NCBI RefSeq assembly: GCF_000735695.2
Contig: NZ_JASZ02000007.1
Span: 1-64,000, forward strand
Length of the DNA: 64,000 nucleotides
DNA from: Kaistella haifensis DSM 19056
GTDB lineage: Bacteria > Bacteroidota > Bacteroidia > Flavobacteriales > Weeksellaceae
Direction of reading: 5' to 3'
Shown here piece by piece: positions 1-64,000 of this stretch. The stretch's first letter is position 1. Every line of letters begins with the position of its first letter. The notes under the pieces are model-generated. The model was not told where the DNA came from, made no database searches, and was given only the letters and a program-made list of their open reading frames with translations. The translations under genes were made by a program, and so were the position numbers.

Positions 1-147
1 TGATAAATATTCTGCAGAAATATTTATGGCAATAAGTTCTAAATCACTCAATTTTGGTTTAATAGGTTTAAAATAAAAATTTTCATTTAAGGTTAATTTT
101 CTTAATTCATTTAAAATAAAATCGTAAATTGCATCTAGGTTATTCAT
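1..147 (-). CDS. IS982-family transposase, N-terminal 49 codons (partial)
   Basis: An open frame begins with ATG at 147 and runs off the window at base 1. It is too short to appear as a separate long ORF. The visible protein begins MNNLDAIYDFILNEL and continues with ENFYFKPIKPKLSDLELIAI, a layout I recognise from the N-termini of IS982-type transposases of flavobacteria. These are DDE enzymes that cut and paste the element; the catalytic part lies beyond the window. The gene lies 78 bp inside the presumed element end. The alternative is a dead fragment, which cannot be excluded because only 49 codons are seen. Confidence 0.75.
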   Translation of the reverse strand, partial: MNNLDAIYDFILNELRKLTLNENFYFKPIKPKLSDLELIAINISAEYLS

Positions 148-225
148 AGTGTATTCGATTGGTAGTCAATACAATATACGATTTTTTTTCGTATTATGAA
201 TAACCTTTTATAATGCACTACGGGT
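1..225 (-). mobile_element. IS982-family insertion sequence, left end (runs out of the window)
   Basis: The minus strand from about 225 to 1 reads into an IS982-type transposase that starts at 147. I place the outer end near 225 because the membrane-protein gene to its right loses its sense there: its last residues (TRSAL, then stop) are encoded by sequence beginning ACCCGTAGTGCATTATAA, which reads as the element's terminal sequence. The opposite end and any target duplication lie outside the window, so the boundary is inferred and could be off by a few bases. Confidence 0.7.
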
Positions 226-717
226 TAATATAATATTTATTAAGAAAAAGCGCCAGTTCTTACTCTTTTCAAGAAGTGTCCAGGAAATCAAACAAAGAAT
301 TAGACTTAACGTGTACGTGATGCTACCGGGCATCCAGTAAAATTCTTGCGAAAGGCTATATAACGAGAAACAATACGCTAAAAACATGAGGTTTGTAGTT
401 AAAAGATAATCTTTGGGGCGTATTATTTGTTTTGTAAAAGCTACTAAAGAAATGTAAAACCCAAGTATTATAAATACAGCAATACTTCGGTACCAATGAA
501 GTCCTGCCTCATTAAAATCAAAACTTCCTAAAATCATATTGGCGATGTATCTACCTCCCCAATTGAAATAATGCCATTCCTGAAAAGCCCAAAAACCATA
601 TGATTTTTGCTTCACAAAATAAGAGAAATCATCAGCTGATGGATAAATAAAAAAAGAATTTATTATCAGCACACAAAGTGTAACGAATGTGAGTAGATTA
701 AATGTTTTTTTTATCAT
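208..717 (-). CDS. Polytopic membrane protein (DUF6056-like), 3' end cut off by the IS
   Basis: The 169-residue product has about four hydrophobic segments (near residues 8-26, 77-95, 105-125 and 133-150). It contains the motifs YPSADDFSY, NWGGRYIANM and QEFYWMPGSITYTL, which I associate with DUF6056-type membrane proteins of Bacteroidetes, thought to be glycosyltransferase-like. Such proteins are usually well over 350 residues, so the C-terminal half is missing. The last five codons come from the inserted IS982-type element. The start codon overlaps the stop of the upstream membrane gene (ATGA), so the two were an operon. The biochemical role is unknown, and the truncated product is probably inactive. 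Confidence 0.65.
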   Translation of the reverse strand: MIKKTFNLLTFVTLCVLIINSFFIYPSADDFSYFVKQKSYGFWAFQEWHYFNWGGRYIANMILGSFDFNEAGLHWYRSIAVFIILGFYISLVAFTKQIIRPKDYLLTTNLMFLAYCFSLYSLSQEFYWMPGSITYTLSLILCLISWTLLEKSKNWRFFLINIILTRSAL

Positions 718-1703
718 GAGTTTTGTGCTGCAATTTTTTTTACGTCAAATTTACTTAGAAATAAAACAGTAAGAAATAACGGGATATAAAGCCGTGTTTC
801 GTAAAGAATTCCCGCGTAAAAACACATGGCAATATATGGTATAGAAAGAATATGGAAAATAATGATGCTGTTGAAGGCTTTCTTGTCTTTCGCAAGCATA
901 AGAGGAAGAACAAAAAATACCGCCCAAAACAAAATCCCTAACAAATTTTTGAAATCGGTGAAATTCTGCAGGAAAAGATTACCGTCATTCGTAGTGAAAG
1001 TGCCTTGTGAAAACCTCATCCCTAAATAGATTGCGAAAAAAATAATGCCTAAAATTAGCACGGGAAAAATACTTTCTTTTCTGATCCCGAATTTTGCGTA
1101 GAGCAACGTTGCGGCAAGGGAAATCGACAATGCGGAGGATTCTCTATTAACAGTAGAAATTGCCAAAATCGCGACCAGTATGATGAGATTTTTGGCTGAA
1201 GTTTGTTCCAAATATTTCAATAAAAACCAAAAGAAAATCAATATTAAAAAATAACTCGAAACATCGTAAGGAACAAGGACAAACTGAGAAATACCAATTG
1301 TGAAGATGCAAATCGCGATCAGCAGGATTTTTTCGGAGGAAGTAGCGACGAAATTTTTCTTTTCGGTAATGAAAACTATCAAAACAGCGGTAAGCATTAG
1401 GAAAATTGTATTCAAAATATAAAAAGTCAAATACATTTTCGCGTCGGATTCTGGATTGAAGAATTTTAATTTAAATATATGATAATCAATGTTTAATGAA
1501 GATAAAAAATCATAAATTCCCATTAAAAAATAACCGCTGAGTTTTCTATACTGATAAATTCCAGATTTAAATTGCGCCTGAAAATCTGCGTAGTTGAGGA
1601 TCTTGGATGAATAAATATTTCCAAACGAAAAATACACAAAACTATTGACCACCAAAGCCAATAATGTTGCAAAAACTAGTTTGGAAAATAAATTTAGTTT
1701 CAA
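714..1703 (-). CDS. Polytopic membrane protein of unknown function
   Basis: The 329-residue product is strongly hydrophobic, with roughly eight to nine membrane segments (first at residues 8-28, others from about 90 onward). It has no soluble domain that I recognise. The short conserved-looking stretches VNRESSALSIS and YETRLYIPLFL resemble loops in polytopic glycosyltransferase-like or EpsG-like proteins, but this is weak. It is the first gene of a two-gene minus-strand operon and overlaps the next gene by 4 nt. It is divergent from rimP across a roughly 200-bp spacer. Function is not assigned. The operon's second gene is broken by an insertion sequence, so this one may be a leftover. Confidence 0.7.
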   Translation of the reverse strand: MKLNLFSKLVFATLLALVVNSFVYFSFGNIYSSKILNYADFQAQFKSGIYQYRKLSGYFLMGIYDFLSSLNIDYHIFKLKFFNPESDAKMYLTFYILNTIFLMLTAVLIVFITEKKNFVATSSEKILLIAICIFTIGISQFVLVPYDVSSYFLILIFFWFLLKYLEQTSAKNLIILVAILAISTVNRESSALSISLAATLLYAKFGIRKESIFPVLILGIIFFAIYLGMRFSQGTFTTNDGNLFLQNFTDFKNLLGILFWAVFFVLPLMLAKDKKAFNSIIIFHILSIPYIAMCFYAGILYETRLYIPLFLTVLFLSKFDVKKIAAQNS

Positions 1704-1808
1704 ATCAGGTGTTTTTTAATAAAGAAGTGCAGTCTTGCATCGATCGTTGCAAATATAAAGAAATTACACATTGTGGTCTGATTTTCAAGATTCAATTCTC
1801 TTAGGTGT

Positions 1809-1839
1809 TTTGCAGTTTTATCAAAAATTTGTATATTTG
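1809..1839 (+). promoter_or_regulatory. Promoter of the rimP-nusA-infB operon
   Basis: TTTG at 1809-1812 is followed, after exactly 19 nt, by TATATTTG at 1832-1839. This matches the Bacteroidetes -33/-7 promoter pattern (TTTG and TAnnTTTG). It faces rimP and lies about 70 nt upstream of its start. Confidence 0.75.
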
Positions 1840-1862
1840 CATCGGATTTACGGAAAACAATG

Positions 1863-1888
1863 AAAAGGCCTTCGCAAGAATGCCTTTT
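1863..1888 (+). terminator. Terminator-like hairpin in the rimP leader (possible attenuator)
   Basis: AAAAGGC (1863-1869) pairs with GCCTTTT (1882-1888). Inside, after one C-U mismatch, TTC pairs with GAA around a GCAA tetraloop. Two more T residues follow, giving an intrinsic-terminator shape. It lies between the predicted promoter and the rimP start, and no plus-strand gene precedes it. A role in attenuation is therefore the simplest inference. Confidence 0.6.
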
Positions 1889-1909
1889 TTCGTAACTCAA
1901 ATTAAGGTT

Positions 1910-2377
1910 ATGGAATTTAGAAAAAAAATAGAAGAACTGCTTCATCAGTTTTTAGCGGAAAGAACGGATTTGTTCCTGATCGATCTGAAGTTTTCAGCAA
2001 GCGACGATATCACGGTAATCCTCGATGGCGACAGTGGTGTTACGTTGCAGGATTGCTTGGATGCAAGTCGTGCGATTGAATTTAATATGGATCGCGAAGA
2101 GCATGATTTTTCCCTTCAAGTAATGAGTGCAGGATTGAGTGAGCCGCTGGTAACGCCAAGACAATTTAGAAAAAACTTGGGTCGTGAACTCGATATTCTG
2201 CTTGCCGATTCCACAAAAATCGAGGGAGAACTTGCGAAAGTGGAAGACGATCACATCACTTTGGTGTTGAGATACAGAAAACCTAAAGAAATAGGTAAAG
2301 GAAAGGTGGATGTAGAAGAAGAGAAAGAAATTCCTTACACCGAGATCAAAAAAGCGTTGGTCGCAATAAAGTTTTAA
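1910..2377 (+). CDS. rimP: Ribosome maturation factor RimP
   Basis: RimP helps mature the 30S ribosomal subunit in the cytoplasm. The start is ATG at 1910, giving 155 residues (MEFRKKIEELLHQFL...); an upstream in-frame ATG/TTG would add 35 residues read through the leader hairpin, so it was rejected. The family layout is visible: an N-terminal alpha/beta domain to about residue 80 with the segment DCLDASRAIEF, the motif LQVMSAGLSEPL at the domain junction (the usual 'evsSPGldRpL' region), then a beta-rich C-terminal domain. It is followed by nusA and infB in the classic rimP-nusA-infB order. The normal family length is about 150 residues, so it looks intact. Confidence 0.93.
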   Translation: MEFRKKIEELLHQFLAERTDLFLIDLKFSASDDITVILDGDSGVTLQDCLDASRAIEFNMDREEHDFSLQVMSAGLSEPLVTPRQFRKNLGRELDILLADSTKIEGELAKVEDDHITLVLRYRKPKEIGKGKVDVEEEKEIPYTEIKKALVAIKF

Positions 2378-2505
2378 AAGAAGAAAAAGGTTATTCGAAG
2401 GGATATCTGAAAAAAAATAATAGTAATTTCATTGTAGTTCAAGCGTTTCGGCGCTTTCAACTTCTCCCGGCAACATTCGGGAATTTAAAAATAAAATAAA
2501 AAATA

Positions 2506-3753
2506 ATGGACGGTTTAGCATTGATTGAAGCATTTGGCGATTTCAAAGAAGATAAAAACATCAGCAAAATTGATCTGATGGCGATTATAGAAGATTCACT
2601 GAAAACTTTACTTAGAAAAAGGTATGATTCTGATGATCACTTTGATGTAATCGTAAACCCTGATAAAGGAGATTTTCAAATCTTTTTGAACAAAACAATC
2701 GTTGAAGACGAAATGTCGGAAGACGATGATTTGGAAATTGAAATTTCTGAAGCTAAAAAGATAGATCCAACTTTCGAGGTTGGTGAAGATTTTACTGAAG
2801 AAATTCCAATCGAGAAATTGGGAAGAAGAAGTATTCTTACTTTAAAGCAAATTCTTGCTACAAAGCTTCAGGAGCACAACAACGGGGTTTTATATGATCA
2901 GTTCCGTGATAAAATTGGAGAGATTGTAGTAGGAGAAGTGCACCATATTCGTCACAAACACGTGATTTTGTTAGATGATGAAGACAATGAATTTATTTTG
3001 CCAAAAGAAAATCAGATTCCTTCGGATTTCTTCAAAAAAGGAGAAAACGTAAGAGCAGTGGTAGAAAGTGTAGATTTCAAAGGAGCCAAACCACAAATTA
3101 TTGTTTCCCGAACTGCACCGAAGTTCTTGGAAAAACTTTTGGAGCTTGAAATTCCTGAAATCCAGGATGGTACCATTATTTTGAAAAAAGTAGTGAGAAT
3201 CCCGGGTGAAAAAGCGAAAATCGCGGTAGATGCGTACGATGACAGAATTGATCCTGTAGGAGCTTGTGTGGGGGTGAAAGGATCTAGAATTCATGGAGTA
3301 GTAAGGGAATTGAAAAACGAAAATATTGACGTAATTCAATGGTCTAAAAACCCTGAAATCTTGGTGAAAAGAGCATTAGGAAACATCACTATCAATAAAA
3401 TTGAGATCAATCCGGAAACACAGTATGCCTTAGTGTACACGCCGGTTGAGGAGATTTCAAGAGTGATTGGAAAGCAAGGACAAAACATCCGATTAGCTTC
3501 TTGGTTAAGCGGTTATGAAATCGATGTTTATAGAGAGGCTAGCGAAGATGACGATGTAGAATTGAAAGAATTCGCAGGTACCGAAGAAGGCGATATCGAA
3601 CAATGGATCATCGACGAATTCGAGAAAGTAGGACTTACTACAGCGAAAAGCATCTTGGACAAAGAAACCGATGCACTATTGAAAATGGTAGATTTGGAAG
3701 AAGAAACCATTGAAGAGGTAAAACAAATTTTGAAGGAAGAGTTTGAAGACTAA
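2506..3753 (+). CDS. nusA: Transcription termination/antitermination factor NusA
   Basis: NusA binds RNA polymerase and controls pausing, termination and antitermination. The 415-residue protein has an N-terminal polymerase-binding domain (about 1-130), an S1 domain (about 135-200), and KH domains containing DPVGACVGVKGSRI (around residue 245) and EISRVIGKQGQNIRLAS (around 310). An acidic tail of about 70 residues ends the protein. It lacks the long C-terminal acidic repeats of the E. coli protein, as is usual outside Proteobacteria. It lies 128 bp after rimP and 71 bp before infB in the same operon. The start ATG at 2506 gives MDGLALIEAF, the expected family N-terminus. Confidence 0.95.
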   Translation: MDGLALIEAFGDFKEDKNISKIDLMAIIEDSLKTLLRKRYDSDDHFDVIVNPDKGDFQIFLNKTIVEDEMSEDDDLEIEISEAKKIDPTFEVGEDFTEEIPIEKLGRRSILTLKQILATKLQEHNNGVLYDQFRDKIGEIVVGEVHHIRHKHVILLDDEDNEFILPKENQIPSDFFKKGENVRAVVESVDFKGAKPQIIVSRTAPKFLEKLLELEIPEIQDGTIILKKVVRIPGEKAKIAVDAYDDRIDPVGACVGVKGSRIHGVVRELKNENIDVIQWSKNPEILVKRALGNITINKIEINPETQYALVYTPVEEISRVIGKQGQNIRLASWLSGYEIDVYREASEDDDVELKEFAGTEEGDIEQWIIDEFEKVGLTTAKSILDKETDALLKMVDLEEETIEEVKQILKEEFED

Positions 3754-3824
3754 TCCTGAAAAATCTTCATATTAAAGGAAAAGCATTAACTTTACCGAAA
3801 ATTAAATAAAAGTATAAATTATAC

Positions 3825-6680
3825 ATGCCCAAAATTAGATTAAACAAAGCGGTTAAGGAATTTAATATCTCGATGTCACGATTGGTAGAATTTCTACAAT
3901 CCAAAGGTATTGAGGTAGAAAATAACCCGAACGCTCAATTGGAAGAATCGGCATATTCTGCATTGGAAGCTGAGTTCGCCAAAGATGGTGAACAAAGAAA
4001 AGCTTCCCATGAGGTCGTGATGATTAAAGTTCCGGAAGAGAAACTGGAAATTGAACCTTCAAAACCTGAGGTAATAAGAGCCAAAGCAAGCCTGAGACCT
4101 GAAACAAAAGTTTTGGGTAAAATAGACCTTGAACCCAAAAAAGCTGAGGTTCAGGAAGAAGTGAAGCCAGAGGCAACTCCGAAAGAAGAACCGGCTCCGA
4201 CCGCAGAAGTTCCCGTTACTCCTGCACCTTCTGAAAAACATGAATTTAAAGTTTTAGATAAAATCGATTTATCACAAATCGAAGGTCAACGACCGAAATC
4301 TGCCAAAAAAGAACAAGCAAAAAAAGAAGCAGAAAAGCCCGCTCCAAAAGTTGAGGAAGCTCCTGCTCCAAAAGCGGAAAATCCAGCGCCTGCTGCCGAA
4401 AAACCAGCAGAAACAACCAATGCTTCTAACGAAGAACCAGCACAAAATGATAAAATAGAAACTGTTTATCAGAAACTGGAAGGTGTTAAAATTCTGAAAC
4501 AAACCGTAGATCTTTCTCAATTCAATAAGCCAAAGCCTCAAGGCGGAGCCAATAGTGCAGCAGCGAAAAAGAAAAGAAAAAGAATCGAAAAACCTAATAA
4601 TCCGGGAAGCAACACTCCAGGACAAGGAAATAACCAAGGGAACCGTCCACAAGGTCAGGGAGGTAACAACAACCGCCCGCACGGACAAGGGGGAAACAGA
4701 CCTGGTTACCAAGGTGGTGCAAATGCTGGAAAAGGTGGAAGCCGAAGAGGCGCTCCTACCATGCCTGTAGAGCTTACCGATGAGCAGGTTAAGAATCAAA
4801 TTAAAGAAACTTTAGAAAAACTCACCAATAAAGGAGGGAAAAATAAAGGAGCGAAATATAGAAAAGAAAAAAGAGTTTACCGAAGAGAGCAGGATGAGCT
4901 TCAGCAAGAAATTGATGCAGCAGACAGAACGCTAAAGGTAACAGAATTTATTACTGTTGGGGAATTAGCAAGTTTAATGAACGTGAGCCCTACAGAAGTA
5001 ATTTCTGCATGTTTCTCGCTTGGAGTAATGGTGACCATGAACCAGCGATTAGAAGCAGATACATTATTGCTAGTAGCGGATGAATTCGGGTACAAAATTG
5101 AATTCTCTGATGCGGATCTTGAAGAATCTGCGGTTGAAGAAGATGTAGATAAAGAAGAAGATTTGTTGCCAAGAGCTCCAATTGTTACCGTAATGGGACA
5201 CGTAGATCATGGTAAAACATCTTTACTCGATTATATCAGAAAAACTAACGTAATTGCCGGTGAATCCGGTGGTATTACTCAGCACATTGGTGCTTACAAC
5301 GTGAAATTGGAAAATGGTCAACGAATTACCTTCCTTGATACACCAGGTCACGAAGCGTTTACTGCAATGAGAGCGCGTGGAGCACAAATTACCGATATCG
5401 CAATTATCGTAATCGCTGCCGATGATGATGTGATGCCACAAACTAAAGAAGCAATTTCTCACGCACAGGCTGCTGGAGTTCCGATGATTATCGCTTTAAA
5501 CAAAGTGGATAAGCCAAACTCTAACCCGGACAACATCCGTCAGCAACTATCAGCAATGAATATTCTGGTAGAAGAATGGGGAGGAAATGTTCAATCTCAG
5601 GAGGTTTCTGCTAAGTTTGGTAACAATATGGATGCGTTACTCGAAAAAGTATTGTTGCAGGCAGAAATGCTTGAGCTAAAAGCAAATCCAAATAAAAACG
5701 CACAAGGTGTTGTAATAGAAGCTTCATTAGACAAGGGAAGAGGTTACGTCTCTACACTTCTGGTCCAAACCGGTACTTTAAAAGTAGGAGATTATGTGCT
5801 TGCAGGAAAAAATCACGGTAAAGTAAAAGCAATGCTGGATGAAAGAGGAAAACCTATGGAATCTGCAGGACCTTCAATCCCGGTTACAATCTTAGGGTTA
5901 GACGGCGCACCTACTGCAGGTGACAAATTCAGAGTATTTGCAGATGAACGAGAAGCGAAAACCATCGCAACAAAACGTGAGCAACTCCAAAGAGAGCAAT
6001 CGATCAGAACCAAAAAGCACCTTACATTGGATGAATTGGGAAGACGTATCGCACTTGGAGATTTCAAAGAACTTAATATTATCCTGAAAGGGGATGTGGA
6101 CGGTTCCGTAGAAGCGCTTTCGGATCAGTTGCAAAGACTTTCAACAGAAGAGATCAGTATCAATATTATTCACAAAGGTGTTGGTCAGATTACCGAATCT
6201 GATGTGCTTTTAGCAGCGGCTTCTGATGCGATTATGATTGGTTTCAACGTGAGAGCGGGTGCCAATGCAAAAGAATTGGCCGATAAAGAAGAAATCGAAA
6301 TCAGAACTTATTCTGTCATCTATAAAGCGATCGATGAAGTAAAAGAAGCGATGGAGGGAATGCTTTCTCCGGAAATTCAAGAGCAAGTAATTGGAATCGT
6401 AGAAATCCGCGAAACCTTCAAAATCACCAAAGTAGGAACGATCGCAGGATGTATGGTCCTCAGCGGTAAAGTAACCCGAAATTCGAAAGTCAGATTGCTG
6501 CGTGACGGTATCGTGAAATTCGATGGTGAACTTGAAAGTTTGAAGCGTTTCAAAGACGATGTGAAAGAAGTAACCAAAGGTTACGAGTGTGGATTGAACA
6601 TCAAGGGATACAACGACATCGAAGTTGGCGACATCCTGGAAGTTTACGAAGAAGTTGCCGTTAAGAAAAAACTGAAGTAA
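3825..6680 (+). CDS. infB: Translation initiation factor IF-2
   Basis: IF-2 is the GTPase that delivers initiator tRNA to the 30S subunit. The 951-residue protein begins with an IF2_N helix ([16 protein letters not shown]). A long low-complexity linker follows, rich in Pro, Ala, Glu and Lys, then Gly/Asn/Gln-rich repeats at about 250-310. A second IF2_N-type domain lies near 370-430. The G domain shows G1 GHVDHGKT (residues 458-465), G3 DTPGHEAF and G4 NKVDKP. Domains II, III and IV (C-terminal) follow to the end. It is last in the rimP-nusA-infB operon and is followed by a strong terminator. No anomaly is seen apart from the long linker, which is typical of Bacteroidetes. Confidence 0.96.
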
Positions 6681-6701
6681 CGACCGTTAAAAATTATGAT
6701 G

Positions 6702-6726
6702 AAAACCTGCTTTTACGGCAGGTTTT
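6702..6726 (+). terminator. Intrinsic terminator after infB
   Basis: AAAACCTGC (6702-6710) pairs perfectly with GCAGGTTTT (6718-6726) around a 7-nt loop, and four more T residues follow. It closes the rimP-nusA-infB operon. Confidence 0.85.
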
Positions 6727-6876
6727 TTTTGGTAAATATCTAGATATATCAAAGAAAAATAAGTTTTTTTAAAAACGATTTTTTTATTCGTCAGCAAATG
6801 TTGTTAAACTAAAAATGAGTTAAAATAATAAATTGTAAAGGTATCTTACAAGTTGAAATTGTTTTTAAAATATAAA

Positions 6877-6908
6877 TTTGTTCATGTTAAAATAAATTAA
6901 CATATTTG
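6877..6908 (+). promoter_or_regulatory. Promoter with palindromic operator, first SusC/SusD operon
   Basis: TTTG at 6877-6880 and CATATTTG at 6901-6908 are 20 nt apart, close to the Bacteroidetes -33/-7 pattern. Between them lies a perfect inverted repeat, ATGTTAA (6884-6890), 6-nt spacer, TTAACAT (6897-6903), which overlaps the -7 box. The same element recurs base for base before the second SusC gene (11645-11664). A regulator-binding site is inferred. Confidence 0.7.
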
Positions 6909-6934
6909 CACTATAATATTAAAAAAGTGTTAAT

Positions 6935-9859
6935 ATGAATGTGAAATTAAGAGTATTAAGTATTGGGGCAATGTTTTTTGCGGCCCAGCACTTATCGGCA
7001 CAGCAAGACACTACCAAAGTTCAAAATATTGATGAGGTAGTTGTAGTGGCCTACGGAACGCAAAAGAAATCAACATTAACAGGATCTAACCTTCAAGTTG
7101 GTGCTAAAGAGATTGAAAACAGGCCGATTTCCAATGCCCTTCAGGCTCTGGATGGAGCCGGTGCAGGTATCCAGATTGCGGCGTCTTCTGGGCAGCCGGG
7201 TGATTCCCCTGCAATTAGAATCCGTGGTGCGGGTTCATTTTTGGCAAGTAACTCGCCTTTGATTGTAGTAGATGGTGTACCGTTTTCAGGAAACTTGAAT
7301 TCGATTAATCCTAATGATATTGAAAGTCTAAACGTTCTAAAAGATGCTGCTTCCACTTCATTATATGGTTCTTCAGCAGCTAACGGGGTAATCCTCGTAA
7401 CAACTAAAAGAGGAAAGAAAAACTCTTCTCGTGTAACACTGAATTCGAGCACGGGTATCATTGGTAGATTCGTACAGGAATATGACCGTGTAGGCCCTAA
7501 AGATTACTACTTGCTTACATGGGAATCAATGAGGAATGGGAGATTATTGGTTGCAAATCAAACTTTAGCTACTGCTAACGCATATGCCAGTGCAAACCTG
7601 ATTTCAGGTAACCTTAAAACCAATGTATTCAATGTTCCGGATAACCAGCTTGTTGTTGATGGAGTTTTCAATCCAAATGCGCAACTGAAGTATAACGATT
7701 TCGACTGGGCAGATGCGATTATGGGTACGGGTCTGCGTAACGAACACAGCATCTCATACTCTGGGGGTAATGATAAGAGTACTTTCTACTCCTCTCTCAA
7801 CTACACGAATGAAGAAGGATATGTAATAAAATCGAACTTTGAGAGAATGACACTGCGTTTAAATGCTGATTCTCAAGTTAAGCCATGGTTAAAATTAGGG
7901 ACTAGTCTTAATGGATCCTTCTCTAGCGGTTCTAATGCGGTAGATGGAGAAAATAATAATGCATCATTTGTAAACCCATACAGATGGACACGTGGTATGG
8001 GGCCGATCTATAGCCCTTATAAACATGATCCTGTTACAGGTCAAAGGATGTACGATGCTGATGGAAACGTAATGTACGATAACGGAGCAATGCGCGGTTC
8101 TGATGGGGCATCAGGGAGAAACGTTGTCTGGGAAACATTATTGAATGACAATATTACTGACGCCTACAATATTCAGGGTAATGTGTATGCAGAAGCACAG
8201 ATTTTGGAAGGATTAACTTTCCGTACTAACGGATCATACAATTATAGAGGAACTCTTAATAAGACCTACACCAATACGCTGATTGGTGACGCGATAGGTA
8301 TTGGTTCTGCGGCCAGAACTGCCTATTTCCGCAGAGATTTTACATGGAACCAGATCTTGACTTACAACAAGTCTTTTGGAGATCACAACTTCACCTTAAT
8401 GGGAGGTCATGAAAATTTTGAAGAAAAGTATGACTATTTATATGGCTACAAGAGGCAACAGATCCTAGAAGATCAGTTCGAGTTTGATAACTTTGTTGAC
8501 AACTCATCACTAAGCTCATCACTTAACAGAAGAAGCAAGGAAGGGGTTTTCGGGAGAGTAAATTATAATTACCTGGAGAAATACCTTCTGGAAGGATCTA
8601 TCCGTTGGGACGGTTCCTCACGTTTCCGAGATGAAGTAAGATGGCAGTCTTTCTGGTCAGCTGGCGCAGGATGGGTGATTTCACGAGAAAACTTTATGAG
8701 TGGGATTAACAAAATCGACTTCCTTAAACTAAGAGCATCTTACGGAGAGGTAGGTAATGATAATCTTGAAAGTTGGTATGCATTTAAATCATTATACGGA
8801 ATTGGTTACAATAATGGAACGGAAGCAGGAACGCTGCTTACAACCGTTGCTGATCCTGATGTTCACTGGGAAACAAAAGCACAAAGTGATGTAGCATTGG
8901 AGTTTGAATTATTTGACAGAAGAGTAAAAGGGACATTGGAATATTACAATTCTGAAACCCGTGACCTACTTTTTGCAACAAAAAAGCCACTTAACGCAGG
9001 TGTTCCTGGTAACGAAGTTGTGACAAACATCGGTGCGATGGTAAATAGGGGTTACGAAGTAACAATTTCAGCAGACGTAATCCGTAATCAAGACTTAAAA
9101 TGGAATATCACGGCTTTTGGTTCAACCTATGAAAATGAAGTTACTCAACTCGAAGAATCTTTTATCAACGGATCGAAGAAAATTGAACAAGGCAAAGACA
9201 TTTATGCTTTCTATCTCAGAACCTGGGCTGGTGTAGATCCTACTGATGGACAAGGACTTTTCGTGCTGGATCCAACTAAATCTGTTGTGAATGCTACCGA
9301 CGAAAGAACAGTGAATGGACAGAAAGTTACTACCAACCAGAATAAAGCTTTGCTGGAATACCAAGGATCTGCAATACCAGATTTCTTCGGTAATGTTTCT
9401 ACAACAGTTAATTTTAGAAATTGGGAACTTTCCGCAGCGCTTAATTATCAATTTGGAGGTTTGATTTATGACACGAATTATGCAGCATTGATGACAGCTT
9501 ATCCGCAAGGTGGAGCTCTTCATACTGATATGCTTAACAGATGGACAACTCCAGGACAAATTACTGATGTACCTGTAATGAACTCTTCATACACCGCAGG
9601 ACCTGCGGCAGCTTCTTCACGATGGCTGATCGATGCGAGTTATGTAATGCTAAGGAATGCGACTTTAGGGTATAACTTTAATAAAGATCTTATAAAATCG
9701 GTTGGGATTTCCAGTCTTAAGTTATTTGTAAGCGGTGAGAATATTTGGATGACAAGCAAGCGAAAAGGTTTGGAGCCTTATCAATCATTCAACGGTACTA
9801 CTACTAACAGATACTCCCCACCCCGAATTGTTACCTTTGGTCTAAGTACAACCTTCTAA
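6935..9859 (+). CDS. SusC/RagA-type TonB-dependent outer-membrane transporter (first pair)
   Basis: This 974-residue protein should form the 22-strand barrel and plug that import a nutrient with its SusD partner, driven by TonB. It has a signal peptide (cut after LSAQ, residue 22 or so), a TonB-box-like segment IDEVVVVAYGTQ, and then the plug with the family motif ADIESL-type sequence NPNDIESLNVLKDAAST and the loop GSSAANGVILVTTKRG. The rest is beta-barrel and ends in aromatic Phe. It lacks the N-terminal carboxypeptidase-regulatory-like domain that the SusC at 31977 has. Its SusD partner starts 11 bp downstream. No enzymes are linked, so the substrate cannot be named. It is paralogous to the SusC at 11700, including the signal peptide and promoter. 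Confidence 0.92.
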   Translation: MNVKLRVLSIGAMFFAAQHLSAQQDTTKVQNIDEVVVVAYGTQKKSTLTGSNLQVGAKEIENRPISNALQALDGAGAGIQIAASSGQPGDSPAIRIRGAGSFLASNSPLIVVDGVPFSGNLNSINPNDIESLNVLKDAASTSLYGSSAANGVILVTTKRGKKNSSRVTLNSSTGIIGRFVQEYDRVGPKDYYLLTWESMRNGRLLVANQTLATANAYASANLISGNLKTNVFNVPDNQLVVDGVFNPNAQLKYNDFDWADAIMGTGLRNEHSISYSGGNDKSTFYSSLNYTNEEGYVIKSNFERMTLRLNADSQVKPWLKLGTSLNGSFSSGSNAVDGENNNASFVNPYRWTRGMGPIYSPYKHDPVTGQRMYDADGNVMYDNGAMRGSDGASGRNVVWETLLNDNITDAYNIQGNVYAEAQILEGLTFRTNGSYNYRGTLNKTYTNTLIGDAIGIGSAARTAYFRRDFTWNQILTYNKSFGDHNFTLMGGHENFEEKYDYLYGYKRQQILEDQFEFDNFVDNSSLSSSLNRRSKEGVFGRVNYNYLEKYLLEGSIRWDGSSRFRDEVRWQSFWSAGAGWVISRENFMSGINKIDFLKLRASYGEVGNDNLESWYAFKSLYGIGYNNGTEAGTLLTTVADPDVHWETKAQSDVALEFELFDRRVKGTLEYYNSETRDLLFATKKPLNAGVPGNEVVTNIGAMVNRGYEVTISADVIRNQDLKWNITAFGSTYENEVTQLEESFINGSKKIEQGKDIYAFYLRTWAGVDPTDGQGLFVLDPTKSVVNATDERTVNGQKVTTNQNKALLEYQGSAIPDFFGNVSTTVNFRNWELSAALNYQFGGLIYDTNYAALMTAYPQGGALHTDMLNRWTTPGQITDVPVMNSSYTAGPAAASSRWLIDASYVMLRNATLGYNFNKDLIKSVGISSLKLFVSGENIWMTSKRKGLEPYQSFNGTTTNRYSPPRIVTFGLSTTF

Positions 9860-9870
9860 ATTAAATTAAA

Positions 9871-11382
9871 ATGAAATTCTTCAATAAATCATCAATTTTT
9901 GTAGCTGCGGCATTTGTACTGCTTGCTACGACAGTATCCTGTGAGAGAGAGTATCTCACGACAGACCCTACAGATTCTGTGAGTTCATCCACCGTTTATT
10001 CTTCTGTAGCAAACATGACTACAGCGATCAACGGTATGCATCGAAATATGCACCGCCGTCAGAATTCAAGTCAGGGTCAGAATGGCGCAACACATATCCT
10101 AATCTATATGGATGTTATGGGGGAGGATCTTATTTTCCCTGCAACTGGACCAGGTTGGTTTGTGAGCACCATACGATGGCTGGATAATGCGAATGCTAAC
10201 TCTGGTAACCTTTTCTATCCGTATGATTTCTTCTATGAGCAAATCAGAATGGCAAACGATCTTATCAATTATGGGCCTGCAGCTGCAGGTGATGCTACCG
10301 AAAGGGAGCGAGTAATGGGTGAGGCTTATGCTTTCCGTGCATATTCTTACTTCATGCTGAATCAGATTTATGCTAAAAGATATGTTCCAGGCAGTACAAA
10401 CACTCAGTTGGGGGTTCCATTAAGGTTAGATGATAGCATGGATCCTATTCCTCGTGCTTCATTGGAAGCTAATTATACGCAAATCAAAGCTGATCTTCAG
10501 CAGGCTATTGTATTACTTAATGGTAAAGCTAGATCCAACAAGTCACACTTTAACGTAAACGTGGTAAAAGGCCTTATGGCAAGAGTTGCGCTGACAACAG
10601 GAGATTATGCAAATGCTGCTACTTACGCAAATGAAGCAAGACAAGGCTTTGCACTAATGAATAACGCTACTTATAAAGCAGGATTTAACAACTATGCTGT
10701 CGGTGAGTGGATGTGGGGCTACAAGCCGATTGCTGCTACCTCCGATTATTTTGGTAATTTCCATGCATATATGTCCAGAAATTATAATTCTTCCCAAATT
10801 CGTCAGGCACCCAAAGTTGTAAACAAACTTCTTTTCAATAGTTTTCCTGCAACGGACGTGAGAACACAAGTAATTGATCCTACAGGAGCCCATACTTCAC
10901 TCAATCTGCCTTCAACTTATCTAAAGGTTGCGTATACCTCACAAAAGTTCCTTTCGGTAAATGCAGAGGGCGCCATTGATGCCAATACCAGTTTAGGTGA
11001 TATACCGTTCATGAGGTCAGCTGAAATGTACCTCATTGAAGCAGAGGCTTTGGCAAGAAACAACCAGGAAGCACAATCAAAAGTGGTGTTCACTCAGTTA
11101 GAGCAAAACAGGAACCCTGCATATGTAACTTCTACAAAAACTGGTCAGGCATATATTGACGAAATTCTTACCAGCAGAAGACTCGAGCTTTGGGGTGAAG
11201 GTTTCAGATTTCTTGACTTAAAGAGACTGAATCTGCCGTTGGACAGAACTAACACGAACTATGCGCCCGTGGTAGTAAATAACCTATTAACTGTTCCCGC
11301 AGCAGACAAACTTTGGACATGGCTCATTCCTCAAGCTGAAATTGATGCTTCCAAAGGACTTGTTGAGCAAAATGAACTTTAG
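9871..11382 (+). CDS. SusD/RagB-type nutrient-binding lipoprotein (first pair)
   Basis: SusD proteins are surface lipoproteins that sit as a lid on the SusC barrel and bind the substrate. The 503-residue protein has a lipoprotein signal ending at Cys25 (VSC, then EREYLTTDPTDS). It shows the TPR-like helical core (MGEAYAFRAYSYFMLNQIYA near residue 150) and the usual C-terminal features, RSAEMYLIEAEALAR and SRRLELWGEGFRFLDLKRL. It is 11 bp after its SusC and is followed by a terminator at 11472. Length and ends look intact. The substrate is unknown. Confidence 0.92.
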   Translation: MKFFNKSSIFVAAAFVLLATTVSCEREYLTTDPTDSVSSSTVYSSVANMTTAINGMHRNMHRRQNSSQGQNGATHILIYMDVMGEDLIFPATGPGWFVSTIRWLDNANANSGNLFYPYDFFYEQIRMANDLINYGPAAAGDATERERVMGEAYAFRAYSYFMLNQIYAKRYVPGSTNTQLGVPLRLDDSMDPIPRASLEANYTQIKADLQQAIVLLNGKARSNKSHFNVNVVKGLMARVALTTGDYANAATYANEARQGFALMNNATYKAGFNNYAVGEWMWGYKPIAATSDYFGNFHAYMSRNYNSSQIRQAPKVVNKLLFNSFPATDVRTQVIDPTGAHTSLNLPSTYLKVAYTSQKFLSVNAEGAIDANTSLGDIPFMRSAEMYLIEAEALARNNQEAQSKVVFTQLEQNRNPAYVTSTKTGQAYIDEILTSRRLELWGEGFRFLDLKRLNLPLDRTNTNYAPVVVNNLLTVPAADKLWTWLIPQAEIDASKGLVEQNEL

Positions 11383-11471
11383 AACCTGTTTTTAGCATAT
11401 AACAAACTATTGCAAGTTCTTAAATTCACGGAAACAAGTTTTGTTAAGTCAAGTTCAATAAGCTTTCATCT

Positions 11472-11501
11472 GATAAAGCCATCCGAAAGGGTGGCTTTAT
11501 C
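11472..11501 (+). terminator. Intrinsic terminator after the first SusC/SusD operon
   Basis: GATAAAGCCATCC pairs with GGGTGGCTTTATC (one G-U pair) around a GAAA tetraloop. A short T-rich stretch follows (ATTTTA). The rest of the 11383-11637 spacer shows no gene. Confidence 0.75.
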
Positions 11502-11637
11502 ATTTTATGACAGGTGAGCACATTAGGTAATTTTCACCAACCTTCCCTGTATGCCTACTACTTCTGAAAATAAAACACCTATTTTTCGCTATTATGTTAA
11601 CAAAAATAAAAATAACTTAAGGATATGGAAATTTTAA

Positions 11638-11669
11638 TTTGTATATGTTAAAATAAATTAACATATTTG
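11638..11669 (+). promoter_or_regulatory. Promoter with the same palindromic operator, second SusC/SusD operon
   Basis: TTTG (11638-11641), 20 nt, CATATTTG (11662-11669). The inverted repeat ATGTTAA-AATAAA-TTAACAT at 11645-11664 is identical to the one at 6884-6903, spacer included. The following 45 bases up to the gene start are also clearly related between the two operons, so the second promoter arose by duplication or both are held under selection by one regulator. Confidence 0.7.
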
Positions 11670-11699
11670 TCCCATTAAATATTAAAATGTGTTAATATA

Positions 11700-14543
11700 A
11701 TTGTAAAATTACGAGTTTTAAGTGTTGGTGTATTGTTCTTTGCTGGGCATACACTCATGGCTCAGAAAGCAAAAAAAGACACGGCTACCAAAACACAGGA
11801 TATTGAAGAGGTGGTAATTTTAGGGTCTTACGGTATTAAAGAATCCCAAGAACAAAAAGTTGGTTCGTATTCTTTAATTTCATCAAAAGTTTTAGAAAAG
11901 CCAAACGCAGTGTCCTTAGATTTAGCGATTGCAGGTCAAGCTTCTGGGGTTGTAATTAACTCTAACAGTGGTCAGCCAGGTTCCAACGCTAGGGTTTTGA
12001 TCAGAGGTATCAGCAGTTTGTCAGGAAATACCCAGCCGCTTTACATCGTAGATGGGGTGCCGGTTCTAACGGGTGATGCTGCAGGTGTTGCAACTACCTC
12101 AAATGCTTTAGCGATGATTAACCCTGCAGATATTGAATCGATTGAGGTTCTAAAAGATGGGGTTACTACGTCACTTTACGGTTCCAGAGGGGCTGCAGGT
12201 GTTATCGTGATTAAAACAAAATCAGGAAAAAAAGGGGGCAAATTTAGTTTAAACTCAGAAATCGGTGCTGGTACAGAAGCGTATGAAAAATATGATTTGC
12301 TTGATGGACCGGGTATGGTGAAATTACTTACCATGGGTTATATGAACCAAGGGCAAAGCGAGGCAGATGCTACCGCTAATGCAATTTCATATTATAACTG
12401 GGATGGTAAAACCAACGATAATTGGCAGGAAGCGACAAGAAATGCATCTCCAATTTTTAGTAGAAACACCATCAACTATTCCGGAGGTACCGAATTTGCC
12501 AATATTTATGCCTCATTAGGTTATACCGATCAGGAAGGGATCAGTAGAGACGCTTCTTATAACAGACTAAATGCCTCATTAAAGGGTACTTGGAAGGTTT
12601 CCGACAGATTGATCGTGCAAATGTCCAACATGTTATCCAGAGCAAATCAAAAAGGACCTTTGGATTATGTATATTTTCAAAACCCAATTTTAGGTTCAAG
12701 ATTTATTAACGGAACTCAGCCGATTTATAATGAAGACGGTTCCTATAACCTAAATTTAATTTCAGGAATAGGTGCTGATTTCAACTTAGTGGGAATTCAG
12801 GATGTTAATAAGAGAAAATCGACATTCACCAAAATTTTGTCGTCATTAGGGGTTGATTACAATTTTGCAAAAAACTTTAGATTCTCTTCAAATATTGGGA
12901 TTGATTATAATTACTATGATGAATTCGAGTGGCAGAATCCAGATTTTGCTGATGGAGTAAATGCTGGAGATGAATTAGGAAATGGAAATGGTATCAAAAC
13001 AGATTACAGTTATTTTACTTGGAACTGGTCAAATTTGGTTCATTATAATGTGAAGTTAGGTCAGAATGAAGATCATGACCTTAATTTATCGGTAGGTGCC
13101 GAAGCAACAAACAAAGTTTCGAAAAACACCTTTGTACTCCGTCAAGGTTATTTATCTGGTCACTGGGATCTTGTAACTTTGGCTAATGCAGCAAATATTG
13201 CTGATGGTTCTTCTGATAATACCGAATGGAACTTAATAGGGTATATCGCTAGAGCTTCCTACGGCTTCAAAAATTACTTTAATATTACCGGATCTTTCAG
13301 ACGAGATGGATTTTCGCATTTCGGGGACAATGTAAAATATGGTAATTTCTGGGCAGCAGGAGCAAATGTGAACATACATAACCTTGGTAATATTGCAGAT
13401 ACTTTCCAGAACTTCCAGGTTCGTGCTAGTTATGGTGAAGTGGGAAATACAGGGGGAGATGATTTTCTCTATAGAAAATACAAACTACTTACTCCAAATT
13501 CTTACTTAGAAGCTTCTGGAAATTCGATTACTCCGGGTAACCCTGATTTAGGATGGGAAACTTCAAAAAAATTAAACGTCGGTATCGATTTAGGTTTTTA
13601 TAAAAATAGATATCGAGTTTCTGTAGATTGGTACAAAAACGATGTTGTGGATCAGTTAACCAGCGATGTTCCAAACCCTGGATCTACTGGATTCCCTAAC
13701 TTATTAGGAAATGCAGTTTCTTCTGTTTCATCAGGAGTTGAGACAAGTTTAAGTGCAGATATCGTTAACAAAGAAAACTTCAAATGGACGGTAACTGGAA
13801 ATTATTCTTATAATGATTCTAAGGTTACAAAATTATTGAGCCCATTTGTCGACAGAACTTTTGCTAAGCGTTTTCTTGTAGATCATAACCCAACCGAATG
13901 GTATTTATATGCTTACGCGGGAGTGGATAAATCTAATGGTGATGCGTTGTGGTACACCAACGAAGCACTCACCGAAACAACGAATGACACTTCAAAAGCG
14001 TTAAGAATGATGACCGGTAAAAATGCTTTACCTACGCATACAGCAGGTTTAACAAATAATTTCAATTATAAAAACCTTTCACTTTCGTTCTTATTCACCT
14101 ATATGGGCGATTACTATGTATATGATTTATGGCAACGCTACTTCAACAATGATGGTCAAGATATCCAAGGTGTTCAGTTCGCAGATGCTTTAAATGGCTG
14201 GACTGTAGATAATCCAAACTCAGACCGTCCGAAATTTTTGCCTGGTAATACCGCAACTCGTCTGCATTCAACAAGATACCTATTTAAAGGTGATCATGTG
14301 AGATTGAAAAGTTTAGAATTAGGGTACAGAATTCCTAAAGACGTTTTGGGAGAATTTGGTCCTAAAGGTATTTATCTATATCTAAGAGGAGTAAATCTTT
14401 GGACTTATGCGTTTGATAAAAACTTGCCATTCGATCCGGAAGCCAACTCCAACACCATGGGTACAATCGGTGGAATGGGTGTGTATGATCAAACACAGCC
14501 AAATATGAAACAATATCTATTTGGAGTTACAATTGATTTTTAA
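11700..14543 (+). CDS. SusC/RagA-type TonB-dependent transporter (second pair), start codon altered
   Basis: This protein of about 948 residues has the SusC layout: TonB-box-like IEEVVILGSYG, a plug with INPADIESIEVLKDGVTTSLYGSRGAAGV, and a barrel ending in FGVTIDF. Alignment of its 5' end with the paralogue at 6935 shows that the expected ATG AAT GTG is here ATA ATT GTA. No ATG or GTG exists in the signal-peptide region. I start it at ATT (11700), a rare but usable start. The conventional alternative, TTG at 11733, would leave only MFFAGHTLMAQ before the mature protein, too short for a signal peptide. The SusD partner begins 17 bp downstream. The carboxypeptidase-like N-domain is absent, as in its paralogue. 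Confidence 0.85.
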   Translation: MVKLRVLSVGVLFFAGHTLMAQKAKKDTATKTQDIEEVVILGSYGIKESQEQKVGSYSLISSKVLEKPNAVSLDLAIAGQASGVVINSNSGQPGSNARVLIRGISSLSGNTQPLYIVDGVPVLTGDAAGVATTSNALAMINPADIESIEVLKDGVTTSLYGSRGAAGVIVIKTKSGKKGGKFSLNSEIGAGTEAYEKYDLLDGPGMVKLLTMGYMNQGQSEADATANAISYYNWDGKTNDNWQEATRNASPIFSRNTINYSGGTEFANIYASLGYTDQEGISRDASYNRLNASLKGTWKVSDRLIVQMSNMLSRANQKGPLDYVYFQNPILGSRFINGTQPIYNEDGSYNLNLISGIGADFNLVGIQDVNKRKSTFTKILSSLGVDYNFAKNFRFSSNIGIDYNYYDEFEWQNPDFADGVNAGDELGNGNGIKTDYSYFTWNWSNLVHYNVKLGQNEDHDLNLSVGAEATNKVSKNTFVLRQGYLSGHWDLVTLANAANIADGSSDNTEWNLIGYIARASYGFKNYFNITGSFRRDGFSHFGDNVKYGNFWAAGANVNIHNLGNIADTFQNFQVRASYGEVGNTGGDDFLYRKYKLLTPNSYLEASGNSITPGNPDLGWETSKKLNVGIDLGFYKNRYRVSVDWYKNDVVDQLTSDVPNPGSTGFPNLLGNAVSSVSSGVETSLSADIVNKENFKWTVTGNYSYNDSKVTKLLSPFVDRTFAKRFLVDHNPTEWYLYAYAGVDKSNGDALWYTNEALTETTNDTSKALRMMTGKNALPTHTAGLTNNFNYKNLSLSFLFTYMGDYYVYDLWQRYFNNDGQDIQGVQFADALNGWTVDNPNSDRPKFLPGNTATRLHSTRYLFKGDHVRLKSLELGYRIPKDVLGEFGPKGIYLYLRGVNLWTYAFDKNLPFDPEANSNTMGTIGGMGVYDQTQPNMKQYLFGVTIDF

Positions 14544-14559
14544 TAAAAAAAATTAAACA

Positions 14560-15987
14560 ATGAAATTTAAAAATATTCTTATAGCAACCGCTTTCACAAC
14601 ACTAGGAGTCGCTTCTTGTACTGATAGTTTCCTTACCGATCTACCACCAAGCTCTATCGTCATTTCTCCAAGCGGTTCACTGAAAACTAAAGCGGATCTT
14701 GAAGTTGCGGTTAATGGTCTTTATGCCACAATGAATTCCGCGTCGGCTCTTGGTGCCAATCATCAAACGTATCAGGAACTTACCGGTGACCTCGCCTTTG
14801 TGGGAATGGTAAATTCCGGAAGATTTACCCAAACAAATGGATGGGGACACATTAGCCCAAGTGATGGCGTAAGTGATGGTCTGTGGAACAGTCTTTATAA
14901 TATCATAGCAAATGCCAATTTCATCTTGGAGTATGAAGGGAAAATTCCTGAAGGTGATACTGGTGGTGCGCCAACAACTGATTTGTTTGCTCATGCGCAT
15001 GCCGTAAGAGCATACTCCTACTTGACTTTGATGCAATATTTTGCACCAAACTTTGGAGATGGCGATCAAAGTCTTGGAGTACCATATCCTACTACTTTCG
15101 ATCTTACACAAAAACTTCCTAGATCTACTGTAAGTGAGGTTTATAACGGGATACTTGCTGATTTGAATTACGCGAACGCGAATCTTAGTCAAGAATATAG
15201 CACCAGTAAAAATAAATTTAATATCGAAGCCGCAAATCTATTGACAGCACGGACATATCTTTATATGAAGAACTATCCGAAAGCAATCGAATTTGCCAAT
15301 AAAACGTTAGCAGGTTCCACTCCTCTGTTAGAAAGATCTAAAGTGGGCTCCTATTTTTTAGGTGATAATGATGTCAACGAAACGTTGTTTCAAATTTATG
15401 AATCTTCAACTGTTAACCTTGGTTCAAATGATGCTTTATCAGGAACATGGTCATCAGCGGGAACTTATAAACAAAACTGGATGAGAAGAAGTTTCTGGGA
15501 AACGTTCCCATCCACTGATATTAGAAGAACTACATGGTACACTTCTAATGCGTATGTGAACAATTTAGGGGATACTCCGAAACCAATTGACGTTAGAAAG
15601 TATACTTCTGCCGCAAAAGACGTGGTGCTTTTCAGAAAAACAGAAGCGGTATTTGTTTTGGCGGAAGCAAACTATTATCAGAATCCTGCTGCTGCTGCTT
15701 CGGGTCTTCAAGCTTGGGTTAAAACCTACAGAGATACTGCATATTTACTTCCTGCAACTTCCGGGCAAGCTTTGCTCGACGAAATCTTAAGACAAAAAGG
15801 ATTTGAATTTTTCTTGGAAGGTCACCGATTGACTGACCTTAAGAGAAATCATAAACCGGTTGATAAAACAGGACAAAACAACAATACTTTTGTCGCTGAA
15901 GCAGACAATTATAAATTTGTTTGGCCAATTCCTATTTCGGAAATGCAAACAAATCCTAATGTGGTCCAAAATCCCGGCTACAACTAA
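14560..15987 (+). CDS. SusD/RagB-type nutrient-binding lipoprotein (second pair)
   Basis: The 475-residue partner of the preceding SusC carries a lipoprotein signal with Cys20 (GVASC, then TDSFLTDLPPSS). The helical SusD core is visible (AHAVRAYSYLTLMQYFAPNFGD near residue 150), as are the C-terminal signatures KTEAVFVLAEANYY and QKGFEFFLEGHRLTDLKR. It ends the operon, with a strong terminator 17 bp later. The pair has no linked hydrolase, so the ligand is unknown. It may act in peptide or small-glycan uptake, but nothing in the sequence decides this. Confidence 0.92.
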   Translation: MKFKNILIATAFTTLGVASCTDSFLTDLPPSSIVISPSGSLKTKADLEVAVNGLYATMNSASALGANHQTYQELTGDLAFVGMVNSGRFTQTNGWGHISPSDGVSDGLWNSLYNIIANANFILEYEGKIPEGDTGGAPTTDLFAHAHAVRAYSYLTLMQYFAPNFGDGDQSLGVPYPTTFDLTQKLPRSTVSEVYNGILADLNYANANLSQEYSTSKNKFNIEAANLLTARTYLYMKNYPKAIEFANKTLAGSTPLLERSKVGSYFLGDNDVNETLFQIYESSTVNLGSNDALSGTWSSAGTYKQNWMRRSFWETFPSTDIRRTTWYTSNAYVNNLGDTPKPIDVRKYTSAAKDVVLFRKTEAVFVLAEANYYQNPAAAASGLQAWVKTYRDTAYLLPATSGQALLDEILRQKGFEFFLEGHRLTDLKRNHKPVDKTGQNNNTFVAEADNYKFVWPIPISEMQTNPNVVQNPGYN

Positions 15988-16003
15988 TCCAAATTAAATA
16001 CTC

Positions 16004-16030
16004 AAAACCCCGCATATCTAGCGGGGTTTT
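16004..16030 (+). terminator. Intrinsic terminator after the second SusC/SusD operon
   Basis: AAAACCCCGC (16004-16013) pairs perfectly with GCGGGGTTTT (16021-16030) around a 7-nt loop, followed by two more T residues. Confidence 0.88.
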
Positions 16031-16048
16031 TTATTTCCCTATATTTCT

Positions 16049-16056
16049 TACATTTG
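16049..16056 (+). promoter_or_regulatory. Likely -7 promoter element for the porin-bshC operon
   Basis: TACATTTG matches TAnnTTTG and lies 18 nt before the porin start, just after the terminator. The -33 position has TTTT rather than TTTG, so support is moderate. Confidence 0.5.
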
Positions 16057-16073
16057 TAGTCCAAAGTTTAACA

Positions 16074-18002
16074 ATGAAATACTTCTTTCTCTGTCTATTA
16101 TTTTGCAACAGTCTGCTTGTTGCGCAAGTCGTCAACAAAACCGATTCCAACAGAGTAAAACCTCAGGATACCCTGGTTATTGATTCCGGACGGAAAGATT
16201 CACTGCAGATCTTTAAGCCTACGATTTACGATTATCAGTATCAAACTCAGTTTTCCGAGAAGAAGATATTTGATACGGTTTTGAGCCACAACAAAACCTA
16301 TATCTTTTCGCAATACAACAACCGCGATAACTTTGGGAAAATACAGTTTGCCAATATCGGTTCAGGTTATCAACCGCTGGTTTATGAGGTAAATCCCGAG
16401 CAAAACTTGTCCTTGCTTCCAACCAATAAATCATTCATAATTCTTGGTGTTAATGACGTTAAGTATTACGATGTAAAAACCCCCACCACGGCTTTCGTAT
16501 ATCATAATTCCGTGAGCAGTGGAGCAGCGCTGCAATCCACTTACACTCAAAACATCGGTAAATATTTCAACTTTGCGGTAGAGTACATGGGTTTAAGGTC
16601 TTTGGGAGTCTATCAGAATAATTTGGCTTCTAACAACAATATCATCTTCTCCGGCCACTACACTTCCAAAAACAATAAGTACGAAGCTTTCGCGCACTAT
16701 CTGCACCAAAATGTAAATAATGAAGAGAATGGCGGTGTTTCCGACATCAGTCTTTTCCTCGATGGAAACAGTAATTTCGATAACCGTCTGAATTTGCCGG
16801 TCAACCTTTCTGGGTCGGATTCCAGATTTTCTTACAGAAGGTATTATTTCAGCCAACAATTCCGGCCTTTTGCATCCGAGAAATTTCCTTTTAAAATTAG
16901 ACATACCTTCTTTCATCAAGCCAATAAATATTACTATAATCAATCTTCAGCGGAAGGATATTATTTCACCGAAGCTGATGAGTTGATTGATTATCCACTT
17001 TCTTCGAAGAAATATTCCAAGAATTTGAGCAATACCGTAAGCATTCTTTTCGACAAAGAACACTTCAAATTAGACGCGGGAGTTCGCCATCAATTGATCA
17101 AATTTGGAATAGGAACCGCTTTGCCGGAATCCTTCAATATTCCCCAAGAAAGATCTGAAAACCGAATTGGCGCAGTAGGTAATTTACAAATTAAACTTTG
17201 GAACAAAGTCGCTCTTAATTCCAATTTGGAGTTTTCCAATGGTAGCGAGTTTGGGAGTTTTCTACGTTCGCGAAACTTACTGAAATTCGAACCGATCGAA
17301 GGGTATTTCGTAAATGCTAAGGTGAATTTCCAAACCGCATCGCCGACCTTTAATTTGCTGATGAATCCATCGATTTACCGCAAATTCAATTATAATTTAG
17401 AAAATCCAAACAATGAATCGATTACCGAAATTGGAGGTGATGTTAACCTAAAATGGTTCAAAAGCAGTGTTTTTGCCAATTATTTCAGAATTGATAGTTT
17501 CACCTATCTCGATGCCGATGCACAACCGCAACAGAGCAGTTCTTCTTTAAATATTTCCCAAATTGGCGGGGAAGCCACCTTCTCTTATGGCAATTTCCAT
17601 TTGAATCCGAAAGTGCTTTTCCAAAGTGCAATTGGGAATAAAGATTTGTTGCCAATGCCTAATTTTATTGGTAGAGCCAACCTTTTTTGGCAATCCAAAG
17701 CATTCAAAAAAGCAGCGGAAATTCAAGCTGGAATCAAGGTGTATTATTTCAGTAAGTTCGCTTCACGGGAATATTTTCCGGTGCTGAACGAATTTATTTT
17801 ACCGAATGCAAATTCCTATTCCATCGGCGGACAACCAATTGCCGATGTCTATTTCAACCTGAAAGTGAAACGGATGTTCTTTTTTATCGAAGCGCAACAT
17901 CTGAACACTACTTTCATGCAGAACAAATCTTTCACCGTGCCAAATTATCCGATTTATGATTTCCGATTGAATCTGGGGATTGTTTGGTATTTATTCAGTT
18001 AA
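16074..18002 (+). CDS. Putative porin (Porin_10-type outer-membrane protein)
   Basis: The 642-residue protein has a signal peptide (MKYFFLCLLFCNSLLVAQ) and is otherwise composed of alternating, aromatic-rich strands. It ends in a strand of the type LNLGIVWYLFS, the usual signature for outer-membrane insertion. The N-terminal segments FKPTIYDYQYQTQFSEKK and GSGYQPLVYEVNPEQNLS are what I recognise from the 'putative porin' family (Porin_10) of Bacteroidetes. Transport specificity is unknown. The bshC gene begins 7 nt after its stop, so the two are probably co-transcribed. No truncation is evident. Confidence 0.82.
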   Translation: MKYFFLCLLFCNSLLVAQVVNKTDSNRVKPQDTLVIDSGRKDSLQIFKPTIYDYQYQTQFSEKKIFDTVLSHNKTYIFSQYNNRDNFGKIQFANIGSGYQPLVYEVNPEQNLSLLPTNKSFIILGVNDVKYYDVKTPTTAFVYHNSVSSGAALQSTYTQNIGKYFNFAVEYMGLRSLGVYQNNLASNNNIIFSGHYTSKNNKYEAFAHYLHQNVNNEENGGVSDISLFLDGNSNFDNRLNLPVNLSGSDSRFSYRRYYFSQQFRPFASEKFPFKIRHTFFHQANKYYYNQSSAEGYYFTEADELIDYPLSSKKYSKNLSNTVSILFDKEHFKLDAGVRHQLIKFGIGTALPESFNIPQERSENRIGAVGNLQIKLWNKVALNSNLEFSNGSEFGSFLRSRNLLKFEPIEGYFVNAKVNFQTASPTFNLLMNPSIYRKFNYNLENPNNESITEIGGDVNLKWFKSSVFANYFRIDSFTYLDADAQPQQSSSSLNISQIGGEATFSYGNFHLNPKVLFQSAIGNKDLLPMPNFIGRANLFWQSKAFKKAAEIQAGIKVYYFSKFASREYFPVLNEFILPNANSYSIGGQPIADVYFNLKVKRMFFFIEAQHLNTTFMQNKSFTVPNYPIYDFRLNLGIVWYLFS

Positions 18003-18009
18003 GACTATT

Positions 18010-19596
18010 TTGAAAAAAATTAAAAATATCCCGTTTATAGAAATTGAAAGCATTCCACAGCTGATCAAGGATTTTCTCACGCAGAAGATCGAAGGTTTCG
18101 AGGAAGATACTTTCAACCTAAAAAATATTGAAAAGCAGTTTCTGCTCAAAAAAGGCAGTTTTTCACAAGAGTCAAGGGCTGTACTTTCAAAAGTTTTGGA
18201 TGAGCAACACGCTTCTTCTAACCTTTCTGAAAAACAAAAACTTCATTTGTCTTATTTAAAGGACGAGAATTCGTTTACGGTGACAACGGGGCATCAGCTG
18301 AACTTATTTTCCGGACCTGTTTTTTTTATCTATAAAATATTGCAAACCATAAAAATGGCCGATTTTCTTAATGAAAAATTCCCGGATCATAAGGCCGTTC
18401 CTGTATTTTGGATGGCAACGGAAGATCATGACTTTGAGGAAATCAATCATTTCAAAACGGAGAATCATTATTATGAAATCAAGGCAAAAGCTGGTGGATC
18501 AGTAGGAAGGATTTTAGTGGAAGACGATTTTTTCATTTCACAATTCGAAGAAGAATTTAAGGATTCGGTCTTCGGCACTGAACTTATTTTGTTGATGAAA
18601 AAGGCTTACCGAAAAGGAAATACCCTTTCTCAAGCAACGAGAATTTTGGTTCAGGAGCTTTTTGCAGAGTATGGTTTAATCATCATTGACGGAGATCATC
18701 CGGAATTGAAAAAAGAAATGACCGACGTTTTCCGAAACGAACTTTTGCATCAAAATCTTTTTGAAACAACCCAAAATACCGTTTCTTTTCTTAGCGAAAA
18801 GTACGGAAAAGTACAGGTGAATCCGCGGGAAATTAATTTATTTTATCTCTCGGAAACCCGCAACAGAATTGAATTCCGTGATGAAAAATACCATGTTGTA
18901 GATACTGAAATTTCGTTTACTAAAGAAGAAATCATTGCTGAATTGGAGCATTATCCTGAGAAATTCAGTCCCAATGCGTTGATGCGGCCGGTTTATCAAG
19001 AAACTATTTTGCCGAATTTGGTATATGTCGGCGGAAATGCCGAAATTATGTATTGGCTGGAGCTGAAAGCGTATTTCGAATCGCTTCAGTTGCCTTTTCC
19101 GGTTTTGGTTCCGAGAAATTCTTTGCTTTTTACAGATGAAAAAACTTTGAAAAAAGCGGAGAAATTAGGACTTTCCTTAGATGATTTTTTTAGGGATTTT
19201 GCGGCGGTTACCAAAAAAAATCTTCTGGAAAAAAACGAAATTCTTTCTCTTCTCAATCAAAGTGAAACAACATTAAACCAGCAGTTTCAGGCCATTTCCG
19301 ATCAAGCGGAAACAACAGATAAAAGTTTCGGTTCTTTGGTAGATGCCGAAAGAACGCGTCAGTTGAAATCTTTTGAAAGAATGAGAAAAAGATTGCTTCG
19401 TGCGGAAAAAATAAAACAACAGGAAAAACTAGAACGACTTGAAAAATTATTTTTGAAGATCCATCCCGGGAAAATATGGCAGGAAAGAGTTTTTAACTTC
19501 TCAGTTTTCTATGCTGACTATGGTAGAGAATGGCTTCAAAATTGTTACCAAGAAATGAACGTGGAAAAGTCGGAATTAATTATTGTTTCCATTTAA
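18010..19596 (+). CDS. bshC: Bacillithiol biosynthesis cysteine-adding enzyme BshC
   Basis: BshC performs the last step of bacillithiol synthesis, joining cysteine to glucosaminyl-malate; bacillithiol is the main low-molecular-weight thiol in many Bacteroidetes. The protein has the family's Rossmann-like core (TVTTGHQLNLFSGPVFFIYKI near residue 95; VFWMATEDHDFEEINHF near 135; LMRPVYQETILPNLVYVGG near 320) and a C-terminal coiled coil (about 400-510). The start is inferred as TTG at 18010 (528 residues, KKIKNIPFIEIES follows), just after the porin stop. A second TTG at 17980 would overlap the porin by 23 nt. No ATG is available near the start. Confidence 0.92.
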   Translation: MKKIKNIPFIEIESIPQLIKDFLTQKIEGFEEDTFNLKNIEKQFLLKKGSFSQESRAVLSKVLDEQHASSNLSEKQKLHLSYLKDENSFTVTTGHQLNLFSGPVFFIYKILQTIKMADFLNEKFPDHKAVPVFWMATEDHDFEEINHFKTENHYYEIKAKAGGSVGRILVEDDFFISQFEEEFKDSVFGTELILLMKKAYRKGNTLSQATRILVQELFAEYGLIIIDGDHPELKKEMTDVFRNELLHQNLFETTQNTVSFLSEKYGKVQVNPREINLFYLSETRNRIEFRDEKYHVVDTEISFTKEEIIAELEHYPEKFSPNALMRPVYQETILPNLVYVGGNAEIMYWLELKAYFESLQLPFPVLVPRNSLLFTDEKTLKKAEKLGLSLDDFFRDFAAVTKKNLLEKNEILSLLNQSETTLNQQFQAISDQAETTDKSFGSLVDAERTRQLKSFERMRKRLLRAEKIKQQEKLERLEKLFLKIHPGKIWQERVFNFSVFYADYGREWLQNCYQEMNVEKSELIIVSI

Positions 19597-19632
19597 TTTT
19601 AAAGCAGTATTTTTGTAAATATTTATCTTAAT

Positions 19633-21549
19633 ATGATGTTCAAAAAATCATTCATTATTTCAAGTTTAATCGCTTTTTCTGGTTTATCTGCCCAGACGCA
19701 TACAGTTGTAAAAGGAGATACTCCTTACAATATTTCTAAAAAATATGGATTGAGTTTGGATGAACTTTACCAAAAAAACCCAAAGGTGAAAGATGGCAAA
19801 CTCGCATTAGGAGAAGTTTTGGTAGTGGGTAAAACCGGCGCACAAACCAAAGCAGTACCGGCGAAAGCTACTGCGACTGCCCAATTGGGAAAAATAGTGT
19901 TGCAACCAAAGCAAACCATCTATGGAATCACCAAGCAATATCAAGTTAGCGAGGCAGAGCTTAGAAGATTAAATCCTGAGTTGGACAGTCACATGAAAAT
20001 TGGGGATGAAGTAGTGTTGCCGTTGGAGAATATCAACAAATTCGGGGCCGGCCAAGCTGTTGCTGTAAAACCGGAAGAAGTCAATACAGTTCCTGTAGTA
20101 GAAGAGGTGAAAAAAGAGGAAAAAGCGACCAGCGATGATCTTTACACTATTGAAGAAAAAGACAATTATTATAAACTGACCCGAAAGTTTAACCTAACCC
20201 AAAAGGAACTTTTCGCCCTCAATCCGGGATTAGAAGATAAAGGTTTGCGTCCGGGAGAAGTTATTAAAATAAAAGGAAACGCACTTTCTTCAACGGTTTC
20301 TGAAAAAGCTGTTGAGGAGAAAGTGGAAGAAAATAAACCTGCAAGCACTTACACAAGTACTTCTACAGCAGATGATTACGTGACGTACACCGTTCAGTCA
20401 GGTGATACCGTTTTCGGGATTTTAAATAAATTCGGGGTTTCTTTGGATCAATTGCTTACTTTAAATCCAAGTTTATCGCAAGGTTTAAAAACCGGAATGG
20501 TTTTAAAAATCAAAAAATTAGACGAAGGATATGTAAAGAAATCAGGGGATGCATTGAACGTAGTGTTGATGTTGCCTTTCGGTTTTGATACCGGTGATTC
20601 TAAGTACAGAACCCTTTCCCTCGATTTCCTTTCTGGAGCAAAACTCGCTATTGAAAGAAACGTACAAAAAGGACAAAAGCTGGACATTAAGGTGATTGAC
20701 GCAGGAAACGAACAAAGTTTCAAAAATTCGTTGACACAAATCAATGCTGATAATACCGATTTAATTATCGGGCCGTTTTTCAAATCCAGTGTTTTGCAGG
20801 TTTTGGATTACGTGAAATCAACGAAAATTCCCGTGGTTGCTCCTTTCGCTAATTCTGAAGATTTATATAAATTCAATAATCTTATCCTTATCGAAACCAA
20901 TGAGATGGTATATGCAGATCGCATCGTGAAGGAAACTAAGGACGTATATTCTGATCAGAAAATCTACATTCTCGCGGATGAAGATCAAACCAAAGCAAAA
21001 TATCTGAAAACAAATCTTGAAAAAGAATTGAAAAACCCGAATGTCATTATCGTCAATTCAGCTGCGGATATTCAAGTAGATAAAAACATGATGACTGGAC
21101 AATCTGCTCCCGTGATTGCTATTTTGGCGAATGACAAGGATGCTGTAGCCGACGCTTTTGCTAATAGAATGATCGCTTTGGCTGAAGAAACCAACGGTAT
21201 CAAGGCTTTTAGTATGTATTATTCACCGATTTTTGAGAAAAAAGAGGATGCGCTAAGCCAAGTAAACTTAGTATATCTAATGGATCGAAAAATCAATACT
21301 GAAGGCGATTACGAAAAAGAAATTTTGGCTGCGTACAAAGAAAAATATTGCAAAACACCTTCTAAATATGCAGTGATCGGTTTTGATGTGGTTAATGATA
21401 TGTTGAGCCGCGAGAATAAAAAAGGCGAAATTTTCAAACAAATGAACAAGGTGCAAACCCAACTTGCTACGAAATTCGAGTTTGAGAAATCCAAATCCGG
21501 TGCGTACGTCAACAAAGGATACCGCGTCGTTCGTTTAGTTTCTAATTAA
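19633..21549 (+). CDS. LysM-repeat protein with periplasmic-binding-like C-terminal domain
   Basis: The 638-residue exported protein (signal peptide to about SAQ, residue 21) carries four LysM modules, near residues 22-66, 90-133, 170-213 and 251-294. Typical motifs are HTVVKGDTPYNISKKYG and YTVQSGDTVFGILNKFG. LysM binds peptidoglycan glycan chains. The C-terminal half (about 305-638) resembles a type-1 periplasmic binding protein (LPFGFDTG..., LIIGPFFKSSVLQVL), a combination known in flavobacteria. The ligand is unknown, and a role in cell-wall sensing or remodelling is inference. TATTTTTG at 19608-19615 is a plausible -7 promoter box just upstream. Confidence 0.85.
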   Translation: MMFKKSFIISSLIAFSGLSAQTHTVVKGDTPYNISKKYGLSLDELYQKNPKVKDGKLALGEVLVVGKTGAQTKAVPAKATATAQLGKIVLQPKQTIYGITKQYQVSEAELRRLNPELDSHMKIGDEVVLPLENINKFGAGQAVAVKPEEVNTVPVVEEVKKEEKATSDDLYTIEEKDNYYKLTRKFNLTQKELFALNPGLEDKGLRPGEVIKIKGNALSSTVSEKAVEEKVEENKPASTYTSTSTADDYVTYTVQSGDTVFGILNKFGVSLDQLLTLNPSLSQGLKTGMVLKIKKLDEGYVKKSGDALNVVLMLPFGFDTGDSKYRTLSLDFLSGAKLAIERNVQKGQKLDIKVIDAGNEQSFKNSLTQINADNTDLIIGPFFKSSVLQVLDYVKSTKIPVVAPFANSEDLYKFNNLILIETNEMVYADRIVKETKDVYSDQKIYILADEDQTKAKYLKTNLEKELKNPNVIIVNSAADIQVDKNMMTGQSAPVIAILANDKDAVADAFANRMIALAEETNGIKAFSMYYSPIFEKKEDALSQVNLVYLMDRKINTEGDYEKEILAAYKEKYCKTPSKYAVIGFDVVNDMLSRENKKGEIFKQMNKVQTQLATKFEFEKSKSGAYVNKGYRVVRLVSN

Positions 21550-21643
21550 GATAAATCCCGAAAGGAGAATAAATAAATTTAATAATAAGGAGTTAATCTT
21601 TCGAATGATTAACCGCAACAATTTTTTTTGCTAATAAATCTAT

Positions 21644-22519
21644 ATGAAAGCGCTTGTATTTCCTGGGCAGGGTTCACAGTTTGTCGGGATGGGGAAAGAA
21701 TTATACGATTCCCGTAAAGACATCAAAGACCTGATGGAATCTGCCAATGATATTTTAGGTTTCGACATCGTTTCCACCATGTTTAAAGGAACGGATGAAG
21801 ATCTGAAAAAAACTGAGGTTACCCAACCTTCTATTTTTATCCATTCAGTTGCCGTATTGAAAATCGTCAACGGACAAGGCGCACAAATGGTTGCAGGACA
21901 TTCTCTTGGTGAATTTTCTGCTTTGGTTGCCAATGGAGTTTTGTCTTTTGAAGATGGTTTAAGATTGGTTGCTGCGCGTGCAAATGCGATGCAGGAAGCA
22001 TGTGACGCACACCCAAGTTCTATGGCTGCTATTTTAGGCCTTCCAGACGAAAAAGTAGAAGAAATTTGCCAATCCATCAATGGAATTGTGGTTCCTGCAA
22101 ATTATAACTGTCCGGGACAATTGGTAATTTCCGGAGAAACTGCAGCAGTTGAAGAAGCTTGCGTAAAATTGAAAGAAGCGGGTGCGAAACGCGCTTTGAT
22201 GCTACCAGTAAACGGAGCGTTCCATTCCCCATTGATGCAGCCAGCCCAAGAAAAACTGGCCGCGGCGATTGAAAAAACCAAATTCCGAAATCCTACCATT
22301 CCGGTTTATCAAAATATTACCACAACTGCCGTATCGGATCCGGAGGAAATTAAACAAAATTTGATCAAACAACTTACAGGGCCTGTAAAATGGACCCAGT
22401 CTGTTCAAAATATGATCAAAGACGGAGCTACCACTTTCATCGAAGTAGGTCCTGGAAAAACTTTGCAAGGTTTGATTAAGAAAATCAACAGCGAAGTAGG
22501 CGCTTCAACCGCAATTTAA
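21644..22519 (+). CDS. fabD: Malonyl-CoA:ACP transacylase
   Basis: FabD transfers the malonyl group from CoA to acyl carrier protein, feeding fatty-acid elongation in the cytoplasm. The 291-residue protein shows the N-terminal PGQGSQ motif, the nucleophile elbow GHSLGEF with Ser87, an Arg in LVAARANAMQ, the catalytic His in NGAFHSPLM, and a C-terminal EVGPGKTLQGLIKK. Length is normal (about 290-310). A GTTAATC / GATTAAC inverted repeat with a T run lies upstream at 21592-21628, which may be a weak terminator or a control site. The GHMP kinase gene follows 10 bp downstream. Confidence 0.95.
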   Translation: MKALVFPGQGSQFVGMGKELYDSRKDIKDLMESANDILGFDIVSTMFKGTDEDLKKTEVTQPSIFIHSVAVLKIVNGQGAQMVAGHSLGEFSALVANGVLSFEDGLRLVAARANAMQEACDAHPSSMAAILGLPDEKVEEICQSINGIVVPANYNCPGQLVISGETAAVEEACVKLKEAGAKRALMLPVNGAFHSPLMQPAQEKLAAAIEKTKFRNPTIPVYQNITTTAVSDPEEIKQNLIKQLTGPVKWTQSVQNMIKDGATTFIEVGPGKTLQGLIKKINSEVGASTAI

Positions 22520-22529
22520 TTAAAAAAGA

Positions 22530-23435
22530 ATGGGTCAACTATTTTCACCAGGAAAATTATTGCTCACTTCCGAATATACCGTTTTAGACGGAGCTTTAGC
22601 TCTTGCCGTACCTACAAAATGGGGGCAAGAGTTTTTTTTTGAATCCAGTGATGATGTAAAATCTGAAGTGGTTTGGGAAGCTTATCACCAAGATCAATTG
22701 TGGCTTTATGCCAAGATCAATTATCAAACCTGGGAAATTCTCGATAGCAATTTGGAGCAACCGGCAACATTCGTGGTAAAAGTTCTTCAGAACGTTCAGC
22801 GCCTTTCTGCGAAGGTTTTTCAAGGAGATGAATCGTATTTTTTGAAAACCAATCTTCAATTTCCTGCAGATTATGGTTTAGGAAGCAGCTCAACTTTGAT
22901 GAATAATCTTGCCGAATGGGCAGAAATCGATGCTTATACACTCAACGAACTGAGTTTGGGAGGAAGCGGTTACGATATCGCTGTTGCCAAAGAAAAATCT
23001 GCGCTTCTTTATCAAATTACCGGTCAACAGCGTCTTGTACGAACTATTCACTTTTCCCCTTCTTTCAAAGATGATCTCATATTTATTCATCTCAATCATA
23101 AGCAAGACAGCCGAAAAGGTATTCAACATTATCGTTCGAAGCAAAAATCGCAACAACTTATTGATGAATTTTCTGAGCTGACAAAGGCCGTAATTAAAGC
23201 ACAAGATTTAGAAAATTTTTCACAATTGATGACCTTGCACGAAGAAAAACTTTCAGATTTTCTCGGAATTCAAACGGTGAAAGAAAAATATTTCGAAAAC
23301 TGTCCTGTTTTTGTCAAAAGTTTGGGCGCATGGGGTGGCGATTTCGTGATGAGTACTAAATTTTCGTGTTTTGAGGACTATTTTTCGGGAAAAGGTTTTA
23401 ACAGTATTTTTTCTTGGTCAGATTTAATTTTTTGA
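22530..23435 (+). CDS. GYDIA-family GHMP kinase
   Basis: This 301-residue protein belongs to the GHMP small-molecule kinase superfamily. It has the N-terminal SPGKLLLTSEYTVLDGA motif, the ATP-binding PADYGLGSSSTLMNNL (around residue 113) and the sequence GGSGYDIAVAK that gives the GYDIA subgroup its name. The C-terminal GAWGGDFVMST stands in for the usual third GHMP motif. The subgroup is typical of flavobacteria and is related to mevalonate-pathway kinases; the substrate is not established to my knowledge. It lies 10 bp after fabD and appears co-transcribed with it. The start and length look normal. Confidence 0.88.
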   Translation: MGQLFSPGKLLLTSEYTVLDGALALAVPTKWGQEFFFESSDDVKSEVVWEAYHQDQLWLYAKINYQTWEILDSNLEQPATFVVKVLQNVQRLSAKVFQGDESYFLKTNLQFPADYGLGSSSTLMNNLAEWAEIDAYTLNELSLGGSGYDIAVAKEKSALLYQITGQQRLVRTIHFSPSFKDDLIFIHLNHKQDSRKGIQHYRSKQKSQQLIDEFSELTKAVIKAQDLENFSQLMTLHEEKLSDFLGIQTVKEKYFENCPVFVKSLGAWGGDFVMSTKFSCFEDYFSGKGFNSIFSWSDLIF

Positions 23436-23500
23436 TAATCAGTATTTTACAACTTTTTATTTTTCTTGCGAATTCTGATGAATATCACTATTTTTAAAAC

Positions 23501-23530
23501 ATCATTAATGATCATTAATGATTAAATTTG
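23501..23530 (+). promoter_or_regulatory. pckA promoter with a 22-bp palindrome next to the -7 box
   Basis: Positions 23501-23522 form a perfect palindrome built of two overlapping copies of ATCATTAATGAT. TAAATTTG (23523-23530), a TAnnTTTG -7 box, follows directly. No TTTG is found at the -33 position, where the palindrome begins. The arrangement suggests that a dimeric regulator binds at the polymerase site, either blocking it or replacing the -33 contact. This is inferred from sequence only. Confidence 0.6.
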
Positions 23531-23573
23531 TTTTTCAATGAAAAAATCAGAAAATCAGAAATAAAAAGTCGTT

Positions 23574-25178
23574 ATGAAGAATATTAAAATTATTCAACAA
23601 TTAGATGGTTTAGGAATTACAGGTTACCAAGAAGTAGTGTATAATCCTACTTACGAGCAGCTATTCAAAGCCGAAATGTCCACCAAAAATAAAGGCTACG
23701 AAAAAGGAGCTTTAACAGAATCAGGAGCAGTAGCGGTAAAAACAGGTATTTTCACCGGTAGATCTCCAAAGGATCGGTATATCGTAAAGGATGAGGTGAC
23801 CAAAGACACCATTTATTGGGACGGTAAAGTTAATCAACCTACGACTCCTGAAATCTTCGAAAGCTGCAAAGAATTGGTTTTGAAACAGCTTTCTACTTCC
23901 AAGAAAATATATGTGGTAGATGCTTTCTGCGGAACCAACCCAGATACTAGGCTGAAAGTTCGTTTCGTGATGGAAGTTGCTTGGCAAGCTCATTTCGTTA
24001 CCAATATGTTTATTCGTCCTTCAAATTATGAATTAGAAAACTTCGGTGAACCAGATTTCATCGTGATGAACGGATCAAAAACCACTAATCCAAACTGGAA
24101 AGAGCAAGGTCTAAACTCGGAGAACTTCGTGATGTTTAACCTAACCCAAAAAATCCAAATCATTGGAGGAACTTGGTACGGTGGAGAAATGAAAAAAGGA
24201 ATGTTTGCGATGATGAACTATTACCTTCCATTGAGAGGTATGGCATCCATGCACTGTTCTGCAAACGTAGGTGAAGAAGGTGATGTTGCTTTGTTTTTCG
24301 GACTTTCCGGAACCGGTAAAACTACGCTCTCTGCTGATCCAAAAAGATATTTGATAGGTGATGATGAGCACGGTTGGGACAATAATGGTGTTTTCAACTT
24401 CGAAGGCGGTTGTTATGCTAAAGTAATCGATCTAACTGAAGAGAAAGAACCGGACATTTTTAAAGCAATCCGTCGTGATTCCCTTTTAGAAAACGTTGTA
24501 GTGAACGAATATGGAGAACCCGATTATACCGATAATTCCATTACCGAAAATACCCGAGTTTCTTATCCGATTTATCATATTAATAAAATCGTGTTACCTT
24601 CGAAAGCTGGTCACGCGAAAAAAATCGTTTATTTATCGGCGGATGCATTTGGAGTTCTGCCTCCTGTTTCTATTCTTGACGAAGATCAGGCGCAGTACCA
24701 CTTCCTTTGCGGTTATACCTCTAAATTGGCAGGAACCGAAAGAGGAATCACTGAACCAGAACCATCATTCTCTCCTGCATTTGGGGAAGCATTTTTAACA
24801 TTGCACCCAACCATGTATTCCAAAACATTAATCGGGAAGATGAAAGAGCACGGTGCGAAAGCATATCTAGTTAATACCGGATGGAACGGTACCGGAAAAA
24901 GAATTTCATTGAAAGATACCCGTGCGATTATCGATGCAATTATTGATGGATCAATCGATCAAGCAGAAAGAACGACGGTTCCGATTATGAACCTTGAAAT
25001 TCCGAAATCTTTAGCCAATGTAACGGAAGGAATCCTTGATCCAAGAGATACTTACGATAATGTTTCAGATTGGGAAACAAAAGCAAAAGATCTGGCCGGA
25101 CGTTATATTAAAAACTTCGAACAATACTGCAATACAGAAGAAGGGAACAGGTTGGTTGCTGCAGGCCCACAACTTTAA
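23574..25178 (+). CDS. pckA: Phosphoenolpyruvate carboxykinase (ATP)
   Basis: PckA converts oxaloacetate and ATP to phosphoenolpyruvate and CO2, the entry step of gluconeogenesis. The 534-residue protein has [12 protein letters not shown] near residue 60, the substrate/metal region [13 protein letters not shown], the P-loop [11 protein letters not shown] (around 243-253), the kinase-2 motif GDDEHGWD, and [13 protein letters not shown]. Length is as expected for ATP-type enzymes. It is a single-gene unit, bounded by the palindromic promoter upstream and a terminator at 25201. Carbon-source control through the palindrome would fit its role. Confidence 0.96.
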
Positions 25179-25200
25179 TTTTTAATTGTTTTGTACAAAG

Positions 25201-25229
25201 ATTCCCCTAGTTATCGTAGCTAGGGGAAT
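25201..25229 (+). terminator. Intrinsic terminator after pckA
   Basis: ATTCCCCTA (25201-25209) pairs with TAGGGGAAT (25221-25229), followed by a run of T. Confidence 0.85.
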
Positions 25230-25310
25230 TTTTTGATGATTTTTATTCAGCTAAAAGAGCGGTAAAAATAAACATAGTAAAGTCCATAAAAAACGTGCCT
25301 ATTTTTACAG

Positions 25311-25373
25311 AGTTTCATGCCTATGAAACTGCAGTATCAGTCTGAAGAAACTTGTGTTTCATGCCTATGAAAC
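25311..25373. repeat. Two identical small hairpins 44 bp apart
   Basis: GTTTCATGCCTATGAAAC occurs at 25312-25329 and again at 25356-25373. Each copy is self-complementary (GTTTCAT / ATGAAAC, GCCT loop). The copies lie in a 616-bp gene-free stretch (25179-25794) between pckA and the fructan regulator. Apart from the terminator I see no gene and no clear promoter in that stretch. Confidence 0.7.
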
Positions 25374-25794
25374 TGAACCTAAAATTTAAGGAAGAATGAA
25401 AGCAATAAGAACAAGAAAAATTTTGTAAAGAGATGGTAAGAAATCTTGTCCTTTACCACTCAAAAATACTGCTTTATTGGAATAATGATACTAATATAGG
25501 AATTATTTTTGGGATGGCAAAATGTTTTTTGAAATAATAGAGCAATAATTAAAACTAATTCATTTATATGTTGTTCGGTGAAAGTTCAATAAGGAATTTA
25601 TGATTCTACCATCAGATTCTACTTCCCCGTAAAATTACCTTATTTACTAAACGTTGATACCTCCAACAATTAATAAAACCAAATGTTATCACCATTAAAT
25701 AGTTTTTGTTTATAACATTCCTCAGAAATATTCTTATAAAATAGTATTACCAAAAATTGTGTGTGTAAAACATCTTTATTAATATTGCGTTAGT

Positions 25795-28560
25795 ATGTCG
25801 AAAAAAAAAGATTTCAATAAGTTAGGGTTGGGAAAAATTTTCCGAGTGATATTTCTTTTGCTTTTTCTGATGACGGCGTGTAAAGAGGAGGGTAGAAACA
25901 ATTCGGATAAGATTGTAATCGGTTTTTCACAAGGGTTGGGCAACCATCCATGGCGGGAAGCTATGAACCATTCTATGGAAATTCAAGCCTCTCTACACTC
26001 TAATGTAAGTTTAAAGATATCCAAAGCTGAAAATTCTGTAAAAAAACAGATTGCGGATATTCAGAAAATGATAAATGATAATGTGGATGCCATTATTATT
26101 TCTCCAATCGAACCTGATTCGATTGTTCCCATTGTTAAAAAAGCCCACGCTAGAAAAATACCGGTAATTCTAGTGGATAGAAAAATAAATTCTTCAAGTT
26201 ACACTACCTATATTGGCGCTGACAATGAGGAAATTGGAAAAGAAGCAGCCAATTATATTCTTTCTGATTCGAAAATCGAAAAAAAGGTTATTGAAATCAA
26301 AGGTGATGATAACTCCTCTCCAACGGTAGAAAGAAGTAGAGGCTTTCAAAATACTATTAGAAATAATCCCAATACTCATCTTATAAAATCTTTCAAAGGA
26401 CTTCCTGTAGACTCATTCAGAAAAACGCTGGATTCCTTAGGGAATCAAAGTTTATATGTTTTTGCTTTTAATGATGAACTTGCAGCTATTGCATGGCAGG
26501 TTGCTCGGAGTGCAGGCTTAGAAAATCAGATTAAGTTTATTGGTGTCGATGGGCTCAATACTAAGGACGGAGGCATACAGATGGTTTTGGATGGAAAATT
26601 CAACGTAACTATTTTATATCCGACTGGAGGACCAGAAGCTATTGAAACCGCAATAAAAATCTTTGATGGACAAATACCTCCCAAAAGAATCAAACTTAAC
26701 TCGACCGTAATTGACAGGTTCAATGCAGAGATTATGCGTAATCAGTTTGACAAGATTATTGAACAACAAGGGGTGATCGAAAACCAAGTGAATGCTGTAA
26801 AAAAACAGACACAACTATATTCTTCGCAAAAAGAATTGTTTCGGTGGTCGGTAATTTTGTTGACTTTGATGTTTTGTCTTATCGCTTATGCAATCTATCT
26901 AATCCACGCCATTAAAATTAAAAATAAGCAACTTATTTTAACCAATGAGAGGGTTACCATACAACGTAATCAGATTGAAAAAATTGCAGATGAACTGAAG
27001 GAAAGCAACGATGCAAGAGTGAACTTCTTCACCGGGATGTCCCACGAATTCAAAACACCTTTAACGCTGATTTTGAGCTCTTTGGAATCTTTAAAAGAAA
27101 ACATTATCCAAAAAGGATCCAAACCATCCTACGAAATAGAACTCATCAGTAAAAATTCTAATAGATTGCTTCGTTTGATCGATAATCTTTTGGATTTTAG
27201 AAAAATAGAAAACAAAACTTTTAATCTTCGGGTTTCAAAAACCAATGTTTATGATTTTACCTTTGGTATTTTTAGGGATTTTGAGAATGAAGCCAAAAAA
27301 CGAAATATCAAGTTTGAAATTCACGCTTCCAATAAAAAAATAGAGCTCTATATCGATCGCAATTTGATGGATAAGGTTTATTTCAACCTTTTATCCAACG
27401 CCTTTAAATTTACGCCAGACAACGGAAAAATTGAAATATCCATTCAGGAGAAGGGAAATCAGGTGGTCATTATCTTTAAAGATAACGGCATAGGAATTCC
27501 GGAAAAAGAAATTGGCAGTGTATTCGAGCCCTATTTTAAAGGATCGAATAACCGAAAAAACAGTTCGGGAATCGGGTTGCACCTTAGTCGTCAGTTTATT
27601 GATTTACATCTCGGAAAAATCGAAGTTCACTCTTTTCAGGGAACTGAGTTTGTTATAAGTCTTTTCAAAGGAAATAAGCATTTCAATGAAGACCAAATGA
27701 TAAAAGAAGCCAGCGTTATAAATGCCGAATTACTTGCGAAAGATTCTGGTTTTACGGGATTGGAAGAAGAGGTCTTTGAGTCAGTGCAGGATAATGGAGA
27801 GCGTTATTCATTGCTATTAATAGAAGATAATACTGATTTGTCATTTTTCTTGGGTAATAAACTGAAAACAGAATTTGATGTCAGTACATCCGACGGAACA
27901 GATGCTGTTGAAAAAGCCGTCGGAGAAATTCCAGATATTATTGTATGCGATGTGAATCTCCCGGATAAAAATGGATTTGAAATCTGCGAAATTCTTAAAA
28001 ACGATTTAAGGACATCGCATATTCCGATTATTTTACTCACCGCACTTGATAATAAAGAATCTTATCTTCAGGGTCTGAAATCAGGAGTTGATCTTTATCT
28101 TACCAAACCTTTCAGCTATCCAATTTTAGTACAATCTCTTCGAGGTATGCTCTACAACCGTGAAAAATTGCGCTATTATTATACTCATCATATTGGAAAT
28201 ATTATCGACAGGAAGTCTTTTGGAAGTATCGAACAGAATTTTGTTAATAAATTAAATCAAATCATAAAAGACAACATTGATAATGCTGATTTTTCAGTAG
28301 AAGACCTAGCAGATTATCTCAATATATCCAGAATCCAGCTCTACAGAAAGATCAAGGCGATTTTTGATGTGAATGTAAGTGATTATATTAACAATATCCG
28401 TTTGGAACAGGCTAGATCGATGTTGCAAAATTCTGAACTTACGATTTCGGAAGTAGCCTATAAGAACGGCTTCTCATCACCAAATTATTTTTCAACTGTA
28501 TTTAAGAATAAGTTTGGATTGTCGCCGAATGCTTTCAGGAAAAGTATGGGTAAGGAGTAG
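25795..28560 (+). CDS. Hybrid two-component regulator with periplasmic sugar-binding sensor (fructan locus)
   Basis: This 921-residue protein joins a whole signalling pathway in one chain. A membrane signal with Cys29 is followed by a type-1 periplasmic binding domain (about 37-320; KIVIGFSQGLGNHPWREAM, VDAIIISP, VILVDRKI). A transmembrane segment lies near 350-372. The histidine kinase has phospho-acceptor His417 in SHEFKTPLTLI, NLLSNAFKFTPDNG, DNGIGIP and GIGLHLSRQ. The receiver has Asp719 in VCDVNLPDKNG, and an AraC-type HTH closes the chain (about 820-920). In B. thetaiotaomicron the regulator BT1754 has the same type of sensor and binds fructose; the linked GH32 genes make a fructose ligand likely here. 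It probably activates the operon from 29043 onward. Confidence 0.9.
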   Translation: MSKKKDFNKLGLGKIFRVIFLLLFLMTACKEEGRNNSDKIVIGFSQGLGNHPWREAMNHSMEIQASLHSNVSLKISKAENSVKKQIADIQKMINDNVDAIIISPIEPDSIVPIVKKAHARKIPVILVDRKINSSSYTTYIGADNEEIGKEAANYILSDSKIEKKVIEIKGDDNSSPTVERSRGFQNTIRNNPNTHLIKSFKGLPVDSFRKTLDSLGNQSLYVFAFNDELAAIAWQVARSAGLENQIKFIGVDGLNTKDGGIQMVLDGKFNVTILYPTGGPEAIETAIKIFDGQIPPKRIKLNSTVIDRFNAEIMRNQFDKIIEQQGVIENQVNAVKKQTQLYSSQKELFRWSVILLTLMFCLIAYAIYLIHAIKIKNKQLILTNERVTIQRNQIEKIADELKESNDARVNFFTGMSHEFKTPLTLILSSLESLKENIIQKGSKPSYEIELISKNSNRLLRLIDNLLDFRKIENKTFNLRVSKTNVYDFTFGIFRDFENEAKKRNIKFEIHASNKKIELYIDRNLMDKVYFNLLSNAFKFTPDNGKIEISIQEKGNQVVIIFKDNGIGIPEKEIGSVFEPYFKGSNNRKNSSGIGLHLSRQFIDLHLGKIEVHSFQGTEFVISLFKGNKHFNEDQMIKEASVINAELLAKDSGFTGLEEEVFESVQDNGERYSLLLIEDNTDLSFFLGNKLKTEFDVSTSDGTDAVEKAVGEIPDIIVCDVNLPDKNGFEICEILKNDLRTSHIPIILLTALDNKESYLQGLKSGVDLYLTKPFSYPILVQSLRGMLYNREKLRYYYTHHIGNIIDRKSFGSIEQNFVNKLNQIIKDNIDNADFSVEDLADYLNISRIQLYRKIKAIFDVNVSDYINNIRLEQARSMLQNSELTISEVAYKNGFSSPNYFSTVFKNKFGLSPNAFRKSMGKE

Positions 28561-29042
28561 TTTACTAACTACTTTAAAGCCGATTTTATACTTTTAAAAA
28601 AATCGAAAACAGATATTCTTCTTTCTTAACTATCATCATTTCTTCGATGGTAATTAACTTTAACTATATCATCATTTACGAAATCTCCGATGTAATCTTT
28701 CTTGATTTTGAATTGTTTCTTACAAGTTTAAAAAAAATGTATACTTCTAATACATTCAAATTAAGCAGCTGTATATCAATTCAGGGATAAGTTGTTAGAA
28801 TATTATTCTTAAATCTACCTAATTGCACCCGAAAACCTGTAACAATTTTATATGATGATGTTACATTTTCGAAATACAATCAAAATTTTCATTAACGATT
28901 GTTTATTTAAGTATTTGATTTTAAGGTAATTGAATTTATTTAATAAATAATTAACGGTCTCTTAATCTTTTGTTACATAATTAGATACCTGAATTGCCAT
29001 CTAAGAATATATTAGCCACAAACAAATACATATTTTTAACAG
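28561..29042. other. Gene-free regulatory spacer before the fructan operon
   Basis: No coding region is visible in these 482 bp. Two short structures stand out: an imperfect direct repeat starting ATCATCATTT at 28632 and 28668 (each followed by CGATG and TAAT), and an inverted repeat GTAACA (28839-28844) / TGTTAC (28859-28864). Either could be a target of the adjacent hybrid regulator. I found no convincing TTTG/TAnnTTTG pair. Confidence 0.4.
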
Positions 29043-30353
29043 ATGAGCAAAATAATGATGTGGGCTATTACTGCAGCTTTGGCCGGATTTCTATTCGGAT
29101 TCGATGTTGTGGTAATTTCCGGAGCCGACAAAAAACTACAGTTGTTATGGAATAGTTCGGATGCCTTCCACGGAGCAGTAGTGATGGGAATGGCATTGTG
29201 GGGAACCGTAATTGGGGCCATCTTCGGTGGCATACCTACCAACAAATGGGGTAGGAAAAAAACACTCCTTGCAATAGGGATTCTATATACACTTTCCGCA
29301 ATCGGTTCGGCACTTTCAAATGATCCTTATTTTTTTGCATTTTTCAGGTTTATGGGAGGTCTGGGTGTAGGTGCTTCTACGATTGCTGCACCAGCGTACA
29401 TTTCAGAGATCGCACCTGCAAAAGACAGAGGAAGGCTTGTTTCATTATATCAATTTAATATAGTTCTGGGAATTTTGGTCGCATTTTTTTCTAATTATTT
29501 ATTAAGCGGAATTGGCGATAATGACTGGCGTTGGATGTTGGGAGTACAAGCAATTCCGGCGATAATCTACACGCTTTTTGTCATCACCATTCCGGAAAGT
29601 CCAAGGTGGTTGATTTCACAATCCAGAGTGGAAGAAGCCAAAAAAGTAATGAAGATTATAAGCCCGGATCAGGATTCAGAATTGCTGGCCACACAAATGG
29701 AGGAAGATTATGCAGACGCACCAAAGGAAAATATTTTTATGAAAAAATATCGCTTTCCTTTAACGCTGGCGTTTCTTGTGGCGTTCTTTAATCAAATGTC
29801 GGGAATTAATGCCTTTTTGTATTATGCACCGAGGATTTTTGGTGAAGCAGGTCTAGGTGAGAAAACGGCACTTCTCAGTAGTATCGGAATAGGTGTTGTA
29901 AATATGGTATTTACTCTGGTTGGCGTGAATCTGATTGACAAAGTAGGGAGAAAAAAACTAATGTTTATTGGATCCATAGGATATATTATTTCTCTGGGAT
30001 TAGTGTCTATGGCATTTTACTTTCATTGGACCGGTTTGGCGATTCCAATCTTCCTTTTCCTGTTCATTGCATCTCACGCAATTGGTCAGGGAACTATAAT
30101 TTGGGTGTTTATATCGGAGATTTTCCCGAATCATCTCCGCGCATCAGGACAGTCTTTTGGTAGCTCTACGCACTGGGTACTCGCTGCAATTATCCCTTCG
30201 CTTATCCCAACCCTATTTTCTACCATTGGGCCAGGAACAGTGTTCCTTGTGTTTACTATCGCTATGGTTTTCCAGTTGCTTTTCGTCATTTTCATGATGC
30301 CAGAAACAAAAGGTACTACCCTTGAAAAATTAAGTAAATCATTATCAAAATAG
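29043..30353 (+). CDS. MFS sugar porter (probable fructose importer)
   Basis: A 436-residue, 12-segment inner-membrane transporter of the sugar porter family. Signatures visible are GFLFGFDVVVISGA in segment 1, NKWGRKKTLL in the loop 2-3, the central PESPRWLISQ, DKVGRKKLM in loop 8-9 and PETKGTTLEKL at the C-terminus. It is the first gene of the probable fructan operon, 53 bp before the GH32 gene. In the B. thetaiotaomicron levan locus the equivalent gene (BT1758) is described as a fructose transporter, so fructose is the inferred substrate. The substrate could also be another hexose. Confidence 0.88.
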   Translation: MSKIMMWAITAALAGFLFGFDVVVISGADKKLQLLWNSSDAFHGAVVMGMALWGTVIGAIFGGIPTNKWGRKKTLLAIGILYTLSAIGSALSNDPYFFAFFRFMGGLGVGASTIAAPAYISEIAPAKDRGRLVSLYQFNIVLGILVAFFSNYLLSGIGDNDWRWMLGVQAIPAIIYTLFVITIPESPRWLISQSRVEEAKKVMKIISPDQDSELLATQMEEDYADAPKENIFMKKYRFPLTLAFLVAFFNQMSGINAFLYYAPRIFGEAGLGEKTALLSSIGIGVVNMVFTLVGVNLIDKVGRKKLMFIGSIGYIISLGLVSMAFYFHWTGLAIPIFLFLFIASHAIGQGTIIWVFISEIFPNHLRASGQSFGSSTHWVLAAIIPSLIPTLFSTIGPGTVFLVFTIAMVFQLLFVIFMMPETKGTTLEKLSKSLSK

Positions 30354-30406
30354 TCGGACGTTACATATGGTCTAATAGTCCAGAAAACAACAACAAAATA
30401 ATTTCA

Positions 30407-31963
30407 ATGAAAAAATATATTTCAACACTCGTCGTAGCGCTGATTTGCAATTCGGCAATCTATGCTCAGTCGATAGCTCAACCTTCTGAGGAGCAACTTT
30501 ACCGACCGAACTTCCATTTCACTCCGAAAACCGGTTGGATGAATGATCCGAATGGACTTTATTACAAAGATGGTGTTTACCACCTGTTTTTCCAGTATTA
30601 TCCGCACGGAAACAAATGGGGACCGATGCATTGGGGACATGCTACAAGCAAAGATCTCATCAAATGGGATGAGCAACCTATTGCCCTCTATCCTGATGAG
30701 TTAGGATACATTTTCTCCGGAAGTGCAGTGGTTGATGTGAATAATACCTCGGGTTTCGGAGATGCCAAAAATAAACCTGTTGTTGCAATTTTTACTTATC
30801 ATAATATGGATAAGGAAAAAGCAAAGCAAATAGATGTGGAAACCCAAGGAATTGCTTATTCTTTAGACAACAGCAAAATATGGACAAAATATAGCGCAAA
30901 CCCAGTTCTGAAAAACCCAGGAATCCGAGATTTTCGTGATCCGAAAGTATTTAGAGATCAAAAAAGACAACAATGGATCATGGTTTTGGCTGCACAGGAT
31001 AGAGTTCATATCTACCAATCGAAAGACCTTAAAGAATGGAAATTTCAATCCGAATTCGGAAAAGATTTGGGCGGTCACGGTGGCGTTTGGGAATGCCCCG
31101 ATTTGTTTCCGCTAAAAGTAGAAGGTTCGAAGGAAGAAAAATGGGTGATGATTGTCAATATCAATCCGGGAGGTCCCAATAAAGGTTCTGCAGGACAATA
31201 TTTCGTCGGAGATTTCGACGGGAAGACCTTCACTGTAGATGAACATTTTAGCCAACAAATTAAAAGAGAAAAGGCTGCTTGGTTAGATTGGGGCAAAGAC
31301 AACTATGCAAGTATTTCTTTTGATAATGTTCCAAAGGAAAAACGGGTTATTATCGGTTGGATGAGCAACTGGGACTATGCGCAGGAAGTTCCTACACAAG
31401 CGTGGAGAAGCAGTATGACTGTGGCGAGAGAAGTTTCACTCAAAAAAACAAAAGATGGATACATTCTCAAAAATATTCCTGTTGCCCAACTGAAAAAATA
31501 TCAAGGAATATCTACCAGAAAAACAATTAAGGTAAAAGCGCAAAATCAACTGATTGCAAAATCTCAACTAGATCTTACTAAGGCAGTTGTAGATTTAGAT
31601 TTGAAAAAAATGACTTCCGGAAAATATACTTTCGCGCTGAAAAATGATTTGGGAGAAGAACTGATATTCGGGATTGATAATAAAACGAAAGAACTATTTA
31701 TCGACCGTTCCAAATCAGGCAAAATAAGTTTTGGCAACAATTACGCAACCGCCGTTACCAAAGCACCTCTGCACAAGGTTTATTCTAATGTGAAGATGAA
31801 ATTGGTCATCGATAAAACTTCCATCGAAATCTTCTTTAATGATGGAGAAAAAGTACTGACCGAAATTTTCTTTCCTAGCGAACATTTCTCGGAACTTTAC
31901 TTATCAACGGATACGAAAGGAAGTACCTTGAACATCCGTGGTCATCAGCTTAATATTAAATAA
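30407..31963 (+). CDS. Exported GH32 fructan hydrolase
   Basis: The 518-residue enzyme of glycoside hydrolase family 32 releases fructose from fructans or sucrose-type bonds. It has a cleavable signal peptide (ending IYAQS, no lipobox), so it should act in the periplasm. The family catalytic residues are visible: nucleophile Asp47 in WMNDPNG, transition-state stabiliser Asp178 in FRDPKVF and acid/base Glu229 in WECPDLFPL. The five-bladed propeller is followed by the GH32 C-terminal beta-sandwich (about 370-518). It lies between the sugar porter and SusC in the operon, which suits an exo-acting enzyme that feeds the porter. Confidence 0.93.
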   Translation: MKKYISTLVVALICNSAIYAQSIAQPSEEQLYRPNFHFTPKTGWMNDPNGLYYKDGVYHLFFQYYPHGNKWGPMHWGHATSKDLIKWDEQPIALYPDELGYIFSGSAVVDVNNTSGFGDAKNKPVVAIFTYHNMDKEKAKQIDVETQGIAYSLDNSKIWTKYSANPVLKNPGIRDFRDPKVFRDQKRQQWIMVLAAQDRVHIYQSKDLKEWKFQSEFGKDLGGHGGVWECPDLFPLKVEGSKEEKWVMIVNINPGGPNKGSAGQYFVGDFDGKTFTVDEHFSQQIKREKAAWLDWGKDNYASISFDNVPKEKRVIIGWMSNWDYAQEVPTQAWRSSMTVAREVSLKKTKDGYILKNIPVAQLKKYQGISTRKTIKVKAQNQLIAKSQLDLTKAVVDLDLKKMTSGKYTFALKNDLGEELIFGIDNKTKELFIDRSKSGKISFGNNYATAVTKAPLHKVYSNVKMKLVIDKTSIEIFFNDGEKVLTEIFFPSEHFSELYLSTDTKGSTLNIRGHQLNIK

Positions 31964-31976
31964 AAAACTCTATTTT

Positions 31977-34900
31977 ATGAAAAGATATAAAATTGCAGTA
32001 GCCTTTTGTCTTCTTCCGTTTTCCTATATTTTCGCTCAGGAAACCATCAAAGGAAAGGTACTGTCTCCCGACCAAAAGCCGTTAAGCGGCGTTACTGTTA
32101 CCGTTTCAGAAACCGGTGCTAGCACGACCACGGATCAAGATGGTACGTTTCAAATGAATGATTTAAACAAAGGAAATACACTTATTTTCAATTATCCTGA
32201 TTATTCTACGCAGGAAATTATTGTCGATGAAAAAACAGTTCTCAACATTATTTTGGCTGGTGAAAAAGTGAAGAATATTGATGAGATTGTAATGACCGGT
32301 TACACGAAGCAGAAAAAAGCCGATATCACAGGTGCGGTGTCTATCGTTGAGATGAAAGAACTTAACAAACAAGGAGAACCAAATCCCGTAAAATCTTTAC
32401 AAGGTAGAGTTGCGGGGGTGAATATTTCAACTGATGGTTCGCCTTCTGGAGGGAATACCAAAGTTTTGATTCGTGGGGTGGGAACGCTTAATAATACCGA
32501 CCCACTTTATGTCATAGACGGTGTGCCTACAAAAGCTGGCATGCATGAATTAAACCCAAGCGATATTGAATCTATGCAAGTGCTAAAAGATGCATCCTCG
32601 GCAAGTATATATGGGTCCAGAGCGGCAAACGGTGTAATTATCATTACCACTAAGAAAGGGAAAAAAGGCAGAATGAGAATCGACCTGAATTATTATACAG
32701 CCTATTCGCAATATGCTAAGAAAACTGAAGTTCTCAACGCAAAACAATTTGGGCAAGTACTTTGGCAAGCCAATATTAATGATGGTTTGAATCCGAATGC
32801 TAATAATCTTAGTTATAACTTCGATTGGGGCGTTGAGAATGGTGTTCCGACTTTGTACAACATCTACGTGCCGGAATATTTAGATGCAGCGAAAACCATT
32901 AAGTCTGCCGATACCAATTGGTATGACGAAGTGTCTCAAACTGGCGTGGCTAATTCACTAGATGTTTCTGCATCAAGTGCTTCAGATAAAGGATCTTATT
33001 TCTTTTCAATGGGTTATTATGACAATGAGGGAATTGTGAAACTGACCAATTTCAAAAGATTATCTGCCCGTGTAAATACCTCTTACAATTTTTTCGATGG
33101 TAAATTAAAAATAGGGGAAAATTTTACGTACAATAAAACTAACGAATTGATGGATCCTGGTGTTCTTGATCCGGCATTGAGGGCACTGCCGATTATACCG
33201 GTTCATACAGTGGACGGAATCGGGTGGGGTGGTCCGGTTGGAGGAATGAATGATCGGCAGAATCCTGTTCGGCTTTTGGAATATAATAAAGATAATGGAT
33301 ACGAATACGAACGGTTTTTCGGAAATATTTTTGCTGAATTACAGCTTGTAAAAAACCTTACTTTAAAATCAAGTTTTGGTATTGATTTTTCCAATTATTA
33401 CAAAAGAATTCTTCAAAGAAGTTATGTTTCAGGGTATTTGCAGAATAATAAGAATGCTGTAAATATTGATCAGTCCGATACTGAAAAATGGACATGGACC
33501 AATACTGCTCATTATACCGCCAAAGCAGGAAATCACCATTTCGATTTGCTGGGAGGAATGGAAATGTATCAAGATACGTACAACAATACTTGGCTGAGAA
33601 AAGAAGGTTTCCTGATTGAAGATCCAGATTATATGTATCCAGATGCCGGAACCGGCGATGCCTTCAACGGCGGTAGTTCAACCTATTATAGTTTGTTATC
33701 GTACTTCGGAAAACTCTCGTATGATTATGACAATCGTTATCTGTTTTCTGCAACGCTTCGTTATGATGGCTCTTCAAGATTCGGTAAAAACAACCGTTTC
33801 GGAACATTCCCAGCTTTTTCACTAGGTTGGAGAATTAACAAGGAAGATTTTGCAGAACAAGTGATTCCATTTTTCTCAGATTTAAGGTTAAGAGCAGGTT
33901 GGGGACAAACCGGAAACCAAGAAATCAGTAATTCTGCTGTTTACTCGCTTTACATCGCCAATTATGCAGGAGGTAATCCCACTTGGGCTACTTCATACGG
34001 AACGGCTTACGATATTTCAGGTGTAGGAAGTGGTCTGCTTCCATCCGGATTTATCGCTACTCAATCAAAAAATGATGATCTAAAATGGGAAACCACTACA
34101 CAAACTAACCTAGGTTTGGATTTTGGGTTTTTTAATCAAAAATTGACAGGTAGTGTGGATGTTTATCAAAAGGATACAAAGGATATTCTTGTATTGCCTC
34201 CTTATCTAGGAGTCATCGGCGAAGGCGGAAACCGTTGGATCAATGGTGCTTCAATGGAGAACAAAGGAATAGAGGTAGCATTAGGCTATCAGAATAAAAC
34301 AACAGGTGGTTTTGGATATGAAATTTCAGGAAATTTTTCGATGAACCGAAATAAAATAACGGAATTACCTAAATCAGTTGTCAATAATTATGGTGGAAAC
34401 GGAACTACCGATAATATTCTGGGAAGACCGATCAATTCGATGTATGGCTATGTTGCCGACGGACTTTTCAGAACTCAGGCGGAAGTAGATAATTCTGCCG
34501 CACAGCCAGGTAAAGGTTTGGGAAGAATCCGTTATGCTGATTTAAACTCGGACGGAATTATCAATGACAAAGACAGAACATGGATCGGAAATCCTAACCC
34601 AGGCTTTATGTATGGTGTAAATCTCAATTTTTCCTACAAAAATTTTGATTTATCTGCTTTCTGGCAAGGTATCGGCGATGTGGATGTAATTAATTCAAAA
34701 AAATATCAAACCGATTTCTGGAGCGTGGATGATGTAGGTTCCAATAAAGGAACAAGACTTTTAAATGCGTGGTCTCCTCAGAATCCGAACTCTGATATTC
34801 CGTCACTAACTACAGTGGATAGCAATGCAGAATCAAGGTTTTCTACTTACTATATAGAAACCGGAAGTTATTTGAAATTGAGGGTTTTACAACTTGGTTA

Positions 34901-35078
34901 CACCCTTCCTAAAGATATTCTTGAACAATACAAGATTTCCAATTTCAGAATCTATGTGAGTGGGCAGAATCTTTTGACCATAAAATCCAAAAGCTTTACA
35001 GGCGTCGATCCGGAAACCCCTGCTTATGGCTATCCGCTTCCTCTGACTTTCAATTTTGGAGTTAATTTATCCCTTTAA
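31977..35078 (+). CDS. SusC-type TonB-dependent transporter of the fructan locus
   Basis: This 1033-residue outer-membrane transporter begins at ATG 31977; the longer frame from 31938 would add 13 residues and overlap the stop of GH32. A signal peptide (to about FAQ) is followed by a carboxypeptidase-regulatory-like domain (residues 22-95, TIKGKVLSPDQKPLSGVTV). Next come a TonB-box-like IDEIVMTGYTKQ, the plug (NPSDIESMQVLKDASSASIYGSRAANGV) and the barrel ending FGVNLSL. It should import fructo-oligosaccharides with the SusD that starts 19 bp later. The extra N-terminal domain separates it from the two SusC proteins upstream. Confidence 0.93.
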   Translation: MKRYKIAVAFCLLPFSYIFAQETIKGKVLSPDQKPLSGVTVTVSETGASTTTDQDGTFQMNDLNKGNTLIFNYPDYSTQEIIVDEKTVLNIILAGEKVKNIDEIVMTGYTKQKKADITGAVSIVEMKELNKQGEPNPVKSLQGRVAGVNISTDGSPSGGNTKVLIRGVGTLNNTDPLYVIDGVPTKAGMHELNPSDIESMQVLKDASSASIYGSRAANGVIIITTKKGKKGRMRIDLNYYTAYSQYAKKTEVLNAKQFGQVLWQANINDGLNPNANNLSYNFDWGVENGVPTLYNIYVPEYLDAAKTIKSADTNWYDEVSQTGVANSLDVSASSASDKGSYFFSMGYYDNEGIVKLTNFKRLSARVNTSYNFFDGKLKIGENFTYNKTNELMDPGVLDPALRALPIIPVHTVDGIGWGGPVGGMNDRQNPVRLLEYNKDNGYEYERFFGNIFAELQLVKNLTLKSSFGIDFSNYYKRILQRSYVSGYLQNNKNAVNIDQSDTEKWTWTNTAHYTAKAGNHHFDLLGGMEMYQDTYNNTWLRKEGFLIEDPDYMYPDAGTGDAFNGGSSTYYSLLSYFGKLSYDYDNRYLFSATLRYDGSSRFGKNNRFGTFPAFSLGWRINKEDFAEQVIPFFSDLRLRAGWGQTGNQEISNSAVYSLYIANYAGGNPTWATSYGTAYDISGVGSGLLPSGFIATQSKNDDLKWETTTQTNLGLDFGFFNQKLTGSVDVYQKDTKDILVLPPYLGVIGEGGNRWINGASMENKGIEVALGYQNKTTGGFGYEISGNFSMNRNKITELPKSVVNNYGGNGTTDNILGRPINSMYGYVADGLFRTQAEVDNSAAQPGKGLGRIRYADLNSDGIINDKDRTWIGNPNPGFMYGVNLNFSYKNFDLSAFWQGIGDVDVINSKKYQTDFWSVDDVGSNKGTRLLNAWSPQNPNSDIPSLTTVDSNAESRFSTYYIETGSYLKLRVLQLGYTLPKDILEQYKISNFRIYVSGQNLLTIKSKSFTGVDPETPAYGYPLPLTFNFGVNLSL

Positions 35079-35097
35079 AATTTTAAATATTAAAACA

Positions 35098-36795
35098 ATG
35101 AAAAAGAATATATTATTTACAATCGCCTTTGCTTTTTTACTTGGAACAACTTCCTGCAATGATTTTCTGGATAATGAGCCAAGAGGCGTACTTTCCGAAA
35201 CCGATGTGGTAACACCCCAGAATGTGGATGGATTTGTGATAGCGGCTTATGCAGCACTTGGAAATGATCATTATGATACTCCTTTCAGTCTTTGGCCTTA
35301 TGGAAATGTTCGTTCAGACGATGCATACAAAGGAGGCAGTGGGACAAATGATATCCAAACTTTCCACTTCTTTGAAATTTCTAATAATATTCGCCCAGAT
35401 TTTGGTGAATTAGACGGTCTTTGGTATTTGAATTATGTAGGAATTGGTAGATGTAATAAAGCGATTGCTGCACTTAACCAACTTTCCGAAACTGCGTATC
35501 CGAATAAGCAGAAACGAATTGCCGAGATGAAATTCGTGAGAGGTCATTTTTATTTTATGTTGAAAACCCTCTTCAAGTATGTTCCTTATGTCGACGAAAA
35601 TACACCAATAGAAGAGTATCCAAACATCTCAAACAGAGCTAAAACCGACCAACAATTGTGGGATGCCATCGCTTCTGATTTTGAATTTGCCGCAGCCAAT
35701 TTGCCGGCAATACAGCCAGAAGTTGGAAGACCAAAGAAAAGTGCTGCATTTGCTTATTTGGCAAAAGTAAGATTGTACCAAGCGTATGAACAAGATGATA
35801 ATTATACCGTTACACAAATTAATCCAGTAACACTTCAGAAATCGATTGATGCTGCTAATCAGGTAATTGGGAATTATACTTTGGAATCCGATTTCGGGTA
35901 CAATTTCCTTCCGGGTACGTACGAAAATGGTCCGGAAGCTGTTTTCTCCATTCAATATTCCGACAATGACGGAACGCTTTTCGGAAGGCTGAACTACGGT
36001 GATGTACTTTCTTTGCCACAAGGTTTGGGATGTTGTGATTTCCATAAACCAAGTCAAAATCTGGTCAATGCTTTCAAAACGAACGCCCAAGGTTTGCCAA
36101 TGTTTGATACTTACAATGATGCGGATTTAGATTATAAGCAACTCAACAATTATAAAGTGGATCCAAGGCTTTACCATACAGTTGCGATGCCGGGACTGCC
36201 ATGGAAATATGAAGAAGACAAAATCTATCAGGAAAGCTGGGTCAGAAGTCCGGGAACCTATGGCTATTATGCTTCACTAAAAGAAAATGTTCCTGTAGGA
36301 TGTGGCTGTACGGTCAATATAGATCCATTTTATGGCAATTCTAAAAACAGAATTATCATCCGTTATTCCGATGTTTTGCTGATGAAAGCAGAAGCGCTGA
36401 TCGAATTGGGACAGGCAAGTCAAGCATTGCCATTAATCAACCAAGTAAGACAAAGAGCAGCAAACAGTACTGTTTTGACGGGAAGTTATACCTCAAACAA
36501 TCTTATTAGCAAATATGAACCAGGCGTGAACTGTACTTGGAACCAAGATTTTGCAAGAAAAGCCCTAAGATGGGAGCGAAGAATGGAGTTTGCAATGGAA
36601 GGCAGCCGTTTCTTTGATCTTGTGAGATGGGGAGTTGCTGCCGGAACGATGAATACCTACTACTCCGGTGAAAAAACGAAAAGAACTTACTATTCTCAAG
36701 CAGGATTTGACCACGGAATTGAAGAATATTGCCCGATACCATTAGCTCAAATCAACTTTAGCCAAGGATTGTACAAACAAAATAATGGTTACTAA
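35098..36795 (+). CDS. SusD-type glycan-binding lipoprotein of the fructan locus
   Basis: This 565-residue surface lipoprotein starts at ATG 35098, which gives a proper lipoprotein signal (TTSC, then NDFLDNEPRG). The longer frame from 35056 overlaps SusC and was rejected. The SusD core is visible (AEMKFVRGHFYFMLKTLF near residue 145), with the C-terminal signatures IIRYSDVLLMKAEALIELGQ and RWERRMEFAMEGSRFFDLVRWG. It contains unusual Cys pairs (GLGCCDFHKP and PVGCGCTVN), which could form surface disulfides. It pairs with the preceding SusC for fructan capture; the substrate is inferred from the flanking GH32 genes. Confidence 0.92.
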   Translation: MKKNILFTIAFAFLLGTTSCNDFLDNEPRGVLSETDVVTPQNVDGFVIAAYAALGNDHYDTPFSLWPYGNVRSDDAYKGGSGTNDIQTFHFFEISNNIRPDFGELDGLWYLNYVGIGRCNKAIAALNQLSETAYPNKQKRIAEMKFVRGHFYFMLKTLFKYVPYVDENTPIEEYPNISNRAKTDQQLWDAIASDFEFAAANLPAIQPEVGRPKKSAAFAYLAKVRLYQAYEQDDNYTVTQINPVTLQKSIDAANQVIGNYTLESDFGYNFLPGTYENGPEAVFSIQYSDNDGTLFGRLNYGDVLSLPQGLGCCDFHKPSQNLVNAFKTNAQGLPMFDTYNDADLDYKQLNNYKVDPRLYHTVAMPGLPWKYEEDKIYQESWVRSPGTYGYYASLKENVPVGCGCTVNIDPFYGNSKNRIIIRYSDVLLMKAEALIELGQASQALPLINQVRQRAANSTVLTGSYTSNNLISKYEPGVNCTWNQDFARKALRWERRMEFAMEGSRFFDLVRWGVAAGTMNTYYSGEKTKRTYYSQAGFDHGIEEYCPIPLAQINFSQGLYKQNNGY

Positions 36796-36807
36796 AATTT
36801 AAGATTT

Positions 36808-38202
36808 ATGAAAACAATATTTAATAAATTTCAAACCGTCCTTCTATTGGCGATGCTTGCAATCGTTTGGTCTTGCGACAGACAAAACGAAGATGGCGGA
36901 CTTATTACGAATGTTTCTGTAAACATTTCTTCCTTTCAAGTGAATGGAGTTGCAGGAGAAATTGATAATAAGGCAGACAAAATAACGGTAACACTACCTT
37001 ACGGAACAAGTGTGAATGCATTATCACCTTCCATTGAAATTCCGCAGGGAGCAACGGTTTCTCCTGCTTCCGGTACAACGGTGGATTTTTCACAACCCGT
37101 TAAATTCAGAGCGAAGAATGGGAATATTTATAAAGATTACCAGGTGATTGTTCAGGCTCAGGCTCCAATTATCAGCTTTAAAATCAACGGATTGTCTGCA
37201 ACTATTAATCATTCCAGCAAAACCATTTCACTCGTGATGCCGGAAGGAACCGATCTTACTGCATTGCAGCCTGTCATTGAAATGGCAAGCGGTGTTAGCA
37301 TCAGTCCGGCATCAGGAACAACGATTAATTTCAGCGCTCCTGTTCAGTTTATAGTTTCCAATGCTAATCTTACCGAAATCTATACTGCTAAAGTGAATAC
37401 TCCTGTTTCAGGACCTACAGTTGCTTTCCTGGGAACCGCGGCAACCAGAACAAGCCTTACAAATCCTGATGAAATAGCAGCTTCTGATTGGCTTTTCGGA
37501 AACTTCTCCGGAGCAGTCTATGTTTCCATGGCTGATGTGGCGAGTGGTGCTGCAAATTTAACTGGGATCGATGTTCTTTGGTGGCATTTTGATTCCGCTG
37601 TTGCACTTCCGGGTGAGGCGCTGACTGCCAATGTTACCTCAAAAATTAAAACTTATCTCGATGCAGGTGGAAATATACTATTAACAGGATTCGCATCGCA
37701 ATATGTTGATGCATTGGGTATTGTTCCAGCTGGAAAAGGACCTAACAATGTATTTGGAGATTTCCTTCCTAATGGATTTGTAGATTCAGGAAGTGATTGG
37801 GGAATTTCCTTTAAAGGTCATGAAAATCATCCTGTTTTTGATGGACTTCAAACCTACGAATCAGGAAAAGCTAATCTTCTTCAGAAAGGAACTTTCAGAC
37901 TCAATCATACTGCTTGGTGGTTTTTACCGGAATGGGGTGGCTATGTAGATGGCGCAGGTTGGAGAAATCAAACGGGAGGAACTAATCTGGCAAGTGAAGC
38001 TTGGGATGATAACCTGAACGGTAGAGTTACCATCGCGGAATTCCCAGGCGGAACAGCCAATAAAAAATGTGTCGTAATTTCAATGGGTGCTTATGATTGG
38101 TATAACGAAACAGTGAACGGTAATGCGAGCCAGCCTAATGGCTTTTTGGATAACATCAAAAAACTGACAGAGAACAGTCTCAATTACCTTGTAACCAACT
38201 AA
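36808..38202 (+). CDS. Surface lipoprotein with two Ig-like repeats and a DUF4960-type domain
   Basis: The 464-residue lipoprotein (Cys23 in VWSCDRQ) has two tandem beta-sandwich modules of DUF5018 type, near residues 30-110 and 115-192. Both carry the pattern 'sPASGTTVdFS.PV.F'. A C-terminal domain (about 200-464) resembles DUF4960, with DVLWWHFDS, GGNILLTGFASQYVDALG and VISMGAYDWYN. It occupies the position taken in the B. thetaiotaomicron levan locus by the surface glycan-binding lipoprotein BT1761, so levan/inulin binding is likely but inferred. The C-terminal domain has a ThuA/GATase-like look (WWHFDS, GGNILLTG), and no enzyme activity is claimed. Confidence 0.75.
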   Translation: MKTIFNKFQTVLLLAMLAIVWSCDRQNEDGGLITNVSVNISSFQVNGVAGEIDNKADKITVTLPYGTSVNALSPSIEIPQGATVSPASGTTVDFSQPVKFRAKNGNIYKDYQVIVQAQAPIISFKINGLSATINHSSKTISLVMPEGTDLTALQPVIEMASGVSISPASGTTINFSAPVQFIVSNANLTEIYTAKVNTPVSGPTVAFLGTAATRTSLTNPDEIAASDWLFGNFSGAVYVSMADVASGAANLTGIDVLWWHFDSAVALPGEALTANVTSKIKTYLDAGGNILLTGFASQYVDALGIVPAGKGPNNVFGDFLPNGFVDSGSDWGISFKGHENHPVFDGLQTYESGKANLLQKGTFRLNHTAWWFLPEWGGYVDGAGWRNQTGGTNLASEAWDDNLNGRVTIAEFPGGTANKKCVVISMGAYDWYNETVNGNASQPNGFLDNIKKLTENSLNYLVTN

Positions 38203-38213
38203 TATCAGAAATC

Positions 38214-39755
38214 ATGACAATTAGAAAAATATATTTAGCATCTATATTGGCTTTGGCAACTATTTCTTGCCAGAATTCTGATACGATTGCAGATGTGAGT
38301 CCGGATGAAATTTTCAGACAGACCAACATCTATCCGCAACCTCCTAACCAATGGATGGGAACAGGTAATTCGTATTATACTGCCGGCTATGTGGGCGATG
38401 TGATGCCTTATTATGAAAATGGATTATTTCATCTTTTCTTCCTACACGATGCCAAAACAAAACCGGCAGGTGAAGGTTTTCACGACATTCACAGCTTTGA
38501 AACGACTGATTTTAAAGACTTCACTTATCAAGGAAGACAAATTCCTTACGGAACCTCTTCTGAACCTGATTTTGGAGTGGGAACTGGAAGTTTGGTAAAG
38601 GTTGGAAATACCTATTATTACTATTATACTGGGCACAATGCGAACGCTGCGTTTCTATCAAGCAATCCGCGGGAGAGTGTTCTACTAGCAACCAGTACGG
38701 ATATGAAAAACTGGACGAAGGTCAAGGATTTTAAAATTACCGCACCGGTCGGCTATTATGACTACGAATTCCGCGATCCGCATGTGTTCTATAATTCTGA
38801 GGACGCTAAATACTGGATGTTAGTGTCTGCACAGACTTCAGATAAAAAAGCGGTGGTGCTGAAATTTACTTCTATTAACCCTGCAAGTGGCAATTGGACT
38901 GTGGAAAACCCAATTTATACGACCACTTCATCAGAAAATTACATTATGCTGGAATGTCCGGATCTTTTCAAAATGGGAAATTATTGGTATCTGCTATTTT
39001 CTGAAAACTGGAGCGGAAATACCGGAACCCACTACCGAATGGCCACATCGCCAAACGGTCCATGGATTACTCCTTCGAATGACCGATTAGATGGCTCTTA
39101 TTTGTACGCAGCAAAAACTGTTTCAGATAATACCAATCGTTACCTAGTAGGTTGGACTGCCAGAAAAGTTCCTGAAAGCAATATTGGAGGAAAAGATTGG
39201 GCCGGAAATTTAGTAGCTCATCAATTAAGCCAGAACTCAGACGGAACTTTAGCTGTACGACCAATTTCCGCTGCACAATCTGTATTTGGTCAAAGTACCG
39301 AACTTTCCATAGATAAAATTACCGGAAATGTTTCCCATACTGGGAATAACTTTAATCTTTCAGGTGATTCAAAGGTGATGTTCGGGAAACTCCAAAAAGC
39401 CAATCAAATTAGTTTTTCCATTACTGCTTCAGGAAGTGGAAGATCGGGTTTGATATTGGCACAAGATCAAGAAGAGAATAGTGGATTCAAGATTTCTTTT
39501 GAACCATCTGCCAACCGAATTGCAAGTTACGTGTTAAGCAACGGAAGTGAAGATTTTGCCAATGCTTATCCTTTAACAGGGATTGCTGGAACCAATTATG
39601 ATGTAACCATTCAAATGAGTAATGATGTCTGTGTGGTATATGTAAATGACAAAATCGCATTCAGTAACCGTATTTATGATGTAGTGAACAGAAAATGGAG
39701 TATTTTTGGAACTTCAGGCGGTAAATTTAGTAATATTAAAATCAAAAATCCATAG
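38214..39755 (+). CDS. Lipoprotein GH32 enzyme (probable surface endo-fructanase)
   Basis: This 513-residue GH32 protein carries a lipoprotein signal (TISC, then QNSDTIAD), so it is probably displayed at the cell surface. The catalytic residues are Asp62 in YVGDVMPYYENG (in place of the usual WMNDPNG), Asp188 in FRDPHVF and Glu247 in LECPDLFKMG. The changed nucleophile motif marks a different GH32 subgroup from the enzyme at 30407. A C-terminal beta-sandwich runs from about residue 365. In the B. thetaiotaomicron locus the surface GH32 (BT1760) is an endo-levanase; an endo role here is inference from location and motif. It lies 11 bp after the DUF4960 gene and 3 bp before fructokinase. Confidence 0.88.
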   Translation: MTIRKIYLASILALATISCQNSDTIADVSPDEIFRQTNIYPQPPNQWMGTGNSYYTAGYVGDVMPYYENGLFHLFFLHDAKTKPAGEGFHDIHSFETTDFKDFTYQGRQIPYGTSSEPDFGVGTGSLVKVGNTYYYYYTGHNANAAFLSSNPRESVLLATSTDMKNWTKVKDFKITAPVGYYDYEFRDPHVFYNSEDAKYWMLVSAQTSDKKAVVLKFTSINPASGNWTVENPIYTTTSSENYIMLECPDLFKMGNYWYLLFSENWSGNTGTHYRMATSPNGPWITPSNDRLDGSYLYAAKTVSDNTNRYLVGWTARKVPESNIGGKDWAGNLVAHQLSQNSDGTLAVRPISAAQSVFGQSTELSIDKITGNVSHTGNNFNLSGDSKVMFGKLQKANQISFSITASGSGRSGLILAQDQEENSGFKISFEPSANRIASYVLSNGSEDFANAYPLTGIAGTNYDVTIQMSNDVCVVYVNDKIAFSNRIYDVVNRKWSIFGTSGGKFSNIKIKNP

Positions 39756-39758
39756 TTC

Positions 39759-40676
39759 ATGTTTCTTAATAAAAAAATAAATGTAGTATGTTTCGGAGAG
39801 GTGCTCTTCGATGTTTTTGGTACGGAAAAGAAAATCGGTGGCGCACCGCTTAATCTCGCTCTTAGAACTGCTTCTTTCGGATTTCCGGTAGCGATGATCA
39901 GTTCGGTAGGCAACGATGAAGATGGAAAAGTGATTTGCGATTATACAAAAGAAAATAAATTGGATACCAGCGGAATCCTTACGACGCCTGATTACGAAAC
40001 AGGAATTGTTAAGGTAACTCTTAATGAACGCGGCTCGGCAACTTATGAGATCAAATTTCCATCAGCTTGGGATTTTATTGAGGCCAATGAAAAGACCGAT
40101 AGCATCGTAAAAAATGCCGACGTTTTTTTCTATGGAAGTCTTATTTGCAGAAATGAGGTTTCACAAAAAACACTTTTTACTTTGCTTGAAAACAACAACA
40201 AAATGTTCAAAGTTTTTGATGTGAACTTAAGAAAACCGTTTTATGATATTGCGCTTCTTGAAAGATTAATGAATAAAGCCGATTTTATTAAATTCAACGA
40301 TGAAGAAATTCTGGAAATAGCGTCCGGATTAGGGTTCAATTCAGATGATCTCGAAGAAAATATTCATTTTATTTCACAAAAAACCCAAACGCCTTCGATC
40401 TGTGTGACTTTGGGAAAACATGGTTCTATAATGATATGGGAAGGAAAAATTTATCGCCATTCAGGATATCCTGTGGAAGTATCTGATACTGTTGGTGCTG
40501 GTGATTCATTTTTGGCAAGTCTCATTGTTCAATTATTATCCAAAAATAAACCAGAAGAAGCGATGGATTTTGCAAGTGCCGTAGGTGCCATTGTTGCAAG
40601 CAAGCCAGGAGCAAACCCCTTAATTAGTTCAACCGAAATCGAGCAATTCCTAGGAACGGCTTTTTCAGGCTTGTAA
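39759..40676 (+). CDS. PfkB-family fructokinase
   Basis: The 305-residue cytoplasmic ribokinase-family enzyme is expected to phosphorylate imported fructose. Visible features are the N-terminal CFGEVLFDVFG, the substrate-binding GGAPLNLAL (the first PfkB signature region) and the C-terminal signature DTVGAGDSFLASL near residue 245, with its catalytic Asp. Its position, 3 bp after the surface GH32 gene at the end of the fructan operon and before a strong terminator, supports fructose as substrate. The overall order matches the fructokinase (BT1757) in the B. thetaiotaomicron levan locus. Another hexose is possible. Confidence 0.9.
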   Translation: MFLNKKINVVCFGEVLFDVFGTEKKIGGAPLNLALRTASFGFPVAMISSVGNDEDGKVICDYTKENKLDTSGILTTPDYETGIVKVTLNERGSATYEIKFPSAWDFIEANEKTDSIVKNADVFFYGSLICRNEVSQKTLFTLLENNNKMFKVFDVNLRKPFYDIALLERLMNKADFIKFNDEEILEIASGLGFNSDDLEENIHFISQKTQTPSICVTLGKHGSIMIWEGKIYRHSGYPVEVSDTVGAGDSFLASLIVQLLSKNKPEEAMDFASAVGAIVASKPGANPLISSTEIEQFLGTAFSGL

Positions 40677-40700
40677 TCGATTGACCAAAATATTATTTAA

Positions 40701-40734
40701 AAAAAATCCATCTCGGTTGTGAGATGGATTTTTT
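40701..40734 (+). terminator. Intrinsic terminator after the fructan operon
   Basis: AAAAAATCCATCTC (40701-40714) pairs perfectly with GAGATGGATTTTTT (40721-40734) around GGTTGT. Both strands end in T runs, so it may also serve the convergent gene at 40842. Confidence 0.88.
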
Positions 40735-40841
40735 TTAAGTTGGTACTGATTGGGATTCATAATCAATGTTTTACAATCATCTAAAAATGAATGTTCACCA
40801 AATTTGTTCCCAATTTTAATTGAGATAGGGTAAAGTTTATT

Positions 40842-42299
40842 TTAAACCGCAGTTACATTGCTTTTGCTAGTCAAAGTATTGACCCCAACATTAAAAGCAT
40901 AAAGTGAGGAGGGAATAAAAGAAATTGCCTTCTCATTATAAAAATTCTGGCCAAGTTTTTCAATTGTAGTCACTACGGCTTTGTCAAAATGATTAGCTTC
41001 GGTGAATTTCAATAAACTTTTTAGTTCTGCAGGTTTTGAAAAATACCGGTCACTCCATTTTATTTCAACTGCCCAAACAGGTTTGAAATGCTTGTTATCT
41101 ACCAAAATCAAATCAACTTCGCCTTCGTATTTGCCATTTTTCCAGCGTGCATAATTGAGATCGAGGTTGTCGCGGTGCATCCATTGTGAAAGTATCGCGG
41201 TTTCCACCATGTTGCCCATTTCAGCATCGGTTTCCGAAACGGGAGAAAACAATGCAGTTCGCAGTGATGGATTGGTGAGATAAACCTTGAAACTGGTGAT
41301 GCGCTTCAATCTTTTTGCATTTATATCTACCTTGTTCAGAACTTTTATGAGAAATGCAGATTCTAGATATTCCAGATATTTCTTAATGACATCTTTGGAA
41401 ATCCCACTATCGCTGGACATGTTTTCGTAAGTAAATTCCATTCCGGTGTTATAGGCAATGTAGGTGAAAAAACGGTTCAGTTCCTGCACATCCCGAATTC
41501 CGTATAGGCTCGGCAAGTCGCGAAGCAAAACCTTGTCCACGATGTCGCTTTTCACAAACCGTCCCATATCTCCCTGAATTTTCTCGGAAAGTACAACTTC
41601 CGGATACCCGCCAAAATTGATATAGTGCAAAAACTCCTTATTGAGTGCCTTAATGTCCCGAGCAATCATGTAAGGTACTTTTATGTTTCCATATTCTATT
41701 TCTGATTGCGCTAATAGATGATTTTGATTTTTTAGGTGAATGTATTCCTGGAATGTCAGCGGAGGAAGCAGAAAATCCGTAAAACGACCTGCGCCACTCT
41801 CCGAACTGTGCCAGCGAAGCGCAGCCGCGGCAGAGCCCGAGACGATGAATTTAGTTTTTGGATAGGCGTCCACCAAAACTTTTAAATGCCGTTCCCAATC
41901 TTTTAAATATTGAATTTCATCGAAAAAAATGAAACAACCATCCGGATTATCAATTTTTACTGCGTCCATACAAAGGTTCACCACATCTTGCAGAGAGCGG
42001 TGGATATAGATCGGATTATCAATTCCGGCAAAGAAAATTTTATGTGCTTTTACGCCATCTTCCAAAAGTTGACCGATGGCATGAAACATCATTACCGTTT
42101 TCCCGACACGCCGAGGTCCCATGAGAACAACAGCCCGCCGAACCTCTTGCTCCGTAACAAAAGGGTAGAACAAATCGAAATACAGCCGGCGGTCCATCGC
42201 GGCGAAATGTTCGGGAATATTCCCAGTGAGCCACCACGGATTTTCGTATTGTAATCTTTCAGTAATTTTATTGGTAGGAATAAGACCTGTATTTGTCAT
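40842..42299 (-). CDS. AAA-type ATPase with DUF4143 C-terminal domain
   Basis: The 485-residue protein has an AAA_14-type P-loop domain: Walker A GPRRVGKT (residues 61-68), Walker B CFIFFDEIQYL, and a sensor-like KFIVSGSAAAAL. A C-terminal DUF4143 domain contains ESAFLIKVLNKVD and the nuclease-like motif EGEVDLILVDNKHFKPVWAVEIKW (spaced D...E.K). Such proteins are common in bacteria and often stand alone. Their function is not established, although the E.K motif recalls restriction-type nucleases. It faces away from the mobile element and lies outside its attachment repeat. No operon partner is present. Confidence 0.85.
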   Translation of the reverse strand: MTNTGLIPTNKITERLQYENPWWLTGNIPEHFAAMDRRLYFDLFYPFVTEQEVRRAVVLMGPRRVGKTVMMFHAIGQLLEDGVKAHKIFFAGIDNPIYIHRSLQDVVNLCMDAVKIDNPDGCFIFFDEIQYLKDWERHLKVLVDAYPKTKFIVSGSAAAALRWHSSESGAGRFTDFLLPPLTFQEYIHLKNQNHLLAQSEIEYGNIKVPYMIARDIKALNKEFLHYINFGGYPEVVLSEKIQGDMGRFVKSDIVDKVLLRDLPSLYGIRDVQELNRFFTYIAYNTGMEFTYENMSSDSGISKDVIKKYLEYLESAFLIKVLNKVDINAKRLKRITSFKVYLTNPSLRTALFSPVSETDAEMGNMVETAILSQWMHRDNLDLNYARWKNGKYEGEVDLILVDNKHFKPVWAVEIKWSDRYFSKPAELKSLLKFTEANHFDKAVVTTIEKLGQNFYNEKAISFIPSSLYAFNVGVNTLTSKSNVTAV

Positions 42300-42609
42300 A
42301 AAATTTCTTATTTCAATACAAATGTATGAAATAAGAAGATTGTAATATGCTTATTTGTGTAAAAAAATTAAAATAGAGCTTAAAAATTGATGTTTTTATT
42401 TTATTTAAACTATTTTATCAACATTTCCAAATGAGCTTCATCATTCAAGCCAAAGCCTAAAAGTTCAACTTTACCAAGAGTTTCGCTTACAATTGGTAAT
42501 GGAATATATTACATTTTGGAAAAAACTCCTTTAACTTTTACAACAAAGAAAATAACAGGTTTACGGAAGCAGGAAAGATAAAATAATCTATTGAGTATAA
42601 TTTAAAATA
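42300..42609. other. Gene-free stretch with a possible coding remnant
   Basis: No intact gene is seen. The minus strand from about 42510 to 42413 reads, without a start codon, a protein-like fragment (PIVSETLGKVELLGFG...) that ends with TAG. The plus strand also has an open stretch over the same bases (about 42435-42581, ending KKITGLRKQER), so which strand was coding is unclear. The stretch lies between the ATPase gene and the left end of the mobile element. Confidence 0.3.
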
Positions 42610-42644
42610 AAACCTCACACAACGATATGGATTGTATGAGGTTT
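42610..42644 (-). terminator. Minus-strand terminator abutting the left attachment site (probably the original ssrA terminator)
   Basis: AAACCTCA (42610-42617) pairs with TGAGGTTT (42637-42644), and the stem continues for 5 more positions with one mismatch. Read on the minus strand it ends in a T-rich tail. It lies 2 nt from the repeated tmRNA 3' end at 42647, the same arrangement as the terminator beside the intact ssrA. Confidence 0.7.
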
Positions 42645-42646
42645 AA

Positions 42647-42661
42647 GTGGAGTTGGAGGGA
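42647..42661. repeat. Left attachment site (attL) core repeat
   Basis: GTGGAGTTGGAGGGA, identical to the 3' end of ssrA at 55771-55785; after it the two copies differ (AATGAACC versus TTCGAACC). Confidence 0.8.
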
Positions 42662-42778
42662 AATGAACCTATTGCAACTCAATATATCTTAAAATAAATA
42701 AATACACTATTAATCAATATTTTGCCTATATTTGTATATGTGAATATAGGTATTTTTTATATCTAAATATAGAAGTTG

Positions 42779-42797
42779 TAGCACCCAAACTAGCACC
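42779..42797 (+). promoter_or_regulatory. Paired TAGCACC sites before the integrase (possible integrase arm sites)
   Basis: TAGCACC occurs at 42779-42785 and 42791-42797, 12 bp apart, ending one base before the integrase start codon. A matching pair with the same 12-bp period lies at 55708-55726 near the other end of the element. Confidence 0.5.
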
Positions 42798-42798
42798 T

Positions 42799-44040
42799 AT
42801 GAATTATACTTTCAAATTAAAGCAACCTTCTTCAGATAACGAAACTTTGATTTATTTTCGGTCTTATTTTGTAAACGAAAATAAAAATTTTATCTATTCT
42901 ACAGGCGAAAAAATAACACCATCTGAATGGGATTTTGTAAACAGGCAACCAAATGATTTAAACGGACGAACAAAAAGGGCAGAGAATCATAGAAGCATTA
43001 AAAAACAATTAGATAGATACAGTGGTTATTTTACAGAAATTGTAAACCGTTATAAAAATATAAATGAGGAATTGACTTTAAATCTTTTGCGACAAAGATT
43101 TGATGAAGAATTCAAAAAAACAAAATCGAAAAATGATTTTTTTAGAATTTATGACGAATTTATTGAGGAAAAAGAAAATGATTACTCTGGAAATTCAATA
43201 TCAAATTCAACGCTTAAACGCTACAAATGCAATAAAACTTTGTTGGAAGATTTTGAATCCAAAGCAAATCATAAATTATCACTTGGCAAATTCAATGATA
43301 ACACATTCAATAAATTTTTAAAATTTTGCATTGAAGACAGAAAACATTCAGCAAATACCGTTCATAGAAATGTAGGGTTATTGAAAACTTTTTTACTTTG
43401 GGCTTTAAACAAAAAGTATAGTTATAATAATGATTTTATCAGTTTTAAGAAACCACCTAAATTCAGGACTGATGAAATTGCCTTGAATTACGAACAGGTT
43501 GAAACTATTTACAATCACGATTTTACGAAAAACAAAAGATTGGAAAGAGTTCGTGATTTATTTGTTTTTGGCTGTACTACGGGAATGAGATATGGTAATT
43601 ACAGTACAATTTCCAAAAGTGATATTGATGGCGACTTTATCCGAGTAATTGATTTGAAAAGTAAATCTAAAAACTTAGCAATTCCTTTAAACAGCATCTC
43701 TAAATCTATTCTTGAAAAGTACGACTACAATTTGCCCAATATTACGAACCAAAAAATGAATGAGTACATTAAAGAAGTATTTCAAGAATTGGAGTTTACG
43801 GATGAAATCAAAAAAACAATGAAATACGGTGATGAATTAGTGGAAATGAAGTCTGAATTTTGGGAAAGAATTTCTTCCCATACCGCCAGAAGAAGTTTTA
43901 TAACGATAATGAAAAATAAAAGAGTTCCAGATAAAGTGATTATGAGTTATACAGGACACACAAGTTTAGAAGTTTTCAACGCTTATTATAGACCAAGTGA
44001 AGAAGATAAAGTTAATTATATGAATGAAGTTTTTAAATAA
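42799..44040 (+). CDS. Tyrosine site-specific integrase of the ssrA element
   Basis: The 413-residue recombinase integrates and excises the element at the ssrA 3' end. An N-terminal arm-binding region (about 1-100) is followed by a SAM-like core-binding domain (about 110-210) and the catalytic domain. Catalytic residues visible are Arg264 in TTGMRYGN, His361 and Arg364 in SHTARRSF, His387 in YTGHTS and the nucleophile Tyr396 in NAYYRP. It is the first gene inside attL, reads inward, and starts directly after a pair of repeat sites that may be its own binding sites. Length is typical for Bacteroidetes element integrases. Confidence 0.93.
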   Translation: MNYTFKLKQPSSDNETLIYFRSYFVNENKNFIYSTGEKITPSEWDFVNRQPNDLNGRTKRAENHRSIKKQLDRYSGYFTEIVNRYKNINEELTLNLLRQRFDEEFKKTKSKNDFFRIYDEFIEEKENDYSGNSISNSTLKRYKCNKTLLEDFESKANHKLSLGKFNDNTFNKFLKFCIEDRKHSANTVHRNVGLLKTFLLWALNKKYSYNNDFISFKKPPKFRTDEIALNYEQVETIYNHDFTKNKRLERVRDLFVFGCTTGMRYGNYSTISKSDIDGDFIRVIDLKSKSKNLAIPLNSISKSILEKYDYNLPNITNQKMNEYIKEVFQELEFTDEIKKTMKYGDELVEMKSEFWERISSHTARRSFITIMKNKRVPDKVIMSYTGHTSLEVFNAYYRPSEEDKVNYMNEVFK

Positions 44041-44054
44041 TCACTGTTTTAAGA

Positions 44055-44783
44055 ATGAATGAAAAGAAACTATACGGACGTTGGTACATTTGGGAGGAGC
44101 TTGTGGGCTACCCAATGATGCTTTATTATTGGATTAAAGGAGATAGAATTAAAAAATTACTTTCCGAAAGAATTAGAAAAGCAAAACATAGAGCTGAACA
44201 GGAAGTATTAACAGAAAAAACAAAGAACGAATTCCTGATTGAATATGAAAAACTGGATAATTTTTTCAGTCAACACTTTAATGAAATCAGCCAATTTAAC
44301 AGCCACAATTTTCAAGATAAGATTAACTATTGTCTACAGCAGTACAGAAAGGAATCAGCAAAAAAGTTGACTTCCTCAAATCTAATGAAATTACAGGGCA
44401 ATTTTTTGACTGGTGCCGAAAAAACCCTATACCTGTACTTCCTTTTATATGGAGAAAGAAAAGCAAGTAATACTTTTATGTCGGTATTTTCAAGTGAAGA
44501 AAATTACAGTAAATTCATCTCCGTAATGAAGAATAATTCTTATCTGGATGAAAACAACAAGTTTGATATAAAAAAAATCTTCCTTGCAGGTGTTTTAACG
44601 TTTCTGCGAAACAAAGGCATTATAAAAAATGTAGATAATATTGAAATTGTGAAAGTCTTGAAAGCGGACTTTGATTTTGAAATTTCAACCCCTTCGTTTT
44701 CAAATGGAATACCCTATCCAACCAAAGATGAAGAAAAAAAGCTGTTTGATGATTTATCAATGGAATTTATGATTAAGTATTAA
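44055..44783 (+). CDS. Hypothetical protein of the mobile element
   Basis: The 242-residue product is not recognised. It begins with MNEKKLYGRWYIWEELVGYP, then has a basic, helical stretch (about 30-60), a long predicted helical region with many Asn/Lys/Phe, and a C-terminal acidic end. No membrane segment, signal peptide or known motif is seen. It lies 14 bp after the integrase and before the HTH protein gene, so a role in control or recombination of the element is possible but only positional. Codon use is like that of the neighbouring element genes. Confidence 0.7.
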   Translation: MNEKKLYGRWYIWEELVGYPMMLYYWIKGDRIKKLLSERIRKAKHRAEQEVLTEKTKNEFLIEYEKLDNFFSQHFNEISQFNSHNFQDKINYCLQQYRKESAKKLTSSNLMKLQGNFLTGAEKTLYLYFLLYGERKASNTFMSVFSSEENYSKFISVMKNNSYLDENNKFDIKKIFLAGVLTFLRNKGIIKNVDNIEIVKVLKADFDFEISTPSFSNGIPYPTKDEEKKLFDDLSMEFMIKY

Positions 44784-44861
44784 ATTTTACTGAATTTACC
44801 ATAATTCATAGATTAAAAACGCAAACAAGGAATATTTGTATAGAATTTTAAAACAAATGCT

Positions 44862-45140
44862 ATGCAAACAACCAATCCATTTCAACCTATTATGGACGGA
44901 TTAGAAGAGTTAAAAGAACTTATCCATTCCATAAAGAAAGAACCTGAAATCGAACTGAAAAAGAAATTTTATTCCTTTAAAGAGGCATCGGAAATTTTAA
45001 AGTTGGATTATCAGACCGTTCGCTCCCACGTTCTTAAGGGAAATATCAAAGCCGAAAAAATAGGCAGGTTTTACCGTATCAAGCATTTGGATTTGATGAA
45101 TGCTTTAAATGAAGTGAAATCATTGAAGTATCGAAGATAA
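44862..45140 (+). CDS. Excisionase-type helix-turn-helix protein
   Basis: The 92-residue protein contains a MerR/excisionase-like winged helix (HTH_17) at about residues 38-88: FYSFKEASEILKLDYQTVRSH, then KGNIKAEKIGRFYRIKHLDLM. Such small proteins in integrative elements act as recombination directionality factors or repressors. It follows the integrase and the unknown gene and precedes the helicase gene. Whether it drives excision or controls replication genes cannot be decided from sequence. The start ATG at 44862 gives an ordinary N-terminus. Confidence 0.85.
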   Translation: MQTTNPFQPIMDGLEELKELIHSIKKEPEIELKKKFYSFKEASEILKLDYQTVRSHVLKGNIKAEKIGRFYRIKHLDLMNALNEVKSLKYRR

Positions 45141-45215
45141 ATCAGCTTGTTTGTTTATCCGAACCATCATTCTCTAACCTTCCGTATCTATTACGGAGTA
45201 AAAATCCATACAAAA

Positions 45216-46454
45216 ATGCCCGAGAAAATTCCCTATTTACGAGTAGGCACGACCTATTATAAAACCATAGAAAAGCCGTTGATATCAGGAGATAAGATTT
45301 CAATATTGGTTCGCTGGAATCGGGAAACCATTATCAGCGATTATGGAAAAGTCTATGTTTCAAAAATTCCGAAATATGACGGTTTTTGTTGTATTCCTTC
45401 ACATTTGGATTATCAGCAAATCATTGACGGATTCTACAATATGTACAATGAAATTCCATTTCAACCAAGTGAGGAAAACATAAATTCTGAAGCTTTAAAA
45501 GAAAAAATCCCATTTTCATTAAATTTTATGGAACATATTTTCGGAGAACAGCTGGAACTTGGATTGGATTATATCAAAATTTTGCTTCAATATCCTATCC
45601 AAATGCTTCCGATTCTTTGCCTTGTAAGCAAAGAACGCTCTACAGGAAAATCTACCTTTATCAAATGGCTGAAATCCATTTTCGGACTTAATATGACCTA
45701 CATTAAAGGAGATTCTTTTAGTAGCCAATTTAACTCAGATTGGACTTCGATGCTCGTTGTTGCGATTGATGAAGTATTCTTTGACAGGAAAGAAATCACA
45801 GAACGTTTAAAATACCTTTCCACCACCAATAAAGATAAAATGGAAGCCAAAGGAAAAGATAGAGAAGAAGTAGATTTCTTTGCCAAATTCATCTTATGTT
45901 CCAACAATGAAGACAATTTTATTCAAATTGATGAAAACGAGATTCGTTTCTGGATACTGAAAGTAAAACCGATAAAAACGGAAAATACAGATTTTTTGAA
46001 TCGCTTAATTGCTGAAATTCCCTATTTATTGCGATTTCTGATTAAAAGACCTTTTCATTCCCATAAAAAGACAAGAATGTGGTTTTCGGCTACGGAAATC
46101 AGAACCAAAGCTTTGCAAAAACTCGTTTGGAAAAATAACAATCAATTGGAATCTAAAATGCTGGAGCTTTTCTACGAGTTTTTTGAAAGCCGTGAAGAAT
46201 TGGAAATTCAGGTTGTTCCGCAGGATGTTCTCAATATGGTGAACAAAATGTTCAAGCCTTATTTCTGGACAAGGAACGATATCAGAAAATTGCTGAAAGA
46301 CATCTGGAATTTAGAACCGCAGACCAATGGCTTAGCCTATATAAGATATGACATTGATTATGCCGGAATTTTCTATCAGAACAATTCCATTGGCAGATAT
46401 TACACCATTAAAAAAGATTTTATCCTTGAAAAATATGTTGATTTGTTGAATTGA
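45216..46454 (+). CDS. SF3/D5-like helicase (primase-helicase family)
   Basis: The protein of about 412 residues is a superfamily-3-like replicative helicase of mobile elements. It shows Walker A in SKERSTGKSTFIKW, Walker B in MLVVAIDEVFFD, and the sensor motif FILCSNNED followed by an Arg-containing EIRFWIL. The start is ATG 45216 (MPEKIPYLRVGTTYY); an upstream TTG frame at 45147 would add 23 residues that look non-coding. No primase active site is visible in it; the Toprim protein at 46725 may supply that activity. It is followed by an iteron-like array, consistent with replication initiation nearby. Confidence 0.85.
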   Translation: MPEKIPYLRVGTTYYKTIEKPLISGDKISILVRWNRETIISDYGKVYVSKIPKYDGFCCIPSHLDYQQIIDGFYNMYNEIPFQPSEENINSEALKEKIPFSLNFMEHIFGEQLELGLDYIKILLQYPIQMLPILCLVSKERSTGKSTFIKWLKSIFGLNMTYIKGDSFSSQFNSDWTSMLVVAIDEVFFDRKEITERLKYLSTTNKDKMEAKGKDREEVDFFAKFILCSNNEDNFIQIDENEIRFWILKVKPIKTENTDFLNRLIAEIPYLLRFLIKRPFHSHKKTRMWFSATEIRTKALQKLVWKNNNQLESKMLELFYEFFESREELEIQVVPQDVLNMVNKMFKPYFWTRNDIRKLLKDIWNLEPQTNGLAYIRYDIDYAGIFYQNNSIGRYYTIKKDFILEKYVDLLN

Positions 46455-46641
46455 AGGCTAATGAAAATAAAATCAATTACTTATCATTCAACAAAGTATT
46501 CAACAAACTTTTAAGACGTGATTTTTGTTGAGCGTTTGTTGAGAGAATAAAATCAAGTTTGTTGAAACGTTGAGAGTTTGTTGAGAGCATATCTATTTGT
46601 TTGATAAATGATTATGGCTTTTTCTCAACAATTCAACAAAA
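46442..46641. repeat. Iteron-like array of TTTGTTGA-type repeats (candidate replication origin)
   Basis: The core TTGTTGA, or its complement TCAACAA, occurs about nine times in 200 bp, for example at 46442, 46488, 46500, 46524, 46535, 46558, 46577, 46624 and 46633, in both orientations. The array lies between the helicase and primase genes of the element. Short repeats placed like this are typical of plasmid-type origins, so an origin of replication is inferred. Confidence 0.6.
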
Positions 46642-46724
46642 ATTTCACAAAATCAAATCCGACCAACTGAACCTTTCAAACACATCATTAAAATTCAGAA
46701 AATAATTAGAAAACTTATTACATT

Positions 46725-47690
46725 ATGAACTGTAAACAATTTAACAGCATATCGTTGGAAGAAGTACTCCAAAATCTCGGACACCTTCCCACGAAACAAA
46801 ATGAAAAAGAAGCCTGGTATCTTAATCCTTTCGGAGCAGAAAACCACGCCTCTTTTAAGCTCGATAAAAGACAGAACCTCTGGTTTCTGCATTCGGAAGG
46901 AATTGGCGGAACCAATACCGATTTTATGCAAAAATATCTGAACGCTTCTGTAAAAGAGGTTTTGGAGTGGGCGGAGAAACAACATTTTTCTTCTTTTCAA
47001 TCGCAAAACAAAATCCAAGCTCCAAACCAAAACCCTAAACAAGAACCCTCAAATTATCAAATCAGGGAAATCAAAGAGCTTCAAAATGAAAGTTTAAAAA
47101 ATTATCTACATGAAAGAGGACTTTCGCACAATATCTATCCGTTAGTTAAAGAAGTGCATTTTAAAATGGAAGATAAAAGCTTTTATGCCATCGGCTTTGA
47201 AAATCTTTCCAAAGGCTGGGAACTGCGAAACCAATATTACAAAGGTGCAATTTTGAAAAAGGATATTTCCATTATCAGTTTGAAAGATAAAAGCGATTTT
47301 AAGAATCAAAACGAAAACAGGAAAGACAGAAAAAACGTTGCCGTTTTCGAGGGTTTTATTGATGCTTTGTCGTTTATCGAGTTGCGAAAATCCTATTCAG
47401 GAGATTTGTTGGTAATGAATTCCGTTGCTTTGCTAAACAAGACCAAAGAAAACTTGAAAAGCTATTCGGAAATCAATCTTTTTCTGGACAATGACAATGC
47501 AGGAAAGAAATGCAGAAATGAGATTTTGCAATCCTTTCACAACGCTAAAGATTTTTCGGAAATCTACCACAATCACAAAGATTTGAACGAATTTTTGATT
47601 GAACGAATCAAAAGAGAAACCGAAATCCGACATCAAAAAGAACAGGAAGAACAACAGCAGAATGTTCAGGGTTTTAGACGAAGAAGATAA
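46725..47690 (+). CDS. Toprim-domain primase of the mobile element
   Basis: The 321-residue protein has an N-terminal CHC2-like module (about 1-75: WYLNPFGAENHASFKL, SEGIGGTNTDFMQKY) that lacks the zinc-binding cysteines of bacterial DnaG. A Toprim domain (about 195-300) has the conserved Glu in AVFEGFIDALSF and the DxD-type LFLDNDNAGKKC. This matches small primase-like proteins of Bacteroidetes mobilizable elements. It likely works with the helicase at 45216 on the iteron-like array between them. The C-terminus is rich in Gln/Glu and basic residues (QGFRRRR). Confidence 0.85.
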   Translation: MNCKQFNSISLEEVLQNLGHLPTKQNEKEAWYLNPFGAENHASFKLDKRQNLWFLHSEGIGGTNTDFMQKYLNASVKEVLEWAEKQHFSSFQSQNKIQAPNQNPKQEPSNYQIREIKELQNESLKNYLHERGLSHNIYPLVKEVHFKMEDKSFYAIGFENLSKGWELRNQYYKGAILKKDISIISLKDKSDFKNQNENRKDRKNVAVFEGFIDALSFIELRKSYSGDLLVMNSVALLNKTKENLKSYSEINLFLDNDNAGKKCRNEILQSFHNAKDFSEIYHNHKDLNEFLIERIKRETEIRHQKEQEEQQQNVQGFRRRR

Positions 47691-47716
47691 AAAAAATCCC
47701 AACATACTAAGTTATT

Positions 47717-47859
47717 AAAAATAATGCAGGGTGTATATTTTTTTACCAACTGTATGCAAAAGTTAGGAGCGCATTCGCAACTTTGAAGGTCGTTACTCTC
47801 CCAACAAAGTTTCTTCTGCGCTCTGCGAGGCTTTTAACCTGTAAAAAATAATGCAGGGT
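47717..47859. other. Candidate origin of transfer (oriT) region upstream of the relaxase
   Basis: AAAAATAATGCAGGGT occurs at 47717-47732 and 47844-47859. Between the copies a large imperfect hairpin is nested: GAGCGCA (47767-47773) with TGCGCTC (47817-47823), a 6/6-nt internal loop, then ACTTTG (47780-47785) with CAAAGT (47805-47810). The site lies 70-210 bp upstream of the relaxase gene, where MobV-type oriT sequences are commonly found. No nick site can be assigned from sequence alone. Confidence 0.5.
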
Positions 47860-47928
47860 TCAGGAATTAAAACAAATGAAGCTGTATCATCATGCGAATA
47901 TACATTGATATAAATAATAAATACATAA

Positions 47929-49089
47929 ATGAAAACATCGATTAATTTCAAAGCGGTGCAATCCGATTCTGAAACTCATAATTTTAGGAAGAAAACTTTT
48001 GATTATGTCCGCAAAGATTTGACCAAAAACAACGAATCTTGGATTGAAGAAAAAATAGCAGACCGAATCCAAAAAATCGAAAATTACTGCAAAGAAAAAT
48101 CGGGCAGAAAATTACAGAAAAACGCAATGCCGATTCGGGAAGCAGTCGTTTTGATAAAAGAAAATACCACGATGCAAGACCTGCATAACTTGTCAAAAAG
48201 GTTGGAGGAAGAATTGGGAATCCGTATTTTCCAGATTGCCATTCATAAAGATGAGGGGCATTACGATAAAGACACCAATGAATGGAAGCCAAATCTTCAC
48301 GCTCATTTGGTCGCAGATTGGCAGGATTTGCAAACTGGAAAAACCTTAAAACATCAATCTTTTCATTATTCCAAAATGCAGGATTTAGCTGCGGAATGTT
48401 TAGAAATGGAAAGAGGTGTTTCAGGTTCATTAGCAAGATTGGAGACGGTAGAATTTAAAATCAAGAAAAAGGAAGAAGATTTGAAAATTTTGGAAGAACG
48501 ATACAGTCAAATGCAACAAGAGATGGAATCTAAAAAAGCAGAAGATTTGATTATAAAGGAAACTGATTTTTTGGGTTTTCAGAAAATAAAAACGGACAAA
48601 ACGATTGAAAACTACAAAAAGGCAATCAAAACTAATAATATCCTACTTCTAAAAAACAAAACAGAGCTGGACTCCAAAGAGAAACAGATAGCAGAACTCA
48701 ATAACAAGATTGAAAGTCTGAAAAAAGAAGTTTTATTTTTCAAAAGCAAAAACTCCACGCTTCTAACCAATGAAACCGTTTTTGCTGTTGAAAAGAAAAA
48801 ATACTTGGATTCTGTAGAGCATACACTTAAAAAAGCCATTTTGCAAGAAAGTATAAAAATCCCGAATCTGCAAAATCTAAATGACACTGAGCTAAAAGAT
48901 AAAATGTTTGAAATATTGGAAAAAACTTCAAAAGAAAACCAAATACCAGTTTCTGCTTTTGAGGAGATTTTCGAAGATAAAGAGAAAATTTTTCGTGTGT
49001 TCAATCTGATGCAATTCAGATATATGGAAGACGATCGAATAAAAAAAGTTGAGGACGATATAACAAAGAAGAGCGGATTGAGAAGGTAA
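47929..49089 (+). CDS. MobV-type relaxase (mobilization protein)
   Basis: The 386-residue protein should nick the element at oriT and lead the strand into a recipient cell. The MobV/Pre-type motifs are visible: HNFR at residues 17-20 (the His is the likely nucleophile by analogy with MobM), and IHKDEGH (106-111) followed by PNLHAHLV with His124 and His126 as metal ligands. The remainder (about 150-340) is a long charged coiled coil. It is the only mobility protein besides the integrase, with no coupling protein or type IV secretion gene, so transfer would depend on a helper element. Confidence 0.85.
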   Translation: MKTSINFKAVQSDSETHNFRKKTFDYVRKDLTKNNESWIEEKIADRIQKIENYCKEKSGRKLQKNAMPIREAVVLIKENTTMQDLHNLSKRLEEELGIRIFQIAIHKDEGHYDKDTNEWKPNLHAHLVADWQDLQTGKTLKHQSFHYSKMQDLAAECLEMERGVSGSLARLETVEFKIKKKEEDLKILEERYSQMQQEMESKKAEDLIIKETDFLGFQKIKTDKTIENYKKAIKTNNILLLKNKTELDSKEKQIAELNNKIESLKKEVLFFKSKNSTLLTNETVFAVEKKKYLDSVEHTLKKAILQESIKIPNLQNLNDTELKDKMFEILEKTSKENQIPVSAFEEIFEDKEKIFRVFNLMQFRYMEDDRIKKVEDDITKKSGLRR

Positions 49090-49157
49090 TTGAAAAATAA
49101 AATTAGTAATTTTGACTATTTTTATATAGAATATAATAAGGGGGTAGTTGTTTGTAT

Positions 49158-49925
49158 ATGAAATACTTAATTTTTATATTTTTTAGTATCATAACTTATG
49201 GGCAAAATATAGTTTCGGGGAATGTTTCATCGGAGAATGGCTTTATAATACAAAATGTATTAGTAATCAACATAAAAACAGGAAGTAAAACATATACTAA
49301 TAATGAAGGGAGCTTTAAAATTAAAGCCAATGTAAATGACGAGCTACGATTTATAATAGAAAATTATGAGAGAGGTTCAAAAGTTGTTAAAAATAATGAC
49401 TTCTTAAACTCCATATCTATTCAGCTTGTTAGAGTTCCTATTGAGATTCAAGAAGTAAAAGTAGTTGCTAAACCCACAGGGGATTTAGAAAAAGATTCTA
49501 AAAAATTTAGTGTTGATAAAAAAACAACAGAGTTAAATGTTGCAATGAACAAATATATGAAGGAAAAACTTACTGAAGTACTACCTAAAAATAGTATTCC
49601 ATCTTCCTTTGCACCTCCAAACTTATATGCTGGTCAAGTGAATTTACTAAGTATTTTAGGGTTCATTATTAATCCAAAAGAATCTTTAGGAATTAAAAAT
49701 GATAAAATATTAAATTTTAGTGAAACTAACGAATTTTATAAAAAAGTGAAAGAAAGCTTTTATGGAAAATACTATATAGATTATGGGCTTGATGAATTTG
49801 AATTTGAAGCATATATTATTTATTTAGATAAAAAATATAAACTAGCAGAAAGGTATTATAATAATTTTAATAAAGTTGAAATTGAAAGAGTATTAAAAAA
49901 TTCATTGAAAGAATTTGTTAAATAG
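49158..49925 (+). CDS. Secreted carboxypeptidase-regulatory-like protein (cargo, relative of host genes at 56526 and 57323)
   Basis: The protein of about 255 residues has a signal peptide (MKYLIFIFFSIITYGQ) and a beta-sandwich of the carboxypeptidase D regulatory type (about 18-85; SGNVSSENGFIIQNVLVINI, NNEGSFKIKA). A family-specific C-terminal part follows, with KPTGDLEKDSKKF, LTEVLPKNSIPSSFAPPN and AGQVNLLSILG. The same motifs occur in the host protein at 56526 (LTEVVPKLSTPSAFAQPN, AGQADLLKLA). Function is unknown. The start is ATG 49158; a TTG two codons earlier was not chosen. It is very AT-rich and lies between the relaxase and the peptide gene, so it is probably recent cargo. Confidence 0.8.
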   Translation: MKYLIFIFFSIITYGQNIVSGNVSSENGFIIQNVLVINIKTGSKTYTNNEGSFKIKANVNDELRFIIENYERGSKVVKNNDFLNSISIQLVRVPIEIQEVKVVAKPTGDLEKDSKKFSVDKKTTELNVAMNKYMKEKLTEVLPKNSIPSSFAPPNLYAGQVNLLSILGFIINPKESLGIKNDKILNFSETNEFYKKVKESFYGKYYIDYGLDEFEFEAYIIYLDKKYKLAERYYNNFNKVEIERVLKNSLKEFVK

Positions 49926-50008
49926 GACAATCAGAGACCTTATTTTAAAAGTGAAACTGATAGTATATATGTCTTTTATGAATTTATATGTGCTAATAAA
50001 AAATATTT

Positions 50009-50047
50009 TTTGCAGTATTAAATTATTTTCATACTTTAGCAAAGTAT
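50009..50047 (+). promoter_or_regulatory. Promoter of the double-glycine peptide gene, with an inverted repeat
   Basis: TTTG (50009-50012), exactly 19 nt, TACTTTAG (50032-50039): a near match to the Bacteroidetes promoter. Overlapping and following the -7 box is the inverted repeat ATACTTT-AGC-AAAGTAT (50031-50047), a possible operator. Confidence 0.6.
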
Positions 50048-50070
50048 AACAAAATAAAAATATTTATTCT

Positions 50071-50253
50071 ATGAAAAATTTACAAGATTTACAAAACAAA
50101 GGAACAAAACTGTCTAAATCAAAAATGAGAAAAATTGGTGGTGGCTTATTTGGTATTTTCTGTATAACAGGTATTCTTGATGGAATTCCAGGAAATACAC
50201 ACTTTAGTTGGGGTTCTTGTCCAAAATCAGTTCAACCAATGGGACAAAATTAA
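50071..50253 (+). CDS. Double-glycine leader peptide with two cysteines (bacteriocin-like)
   Basis: The 60-residue peptide has a leader (residues 1-24/25) with the pattern LSKSKMRKIGGG, the kind cut by C39-peptidase exporters after the Gly pair. The predicted mature part is 35-36 residues, hydrophobic and Gly-rich (GGLFGIFCITGILDGIPG...), with Cys31 and Cys50 that could form one disulfide. Its own promoter precedes it and a terminator follows at 50272. The C39 exporter, an adaptor and a VKOR-thioredoxin protein lie just downstream. It could be a bacteriocin or a signalling peptide; killing activity is not shown by sequence. Confidence 0.82.
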   Translation: MKNLQDLQNKGTKLSKSKMRKIGGGLFGIFCITGILDGIPGNTHFSWGSCPKSVQPMGQN

Positions 50254-50271
50254 GATTGGTGAAAATCTAAT

Positions 50272-50295
50272 AATATGCCCTTAATTGGGCATATT
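50272..50295 (+). terminator. Intrinsic terminator between the peptide gene and the export operon
   Basis: AATATGCCC (50272-50280) pairs with GGGCATATT (50287-50295), followed by a run of T. It would let the peptide be made in excess over the export genes. Confidence 0.8.
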
Positions 50296-50312
50296 TTTTT
50301 TATACTATTAGC

Positions 50313-51368
50313 ATGAAGAAATACCTTATTATAATTTGTAGTTTTTTTTACATAATATTCAGCTCTCAAGTTGTTATTAATAGTAAAAACAAACAACCTA
50401 TATCAAATGTTGCTACTTTATCAAAAAATGGACAGATTCTTGGAGTATCTGATAAGGATGGAAAAATAACTATTTCTACCAAAGAAAATGAGTATAGAGT
50501 ATTAGACTCCGATACCATTGAATTAACTCATACAAATTTTGAAACACAGAGAATGATTTGGAAAAAATTCAAAAGCCAAGCTACATTTTCATTAAATCCT
50601 GTTGAGAATATTGAAGAAGTAGTGGTTTATGCTCAAAATCCTAATTATCTCGTTCTTAGAGCTTATTTTATTTCATACCAACTAATAGATGATACTCCTC
50701 AATCTTTTTCTGATGGCATTATTGAATACTATATTTCATTATCAAAAAATAAAATAATCAATTATAATATTCTTGAAACTCGAATTTATAAAAACACTGC
50801 ATTTATCTATGATTTTTACAAAAAAATGGGTAATACAACATTAAGCATGGGTTCACAAATTCTACCATTTAGTTTTAACGAAGAAGTGCTTTTGAATCGT
50901 TGGAATGATTTTAACATAACTCAAAACGATGAAATAAAATTAAAAGATAAAATCATAGGTAACATTGAAAAAAATAATAACAGTTCAAATATTTTCATTG
51001 AATACTATACCCCTTCAAGAATTCGAGAACAGTCTTTGTTAGGAATGTCCTCTAAAGTTGTAAATTATAACATTTCAGAAAGTTTTTATTCTGATGACCC
51101 ATCAATCAAAAACATTCAAACTATCTCAAAATACTATAAAAGTTTTATTACACAGAAAAAAAATAGTTTTAAATATGAATTGATTCAAAATGTTCAGATT
51201 TTGGGAAGGAAATTTTTATCAAAAAACGATTTTGAAAAGCTTAAAACAAATCTCAATCATTCTGAGAAAACAAAATATATAAATAATTATTGGGAACAAG
51301 AAGAGTTAATGAAAATACCATTATCTATAAAAAATCTTTTAAATAATAAACTTGAAATGGTAAAATAA
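50313..51368 (+). CDS. Exported protein with carboxypeptidase-regulatory-like N-domain, peptide operon
   Basis: The 351-residue product has a signal peptide (MKKYLIIICSFFYIIFSSQ) and a small beta-sandwich (about 20-90; NSKNKQPISNVATLS, GVSDKDGKITIST). A long C-terminal region (about 100-351), rich in Tyr, Asn and Lys, has no motif that I recognise. It is the first gene of a four-gene operon with the VKOR fusion, exporter and adaptor; the next gene starts 27 bp later. It could serve as an envelope partner of the export machinery or as an immunity factor, but both are guesses from position. It is strongly AT-rich. Confidence 0.75.
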   Translation: MKKYLIIICSFFYIIFSSQVVINSKNKQPISNVATLSKNGQILGVSDKDGKITISTKENEYRVLDSDTIELTHTNFETQRMIWKKFKSQATFSLNPVENIEEVVVYAQNPNYLVLRAYFISYQLIDDTPQSFSDGIIEYYISLSKNKIINYNILETRIYKNTAFIYDFYKKMGNTTLSMGSQILPFSFNEEVLLNRWNDFNITQNDEIKLKDKIIGNIEKNNNSSNIFIEYYTPSRIREQSLLGMSSKVVNYNISESFYSDDPSIKNIQTISKYYKSFITQKKNSFKYELIQNVQILGRKFLSKNDFEKLKTNLNHSEKTKYINNYWEQEELMKIPLSIKNLLNNKLEMVK

Positions 51369-51395
51369 ATTACCTAAATGTAAACTAAGACATTT

Positions 51396-52940
51396 ATGAC
51401 AGAATTTTTACTAAATGAGCTTATTCGTTTAAATGGCTATATAGTTAATGGAAAACGATTTAATGAATATTTTTTATCTCATCCTGATTATCCTAGTTTG
51501 TCAGCCATTGAAAATACTTTTGATACCTTTCATATAGAAAATGTCATATCCAAATTTGAAAATGAGCATTTTGAAGATTTGCCTGAAGTATTTATTTCTT
51601 CATTGAAGAACCATTTTTCTGATTTGGTTTTAATAATAAAAAAAGATTCAGAGGTACTTGTAATTGATAAGCAAAATAAATCATTTACATTTGGTTTTGA
51701 TGAATTTTTAAAACAATGGACAGGAATAGTAGTAGCTATTGAAAAGAAAGAAGAACCTACCCATATTGATACACCATCTGATAAAAATCAATTCAAGCAA
51801 TCGCTTAAATTTATCGCATTGGGGATTATTGGTCTTATCTTGGGTTATTCTTTGTGGAAATTCAGTATTTCAGAAGTTGCCTATATTGTAATATCCCTTG
51901 TAGGGCTATATTATTGTTTTGAGATTTACAAAAATAAGCATGGCGAAAAATCCATTATTGTAGATAAAATCTGCAATGATGAAAAAGAGGAAAGCTCATG
52001 CCAACAACTCATGCAATCAGACCAAATAAGCATTTTTGGATTAAAGCTCTCTGATATTGCCTTGTTTTACCTTCTTACAACAAACATTCTGGGGTTATTC
52101 ATTAATACTACTCAATTTCTAATCATCATATTATCTGTTGTAAACTTCCCTGTAATAGCTTATTCCTTATACATTCAGCTAGTTAAAGAGAAAAAGCTAT
52201 GTAAAGTATGCCTGATATTAATTTTTATTCTACTTATTCAGTCAGGAATAAGTTTGTTTTATTTTAATTATTCTTTTTCGGTAGAGGTTTTGATATTGGG
52301 TGCTATATATTTTCTTTCAATCCTTCCTTTATACATTTTTATTAACAAAACAATTGATGAAAAGAACAAACTGAAAAATGAAAATACCATCAATCTCAGA
52401 TTTAAAAGGAATTATGATATTTTTAAAAGAGAATTACTTACAACATCAAAAATTGGATTTGAGTATCAAAACTTATTCTTTTTAGGAAATAAGGATGCAA
52501 AAGTTCATTTTACACTTATCTCCAATCTTGAATGTAAATTTTGTGGAGAGGCACATAAGATTCTAAAAAAGCTCTATTTAGAAAATGGAAATGATAAATC
52601 TTTTCAAATCAGATTTAATTATTCTGATGAAAAAATGTCTATTCAAATTGAGAACATCTTTAAAACATTGCTTCATTTATATTCATCAACTGAAAAGCAA
52701 TTTTTAGAAGCATTGGATTTTTGGTATAAAGAAAGAAATTATAATGCTTTTATAAAGAAATTTGGGTTATATAATAATCAAAGTATAGACCTCATTCAGA
52801 AAATAAGGAATGAGAACTTGAACAAAGGACTTAATTTTACTCCAGCTTTTTTAGTTAATGGATTTATATTTCCTGAAAAATATGAGAAAGAAGATATTTT
52901 GTATTTCGCACAGGATTTAGTAGATGATGAAGAAATTTAA
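51396..52940 (+). CDS. VKOR-thioredoxin fusion, disulfide-forming enzyme of the peptide operon
   Basis: This 514-residue protein likely introduces disulfides in exported protein or peptide. An N-terminal domain (about 1-130) resembles a C39 peptidase fold without a catalytic Cys. A VKOR membrane domain follows with four to five helices (about 137-330), a loop Cys pair (Cys193, Cys202) and the active CKVC (269-272). A thioredoxin-like domain (about 350-514) carries CKFC (380-383) and the cis-Pro region NFTPAFLVNG. Electron flow Trx domain to VKOR to quinone is the known logic of such fusions. The nearby peptide has two cysteines, making it the obvious substrate (inference). The exporter gene begins 3 bp later. 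Confidence 0.87.
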   Translation: MTEFLLNELIRLNGYIVNGKRFNEYFLSHPDYPSLSAIENTFDTFHIENVISKFENEHFEDLPEVFISSLKNHFSDLVLIIKKDSEVLVIDKQNKSFTFGFDEFLKQWTGIVVAIEKKEEPTHIDTPSDKNQFKQSLKFIALGIIGLILGYSLWKFSISEVAYIVISLVGLYYCFEIYKNKHGEKSIIVDKICNDEKEESSCQQLMQSDQISIFGLKLSDIALFYLLTTNILGLFINTTQFLIIILSVVNFPVIAYSLYIQLVKEKKLCKVCLILIFILLIQSGISLFYFNYSFSVEVLILGAIYFLSILPLYIFINKTIDEKNKLKNENTINLRFKRNYDIFKRELLTTSKIGFEYQNLFFLGNKDAKVHFTLISNLECKFCGEAHKILKKLYLENGNDKSFQIRFNYSDEKMSIQIENIFKTLLHLYSSTEKQFLEALDFWYKERNYNAFIKKFGLYNNQSIDLIQKIRNENLNKGLNFTPAFLVNGFIFPEKYEKEDILYFAQDLVDDEEI

Positions 52941-52943
52941 AAA

Positions 52944-55145
52944 ATGAAATCAAAAAATTTCCCTTTCTATAAACAACCTGATGCTAAAGATTGTGGGCCT
53001 AGTTGCTTACGAATTATCTGTAAACACTATGGTAAAACAGTACCCTTACAACATATAAGAAAATTAGCTGAAACCACAAGGGAAGGCAGTAATTTATCAG
53101 GATTGAGCGAAGCTGCTGAAAGTTTAGGCTTTGATACTCTTGGAATGAAAATCAATTTTGAGGTATTAAAAAATGATACTCCACTACCATGTATTGTACA
53201 TTGGAAAAAAGTACATTATGTGGTTGTTTATGAAATTGATAACAAAGATAATACTGTTTATGTTTCAGACCCTGCTTATGGTTTAATATCTTATTCTAAA
53301 GAAGATTTTATCAAATCTTGGATTGGAGAAGAAGCAGACGAAACTACTGAAGAAGGTATTATTTTGGCTTTGGAAGCCACGCCAAAATTCTTTCAAACCA
53401 AATTTAAAGATAGTGAAAATAAAGCCAGTATTTCATTTCTTTTAAAATACCTGATAAAATATAAAAGGCTCGTAATACAGCTAATTATTGGGCTTTTGAT
53501 AGGAAGTTTATTAACCCTAGTATTTCCATTTCTTACTCAAAGTATTGTAGATATTGGAATAAAAAGTCAGGATTTAAACATTATATATCTTATTCTTTTA
53601 GCACAAGTAATGTTATTTATAGGAAAGATGGGTTTTGATATAGTGAGAAGCTGGATTTTACTGCATCTTTCTACAAGAATTAATATATCCATCGTTTCAG
53701 ATTTTTTCATTAAACTGATGAAACTTCCCATTAGTTGCTTTGATACGAGAATGACAGGAGATATATTACAAAGAATAGACGACCATCATAGAATTGAGCA
53801 GTTATTAACCAATACTTCTCTGAATATTTTGTTTTCATTGGTTAATCTTGTTGTTTTTAGTGCTGTACTGTTTTTCTACGACTACAGACTATTTCTTGTA
53901 TTTCTTTTAGGAGCTGTTCTGTATATGGCTTGGGTTTTATTCTTTTTCAAAAAGAGGAAACTATTAGATTATGAGAAATTTGGTCAGATGTCTCAGGAGA
54001 GAAGCAAAGTAATAGAGCTGATTAATGGAATGCAGGACATCAAACTGCATAATGCTGAAAGGAAAAAAAGATGGGCTTGGGAATCCATACAGTTGGAACT
54101 GTTCAAAATTAAAATAAAGTCTCTTTCTTTAGAACAATGGCAGTCTGTGGGTGGAAATTTTATCAATCAAATGAAAGATGTTTTTGTGAGCTTTCTTTCT
54201 GCTAAATTGGTTTTAAGTGGTAATCTTACTTTAGGGATGATGCTTTCTGTTCAGTATATCATTGGGCAGTTAAACAGCCCTCTGTTACAGCTAATTGAAT
54301 TTATTAAGCAATCACAGGATGCCAAAATATCTTTAGAGCGATTGGGAGAAATCCATGATAAAGAAGACGAGGAAAACAAAGATGAGCAATATACTACTGA
54401 AATTCCTAAAAAAGACATTCAAATAAAAGATGTTTCTTTCAGATATATAGGTTCAGAGGATTTTATTTTTGAAAATCTTAATCTGAATATTCCTTATCAA
54501 AAAACTACTGCTATTGTTGGTGCAAGTGGGAGTGGGAAAACTACATTACTGAAATTGTTACTGAAATTCTATGAACCTGTTAATGGAGAAATAAAAATAG
54601 GAAATACCAATATCAATACAATTTCTCCAAAATTCTGGAGGGAACATTGTGGCGTAGTGATGCAGGAGGGTTATGTTTTTAATGATACCATTGCTGAAAA
54701 TATTGTAGTTGGCGATGATAATATAGATGAAGAGAAATTAAAAAAATCAATTGAAATAGCTAATATTAAAGATTTTGTTGATGGTTTACCCCTCCATCAA
54801 AATACACAAATTGGAAATGAAGGTATAGGAATGAGTGGAGGACAAAAGCAAAGATTGTTTATTGCAAGGGCTGTATATAAATCCCCTGAATATATCTTTT
54901 TTGATGAAGCTACAAGCTCTTTAGATGCCAAAAATGAAAGAGTTATCATGCAAAATCTAAAACAATTTTTTGAAGGTAAAACAGCCATTGTAATTGCTCA
55001 TAGATTATCTACTGTTAAAAATGCAGATAAAATTATTGTGTTGGATAAAGGAAAAGTAGTGGAAGAAGGTACACATAATGAATTAGTAACAATGCAAGGA
55101 GAATATTATCGTTTAATTAAAGACCAGTTAGAACTTGGAAACTAA
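52944..55145 (+). CDS. C39-peptidase ABC exporter (bacteriocin-type)
   Basis: The 733-residue inner-membrane protein cleaves double-glycine leaders and exports the peptide. The N-terminal C39 domain has Gln11, Cys17 (KDCGPSCL), His91 (HWKKVHYVVVY) and Asp109 (VSDPAYG). Six transmembrane segments lie at about 165-450. The ATPase (about 490-730) has Walker A GASGSGKTTLL, signature GMSGGQKQRL, Walker B YIFFDEATSSLD and the switch His in VIAHRLST. All key residues are present, so it should be active. It lies in the same operon as the VKOR fusion and overlaps the adaptor gene by 11 nt. The leader peptide at 50071 is its probable substrate. Confidence 0.95.
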   Translation: MKSKNFPFYKQPDAKDCGPSCLRIICKHYGKTVPLQHIRKLAETTREGSNLSGLSEAAESLGFDTLGMKINFEVLKNDTPLPCIVHWKKVHYVVVYEIDNKDNTVYVSDPAYGLISYSKEDFIKSWIGEEADETTEEGIILALEATPKFFQTKFKDSENKASISFLLKYLIKYKRLVIQLIIGLLIGSLLTLVFPFLTQSIVDIGIKSQDLNIIYLILLAQVMLFIGKMGFDIVRSWILLHLSTRINISIVSDFFIKLMKLPISCFDTRMTGDILQRIDDHHRIEQLLTNTSLNILFSLVNLVVFSAVLFFYDYRLFLVFLLGAVLYMAWVLFFFKKRKLLDYEKFGQMSQERSKVIELINGMQDIKLHNAERKKRWAWESIQLELFKIKIKSLSLEQWQSVGGNFINQMKDVFVSFLSAKLVLSGNLTLGMMLSVQYIIGQLNSPLLQLIEFIKQSQDAKISLERLGEIHDKEDEENKDEQYTTEIPKKDIQIKDVSFRYIGSEDFIFENLNLNIPYQKTTAIVGASGSGKTTLLKLLLKFYEPVNGEIKIGNTNINTISPKFWREHCGVVMQEGYVFNDTIAENIVVGDDNIDEEKLKKSIEIANIKDFVDGLPLHQNTQIGNEGIGMSGGQKQRLFIARAVYKSPEYIFFDEATSSLDAKNERVIMQNLKQFFEGKTAIVIAHRLSTVKNADKIIVLDKGKVVEEGTHNELVTMQGEYYRLIKDQLELGN

Positions 55146-55671
55146 AATAGAAAGAGAAAATCTCAATGATTCAGAATTGCGTTCAACAGGTGTGCAAAAT
55201 CTATTGAATAAACTTCCTTATTGGCTAATCTTAAAGGGAAACTTTTTAATTTCTGTAATATTGATTATTTTTTTATTATTCATAGGATATTCTGTAAAAT
55301 ATCCTGAATTTGTTAATTCTAAAATAACTATTATTCCTCAAAATATTCAAAATAATAACCAGAAAAATAAGACTATAGCAGGATTGCTTACAGTTTCTAA
55401 AAGTGATTCAAAAAAAATAAAAATAGGTCAAAAGGTTATTATTAAATTGTATGACTTCCCCTATCAGGAATATGGAGTACTGGAAGGACAAGTACATAAT
55501 ACATCACTTATTCCTAACGGAAAAAATGACTTTTATGTAAATGTATATTTTCCTAAAGGCTTAAAAACTTCTTTTGCTAAAAACATTCCTTCTAACAAAG
55601 AACTTAAAGGAAGTGCTGAAATTGTTATTAATACAGAATTAATTAAAAAACTTTTCAATCAAATCAAATAA
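55135..55671 (+). CDS. Small HlyD-type adaptor lacking the coiled-coil hairpin
   Basis: Exporter adaptors link the ABC protein to the outer membrane. This one has only 178 residues: a cytoplasmic stub (1-32), one membrane helix (about 33-52), the post-membrane motif VKYPEFVNSKITI, and then directly the C-terminal beta domain (IKIGQKVIIKLYDFPYQEYGVLEGQV, GLKTSFAKNIP, ELKGSAEIV). The lipoyl domain and the long alpha-hairpin found in usual HlyD relatives (about 400 residues) are absent. The start is TTG 55135, inside the exporter's last codons, so translation is coupled. It could be an internally deleted gene or a true minimal adaptor; the frame is clean, with no stop or shift. Confidence 0.75.
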   Translation: METKIERENLNDSELRSTGVQNLLNKLPYWLILKGNFLISVILIIFLLFIGYSVKYPEFVNSKITIIPQNIQNNNQKNKTIAGLLTVSKSDSKKIKIGQKVIIKLYDFPYQEYGVLEGQVHNTSLIPNGKNDFYVNVYFPKGLKTSFAKNIPSNKELKGSAEIVINTELIKKLFNQIK

Positions 55672-55707
55672 AGTAAGCGATACGAGATAAACTTTCAAAT
55701 GATATAT

Positions 55708-55726
55708 TAGCACCTTAAATAGCGCC
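55708..55726 (+). promoter_or_regulatory. Paired TAGCACC/TAGCGCC sites near the right end of the element
   Basis: TAGCACC (55708-55714) and TAGCGCC (55720-55726) have the same 12-bp period and orientation as the pair at 42779-42797. They lie 45 bp from the right attachment core. Confidence 0.5.
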
Positions 55727-55739
55727 TGAAAATAAAAAA

Positions 55740-55764
55740 CCCTGTAAATCAATATTTTACAGGG
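55740..55764 (-). terminator. Terminator of ssrA, supplied by the element
   Basis: CCCTGTAAA (55740-55748) pairs with TTTACAGGG (55756-55764); read on the minus strand it ends in a T run. It lies just downstream of the tmRNA 3' end and inside the mobile element, so the element brought a substitute terminator. Confidence 0.8.
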
Positions 55765-55770
55765 ATTTTC

Positions 55771-55785
55771 GTGGAGTTGGAGGGA
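55771..55785. repeat. Right attachment site (attR) core repeat inside ssrA
   Basis: GTGGAGTTGGAGGGA, forming the tmRNA acceptor stem and part of the T arm on the minus strand; the direct repeat partner is at 42647-42661. Confidence 0.8.
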
Positions 55786-56168
55786 TTCGAACCCTCGTCC
55801 AAACAAGCAACACGTAAGCTTTCTACATGCTTATTCTGTGTTTGGTTTTCGATCGTAAACAGAGCACAGACACCCAATTTACGACTTATCTTCTTTAGTT
55901 TTCGTGCTTTGGCCGAAGTTTCCAAAACCTTATTTCCGCATTGCTATACCCCGGAATCAGACGTCGCGAAACAGAACTTCTGCGGGATATCTTGCTTCCT
56001 TACTATACTTCGGGAAAACGCTGAATCCTACTGTAATTCGGATTAAGCTGCAAGAGCAAACTCTTGGTCGCCAGTTAAAATTGTGTAGCAAGGGATTAAA
56101 GAGATCGCGCTACGGTTCTCTGCATGCTTACTTACCCATTGATCTTGCTGTCGAAACCAGTCAACCCC
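55772..56168 (-). tRNA. ssrA: Transfer-messenger RNA (tmRNA)
   Basis: tmRNA rescues stalled ribosomes and tags the unfinished protein. The minus strand begins GGGGTTGACTGGTTTCGACA at 56168 and ends with the T arm GGGTTCGAATCCC and acceptor strand CAACTCC plus discriminator A at 55772. The 7-bp acceptor stem pairs, with one G-U, and CCA is not encoded. The tag frame at 56072-56046 reads GDQEFALAA, then TAA (56045-56043), close to the Bacteroides-type GETNYALAA. The length is about 397 nt. Its 3' end is the integration target of the mobile element, which restores the full sequence. The feature type list has no tmRNA entry, so tRNA is used here. Confidence 0.93.
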
Positions 56169-56185
56169 AATTTTTTGTAAGAGTG

Positions 56186-56218
56186 CAAAGATAAACAAAA
56201 ATTATTCCTAACTGCAAA
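56186..56218 (-). promoter_or_regulatory. Promoter of ssrA
   Basis: On the minus strand TTTG (56218-56215), 21 nt, TATCTTTG (56193-56186). The -7 box is a full match to TAnnTTTG and lies 18 nt before the mature 5' end, which would leave a short leader for RNase P to remove. Confidence 0.6.
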
Positions 56219-56224
56219 AAATTA

Positions 56225-56378
56225 GGGCGTGTCCTTCCGTCGGTCATTTTGCCGCGCCCGCCTTCGGCGGGCGCGGCGTCATTTCCTCCTTCAGGCCGGG
56301 CTTTCCGCTATATCTTTTTCAGTAGCGGCGGCGGAGCCGCCGCTACTGAAAAAGGATGCCGCTTCTATCCCTCACGCG
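56225..56378. repeat. GC-rich structured intergenic element with two long hairpins
   Basis: Within this AT-rich chromosome a roughly 150-bp GC-rich block holds two near-perfect hairpins. GCCGCGCCCGCC (56251-56262) pairs with 56266-56277 around TTC. TTTTTCAGTAGCGGCGGC (56315-56332) pairs perfectly with 56336-56353 around GGA. GCGTG at 56227-56231 and CACGC at 56373-56377 can close the whole block. No reading frame looks coding. The layout recalls short structured intergenic repeats seen in other Bacteroidetes genomes, but I know no name for it, and multi-copy status is not testable here. It lies between ssrA and the gene at 56526. Confidence 0.6.
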
Positions 56379-56525
56379 AGAGCAGTGTTTCCCGATCACC
56401 CGGATTCCCAAAATATTTAACGTTTAAGCGAAGAGAACTTTCTAAAAAAATTCATAAAAGCGTTAACGGAGGTTAAACTTTAAAAAGTGTAGTTAAAAAA
56501 AATTACTTTTAATAAAAATTTGCCA

Positions 56526-57323
56526 ATGAAACCAAAATTACTCCTTCTATTTCTGCTAGTTTGCTCGTCTCTTTTGTTTTCTCAGGAATATATTTTTGGG
56601 AAAGTTTCTACCGACTTGGGGGACAAACTTCCCGATGCTGTGGTGATCAATATGAGAACCGATGAGAAAATTGTTTCAGATCGAGATGGAAACTTTATGA
56701 TAGCAGCCAAAAATGGCGATGAAATTCGTGTTTTGAAAAATACTTACGAAAGATTTGTACAAAAAGTTTCGAGCGAAAATTTCTTAAAACCATTGAATGT
56801 TACATTGTCCAAAGCGCCTTATTTAATTGAAGAAATCGAATTGGCATTTCAAGCCACGGGAAATCTGAAAAAAGATGTGAAATCCCTAGATCCACCGAAA
56901 AGGGTAGTTGCGTTAAATTCCTCGATGGATTTTTATATGAAGTCACCGTTAACCGAAGTGGTACCGAAACTTTCAACGCCTTCCGCATTTGCTCAACCGA
57001 ATTATAATGCAGGCCAAGCTGACCTTCTGAAACTGGCTTCTGCTTTGTCAGGTTTGTTTAATAAAGCCACACAACAACCGCTTACGAAAGCCAACTATGC
57101 CGAAACCCAGGAGTTTTACCGCAGAATTAAAACTACGATGGATTTGAGTTTTTATACCAATCAAGGTTGGGATGAGGAGGAAATCGACCGTTTCTTGATT
57201 TATGCAGATCGTTCGTATGAATTGGCCAAAAAGTACCGAAAATCATTTGATGTTGCACAAATCAGTGCGGAGATGAAAATGGCTTACGCGGAATACATTA
57301 AAACCAGAAAAATTGGCTCTTGA
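56526..57323 (+). CDS. Exported carboxypeptidase-regulatory-like protein (first of a tandem pair)
   Basis: The protein of 265 residues has a signal peptide (ending LLFSQ), a carboxypeptidase D regulatory-type beta-sandwich (about 20-85; IFGKVSTDLGDKLPDAVVIN, RDGNFMIAA) and a C-terminal region with ATGNLKKDVKSL, LTEVVPKLSTPSAFAQPN and AGQADLLKLASALSG. The start is ATG 56526; an upstream TTG would add two residues. The C-terminal motifs are shared with the mobile-element cargo at 49158 and, in part, with the next gene. The stop overlaps the next start (TGATG), so the two form an operon. Function is unknown; extracytoplasmic location is predicted. Confidence 0.82.
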   Translation: MKPKLLLLFLLVCSSLLFSQEYIFGKVSTDLGDKLPDAVVINMRTDEKIVSDRDGNFMIAAKNGDEIRVLKNTYERFVQKVSSENFLKPLNVTLSKAPYLIEEIELAFQATGNLKKDVKSLDPPKRVVALNSSMDFYMKSPLTEVVPKLSTPSAFAQPNYNAGQADLLKLASALSGLFNKATQQPLTKANYAETQEFYRRIKTTMDLSFYTNQGWDEEEIDRFLIYADRSYELAKKYRKSFDVAQISAEMKMAYAEYIKTRKIGS

Positions 57324-58084
57324 TGACCCGGTTTCTTGTGCTGATTATGATTTATTTTTCGCAGCATGTTTTCTCTCAAATTGTTTCAGGCATTGTTACT
57401 GATGAAGATGGACGTCCATTACCTGCGGTTTTGGTGATTAATGTCTCAACCAATCAGAAAACTACAACCAATCTTAATGGTGAATTTTCAATAGAGGCTT
57501 CACCGCAAAACGAATTAAGATTTGTGCGAAATGGTTTTGAGCGGAATTCACACATTATCAAAGAAATTGATTTTAATAATCCTGTTAAAGTTTCCCTTTT
57601 AAGAATGATTGAAGAAATTGAAGAGGTAAAAGTTTCTTCGTTGAAATTAACCGGTGATTTGAATAAAGATTCCAAAAGCTTAACTAAAATAGACAAAACT
57701 GCACAAGTTGAGAAAGCAGTTGGAATTCCGGGACCACCAGAAAAACCTCGAGAAAAACCTGCGGAATTTAAAAAAGATGTACTGTATTCATTACTTTCTT
57801 TAAGCGTTAAACCGCAGGCGATTTATGATTTAATTAGCGGTGATGCAAGACGCATGAAGGCAGAATATCGCTATGAAGATCTACAAGAAAATATAAGCTG
57901 GATACGACAACGTATCGACGATGATTATTTTGTCAAAATGGGGATTCCTCAGGGAAAAATTTCCGAATTTCTGCAATTTTCAATTGGATTAAAGCCTGAA
58001 ATTAATCAGTTCATTAAAGCAAAAAATCTGTCGAAAATACTTTTCATTTTAGAAGATACTTTACCAGTTTACCTGCATAAATAA
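57323..58084 (+). CDS. Exported carboxypeptidase-regulatory-like protein (second of a tandem pair)
   Basis: The 253-residue relative of the preceding gene has a signal peptide (MTRFLVLIMIYFSQHVFSQ), the beta-sandwich (SGIVTDEDGRPLPAVLVINV, NLNGEFSIEA), then a spacer with LTGDLNKDSKSLTK and a Pro/Lys-rich stretch near 135-145. Its C-terminal region is shorter and lacks the PS.FA.PN motif. The start ATG overlaps the previous stop by 1 nt, so translation is coupled. No catalytic residues are seen. Tandem duplication followed by divergence is the simplest explanation. It is host chromosome, outside the mobile element. Confidence 0.8.
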   Translation: MTRFLVLIMIYFSQHVFSQIVSGIVTDEDGRPLPAVLVINVSTNQKTTTNLNGEFSIEASPQNELRFVRNGFERNSHIIKEIDFNNPVKVSLLRMIEEIEEVKVSSLKLTGDLNKDSKSLTKIDKTAQVEKAVGIPGPPEKPREKPAEFKKDVLYSLLSLSVKPQAIYDLISGDARRMKAEYRYEDLQENISWIRQRIDDDYFVKMGIPQGKISEFLQFSIGLKPEINQFIKAKNLSKILFILEDTLPVYLHK

Positions 58085-58143
58085 TCCGATTTCTAAAGAA
58101 GAAGGAATACTTTTTGTTACTCATTTTGAAATAATTATAAATC

Positions 58144-58875
58144 ATGAACAGAAATATCATTGCCATCGCCATTGCTTCTTTAGGTTTCGTTATTGGGTTA
58201 GCCTTGTTGGGAAACGCCATTAAAAATCGAAATAAATCTGAAAATACCATTTCTGTAACGGGATTGGGAACCAAGAAATTTACTTCAGATTTAATCGCGT
58301 GGAGCGGGAATTTCTCGAGAAACAGTTTTGAACTGAAATCTGCTTACGACGAATTGGCCAACGATAAAAAAATTATTGAAAATTATTTGGTTTCAAAAGG
58401 AATTCCGAAGAATGAAATGGTTTTTTCGGCGGTAGATATTCAGAAGCAATTTAATTATTCCACCGATGTCAATGGTAGAAGTCAACAAACTTTTGCGGGA
58501 TATCAACTTTCTCAAACCGTTTCTATTGAAAGTAAAAACGTGGCTAAAATTGAGAATTTGTCCAGAAATATCACTGAAATCATTAATTTAGGCATTGAGT
58601 TTACTTCTTCGCCACCGAATTATTTTTATACCAAATTGGCAGATGTGAAGCAACAAATGATCGCTGATGCCACCAAAGATGCGAAACAACGCGCCGAGAA
58701 AATCGCTGAAAATGCAGGGAGTTCCTTAGGCAATTTGAAAAAAGCTACTATGGGAGTTACGCAAATTACCGCACCTAATTCTACTGAAGAATATTCGTAC
58801 GGAGGTACTTTCAACACAGCTTCCAAAGATAAAGAAGCAAGTATTACGATTAAACTCGAGTATGAGGTGGATTAA
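58144..58875 (+). CDS. SIMPL-domain (DUF541) protein
   Basis: The 243-residue protein has one N-terminal membrane anchor (about 5-24) followed by a SIMPL/DUF541 domain: ISVTGLGTKKFTSDLIAWSGNF, a repeated alpha-beta core, the central FAGYQLSQTVSIES, and the C-terminal ITIKLEYEV strand. The family contains periplasmic proteins related to the E. coli oxidative-stress protein YggE, but a biochemical role is not settled. It is a single gene, convergent with the GNAT gene (3 bp between stops), with no clear terminator in between. Length is typical. Confidence 0.85.
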   Translation: MNRNIIAIAIASLGFVIGLALLGNAIKNRNKSENTISVTGLGTKKFTSDLIAWSGNFSRNSFELKSAYDELANDKKIIENYLVSKGIPKNEMVFSAVDIQKQFNYSTDVNGRSQQTFAGYQLSQTVSIESKNVAKIENLSRNITEIINLGIEFTSSPPNYFYTKLADVKQQMIADATKDAKQRAEKIAENAGSSLGNLKKATMGVTQITAPNSTEEYSYGGTFNTASKDKEASITIKLEYEVD

Positions 58876-58878
58876 TTG

Positions 58879-59403
58879 CTAAAGTTTTCGATAGACGATA
58901 TCGTAGATTTCCTCTTTGATCCATTCTAGTTTTTCGGGTTGCCAATTGGCCAATAACCAAAGGTTTAATGGGGATTTTCCTTCGCCATAACTCGGTTGGA
59001 TGTACTGTTCATCAATGATTCTGAATCCGTTTCTTTTGTAAAATTCGATTCGGCGTTGCGCATCGTCGTTCAACGTTTCCGGTTCTGCTTCGAGGATGAT
59101 ATGGGAATAATCTCTGAACAAATCGGCAATAATTTCTGAACCATATTTTAAACTACGGTATTCTGAAAAAATCTCGAAATGCTCCACAAATACCGAATTG
59201 CTGAGTTCCCAAACGATGAGGTAACCAATATTTTTGAGGTCTTTCAGTACAGAAAAAACTTTTACATTCGGATTAGAAAATAAGGATTGAAATTGTTTTT
59301 CGCTGCGTCTTTCATCTTCGGGAAAGGTTTCGCAATAAGATTGGAAAATCTGTTGAGCTCGAAAATCATCAAAAGAATGCACCTGTAAATATTCCATTAC
59401 CAT
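58879..59403 (-). CDS. GNAT-family N-acetyltransferase
   Basis: The 174-residue protein has the GNAT fold: an N-terminal FDDFRAQQIFQSYCETFPEDER, a central strand IGYLIVWELSNSVFVEHFEIF, the acetyl-CoA-binding helix region RSLKYGSEIIADLFRDY (the loop is a degenerate version of the usual Q/R-x-x-G-x-G/A) and the C-terminal FYKRNGFRIID. The acceptor substrate is unknown. It is 20 bp downstream of the PspC gene on the same strand and is probably co-transcribed with it. The start could be ATG 59403 or the next ATG two codons later. Confidence 0.82.
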   Translation of the reverse strand: MVMEYLQVHSFDDFRAQQIFQSYCETFPEDERRSEKQFQSLFSNPNVKVFSVLKDLKNIGYLIVWELSNSVFVEHFEIFSEYRSLKYGSEIIADLFRDYSHIILEAEPETLNDDAQRRIEFYKRNGFRIIDEQYIQPSYGEGKSPLNLWLLANWQPEKLEWIKEEIYDIVYRKL

Positions 59404-59423
59404 AAAATCATTAACTTATCAAG

Positions 59424-59645
59424 TTATAAATCGAAAACGCTTGGTCGGCGGGTGATAAACATATCTTTGATCCACAAAGTGAAAGCCAAACCCAGATAAA
59501 TCAGAAAAAAAACTCCGGCAGTAGCAAAAGTCGAATAGATAAAAAATACCCGAAGTTTAGAAACCGGAATTCCCAGTTTTGCGCCCATTCTGGTGAGAAC
59601 ACCGAACCACTGACGCTCCATTTTGTGTCGTAGATTGCTGAACAT
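59424..59645 (-). CDS. PspC-domain small membrane protein
   Basis: The 73-residue protein has the PspC-type layout: a short basic N-terminus (MERQWFGVLTRMGAKLGIP) and a hydrophobic region with two closely spaced segments (about 30-60, FFIYSTFATAGVFFLIYLGLAF). PspC proteins act in phage-shock/envelope-stress systems in some bacteria, and small stand-alone versions are common in flavobacteria. No pspA or pspB partner is near. It is the first gene of a two-gene minus-strand unit with the GNAT gene. Function is by domain only. Confidence 0.8.
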   Translation of the reverse strand: MFSNLRHKMERQWFGVLTRMGAKLGIPVSKLRVFFIYSTFATAGVFFLIYLGLAFTLWIKDMFITRRPSVFDL

Positions 59646-59923
59646 TTATTTTTTTTTCTCTTCCAAAGATAAGGATTTTACTTAGGAAAGAGCGTCGAAA
59701 ACTTTAGCGTCGAAATCTTAATTCTGACATCTTGTTTAAATCTCGTGAAAATGGGGAAATCTGGCTCATTATCGGCAAAAGCAATATGGCTTCAGGAGAA
59801 TCTAAGGGCAAATTTTCGGTAAGCATCAGGTAAATATTTTAATAACCGGCATAGTTAATCTTCTGTTAATTAACATAGTTGGTATAATTTCTGAATGAAA
59901 CGCTTCATATTAAATTTACTATT

Positions 59924-60433
59924 ATGAAAAATTTATTTTTATCAGCCGTGGTTGCCACTGCAACATTAGCAAGTTGCTCCACCGTTTCTTCAATCTTAAA
60001 AATACATTTACGTACAACGCAACAGTGATCGTTACTTCAGGATCTCCTGCCAATACCTACTTTGTCGAGTGTTTCCGCTGCGCAAAGTATCAACCAATTG
60101 ACTGGAGCCGGAGCAAATGTGAAAGACATCCGGGTATCGAACGTGACGATGTCGGTAGGTAATGATACGAGTATGGGCGTTTTCAAATCGGTGCAGGTTT
60201 ATCTTTCAAATAATGGCGCGAATGAAGTTTTGGTTGCCTCCAGAGATGCAATTGCCGACAATGTAGGAACTACACTTTCTTTAGATGCAAATACGACCAA
60301 AACTTTGGATAATTTAATGAAATCCGGTGCCGTTCAGGCAAGAATCGTTTATGTTTTGAAACAATCTCCAACTTCCGATATTTCGCTGAAAACTTCAATT
60401 GGATTCAGCAGTGTTCCGGTAACAAATCCTTAA
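59924..60433 (+). pseudogene. Small lipoprotein gene broken by two compensating indels
   Basis: A lipoprotein signal (MKNLFLSAVVATATLASC) starts at ATG 59924 but the frame meets TGA soon after (VSSILKIHLRTTQQ, stop). The next sensible segment (NTFTYNATVIVTSGSPANTY) is in another frame, and the remainder from about 60062 (SSVSAAQSINQLTGAGANV...) is back in the first frame. One missing A in the AAAAA run at about 59997-60001 and one extra T at about 60060-60062 would restore a single reading frame of about 170 residues to 60433. Either this is a true pseudogene or both indels are sequencing errors at homopolymers. No known family is recognised. Confidence 0.7.
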
Positions 60434-60453
60434 TTAAGCATTTCAGATATAAA

Positions 60454-60485
60454 AAAATGTCCGCACTTTCTGGAGCGGACATTTT
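60454..60485. terminator. Bidirectional terminator between the broken lipoprotein gene and dsbD
   Basis: AAAATGTCCGC (60454-60464) pairs with GCGGACATTTT (60475-60485). Both strands carry T-rich tails, which suits the convergent genes. Confidence 0.8.
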
Positions 60486-60502
60486 CTATTTTAAGTGGAA
60501 TT

Positions 60503-62584
60503 CTATTTGTTTTTCTTGAAAAATTCAATTCCACAATTCAGAAAGTTTTTAAAATCTTCTTTCGGCATGTAACCGGAAACCGGGGTGTTGATTACTTTTC
60601 CATCCGGCGAAACCAACACATAATGCGGTTGGGAATTATTGTTGAAATTCACCTGTTGAAACATCGACCATTTGTCGCCGATAGTTTTGATTTTTTTCAT
60701 TTGTCCATTTCCCATATCGATTTTGGTTTGCTCGTTTTCCGGCAGTTCTTCTTTATCATCCACATATAATGAAGCTAAAACCACATCGTTCTGAAGAATC
60801 GGTAAAATATCGGGTTCGCTCCACACAAATTCCTCCATTTTTCGGCAATTTTCGCAACCATAACCTGTGAAATCGATGAGTACAGGTTTGTTTTCTTTTT
60901 TTGCTAATTCAATGGCTTTGAAATAATCATGTTCCGGATGCATTCCCAAAATTCCGTCTTCTTCTTTGTGAAGATAACTTACATTTATCGGAGGCAAAAT
61001 CCCGGAAAGCATTTGCAGCTTTGGTCTTTCGGCAGGAATTAAACCTTGAATTAAATACACTATAAAACCAATCCCTAGTAACCCGAATATTTTTCTGGTT
61101 AATGAGATTTTTTGTTTTTTGTCATCATGTGGGAATTTAATTTTACCAAATAAGTACAATACCAATCCGATAGTAATAAGGATCCAAAGTACGATGAACA
61201 ACTCTCTTTTCAGGAAGAAGGTCTTTGAAACCAAATCTGCTTTCGACAAAAATTTCAATGCCAATCCAAGTTCGATGAATCCTAAAACTACTTTCACGGT
61301 GTTCATCCAACCGCCGGATTTCGGTAAACTCTGCAAAGCCTGCGGGAACAATGCCAAAAGTCCGAAAACGATCGCCCAGCTCAGTCCGAAACCTGCCAAA
61401 GCAAAAGTGAGCAACATCGGAACATTCGCTGAACCGGTCACCGCGCTTCCGAGCAAACTTCCCAAAATAGGTCCGGTACAAGAGAAAGAAACAATCACCA
61501 AAGTGAGCGCCATAAAGAAAATTCCGATGATTCCGCCTGCATCTTCCGCTTTCGAAGATTTATTGGCAATGGAACTCGGTAAAGTGATGTCGTAATATCC
61601 GAAGAAGCTTCCAGCAAAGAAAATGAAAATGATGAAAAAAGCGATATTCAGCCAAACACTGGTTGAAATTTGGTTGAAAATATTCCCCGCGATTCCATCA
61701 ATAATATGGAAAGGCACACTCAACAAAACAAAAATCAGCAGGATGAAAAATCCGTAAATAAAAGCATCGCGCTTGCCTTTCGCTTGATCTTTTGAACCTT
61801 TCGTGAAGAAGGAAACGGTCAGCGGAATCATCGGAAATACGCATGGAGTAAGCAATGCGATGAGCCCACCGAAAAATCCAAGAAGCAAATAAGTCCAGAA
61901 ATTTTCGTTGTTTTCTTGTTTTTCCATTCCGCAATCGGTCAAAGGATTTTGGAAATCTATGGAAGAAACTTTCAACCCTTTTTGTTCCGGAGCAACCGTT
62001 GATGTAGGAGTTGCTACAGCAGTTTGCGTTGCGGTAATTTCTGTTACGGAATCTTTTGCGACAGCGTTTTCAATAGGTGTTTCGGTTTCAACTTTGGTTT
62101 CTGTTACCGTATTTTCCGTTGCTGTTGCCGCGATTTTTTGTTCAAATTCTAAAGTATTTGGAGCCAGGCAAACGCGGTCGTTGCAGGTTTGGTAGGTAAT
62201 TTCTGCAGCAACTGTTGCTGGTTTTGCAGGATTTTTAAGTTTAATTTTTTGCTTAAAAAGCACCAAATCCGAGAAATAAACGATTTGCGCGCCGAACGCT
62301 TCCGAAAATTCGTCGTGTTTTTTTCCCACTTCTACCACTCCTCCAATCAATTGAATTCCTTCTTTTGAAGAAAGTTTCATTTCGGTAGGAATCCCGGAAT
62401 CCGGCGGTAAATCTTTGGAATATATATGCCAGTTTTTTTCGATGGTTGCGGTAAGAACCGCTTCGTAAACTCCGTTGGGAAGCGGATTGATGTTGTATTT
62501 GAATTTTACAGGATCTTTAATCTGAGCAGAAATTCCCTGAAAAAAGAAAAGAATGATGAGGACGATCCAATTTTTGAATTTCAT
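60503..62584 (-). CDS. dsbD: Thiol:disulfide interchange protein DsbD
   Basis: DsbD carries electrons across the inner membrane to keep periplasmic thiols reduced, for example for cytochrome c maturation. The 693-residue protein has a signal peptide (ending ISAQ), an N-terminal domain (about 25-150) with the Cys pair in CNDRVCLAP, and a Thr/Val-rich linker (about 160-205). The eight-helix membrane core begins near 230 (LLTPCVFPMIPLTVSFF and SCTGPILGSLLG hold the core cysteines). The thioredoxin domain has CENC at residues 577-580. All three redox pairs are present. It is 33 bp downstream of tilS on the same strand. Confidence 0.95.
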   Translation of the reverse strand: MKFKNWIVLIILFFFQGISAQIKDPVKFKYNINPLPNGVYEAVLTATIEKNWHIYSKDLPPDSGIPTEMKLSSKEGIQLIGGVVEVGKKHDEFSEAFGAQIVYFSDLVLFKQKIKLKNPAKPATVAAEITYQTCNDRVCLAPNTLEFEQKIAATATENTVTETKVETETPIENAVAKDSVTEITATQTAVATPTSTVAPEQKGLKVSSIDFQNPLTDCGMEKQENNENFWTYLLLGFFGGLIALLTPCVFPMIPLTVSFFTKGSKDQAKGKRDAFIYGFFILLIFVLLSVPFHIIDGIAGNIFNQISTSVWLNIAFFIIFIFFAGSFFGYYDITLPSSIANKSSKAEDAGGIIGIFFMALTLVIVSFSCTGPILGSLLGSAVTGSANVPMLLTFALAGFGLSWAIVFGLLALFPQALQSLPKSGGWMNTVKVVLGFIELGLALKFLSKADLVSKTFFLKRELFIVLWILITIGLVLYLFGKIKFPHDDKKQKISLTRKIFGLLGIGFIVYLIQGLIPAERPKLQMLSGILPPINVSYLHKEEDGILGMHPEHDYFKAIELAKKENKPVLIDFTGYGCENCRKMEEFVWSEPDILPILQNDVVLASLYVDDKEELPENEQTKIDMGNGQMKKIKTIGDKWSMFQQVNFNNNSQPHYVLVSPDGKVINTPVSGYMPKEDFKNFLNCGIEFFKKNK

Positions 62585-62617
62585 TTTTACATTTGTTTTA
62601 AACCTCGATAAATAAGG

Positions 62618-63922
62618 TTAAAATTTGATTTTTATTGTACTTTTAGTATCTTGATTAGCGGAAAATCTACGGTCTTGACGATGCGGGAGAATTCCCATTA
62701 CTTCATCATTTCCATTGCACAAAAGCCAGATTTTCTGCCGGGCTAAAATAGGGATTTTTTCATCCTTAAAAAACTTCGAAACGGTCTTTTTGCCTATCAT
62801 CCCGATTGGGAGAATCAAATCGCCACGTTTTTTCTTTCTTAATTTTAAAGGAAAAATCAGCTTTTCTTCATCATAAACCCAATGCGTTTCGTTTTCATTA
62901 ATGATCCATTTTGAAAGAGAAATGTCACGATTATTAATGCTTGAAAGACTTTCTGCGATAATGATTTCTTCTGAATTTTCAGTTGAATTTTGGTTAGAAG
63001 TATTTTCAATAAAAACGAAATTCTCGCGATCGACCAGCAATTGAAATTCTGCGGAATTGAAGGTTTTTCCTTTGTCTGCATTGAAGATTTTTGCAATTTC
63101 TTTTTCATCTTGAAAACCAAATTTCCTCAGGATTTCAAATTTCGTCAGATCGTCTTGTTCCGCAAATTTCGCTTTGTTAAGGTATAAAACATGATCTTTC
63201 TCCGAGACCAGTTCGCGTTCGATTTGCTGAATTTTTTCTTCTACAAATCGTTTGGTTTGGTTGAGAAAATTTAAACTTTTAGCAAAATTCTGTAGAAAAT
63301 TTTCGTTGGTTTCGAAGAGTTTCGGTGCAATTTCATTTCGGATAAAATTCCTTAAATATTCATTCTTTTGATTGGAAACATCTTCCCGAAATTCCAAATT
63401 ATTGGCTTCGGCAAACGCATAAATTTCATCTTTTGTAAAATTCAAAAGTGGTCGTAAAATTTGGTTTTCATTAGCAGGAATTCCACTTAAACCATGAATT
63501 CCAGATGCTTTTGATAGATTAATGAGAAAAGTTTCCAACTGATCGTTGAGGTGATGCGCAGTGACCAAATAATCGAGATTTTCTGTTTTTTGAATTTTTC
63601 TAAAAAAATCATATCGAAGATTTCTTGCCCAATTCTGGATGGAATTTTCGGGCTTTTGATCTTTGTCGCTTACTTCATAAAGATGAAACGGAATGTTGTT
63701 TTCCGAGCAAAAATCCTGCACCAATTGCTGGTCAGCATCGGAGTCTGCTCCTCTTAAATGATAATTTACATGCGCTACTTGCAATTTCAATTCTAAAGAA
63801 TAGAACAGTTGCAAAAGCGCCATCGAATCTGCGCCACCGCTTACCGCAAGCAAAAAATTGCTGCTTTCTGGGTTTTGAAGCAAATTTCGGAGCGCGTGAT
63901 TAAATGTTTCTTTGGTCAGCAA
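62618..63922 (-). CDS. tilS: tRNA(Ile)-lysidine synthetase
   Basis: TilS converts the wobble cytidine of the tRNA-Ile CAU anticodon to lysidine so that it reads AUA. The 434-residue protein has the PP-loop motif SGGADS (residues 28-33), HHLNDQLETFLINLSKASG near 120 (ATP/tRNA region), RPLLNFTKDEI, and FREDVSNQKNEYLRNFIRNEI, the usual motif for tRNA binding. A TilS C-terminal domain (about 355-434) ends the protein. Upstream on the minus strand TATCTTTG (63947-63940) is a likely -7 promoter box. Length is normal, and dsbD follows in the same direction. Confidence 0.94.
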   Translation of the reverse strand: MLTKETFNHALRNLLQNPESSNFLLAVSGGADSMALLQLFYSLELKLQVAHVNYHLRGADSDADQQLVQDFCSENNIPFHLYEVSDKDQKPENSIQNWARNLRYDFFRKIQKTENLDYLVTAHHLNDQLETFLINLSKASGIHGLSGIPANENQILRPLLNFTKDEIYAFAEANNLEFREDVSNQKNEYLRNFIRNEIAPKLFETNENFLQNFAKSLNFLNQTKRFVEEKIQQIERELVSEKDHVLYLNKAKFAEQDDLTKFEILRKFGFQDEKEIAKIFNADKGKTFNSAEFQLLVDRENFVFIENTSNQNSTENSEEIIIAESLSSINNRDISLSKWIINENETHWVYDEEKLIFPLKLRKKKRGDLILPIGMIGKKTVSKFFKDEKIPILARQKIWLLCNGNDEVMGILPHRQDRRFSANQDTKSTIKIKF

Positions 63923-64000
63923 TTTTAAGAATTATTTGGCAAAGATAATTCTTCTGTTTCAATCGATTTCTCTATTTTTGGCTTAAATAAATCTATTTTT

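Follow-up and report, generated by a model that had tools for sequence, protein, structure and literature searches.

The analysis supports the presence of an export module for a double-glycine (GG) peptide, equipped for disulfide formation, on a mobile element in Kaistella haifensis DSM 19056. The stretch analyzed, here called the window, comprises 64,000 nucleotides (contig NZ_JASZ02000007.1, positions 1 to 64,000). Genes for the synthesis, folding and export of a short peptide, probably one used against related bacteria, seem to be assembled on the element, together with an additional copy of a protein of outer-membrane assembly that may protect the maker. We favor, with a probability of roughly 55%, a class-II-bacteriocin-like module in which the peptide is exported and disulfide-linked and the partner proteins are candidates for immunity. 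The parts of the module, their order, their recurrence and the conservation of the cysteines are apparent at the level of the sequences. The combination of exporter, oxidase and GG peptide is of a common kind in Weeksellaceae; what is unusual here is the two-cysteine peptide family, a BamP-like protein with a clade of its own, a further partner protein and an adaptor that lacks its middle part.

The element and its integration site

A preliminary description had placed the order peptide, oxidase fusion, C39 exporter and adaptor on an AT-rich, mobilizable element. Direct reading of the ORFs agrees with this order, and the element lies at ssrA (Table 1). The GC content is 0.25–0.31 in the cargo genes and 0.32 in the stretch 42799-49089, as compared to 0.37–0.39 in the flanks, consistent with an AT-rich cargo. 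The term mobilizable is based on the integrase, on the 15-bp att-like repeat at ssrA and on a relaxase match that lies just below the Pfam cut-off. Homology to relatives begins at position 55771 in four of the five compared, and likewise in Kaistella antarctica. The left end of the element is putative, since blastn of window positions 34000-42640 matched nothing in the stretches of the relatives compared and hence no empty site was seen. The four named parts of the module were all recovered, but two exported-looking cargo proteins and a degenerate C39-like domain had been overlooked; indeed, the span originally given, 49158-55671, starts at the ATG of a BamP-like ORF that was missing from the description.

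Table 1. Features of the element and its integration site in the window.
Feature	Coordinates	Strand	Basis
Left att-like copy of the ssrA 3' end	42647..42661	.	15-bp identical core, repeat search
Tyrosine integrase, 413 aa	42799..44040	+	Pfam Phage_integrase E 6e-13, Arm-DNA-bind_5
HTH_17 protein, 92 aa	44862..45140	+	Pfam E 3e-8
DUF5906/VapE-like replication-type protein, 435 aa	45147..46454	+	Pfam E 2e-19
Toprim primase-like protein, 321 aa	46725..47690	+	Pfam Toprim_2 E 3e-14
MobA-like relaxase candidate, 386 aa	47929..49089	+	Pfam Relaxase E 3e-4, 21.5 bits vs cut-off 24.6
BamP-like protein, 255 aa from ATG or 257 aa from TTG	49158..49925 or 49152..49925	+	NCBIfam, PDB profile, Foldseek, tree
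Bacteroidota-type promoter-like site	50009..50040	+	TTTG-N19-TACTTTAG, one mismatch; weak
GG peptide precursor, 60 aa, Cys31 and Cys50	50071..50253	+	ORF read directly, family alignment
Terminator-like hairpin and T run, 3' of peptide gene	50272..50295	+	Hairpin search
Partner protein, 351 aa, signal-peptide-like start, between peptide and fusion	50313..51368	+	Pfam, profile comparisons
Fusion of degenerate C39-like domain, VKOR and thioredoxin, 514 aa	51396..52940	+	Pfam, alignment
C39-peptidase ABC exporter, 733 aa	52944..55145	+	Pfam/NCBIfam
Short HlyD-type adaptor, 178 aa, TTG start	55135..55671	+	TIGR01843 E 1e-5 (weak), alignment to 434-aa form
Right att core, 3' end of ssrA	55771..55785	.	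Repeat search, ARAGORN
tmRNA gene ssrA, integration target	55771..56168	-	ARAGORN

The peptide precursor and its relatives

The precursor contains, as previously described, cysteines at positions 31 and 50 only. Its leader of 24–25 residues ends in MRKIGGG, leaving a predicted mature part of 35 or 36 residues with a predicted charge close to neutral. The peptide gene had also been credited with its own promoter and terminator. The terminator-like stem with its T run holds up, and six terminator-like sites were found in the region as compared to a mean of 1.7 in shuffled sequence. The evidence for the promoter is weak, since 7% of the shuffles of the same stretch also contain a site with this likeness to TTTG-N19-TACTTTAG, which we take to be the Bacteroidota-type consensus.

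No match to the peptide was obtained among the NCBIfam and Pfam models or in plasmids at E values up to 1. A profile search of 320 genomes of the family gave a match in 171 genomes at E values up to 0.05, with strong matches in G000, G202, G130 and G279; the copy in G255 is decayed. The weaker matches had E values of 1e-7 or worse and, among the matches listed, lay mostly over the leader. In a draw of 296 genomes from the phylum, the peptide was found at E values up to 1e-6 only in the window's own genome, the known relatives evidently being outside the draw. The two-cysteine family is rare, and unusual for this kind of module. Both cysteines are kept in all four intact peptide-bearing loci, the window included, as are the motifs C-x-T and W-x-x-C. 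Counted from the glycines, a cysteine comes sixth in three of the four peptides and eleventh in G130.

The search for the same gene order in other genomes, as first proposed, was successful. Chryseobacterium pennae has the same order of BamP-like protein, two-cysteine GG peptide, partner, fusion, exporter and short adaptor, and this module lies between an integrase and tRNA-Gln. Two other loci are variants. Chryseobacterium sp. BLS98 encodes, on one strand and near tRNA-Gln, the fusion, a LanB dehydratase, a BamP-like protein, a different protein of 277 aa with a CarboxypepD_reg domain in the partner slot, the peptide, the exporter and a short adaptor. At the G130 locus, the peptide is accompanied by partner, fusion, exporter and an adaptor of full length.

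The oxidase fusion, the exporter and the adaptor

The fusion matched the Pfam models VKOR (E 4e-10) and Thioredoxin_4 (E 9e-8). All of its reported cysteine pairs (193/202, 269/272 and 380/383) occur without change in eight of eight aligned proteins, the window's included; it thus has the VKOR cysteine pairs and the thioredoxin CxxC by which such fusions are recognized. The N-terminus is C39-like (Pfam Peptidase_C39, E 3e-5, residues 34-119), although without the catalytic cysteine, since there is no cysteine in residues 1-170.

The exporter had been described as a C39-peptidase transporter with intact catalytic residues, in agreement with Pfam matches above cut-off to Peptidase_C39 (E 3e-34), ABC_membrane and ABC_tran. 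The catalytic Cys, His and Asp were found by eye, using a motif assumed to mark their positions. The score against TIGR01193 was only 443 bits, as compared to a cut-off of 523.85.

The adaptor, earlier called small, is not simply so: in the alignment to an ordinary adaptor of 434 aa, its N-terminal membrane-anchor and C-terminal parts match those of the HlyD-type adaptors of C39/type I exporters, but approximately 250 central residues are missing. These presumably correspond to the lipoyl and coiled-coil hairpin region of HlyD-type membrane fusion proteins. The predicted adaptor would probably not extend to a TolC-type channel, which argues against the bacteriocin-like reading.

Cysteine numbers at fusion loci

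A match to the oxidase was found in 110 of 246 Weeksellaceae genomes, and the pairing of exporter and oxidase is therefore ordinary in this family. We surveyed 60 regions from three sets of fusion loci (19 of 20, 40, and 1 of 18), which were chosen from the better-scoring fusion matches rather than at random; the loci of G130, BLS98 and C. pennae are among them, that of the window is not. Two regions (L048 and L049) were left out for want of an intact fusion. In 51 of the remaining 58 loci, a C39 exporter is located on the same strand within about 6.8 kb, whereas seven have none by this rule. Homologous loci without a cysteine-containing leader peptide would have contradicted the preliminary description, which withstood this check: both cysteines are kept at the four peptide loci above, and 45 of the 58 have a nearby GG peptide with at least two cysteines; 13 have no GG peptide with cysteine.

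GG peptides were collected with a home-made leader pattern from ORFs of at most 130 aa. Among 116 distinct mature peptides, 98 have an even number of cysteines (two or more), 8 an odd number and 10 none, with four or six cysteines in 93; the loci are related and these counts are thus not independent. A background count at 62 other loci gave 7, a rough figure obtained on one strand around the locus centre. The excess of even over odd numbers, together with the retention of both cysteines in the peptide family, lends support to a disulfide. It also offers an easy way into a large group of GG peptides, which seem to have received little study.

Many of the related loci carry more than one cysteine-bearing GG peptide, and are in this respect closer to an arsenal than to a signaling system. 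This speaks against the rather unlikely explanation that the peptide is a secreted pheromone, locked by a disulfide and recognized by kin, in which case the partner proteins would serve as receptors or in processing. Pheromones, too, are exported by C39 transporters, and a single recognized GG peptide with its own terminator-like site and a near-neutral charge would suit a signal. However, no kinase or response-regulator domain was found in the six cargo proteins scanned, and the cargo includes a protein resembling a BAM subunit.

The BamP-like and 351-aa proteins

The bacteriocin-like reading makes the BamP-like protein and the 351-aa protein, by inference, the best candidates for immunity. 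According to a 2025 description, BamP is a subunit of BAM whose own loop blocks the BamA seam, and Flavobacterium johnsoniae without all four of its BamP homologs is reported to be sensitive to darobactin (PMC12611786). The element protein has a signal-peptide-like start, and its model has a CarboxypepD_reg-like domain, a long loop and a helical C-terminal domain, in the same order as in the F. johnsoniae BamP (PDB 9n2d). It is diverged, with 40.8 bits against a cut-off of 230 for NCBIfam BamP (NF053692); the host's other BamP-like copies are also below this cut-off. Searched as a single sequence against solved structures, it gave nothing better than E 0.055. A profile of the element and chromosomal copies matched BamP chain 9n2d_E with E 8e-5 over positions 1-259, being colinear over nearly the full length. 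Foldseek ranked the same chain first (E 6e-6), but with TM-scores of 0.29/0.49, an rmsd of 21 and a model of mean pLDDT 71. A SusC homolog scored just above BamP in the profile search, over the first domain only, and a SusC N-terminal domain was second in the fold search. SusC N-terminal domains thus score about equally, which places most of the BamP signal in the N-terminal domain. With scores this modest, homology to BamP is a tentative assignment.

The three BamP-like proteins from module loci form one clade with a support of 100/100 in a tree of 39 of the 177 gathered rows (the third copy of the own genome left out), and the clade also stands in a second set of 30 rows, including nine added. 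A member of this clade is found near the peptide in three of the four loci, whereas the BamP-like proteins of G130 fall outside it. No match to the fusion, exporter, adaptor, peptide or 351-aa protein was found in the stretches around 62 other bamP-like loci. The tree also bears on whether the gene is unrelated to the peptide and was captured from a chromosomal bamP-like pair beside ssrA. Two such genes (56520-57323 and 57320-58084) do adjoin the element, and the first is present in 31 of 36 genomes of the genus and next to ssrA in six relatives checked. However, a fresh capture should group with its neighbor, and the element copy shares 34% and 31% identity with the two neighbors as compared to 49% and 47% with the module copies of C. 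pennae and BLS98, which are located near tRNA-Gln on other contigs than the remaining bamP-like genes of their hosts. We consider local capture to have a low probability, similar to that of a pheromone.

The first 110 or so positions of the 351-aa protein match the BamP-like profile with a probability of 96%. The AlphaFold prediction for it is of low quality (mean pLDDT 60), and no solved structural relative was found by sequence. Identity as a GLPGLI protein was rejected on the basis of a profile comparison (probability 7%). Immediately downstream of 115 cysteine-bearing GG peptides, in a set that does not include the window and from which the filter missed the C. pennae pair, there is a GLPGLI gene in 21 cases, a 351-aa-type gene in one and neither in 93. 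Pairing of a GG peptide with either type of gene is thus a minority pattern. Of the two proteins, that of 351 aa is more likely to be the cognate partner, since it is retained beside the closest peptide homolog, that of G130, where there is no element-type BamP-like protein. For the same reason, the BamP-like protein is not required by every member.

Proposed mechanism

Cleavage of leaders after the glycines during export is established for C39 exporters. For the module we infer such cleavage, oxidation, antibacterial action and immunity. The C39 peptidase of the exporter would read the leader of the precursor and cut it during export, and the VKOR-thioredoxin fusion would link Cys31 to Cys50 in the envelope. 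The inactive C39-like domain of the fusion probably serves to bind this leader or to dock on the exporter, which would couple oxidation to export. The product would be a single-disulfide peptide that acts on related Bacteroidota at their outer membrane or in their periplasm, while the BamP-like protein would occupy and shield BamA. A more specific version, drawn by analogy, tentative and less likely than not, is that of a BamA-directed disulfide peptide with its antidote, in which a diverged BamP-type subunit would take the seat of BamP and shield the producer, the oxidase would read the leader and the hairpinless adaptor would deliver only to the periplasm.

It is quite improbable that the peptide is instead a modified RiPP (dehydrated or thioether-bridged) and that the fusion only keeps thiols in the right state: LanB is encoded in the BLS98 gene run, where modification may therefore exceed a disulfide, and a region of Epilithonimonas bovis combines a BamP-like gene, GG peptides and large ORFs that are LanB-like by eye, but the LanB and LanC expected of class I lanthipeptides had no match in ten main element proteins, nor by Pfam in two more, none was seen by eye among the C. 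pennae module ORFs, and most peptides of the survey have four or six cysteines.

Comparison with known systems

The nearest described peptides are the bacteroidetocins, class IIf bacteriocins that share with the window the phylum Bacteroidota, a GG leader, a C39 ABC exporter and a location on horizontally acquired elements (PMC6671954, PMC8546649). Most of the regions described also contain a thiol oxidoreductase, as does the window element. Bacteroidetocins have at least two cysteines in a mature peptide of 35–50 aa, so that the window peptide lies at the low end, but their leaders have 15–16 aa, and the five best peptides have four cysteines in 42–48 aa (PMC6671954). Bacteroidetocins A and B have charges of +6 and +2 (PMC6671954), whereas the window peptide is about neutral, a point against the bacteriocin-like reading. 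They also have a separate five-TM gene, and none was recognized by eye in positions 49152-55671; in the window the oxidase is a C39-like/VKOR/thioredoxin fusion, accompanied by an adaptor and by two additional cargo proteins.

Bacteroidetocins act through BamA, and their producers are reported to be killed by their own toxins, with no immunity gene in the regions studied (PMC6671954, PMC8546649); such a peptide thus need not bring immunity. If the proposed mechanism is true, a peptide module that is mobile and brings a BamP-like protein along would join the action of bacteroidetocins on BamA to shielding by BamP, and would represent immunity by subunit replacement on a mobile element, as BamP homologs protect F. 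johnsoniae from darobactin. Self-protection would then become testable in Flavobacteria.

The bacteriocin-like GG peptides of Weeksellaceae (NCBIfam NF047798 and NF047792) are cysteine-bearing and are associated with the same exporter and fusion families. They mostly have four or six cysteines, whereas the window peptide has two, matches neither model and is accompanied, on an element, by a short adaptor and a BamP-like partner.

Organization of the module and of the element carrying it

The module is most probably a secretion system for a disulfide-bearing double-glycine (GG) peptide, with a rough probability of 0.8. Direct reading of the ORFs recovered in place all of the parts proposed in the preliminary description, namely the 60-residue GG precursor, a VKOR-thioredoxin fusion, a C39-peptidase ABC exporter and a small adaptor. 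The point at which that description began the module is the start codon of a protein matching the NCBIfam BamP model (E 2e-10, far under the model cut-off), which it did not mention. Both this protein and a 351-residue partner protein have signal-peptide-like N-terminal stretches, as judged by eye. Also absent from the preliminary description was a C39-like domain (Pfam) at the N-terminus of the fusion; there is no cysteine within the first 170 residues of the fusion, and the domain thus lacks the catalytic residue. Other degenerate C39 domains bind leaders, and by analogy leader binding is a natural guess for this one.

The element is probably bounded on the left by an att-like copy of the 3' end of ssrA and on the right by the tmRNA gene. 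In blastn comparisons, homology begins exactly at 55771 in four of five genus relatives and at 55707 in the fifth, and likewise at 55771 in Kaistella antarctica. Besides an integrase and an HTH protein, the backbone encodes two replication-type proteins, together with a relaxase candidate scoring slightly below the Pfam cut-off. The cargo genes have a GC content of 25-31%, as compared to 37-39% in the surroundings.

Coordinates of features in the window and at compared loci
Feature	Coordinates	Observation
SusD-like, glycosidase-like and sugar-kinase-like genes (by eye)	35056-40676	To the left of the element; possibly for fructan use
att-like copy of ssrA 3' end	42647-42661	Probable left end
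BamP-like protein, ATG	49158	
Partner protein, 351 aa	50313-51368	Between peptide and fusion; absent from the preliminary description
tmRNA gene	55771	Probable right end
Perfect 19-bp inverted repeat	56314-56354	GC-rich; between ssrA and bamP-like pair
First bamP-like gene beside ssrA	56520-57323	
Second bamP-like gene	57320-58084	No counterpart at that place in five genus relatives (L252-L256); present in Kaistella antarctica
LanB dehydratase gene, Chryseobacterium sp. BLS98	L045:11086-14028	Both Pfam parts; flanked by fusion and BamP-like gene
Short adaptor and C39 exporter, genome G184	L132:8601-13202	Beside tmRNA; then 422-aa protein with weak TPR/esterase matches
GG-peptide region, Epilithonimonas bovis	L151:9980-20483 (also L058)	BamP-like gene ahead of a region with GG peptides, fusion, C39 exporter, adaptor, a GLPGLI-looking protein and ORFs resembling LanB and LanC (by eye)
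GLPGLI-family gene after GG peptide gene	L044:5691-9389	Example; also L047, L048

Related modules and the peptide family

The two-cysteine peptide is rare: strong matches to a four-member profile occur in four of 320 family genomes, including that of the window, in addition to a decayed copy in genome G255, where a remnant of the module persists. Loss of the cysteines would have contradicted the preliminary description; among the intact loci with the peptide, all four members retain both. The peptide of genome G130 is 66% identical to that of the window and almost equal from the first cysteine onward; those of Chryseobacterium pennae and BLS98 are more distant and retain GG, C-x-T and W-x-x-C.

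C. pennae has the order of the window (BamP-like protein, peptide, partner with 28% identity to the 351-aa protein, fusion, exporter and a short adaptor of 172 aa), flanked by an integrase on one side and tRNA-Gln on the other. BLS98 carries on a single strand the fusion, LanB, the BamP-like protein, a 277-aa CarboxypepD_reg protein, the peptide, exporter and short adaptor; tRNA-Gln is nearby, no match to the window's integrase was found in the stretch, and no LanC was recognised by Pfam among the scanned nearby proteins. In G130, the peptide, partner (64%), fusion, exporter and a full-length adaptor are accompanied by three further GG peptides alternating with GLPGLI proteins. Tandem relatives of the partner (333-347 aa and longer) occur at three other loci (L134, L135, L136), where the stretch examined shows neither a fusion nor an exporter match.

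Across the family, a fusion match is present in 110 of 246 genomes. We surveyed 60 chosen regions, 58 of which have an intact fusion; among these, a same-strand C39 exporter lies nearby in 51, an adaptor in 49 and a GG peptide in 50, with at least two cysteines in 45. These frequencies identify the set of exporter, oxidase and cysteine peptide as an ordinary trait of the family. The 116 distinct mature sequences comprise 98 with an even number of cysteines (at least 2), 5 with an odd number (at least 3), 3 with one and 10 with none, against a rough background of 7 at 62 other loci. This surplus of even numbers is consistent with disulfides; since the sequences are related, its binomial value is not to be read literally. 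A GLPGLI-family gene directly follows 21 of 115 cysteine-bearing GG peptide genes, and GLPGLI proteins may be peptide partners. Two Cytophagales plasmids are annotated with a VKOR protein, small ORFs, a C39 exporter and HlyD in succession, and a Parabacteroides hit has no exporter within the stretch examined.

The short adaptor and the BamP-like protein

Compared to the 434-aa form, about 250 central residues are missing from the short adaptors of the window, G019, BLS98 and C. pennae and from a more distant one in G184, all of which align with it at both ends. In ordinary HlyD proteins, contact with the outer-membrane channel is made by lipoyl and hairpin parts located in this central region. 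Since the short form recurs across loci, a fresh break is unlikely. In G019, the exporter and short adaptor (77%) lie on a 3,565-base contig that does not take in the peptide region; in G184, no GG peptide was recognised in the part read. On G019 contig C131 (L302), a bamP-like gene is found together with a tmRNA-like stretch and an integrase-like ORF, as judged by eye, so that G019, too, may carry an element at ssrA.

A scan with the three BamP-like proteins yielded 66 loci: the C. pennae and BLS98 modules, a fragment (C. taichungense), one in the E. bovis region with GG peptides, and 62 other bamP-like loci. These 62, considered chromosomal and in many cases arranged in tandem, gave no match to the fusion, exporter, adaptor, peptide or 351-aa protein within the stretch examined. 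The proteins of the window, C. pennae and BLS98 form a clade of their own (support 100/100) near one tandem type, which argues against a fresh capture from the neighbours beside ssrA. The BamP-like proteins of G130 are not members of this clade. For the bamP-like pair beside ssrA, the nearest named relative in the tree is Kaistella antarctica (57% and 60% identity), placing the host in Weeksellaceae and probably in the genus Kaistella.

A profile of the three element and two chromosomal copies matched BamP (PDB 9n2d) along almost the full protein (E 8e-5), with a SusC homolog, matching in the first domain only, ranked slightly ahead. For the predicted model (mean pLDDT 71, disordered loop), Foldseek placed 9n2d_E first (E 6e-6), yet with TM-scores of 0.29 and 0.49, and a SusC N-terminal domain second. 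From the profile and model comparisons, with low TM-scores and SusC nearly equal, homology to BamP is likely but not certain.

Possible function and comparison with known systems

An antibacterial action of the peptide appears somewhat probable, and the partner proteins are tentative candidates for immunity factors. Among the literature titles listed on BamP/BamA immunity, GLPGLI, and VKOR/C39 with bacteriocins, none describes the module, though an account of it may still exist in print. The central loop of BamP is reported to be seated in the BamA seam and to be a site of marked divergence among homologs, and F. johnsoniae without all four BamP homologs is sensitive to darobactin, in a background that opens the outer membrane according to the legend (PMC12611786). 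That the peptide would be directed at BamA, with a putative BamP-type shield, is a less likely reading. For the bacteroidetocins, two papers report that no immunity gene was found, that producers are self-sensitive, and that action proceeds via BamA (PMC8546649, PMC6671954).
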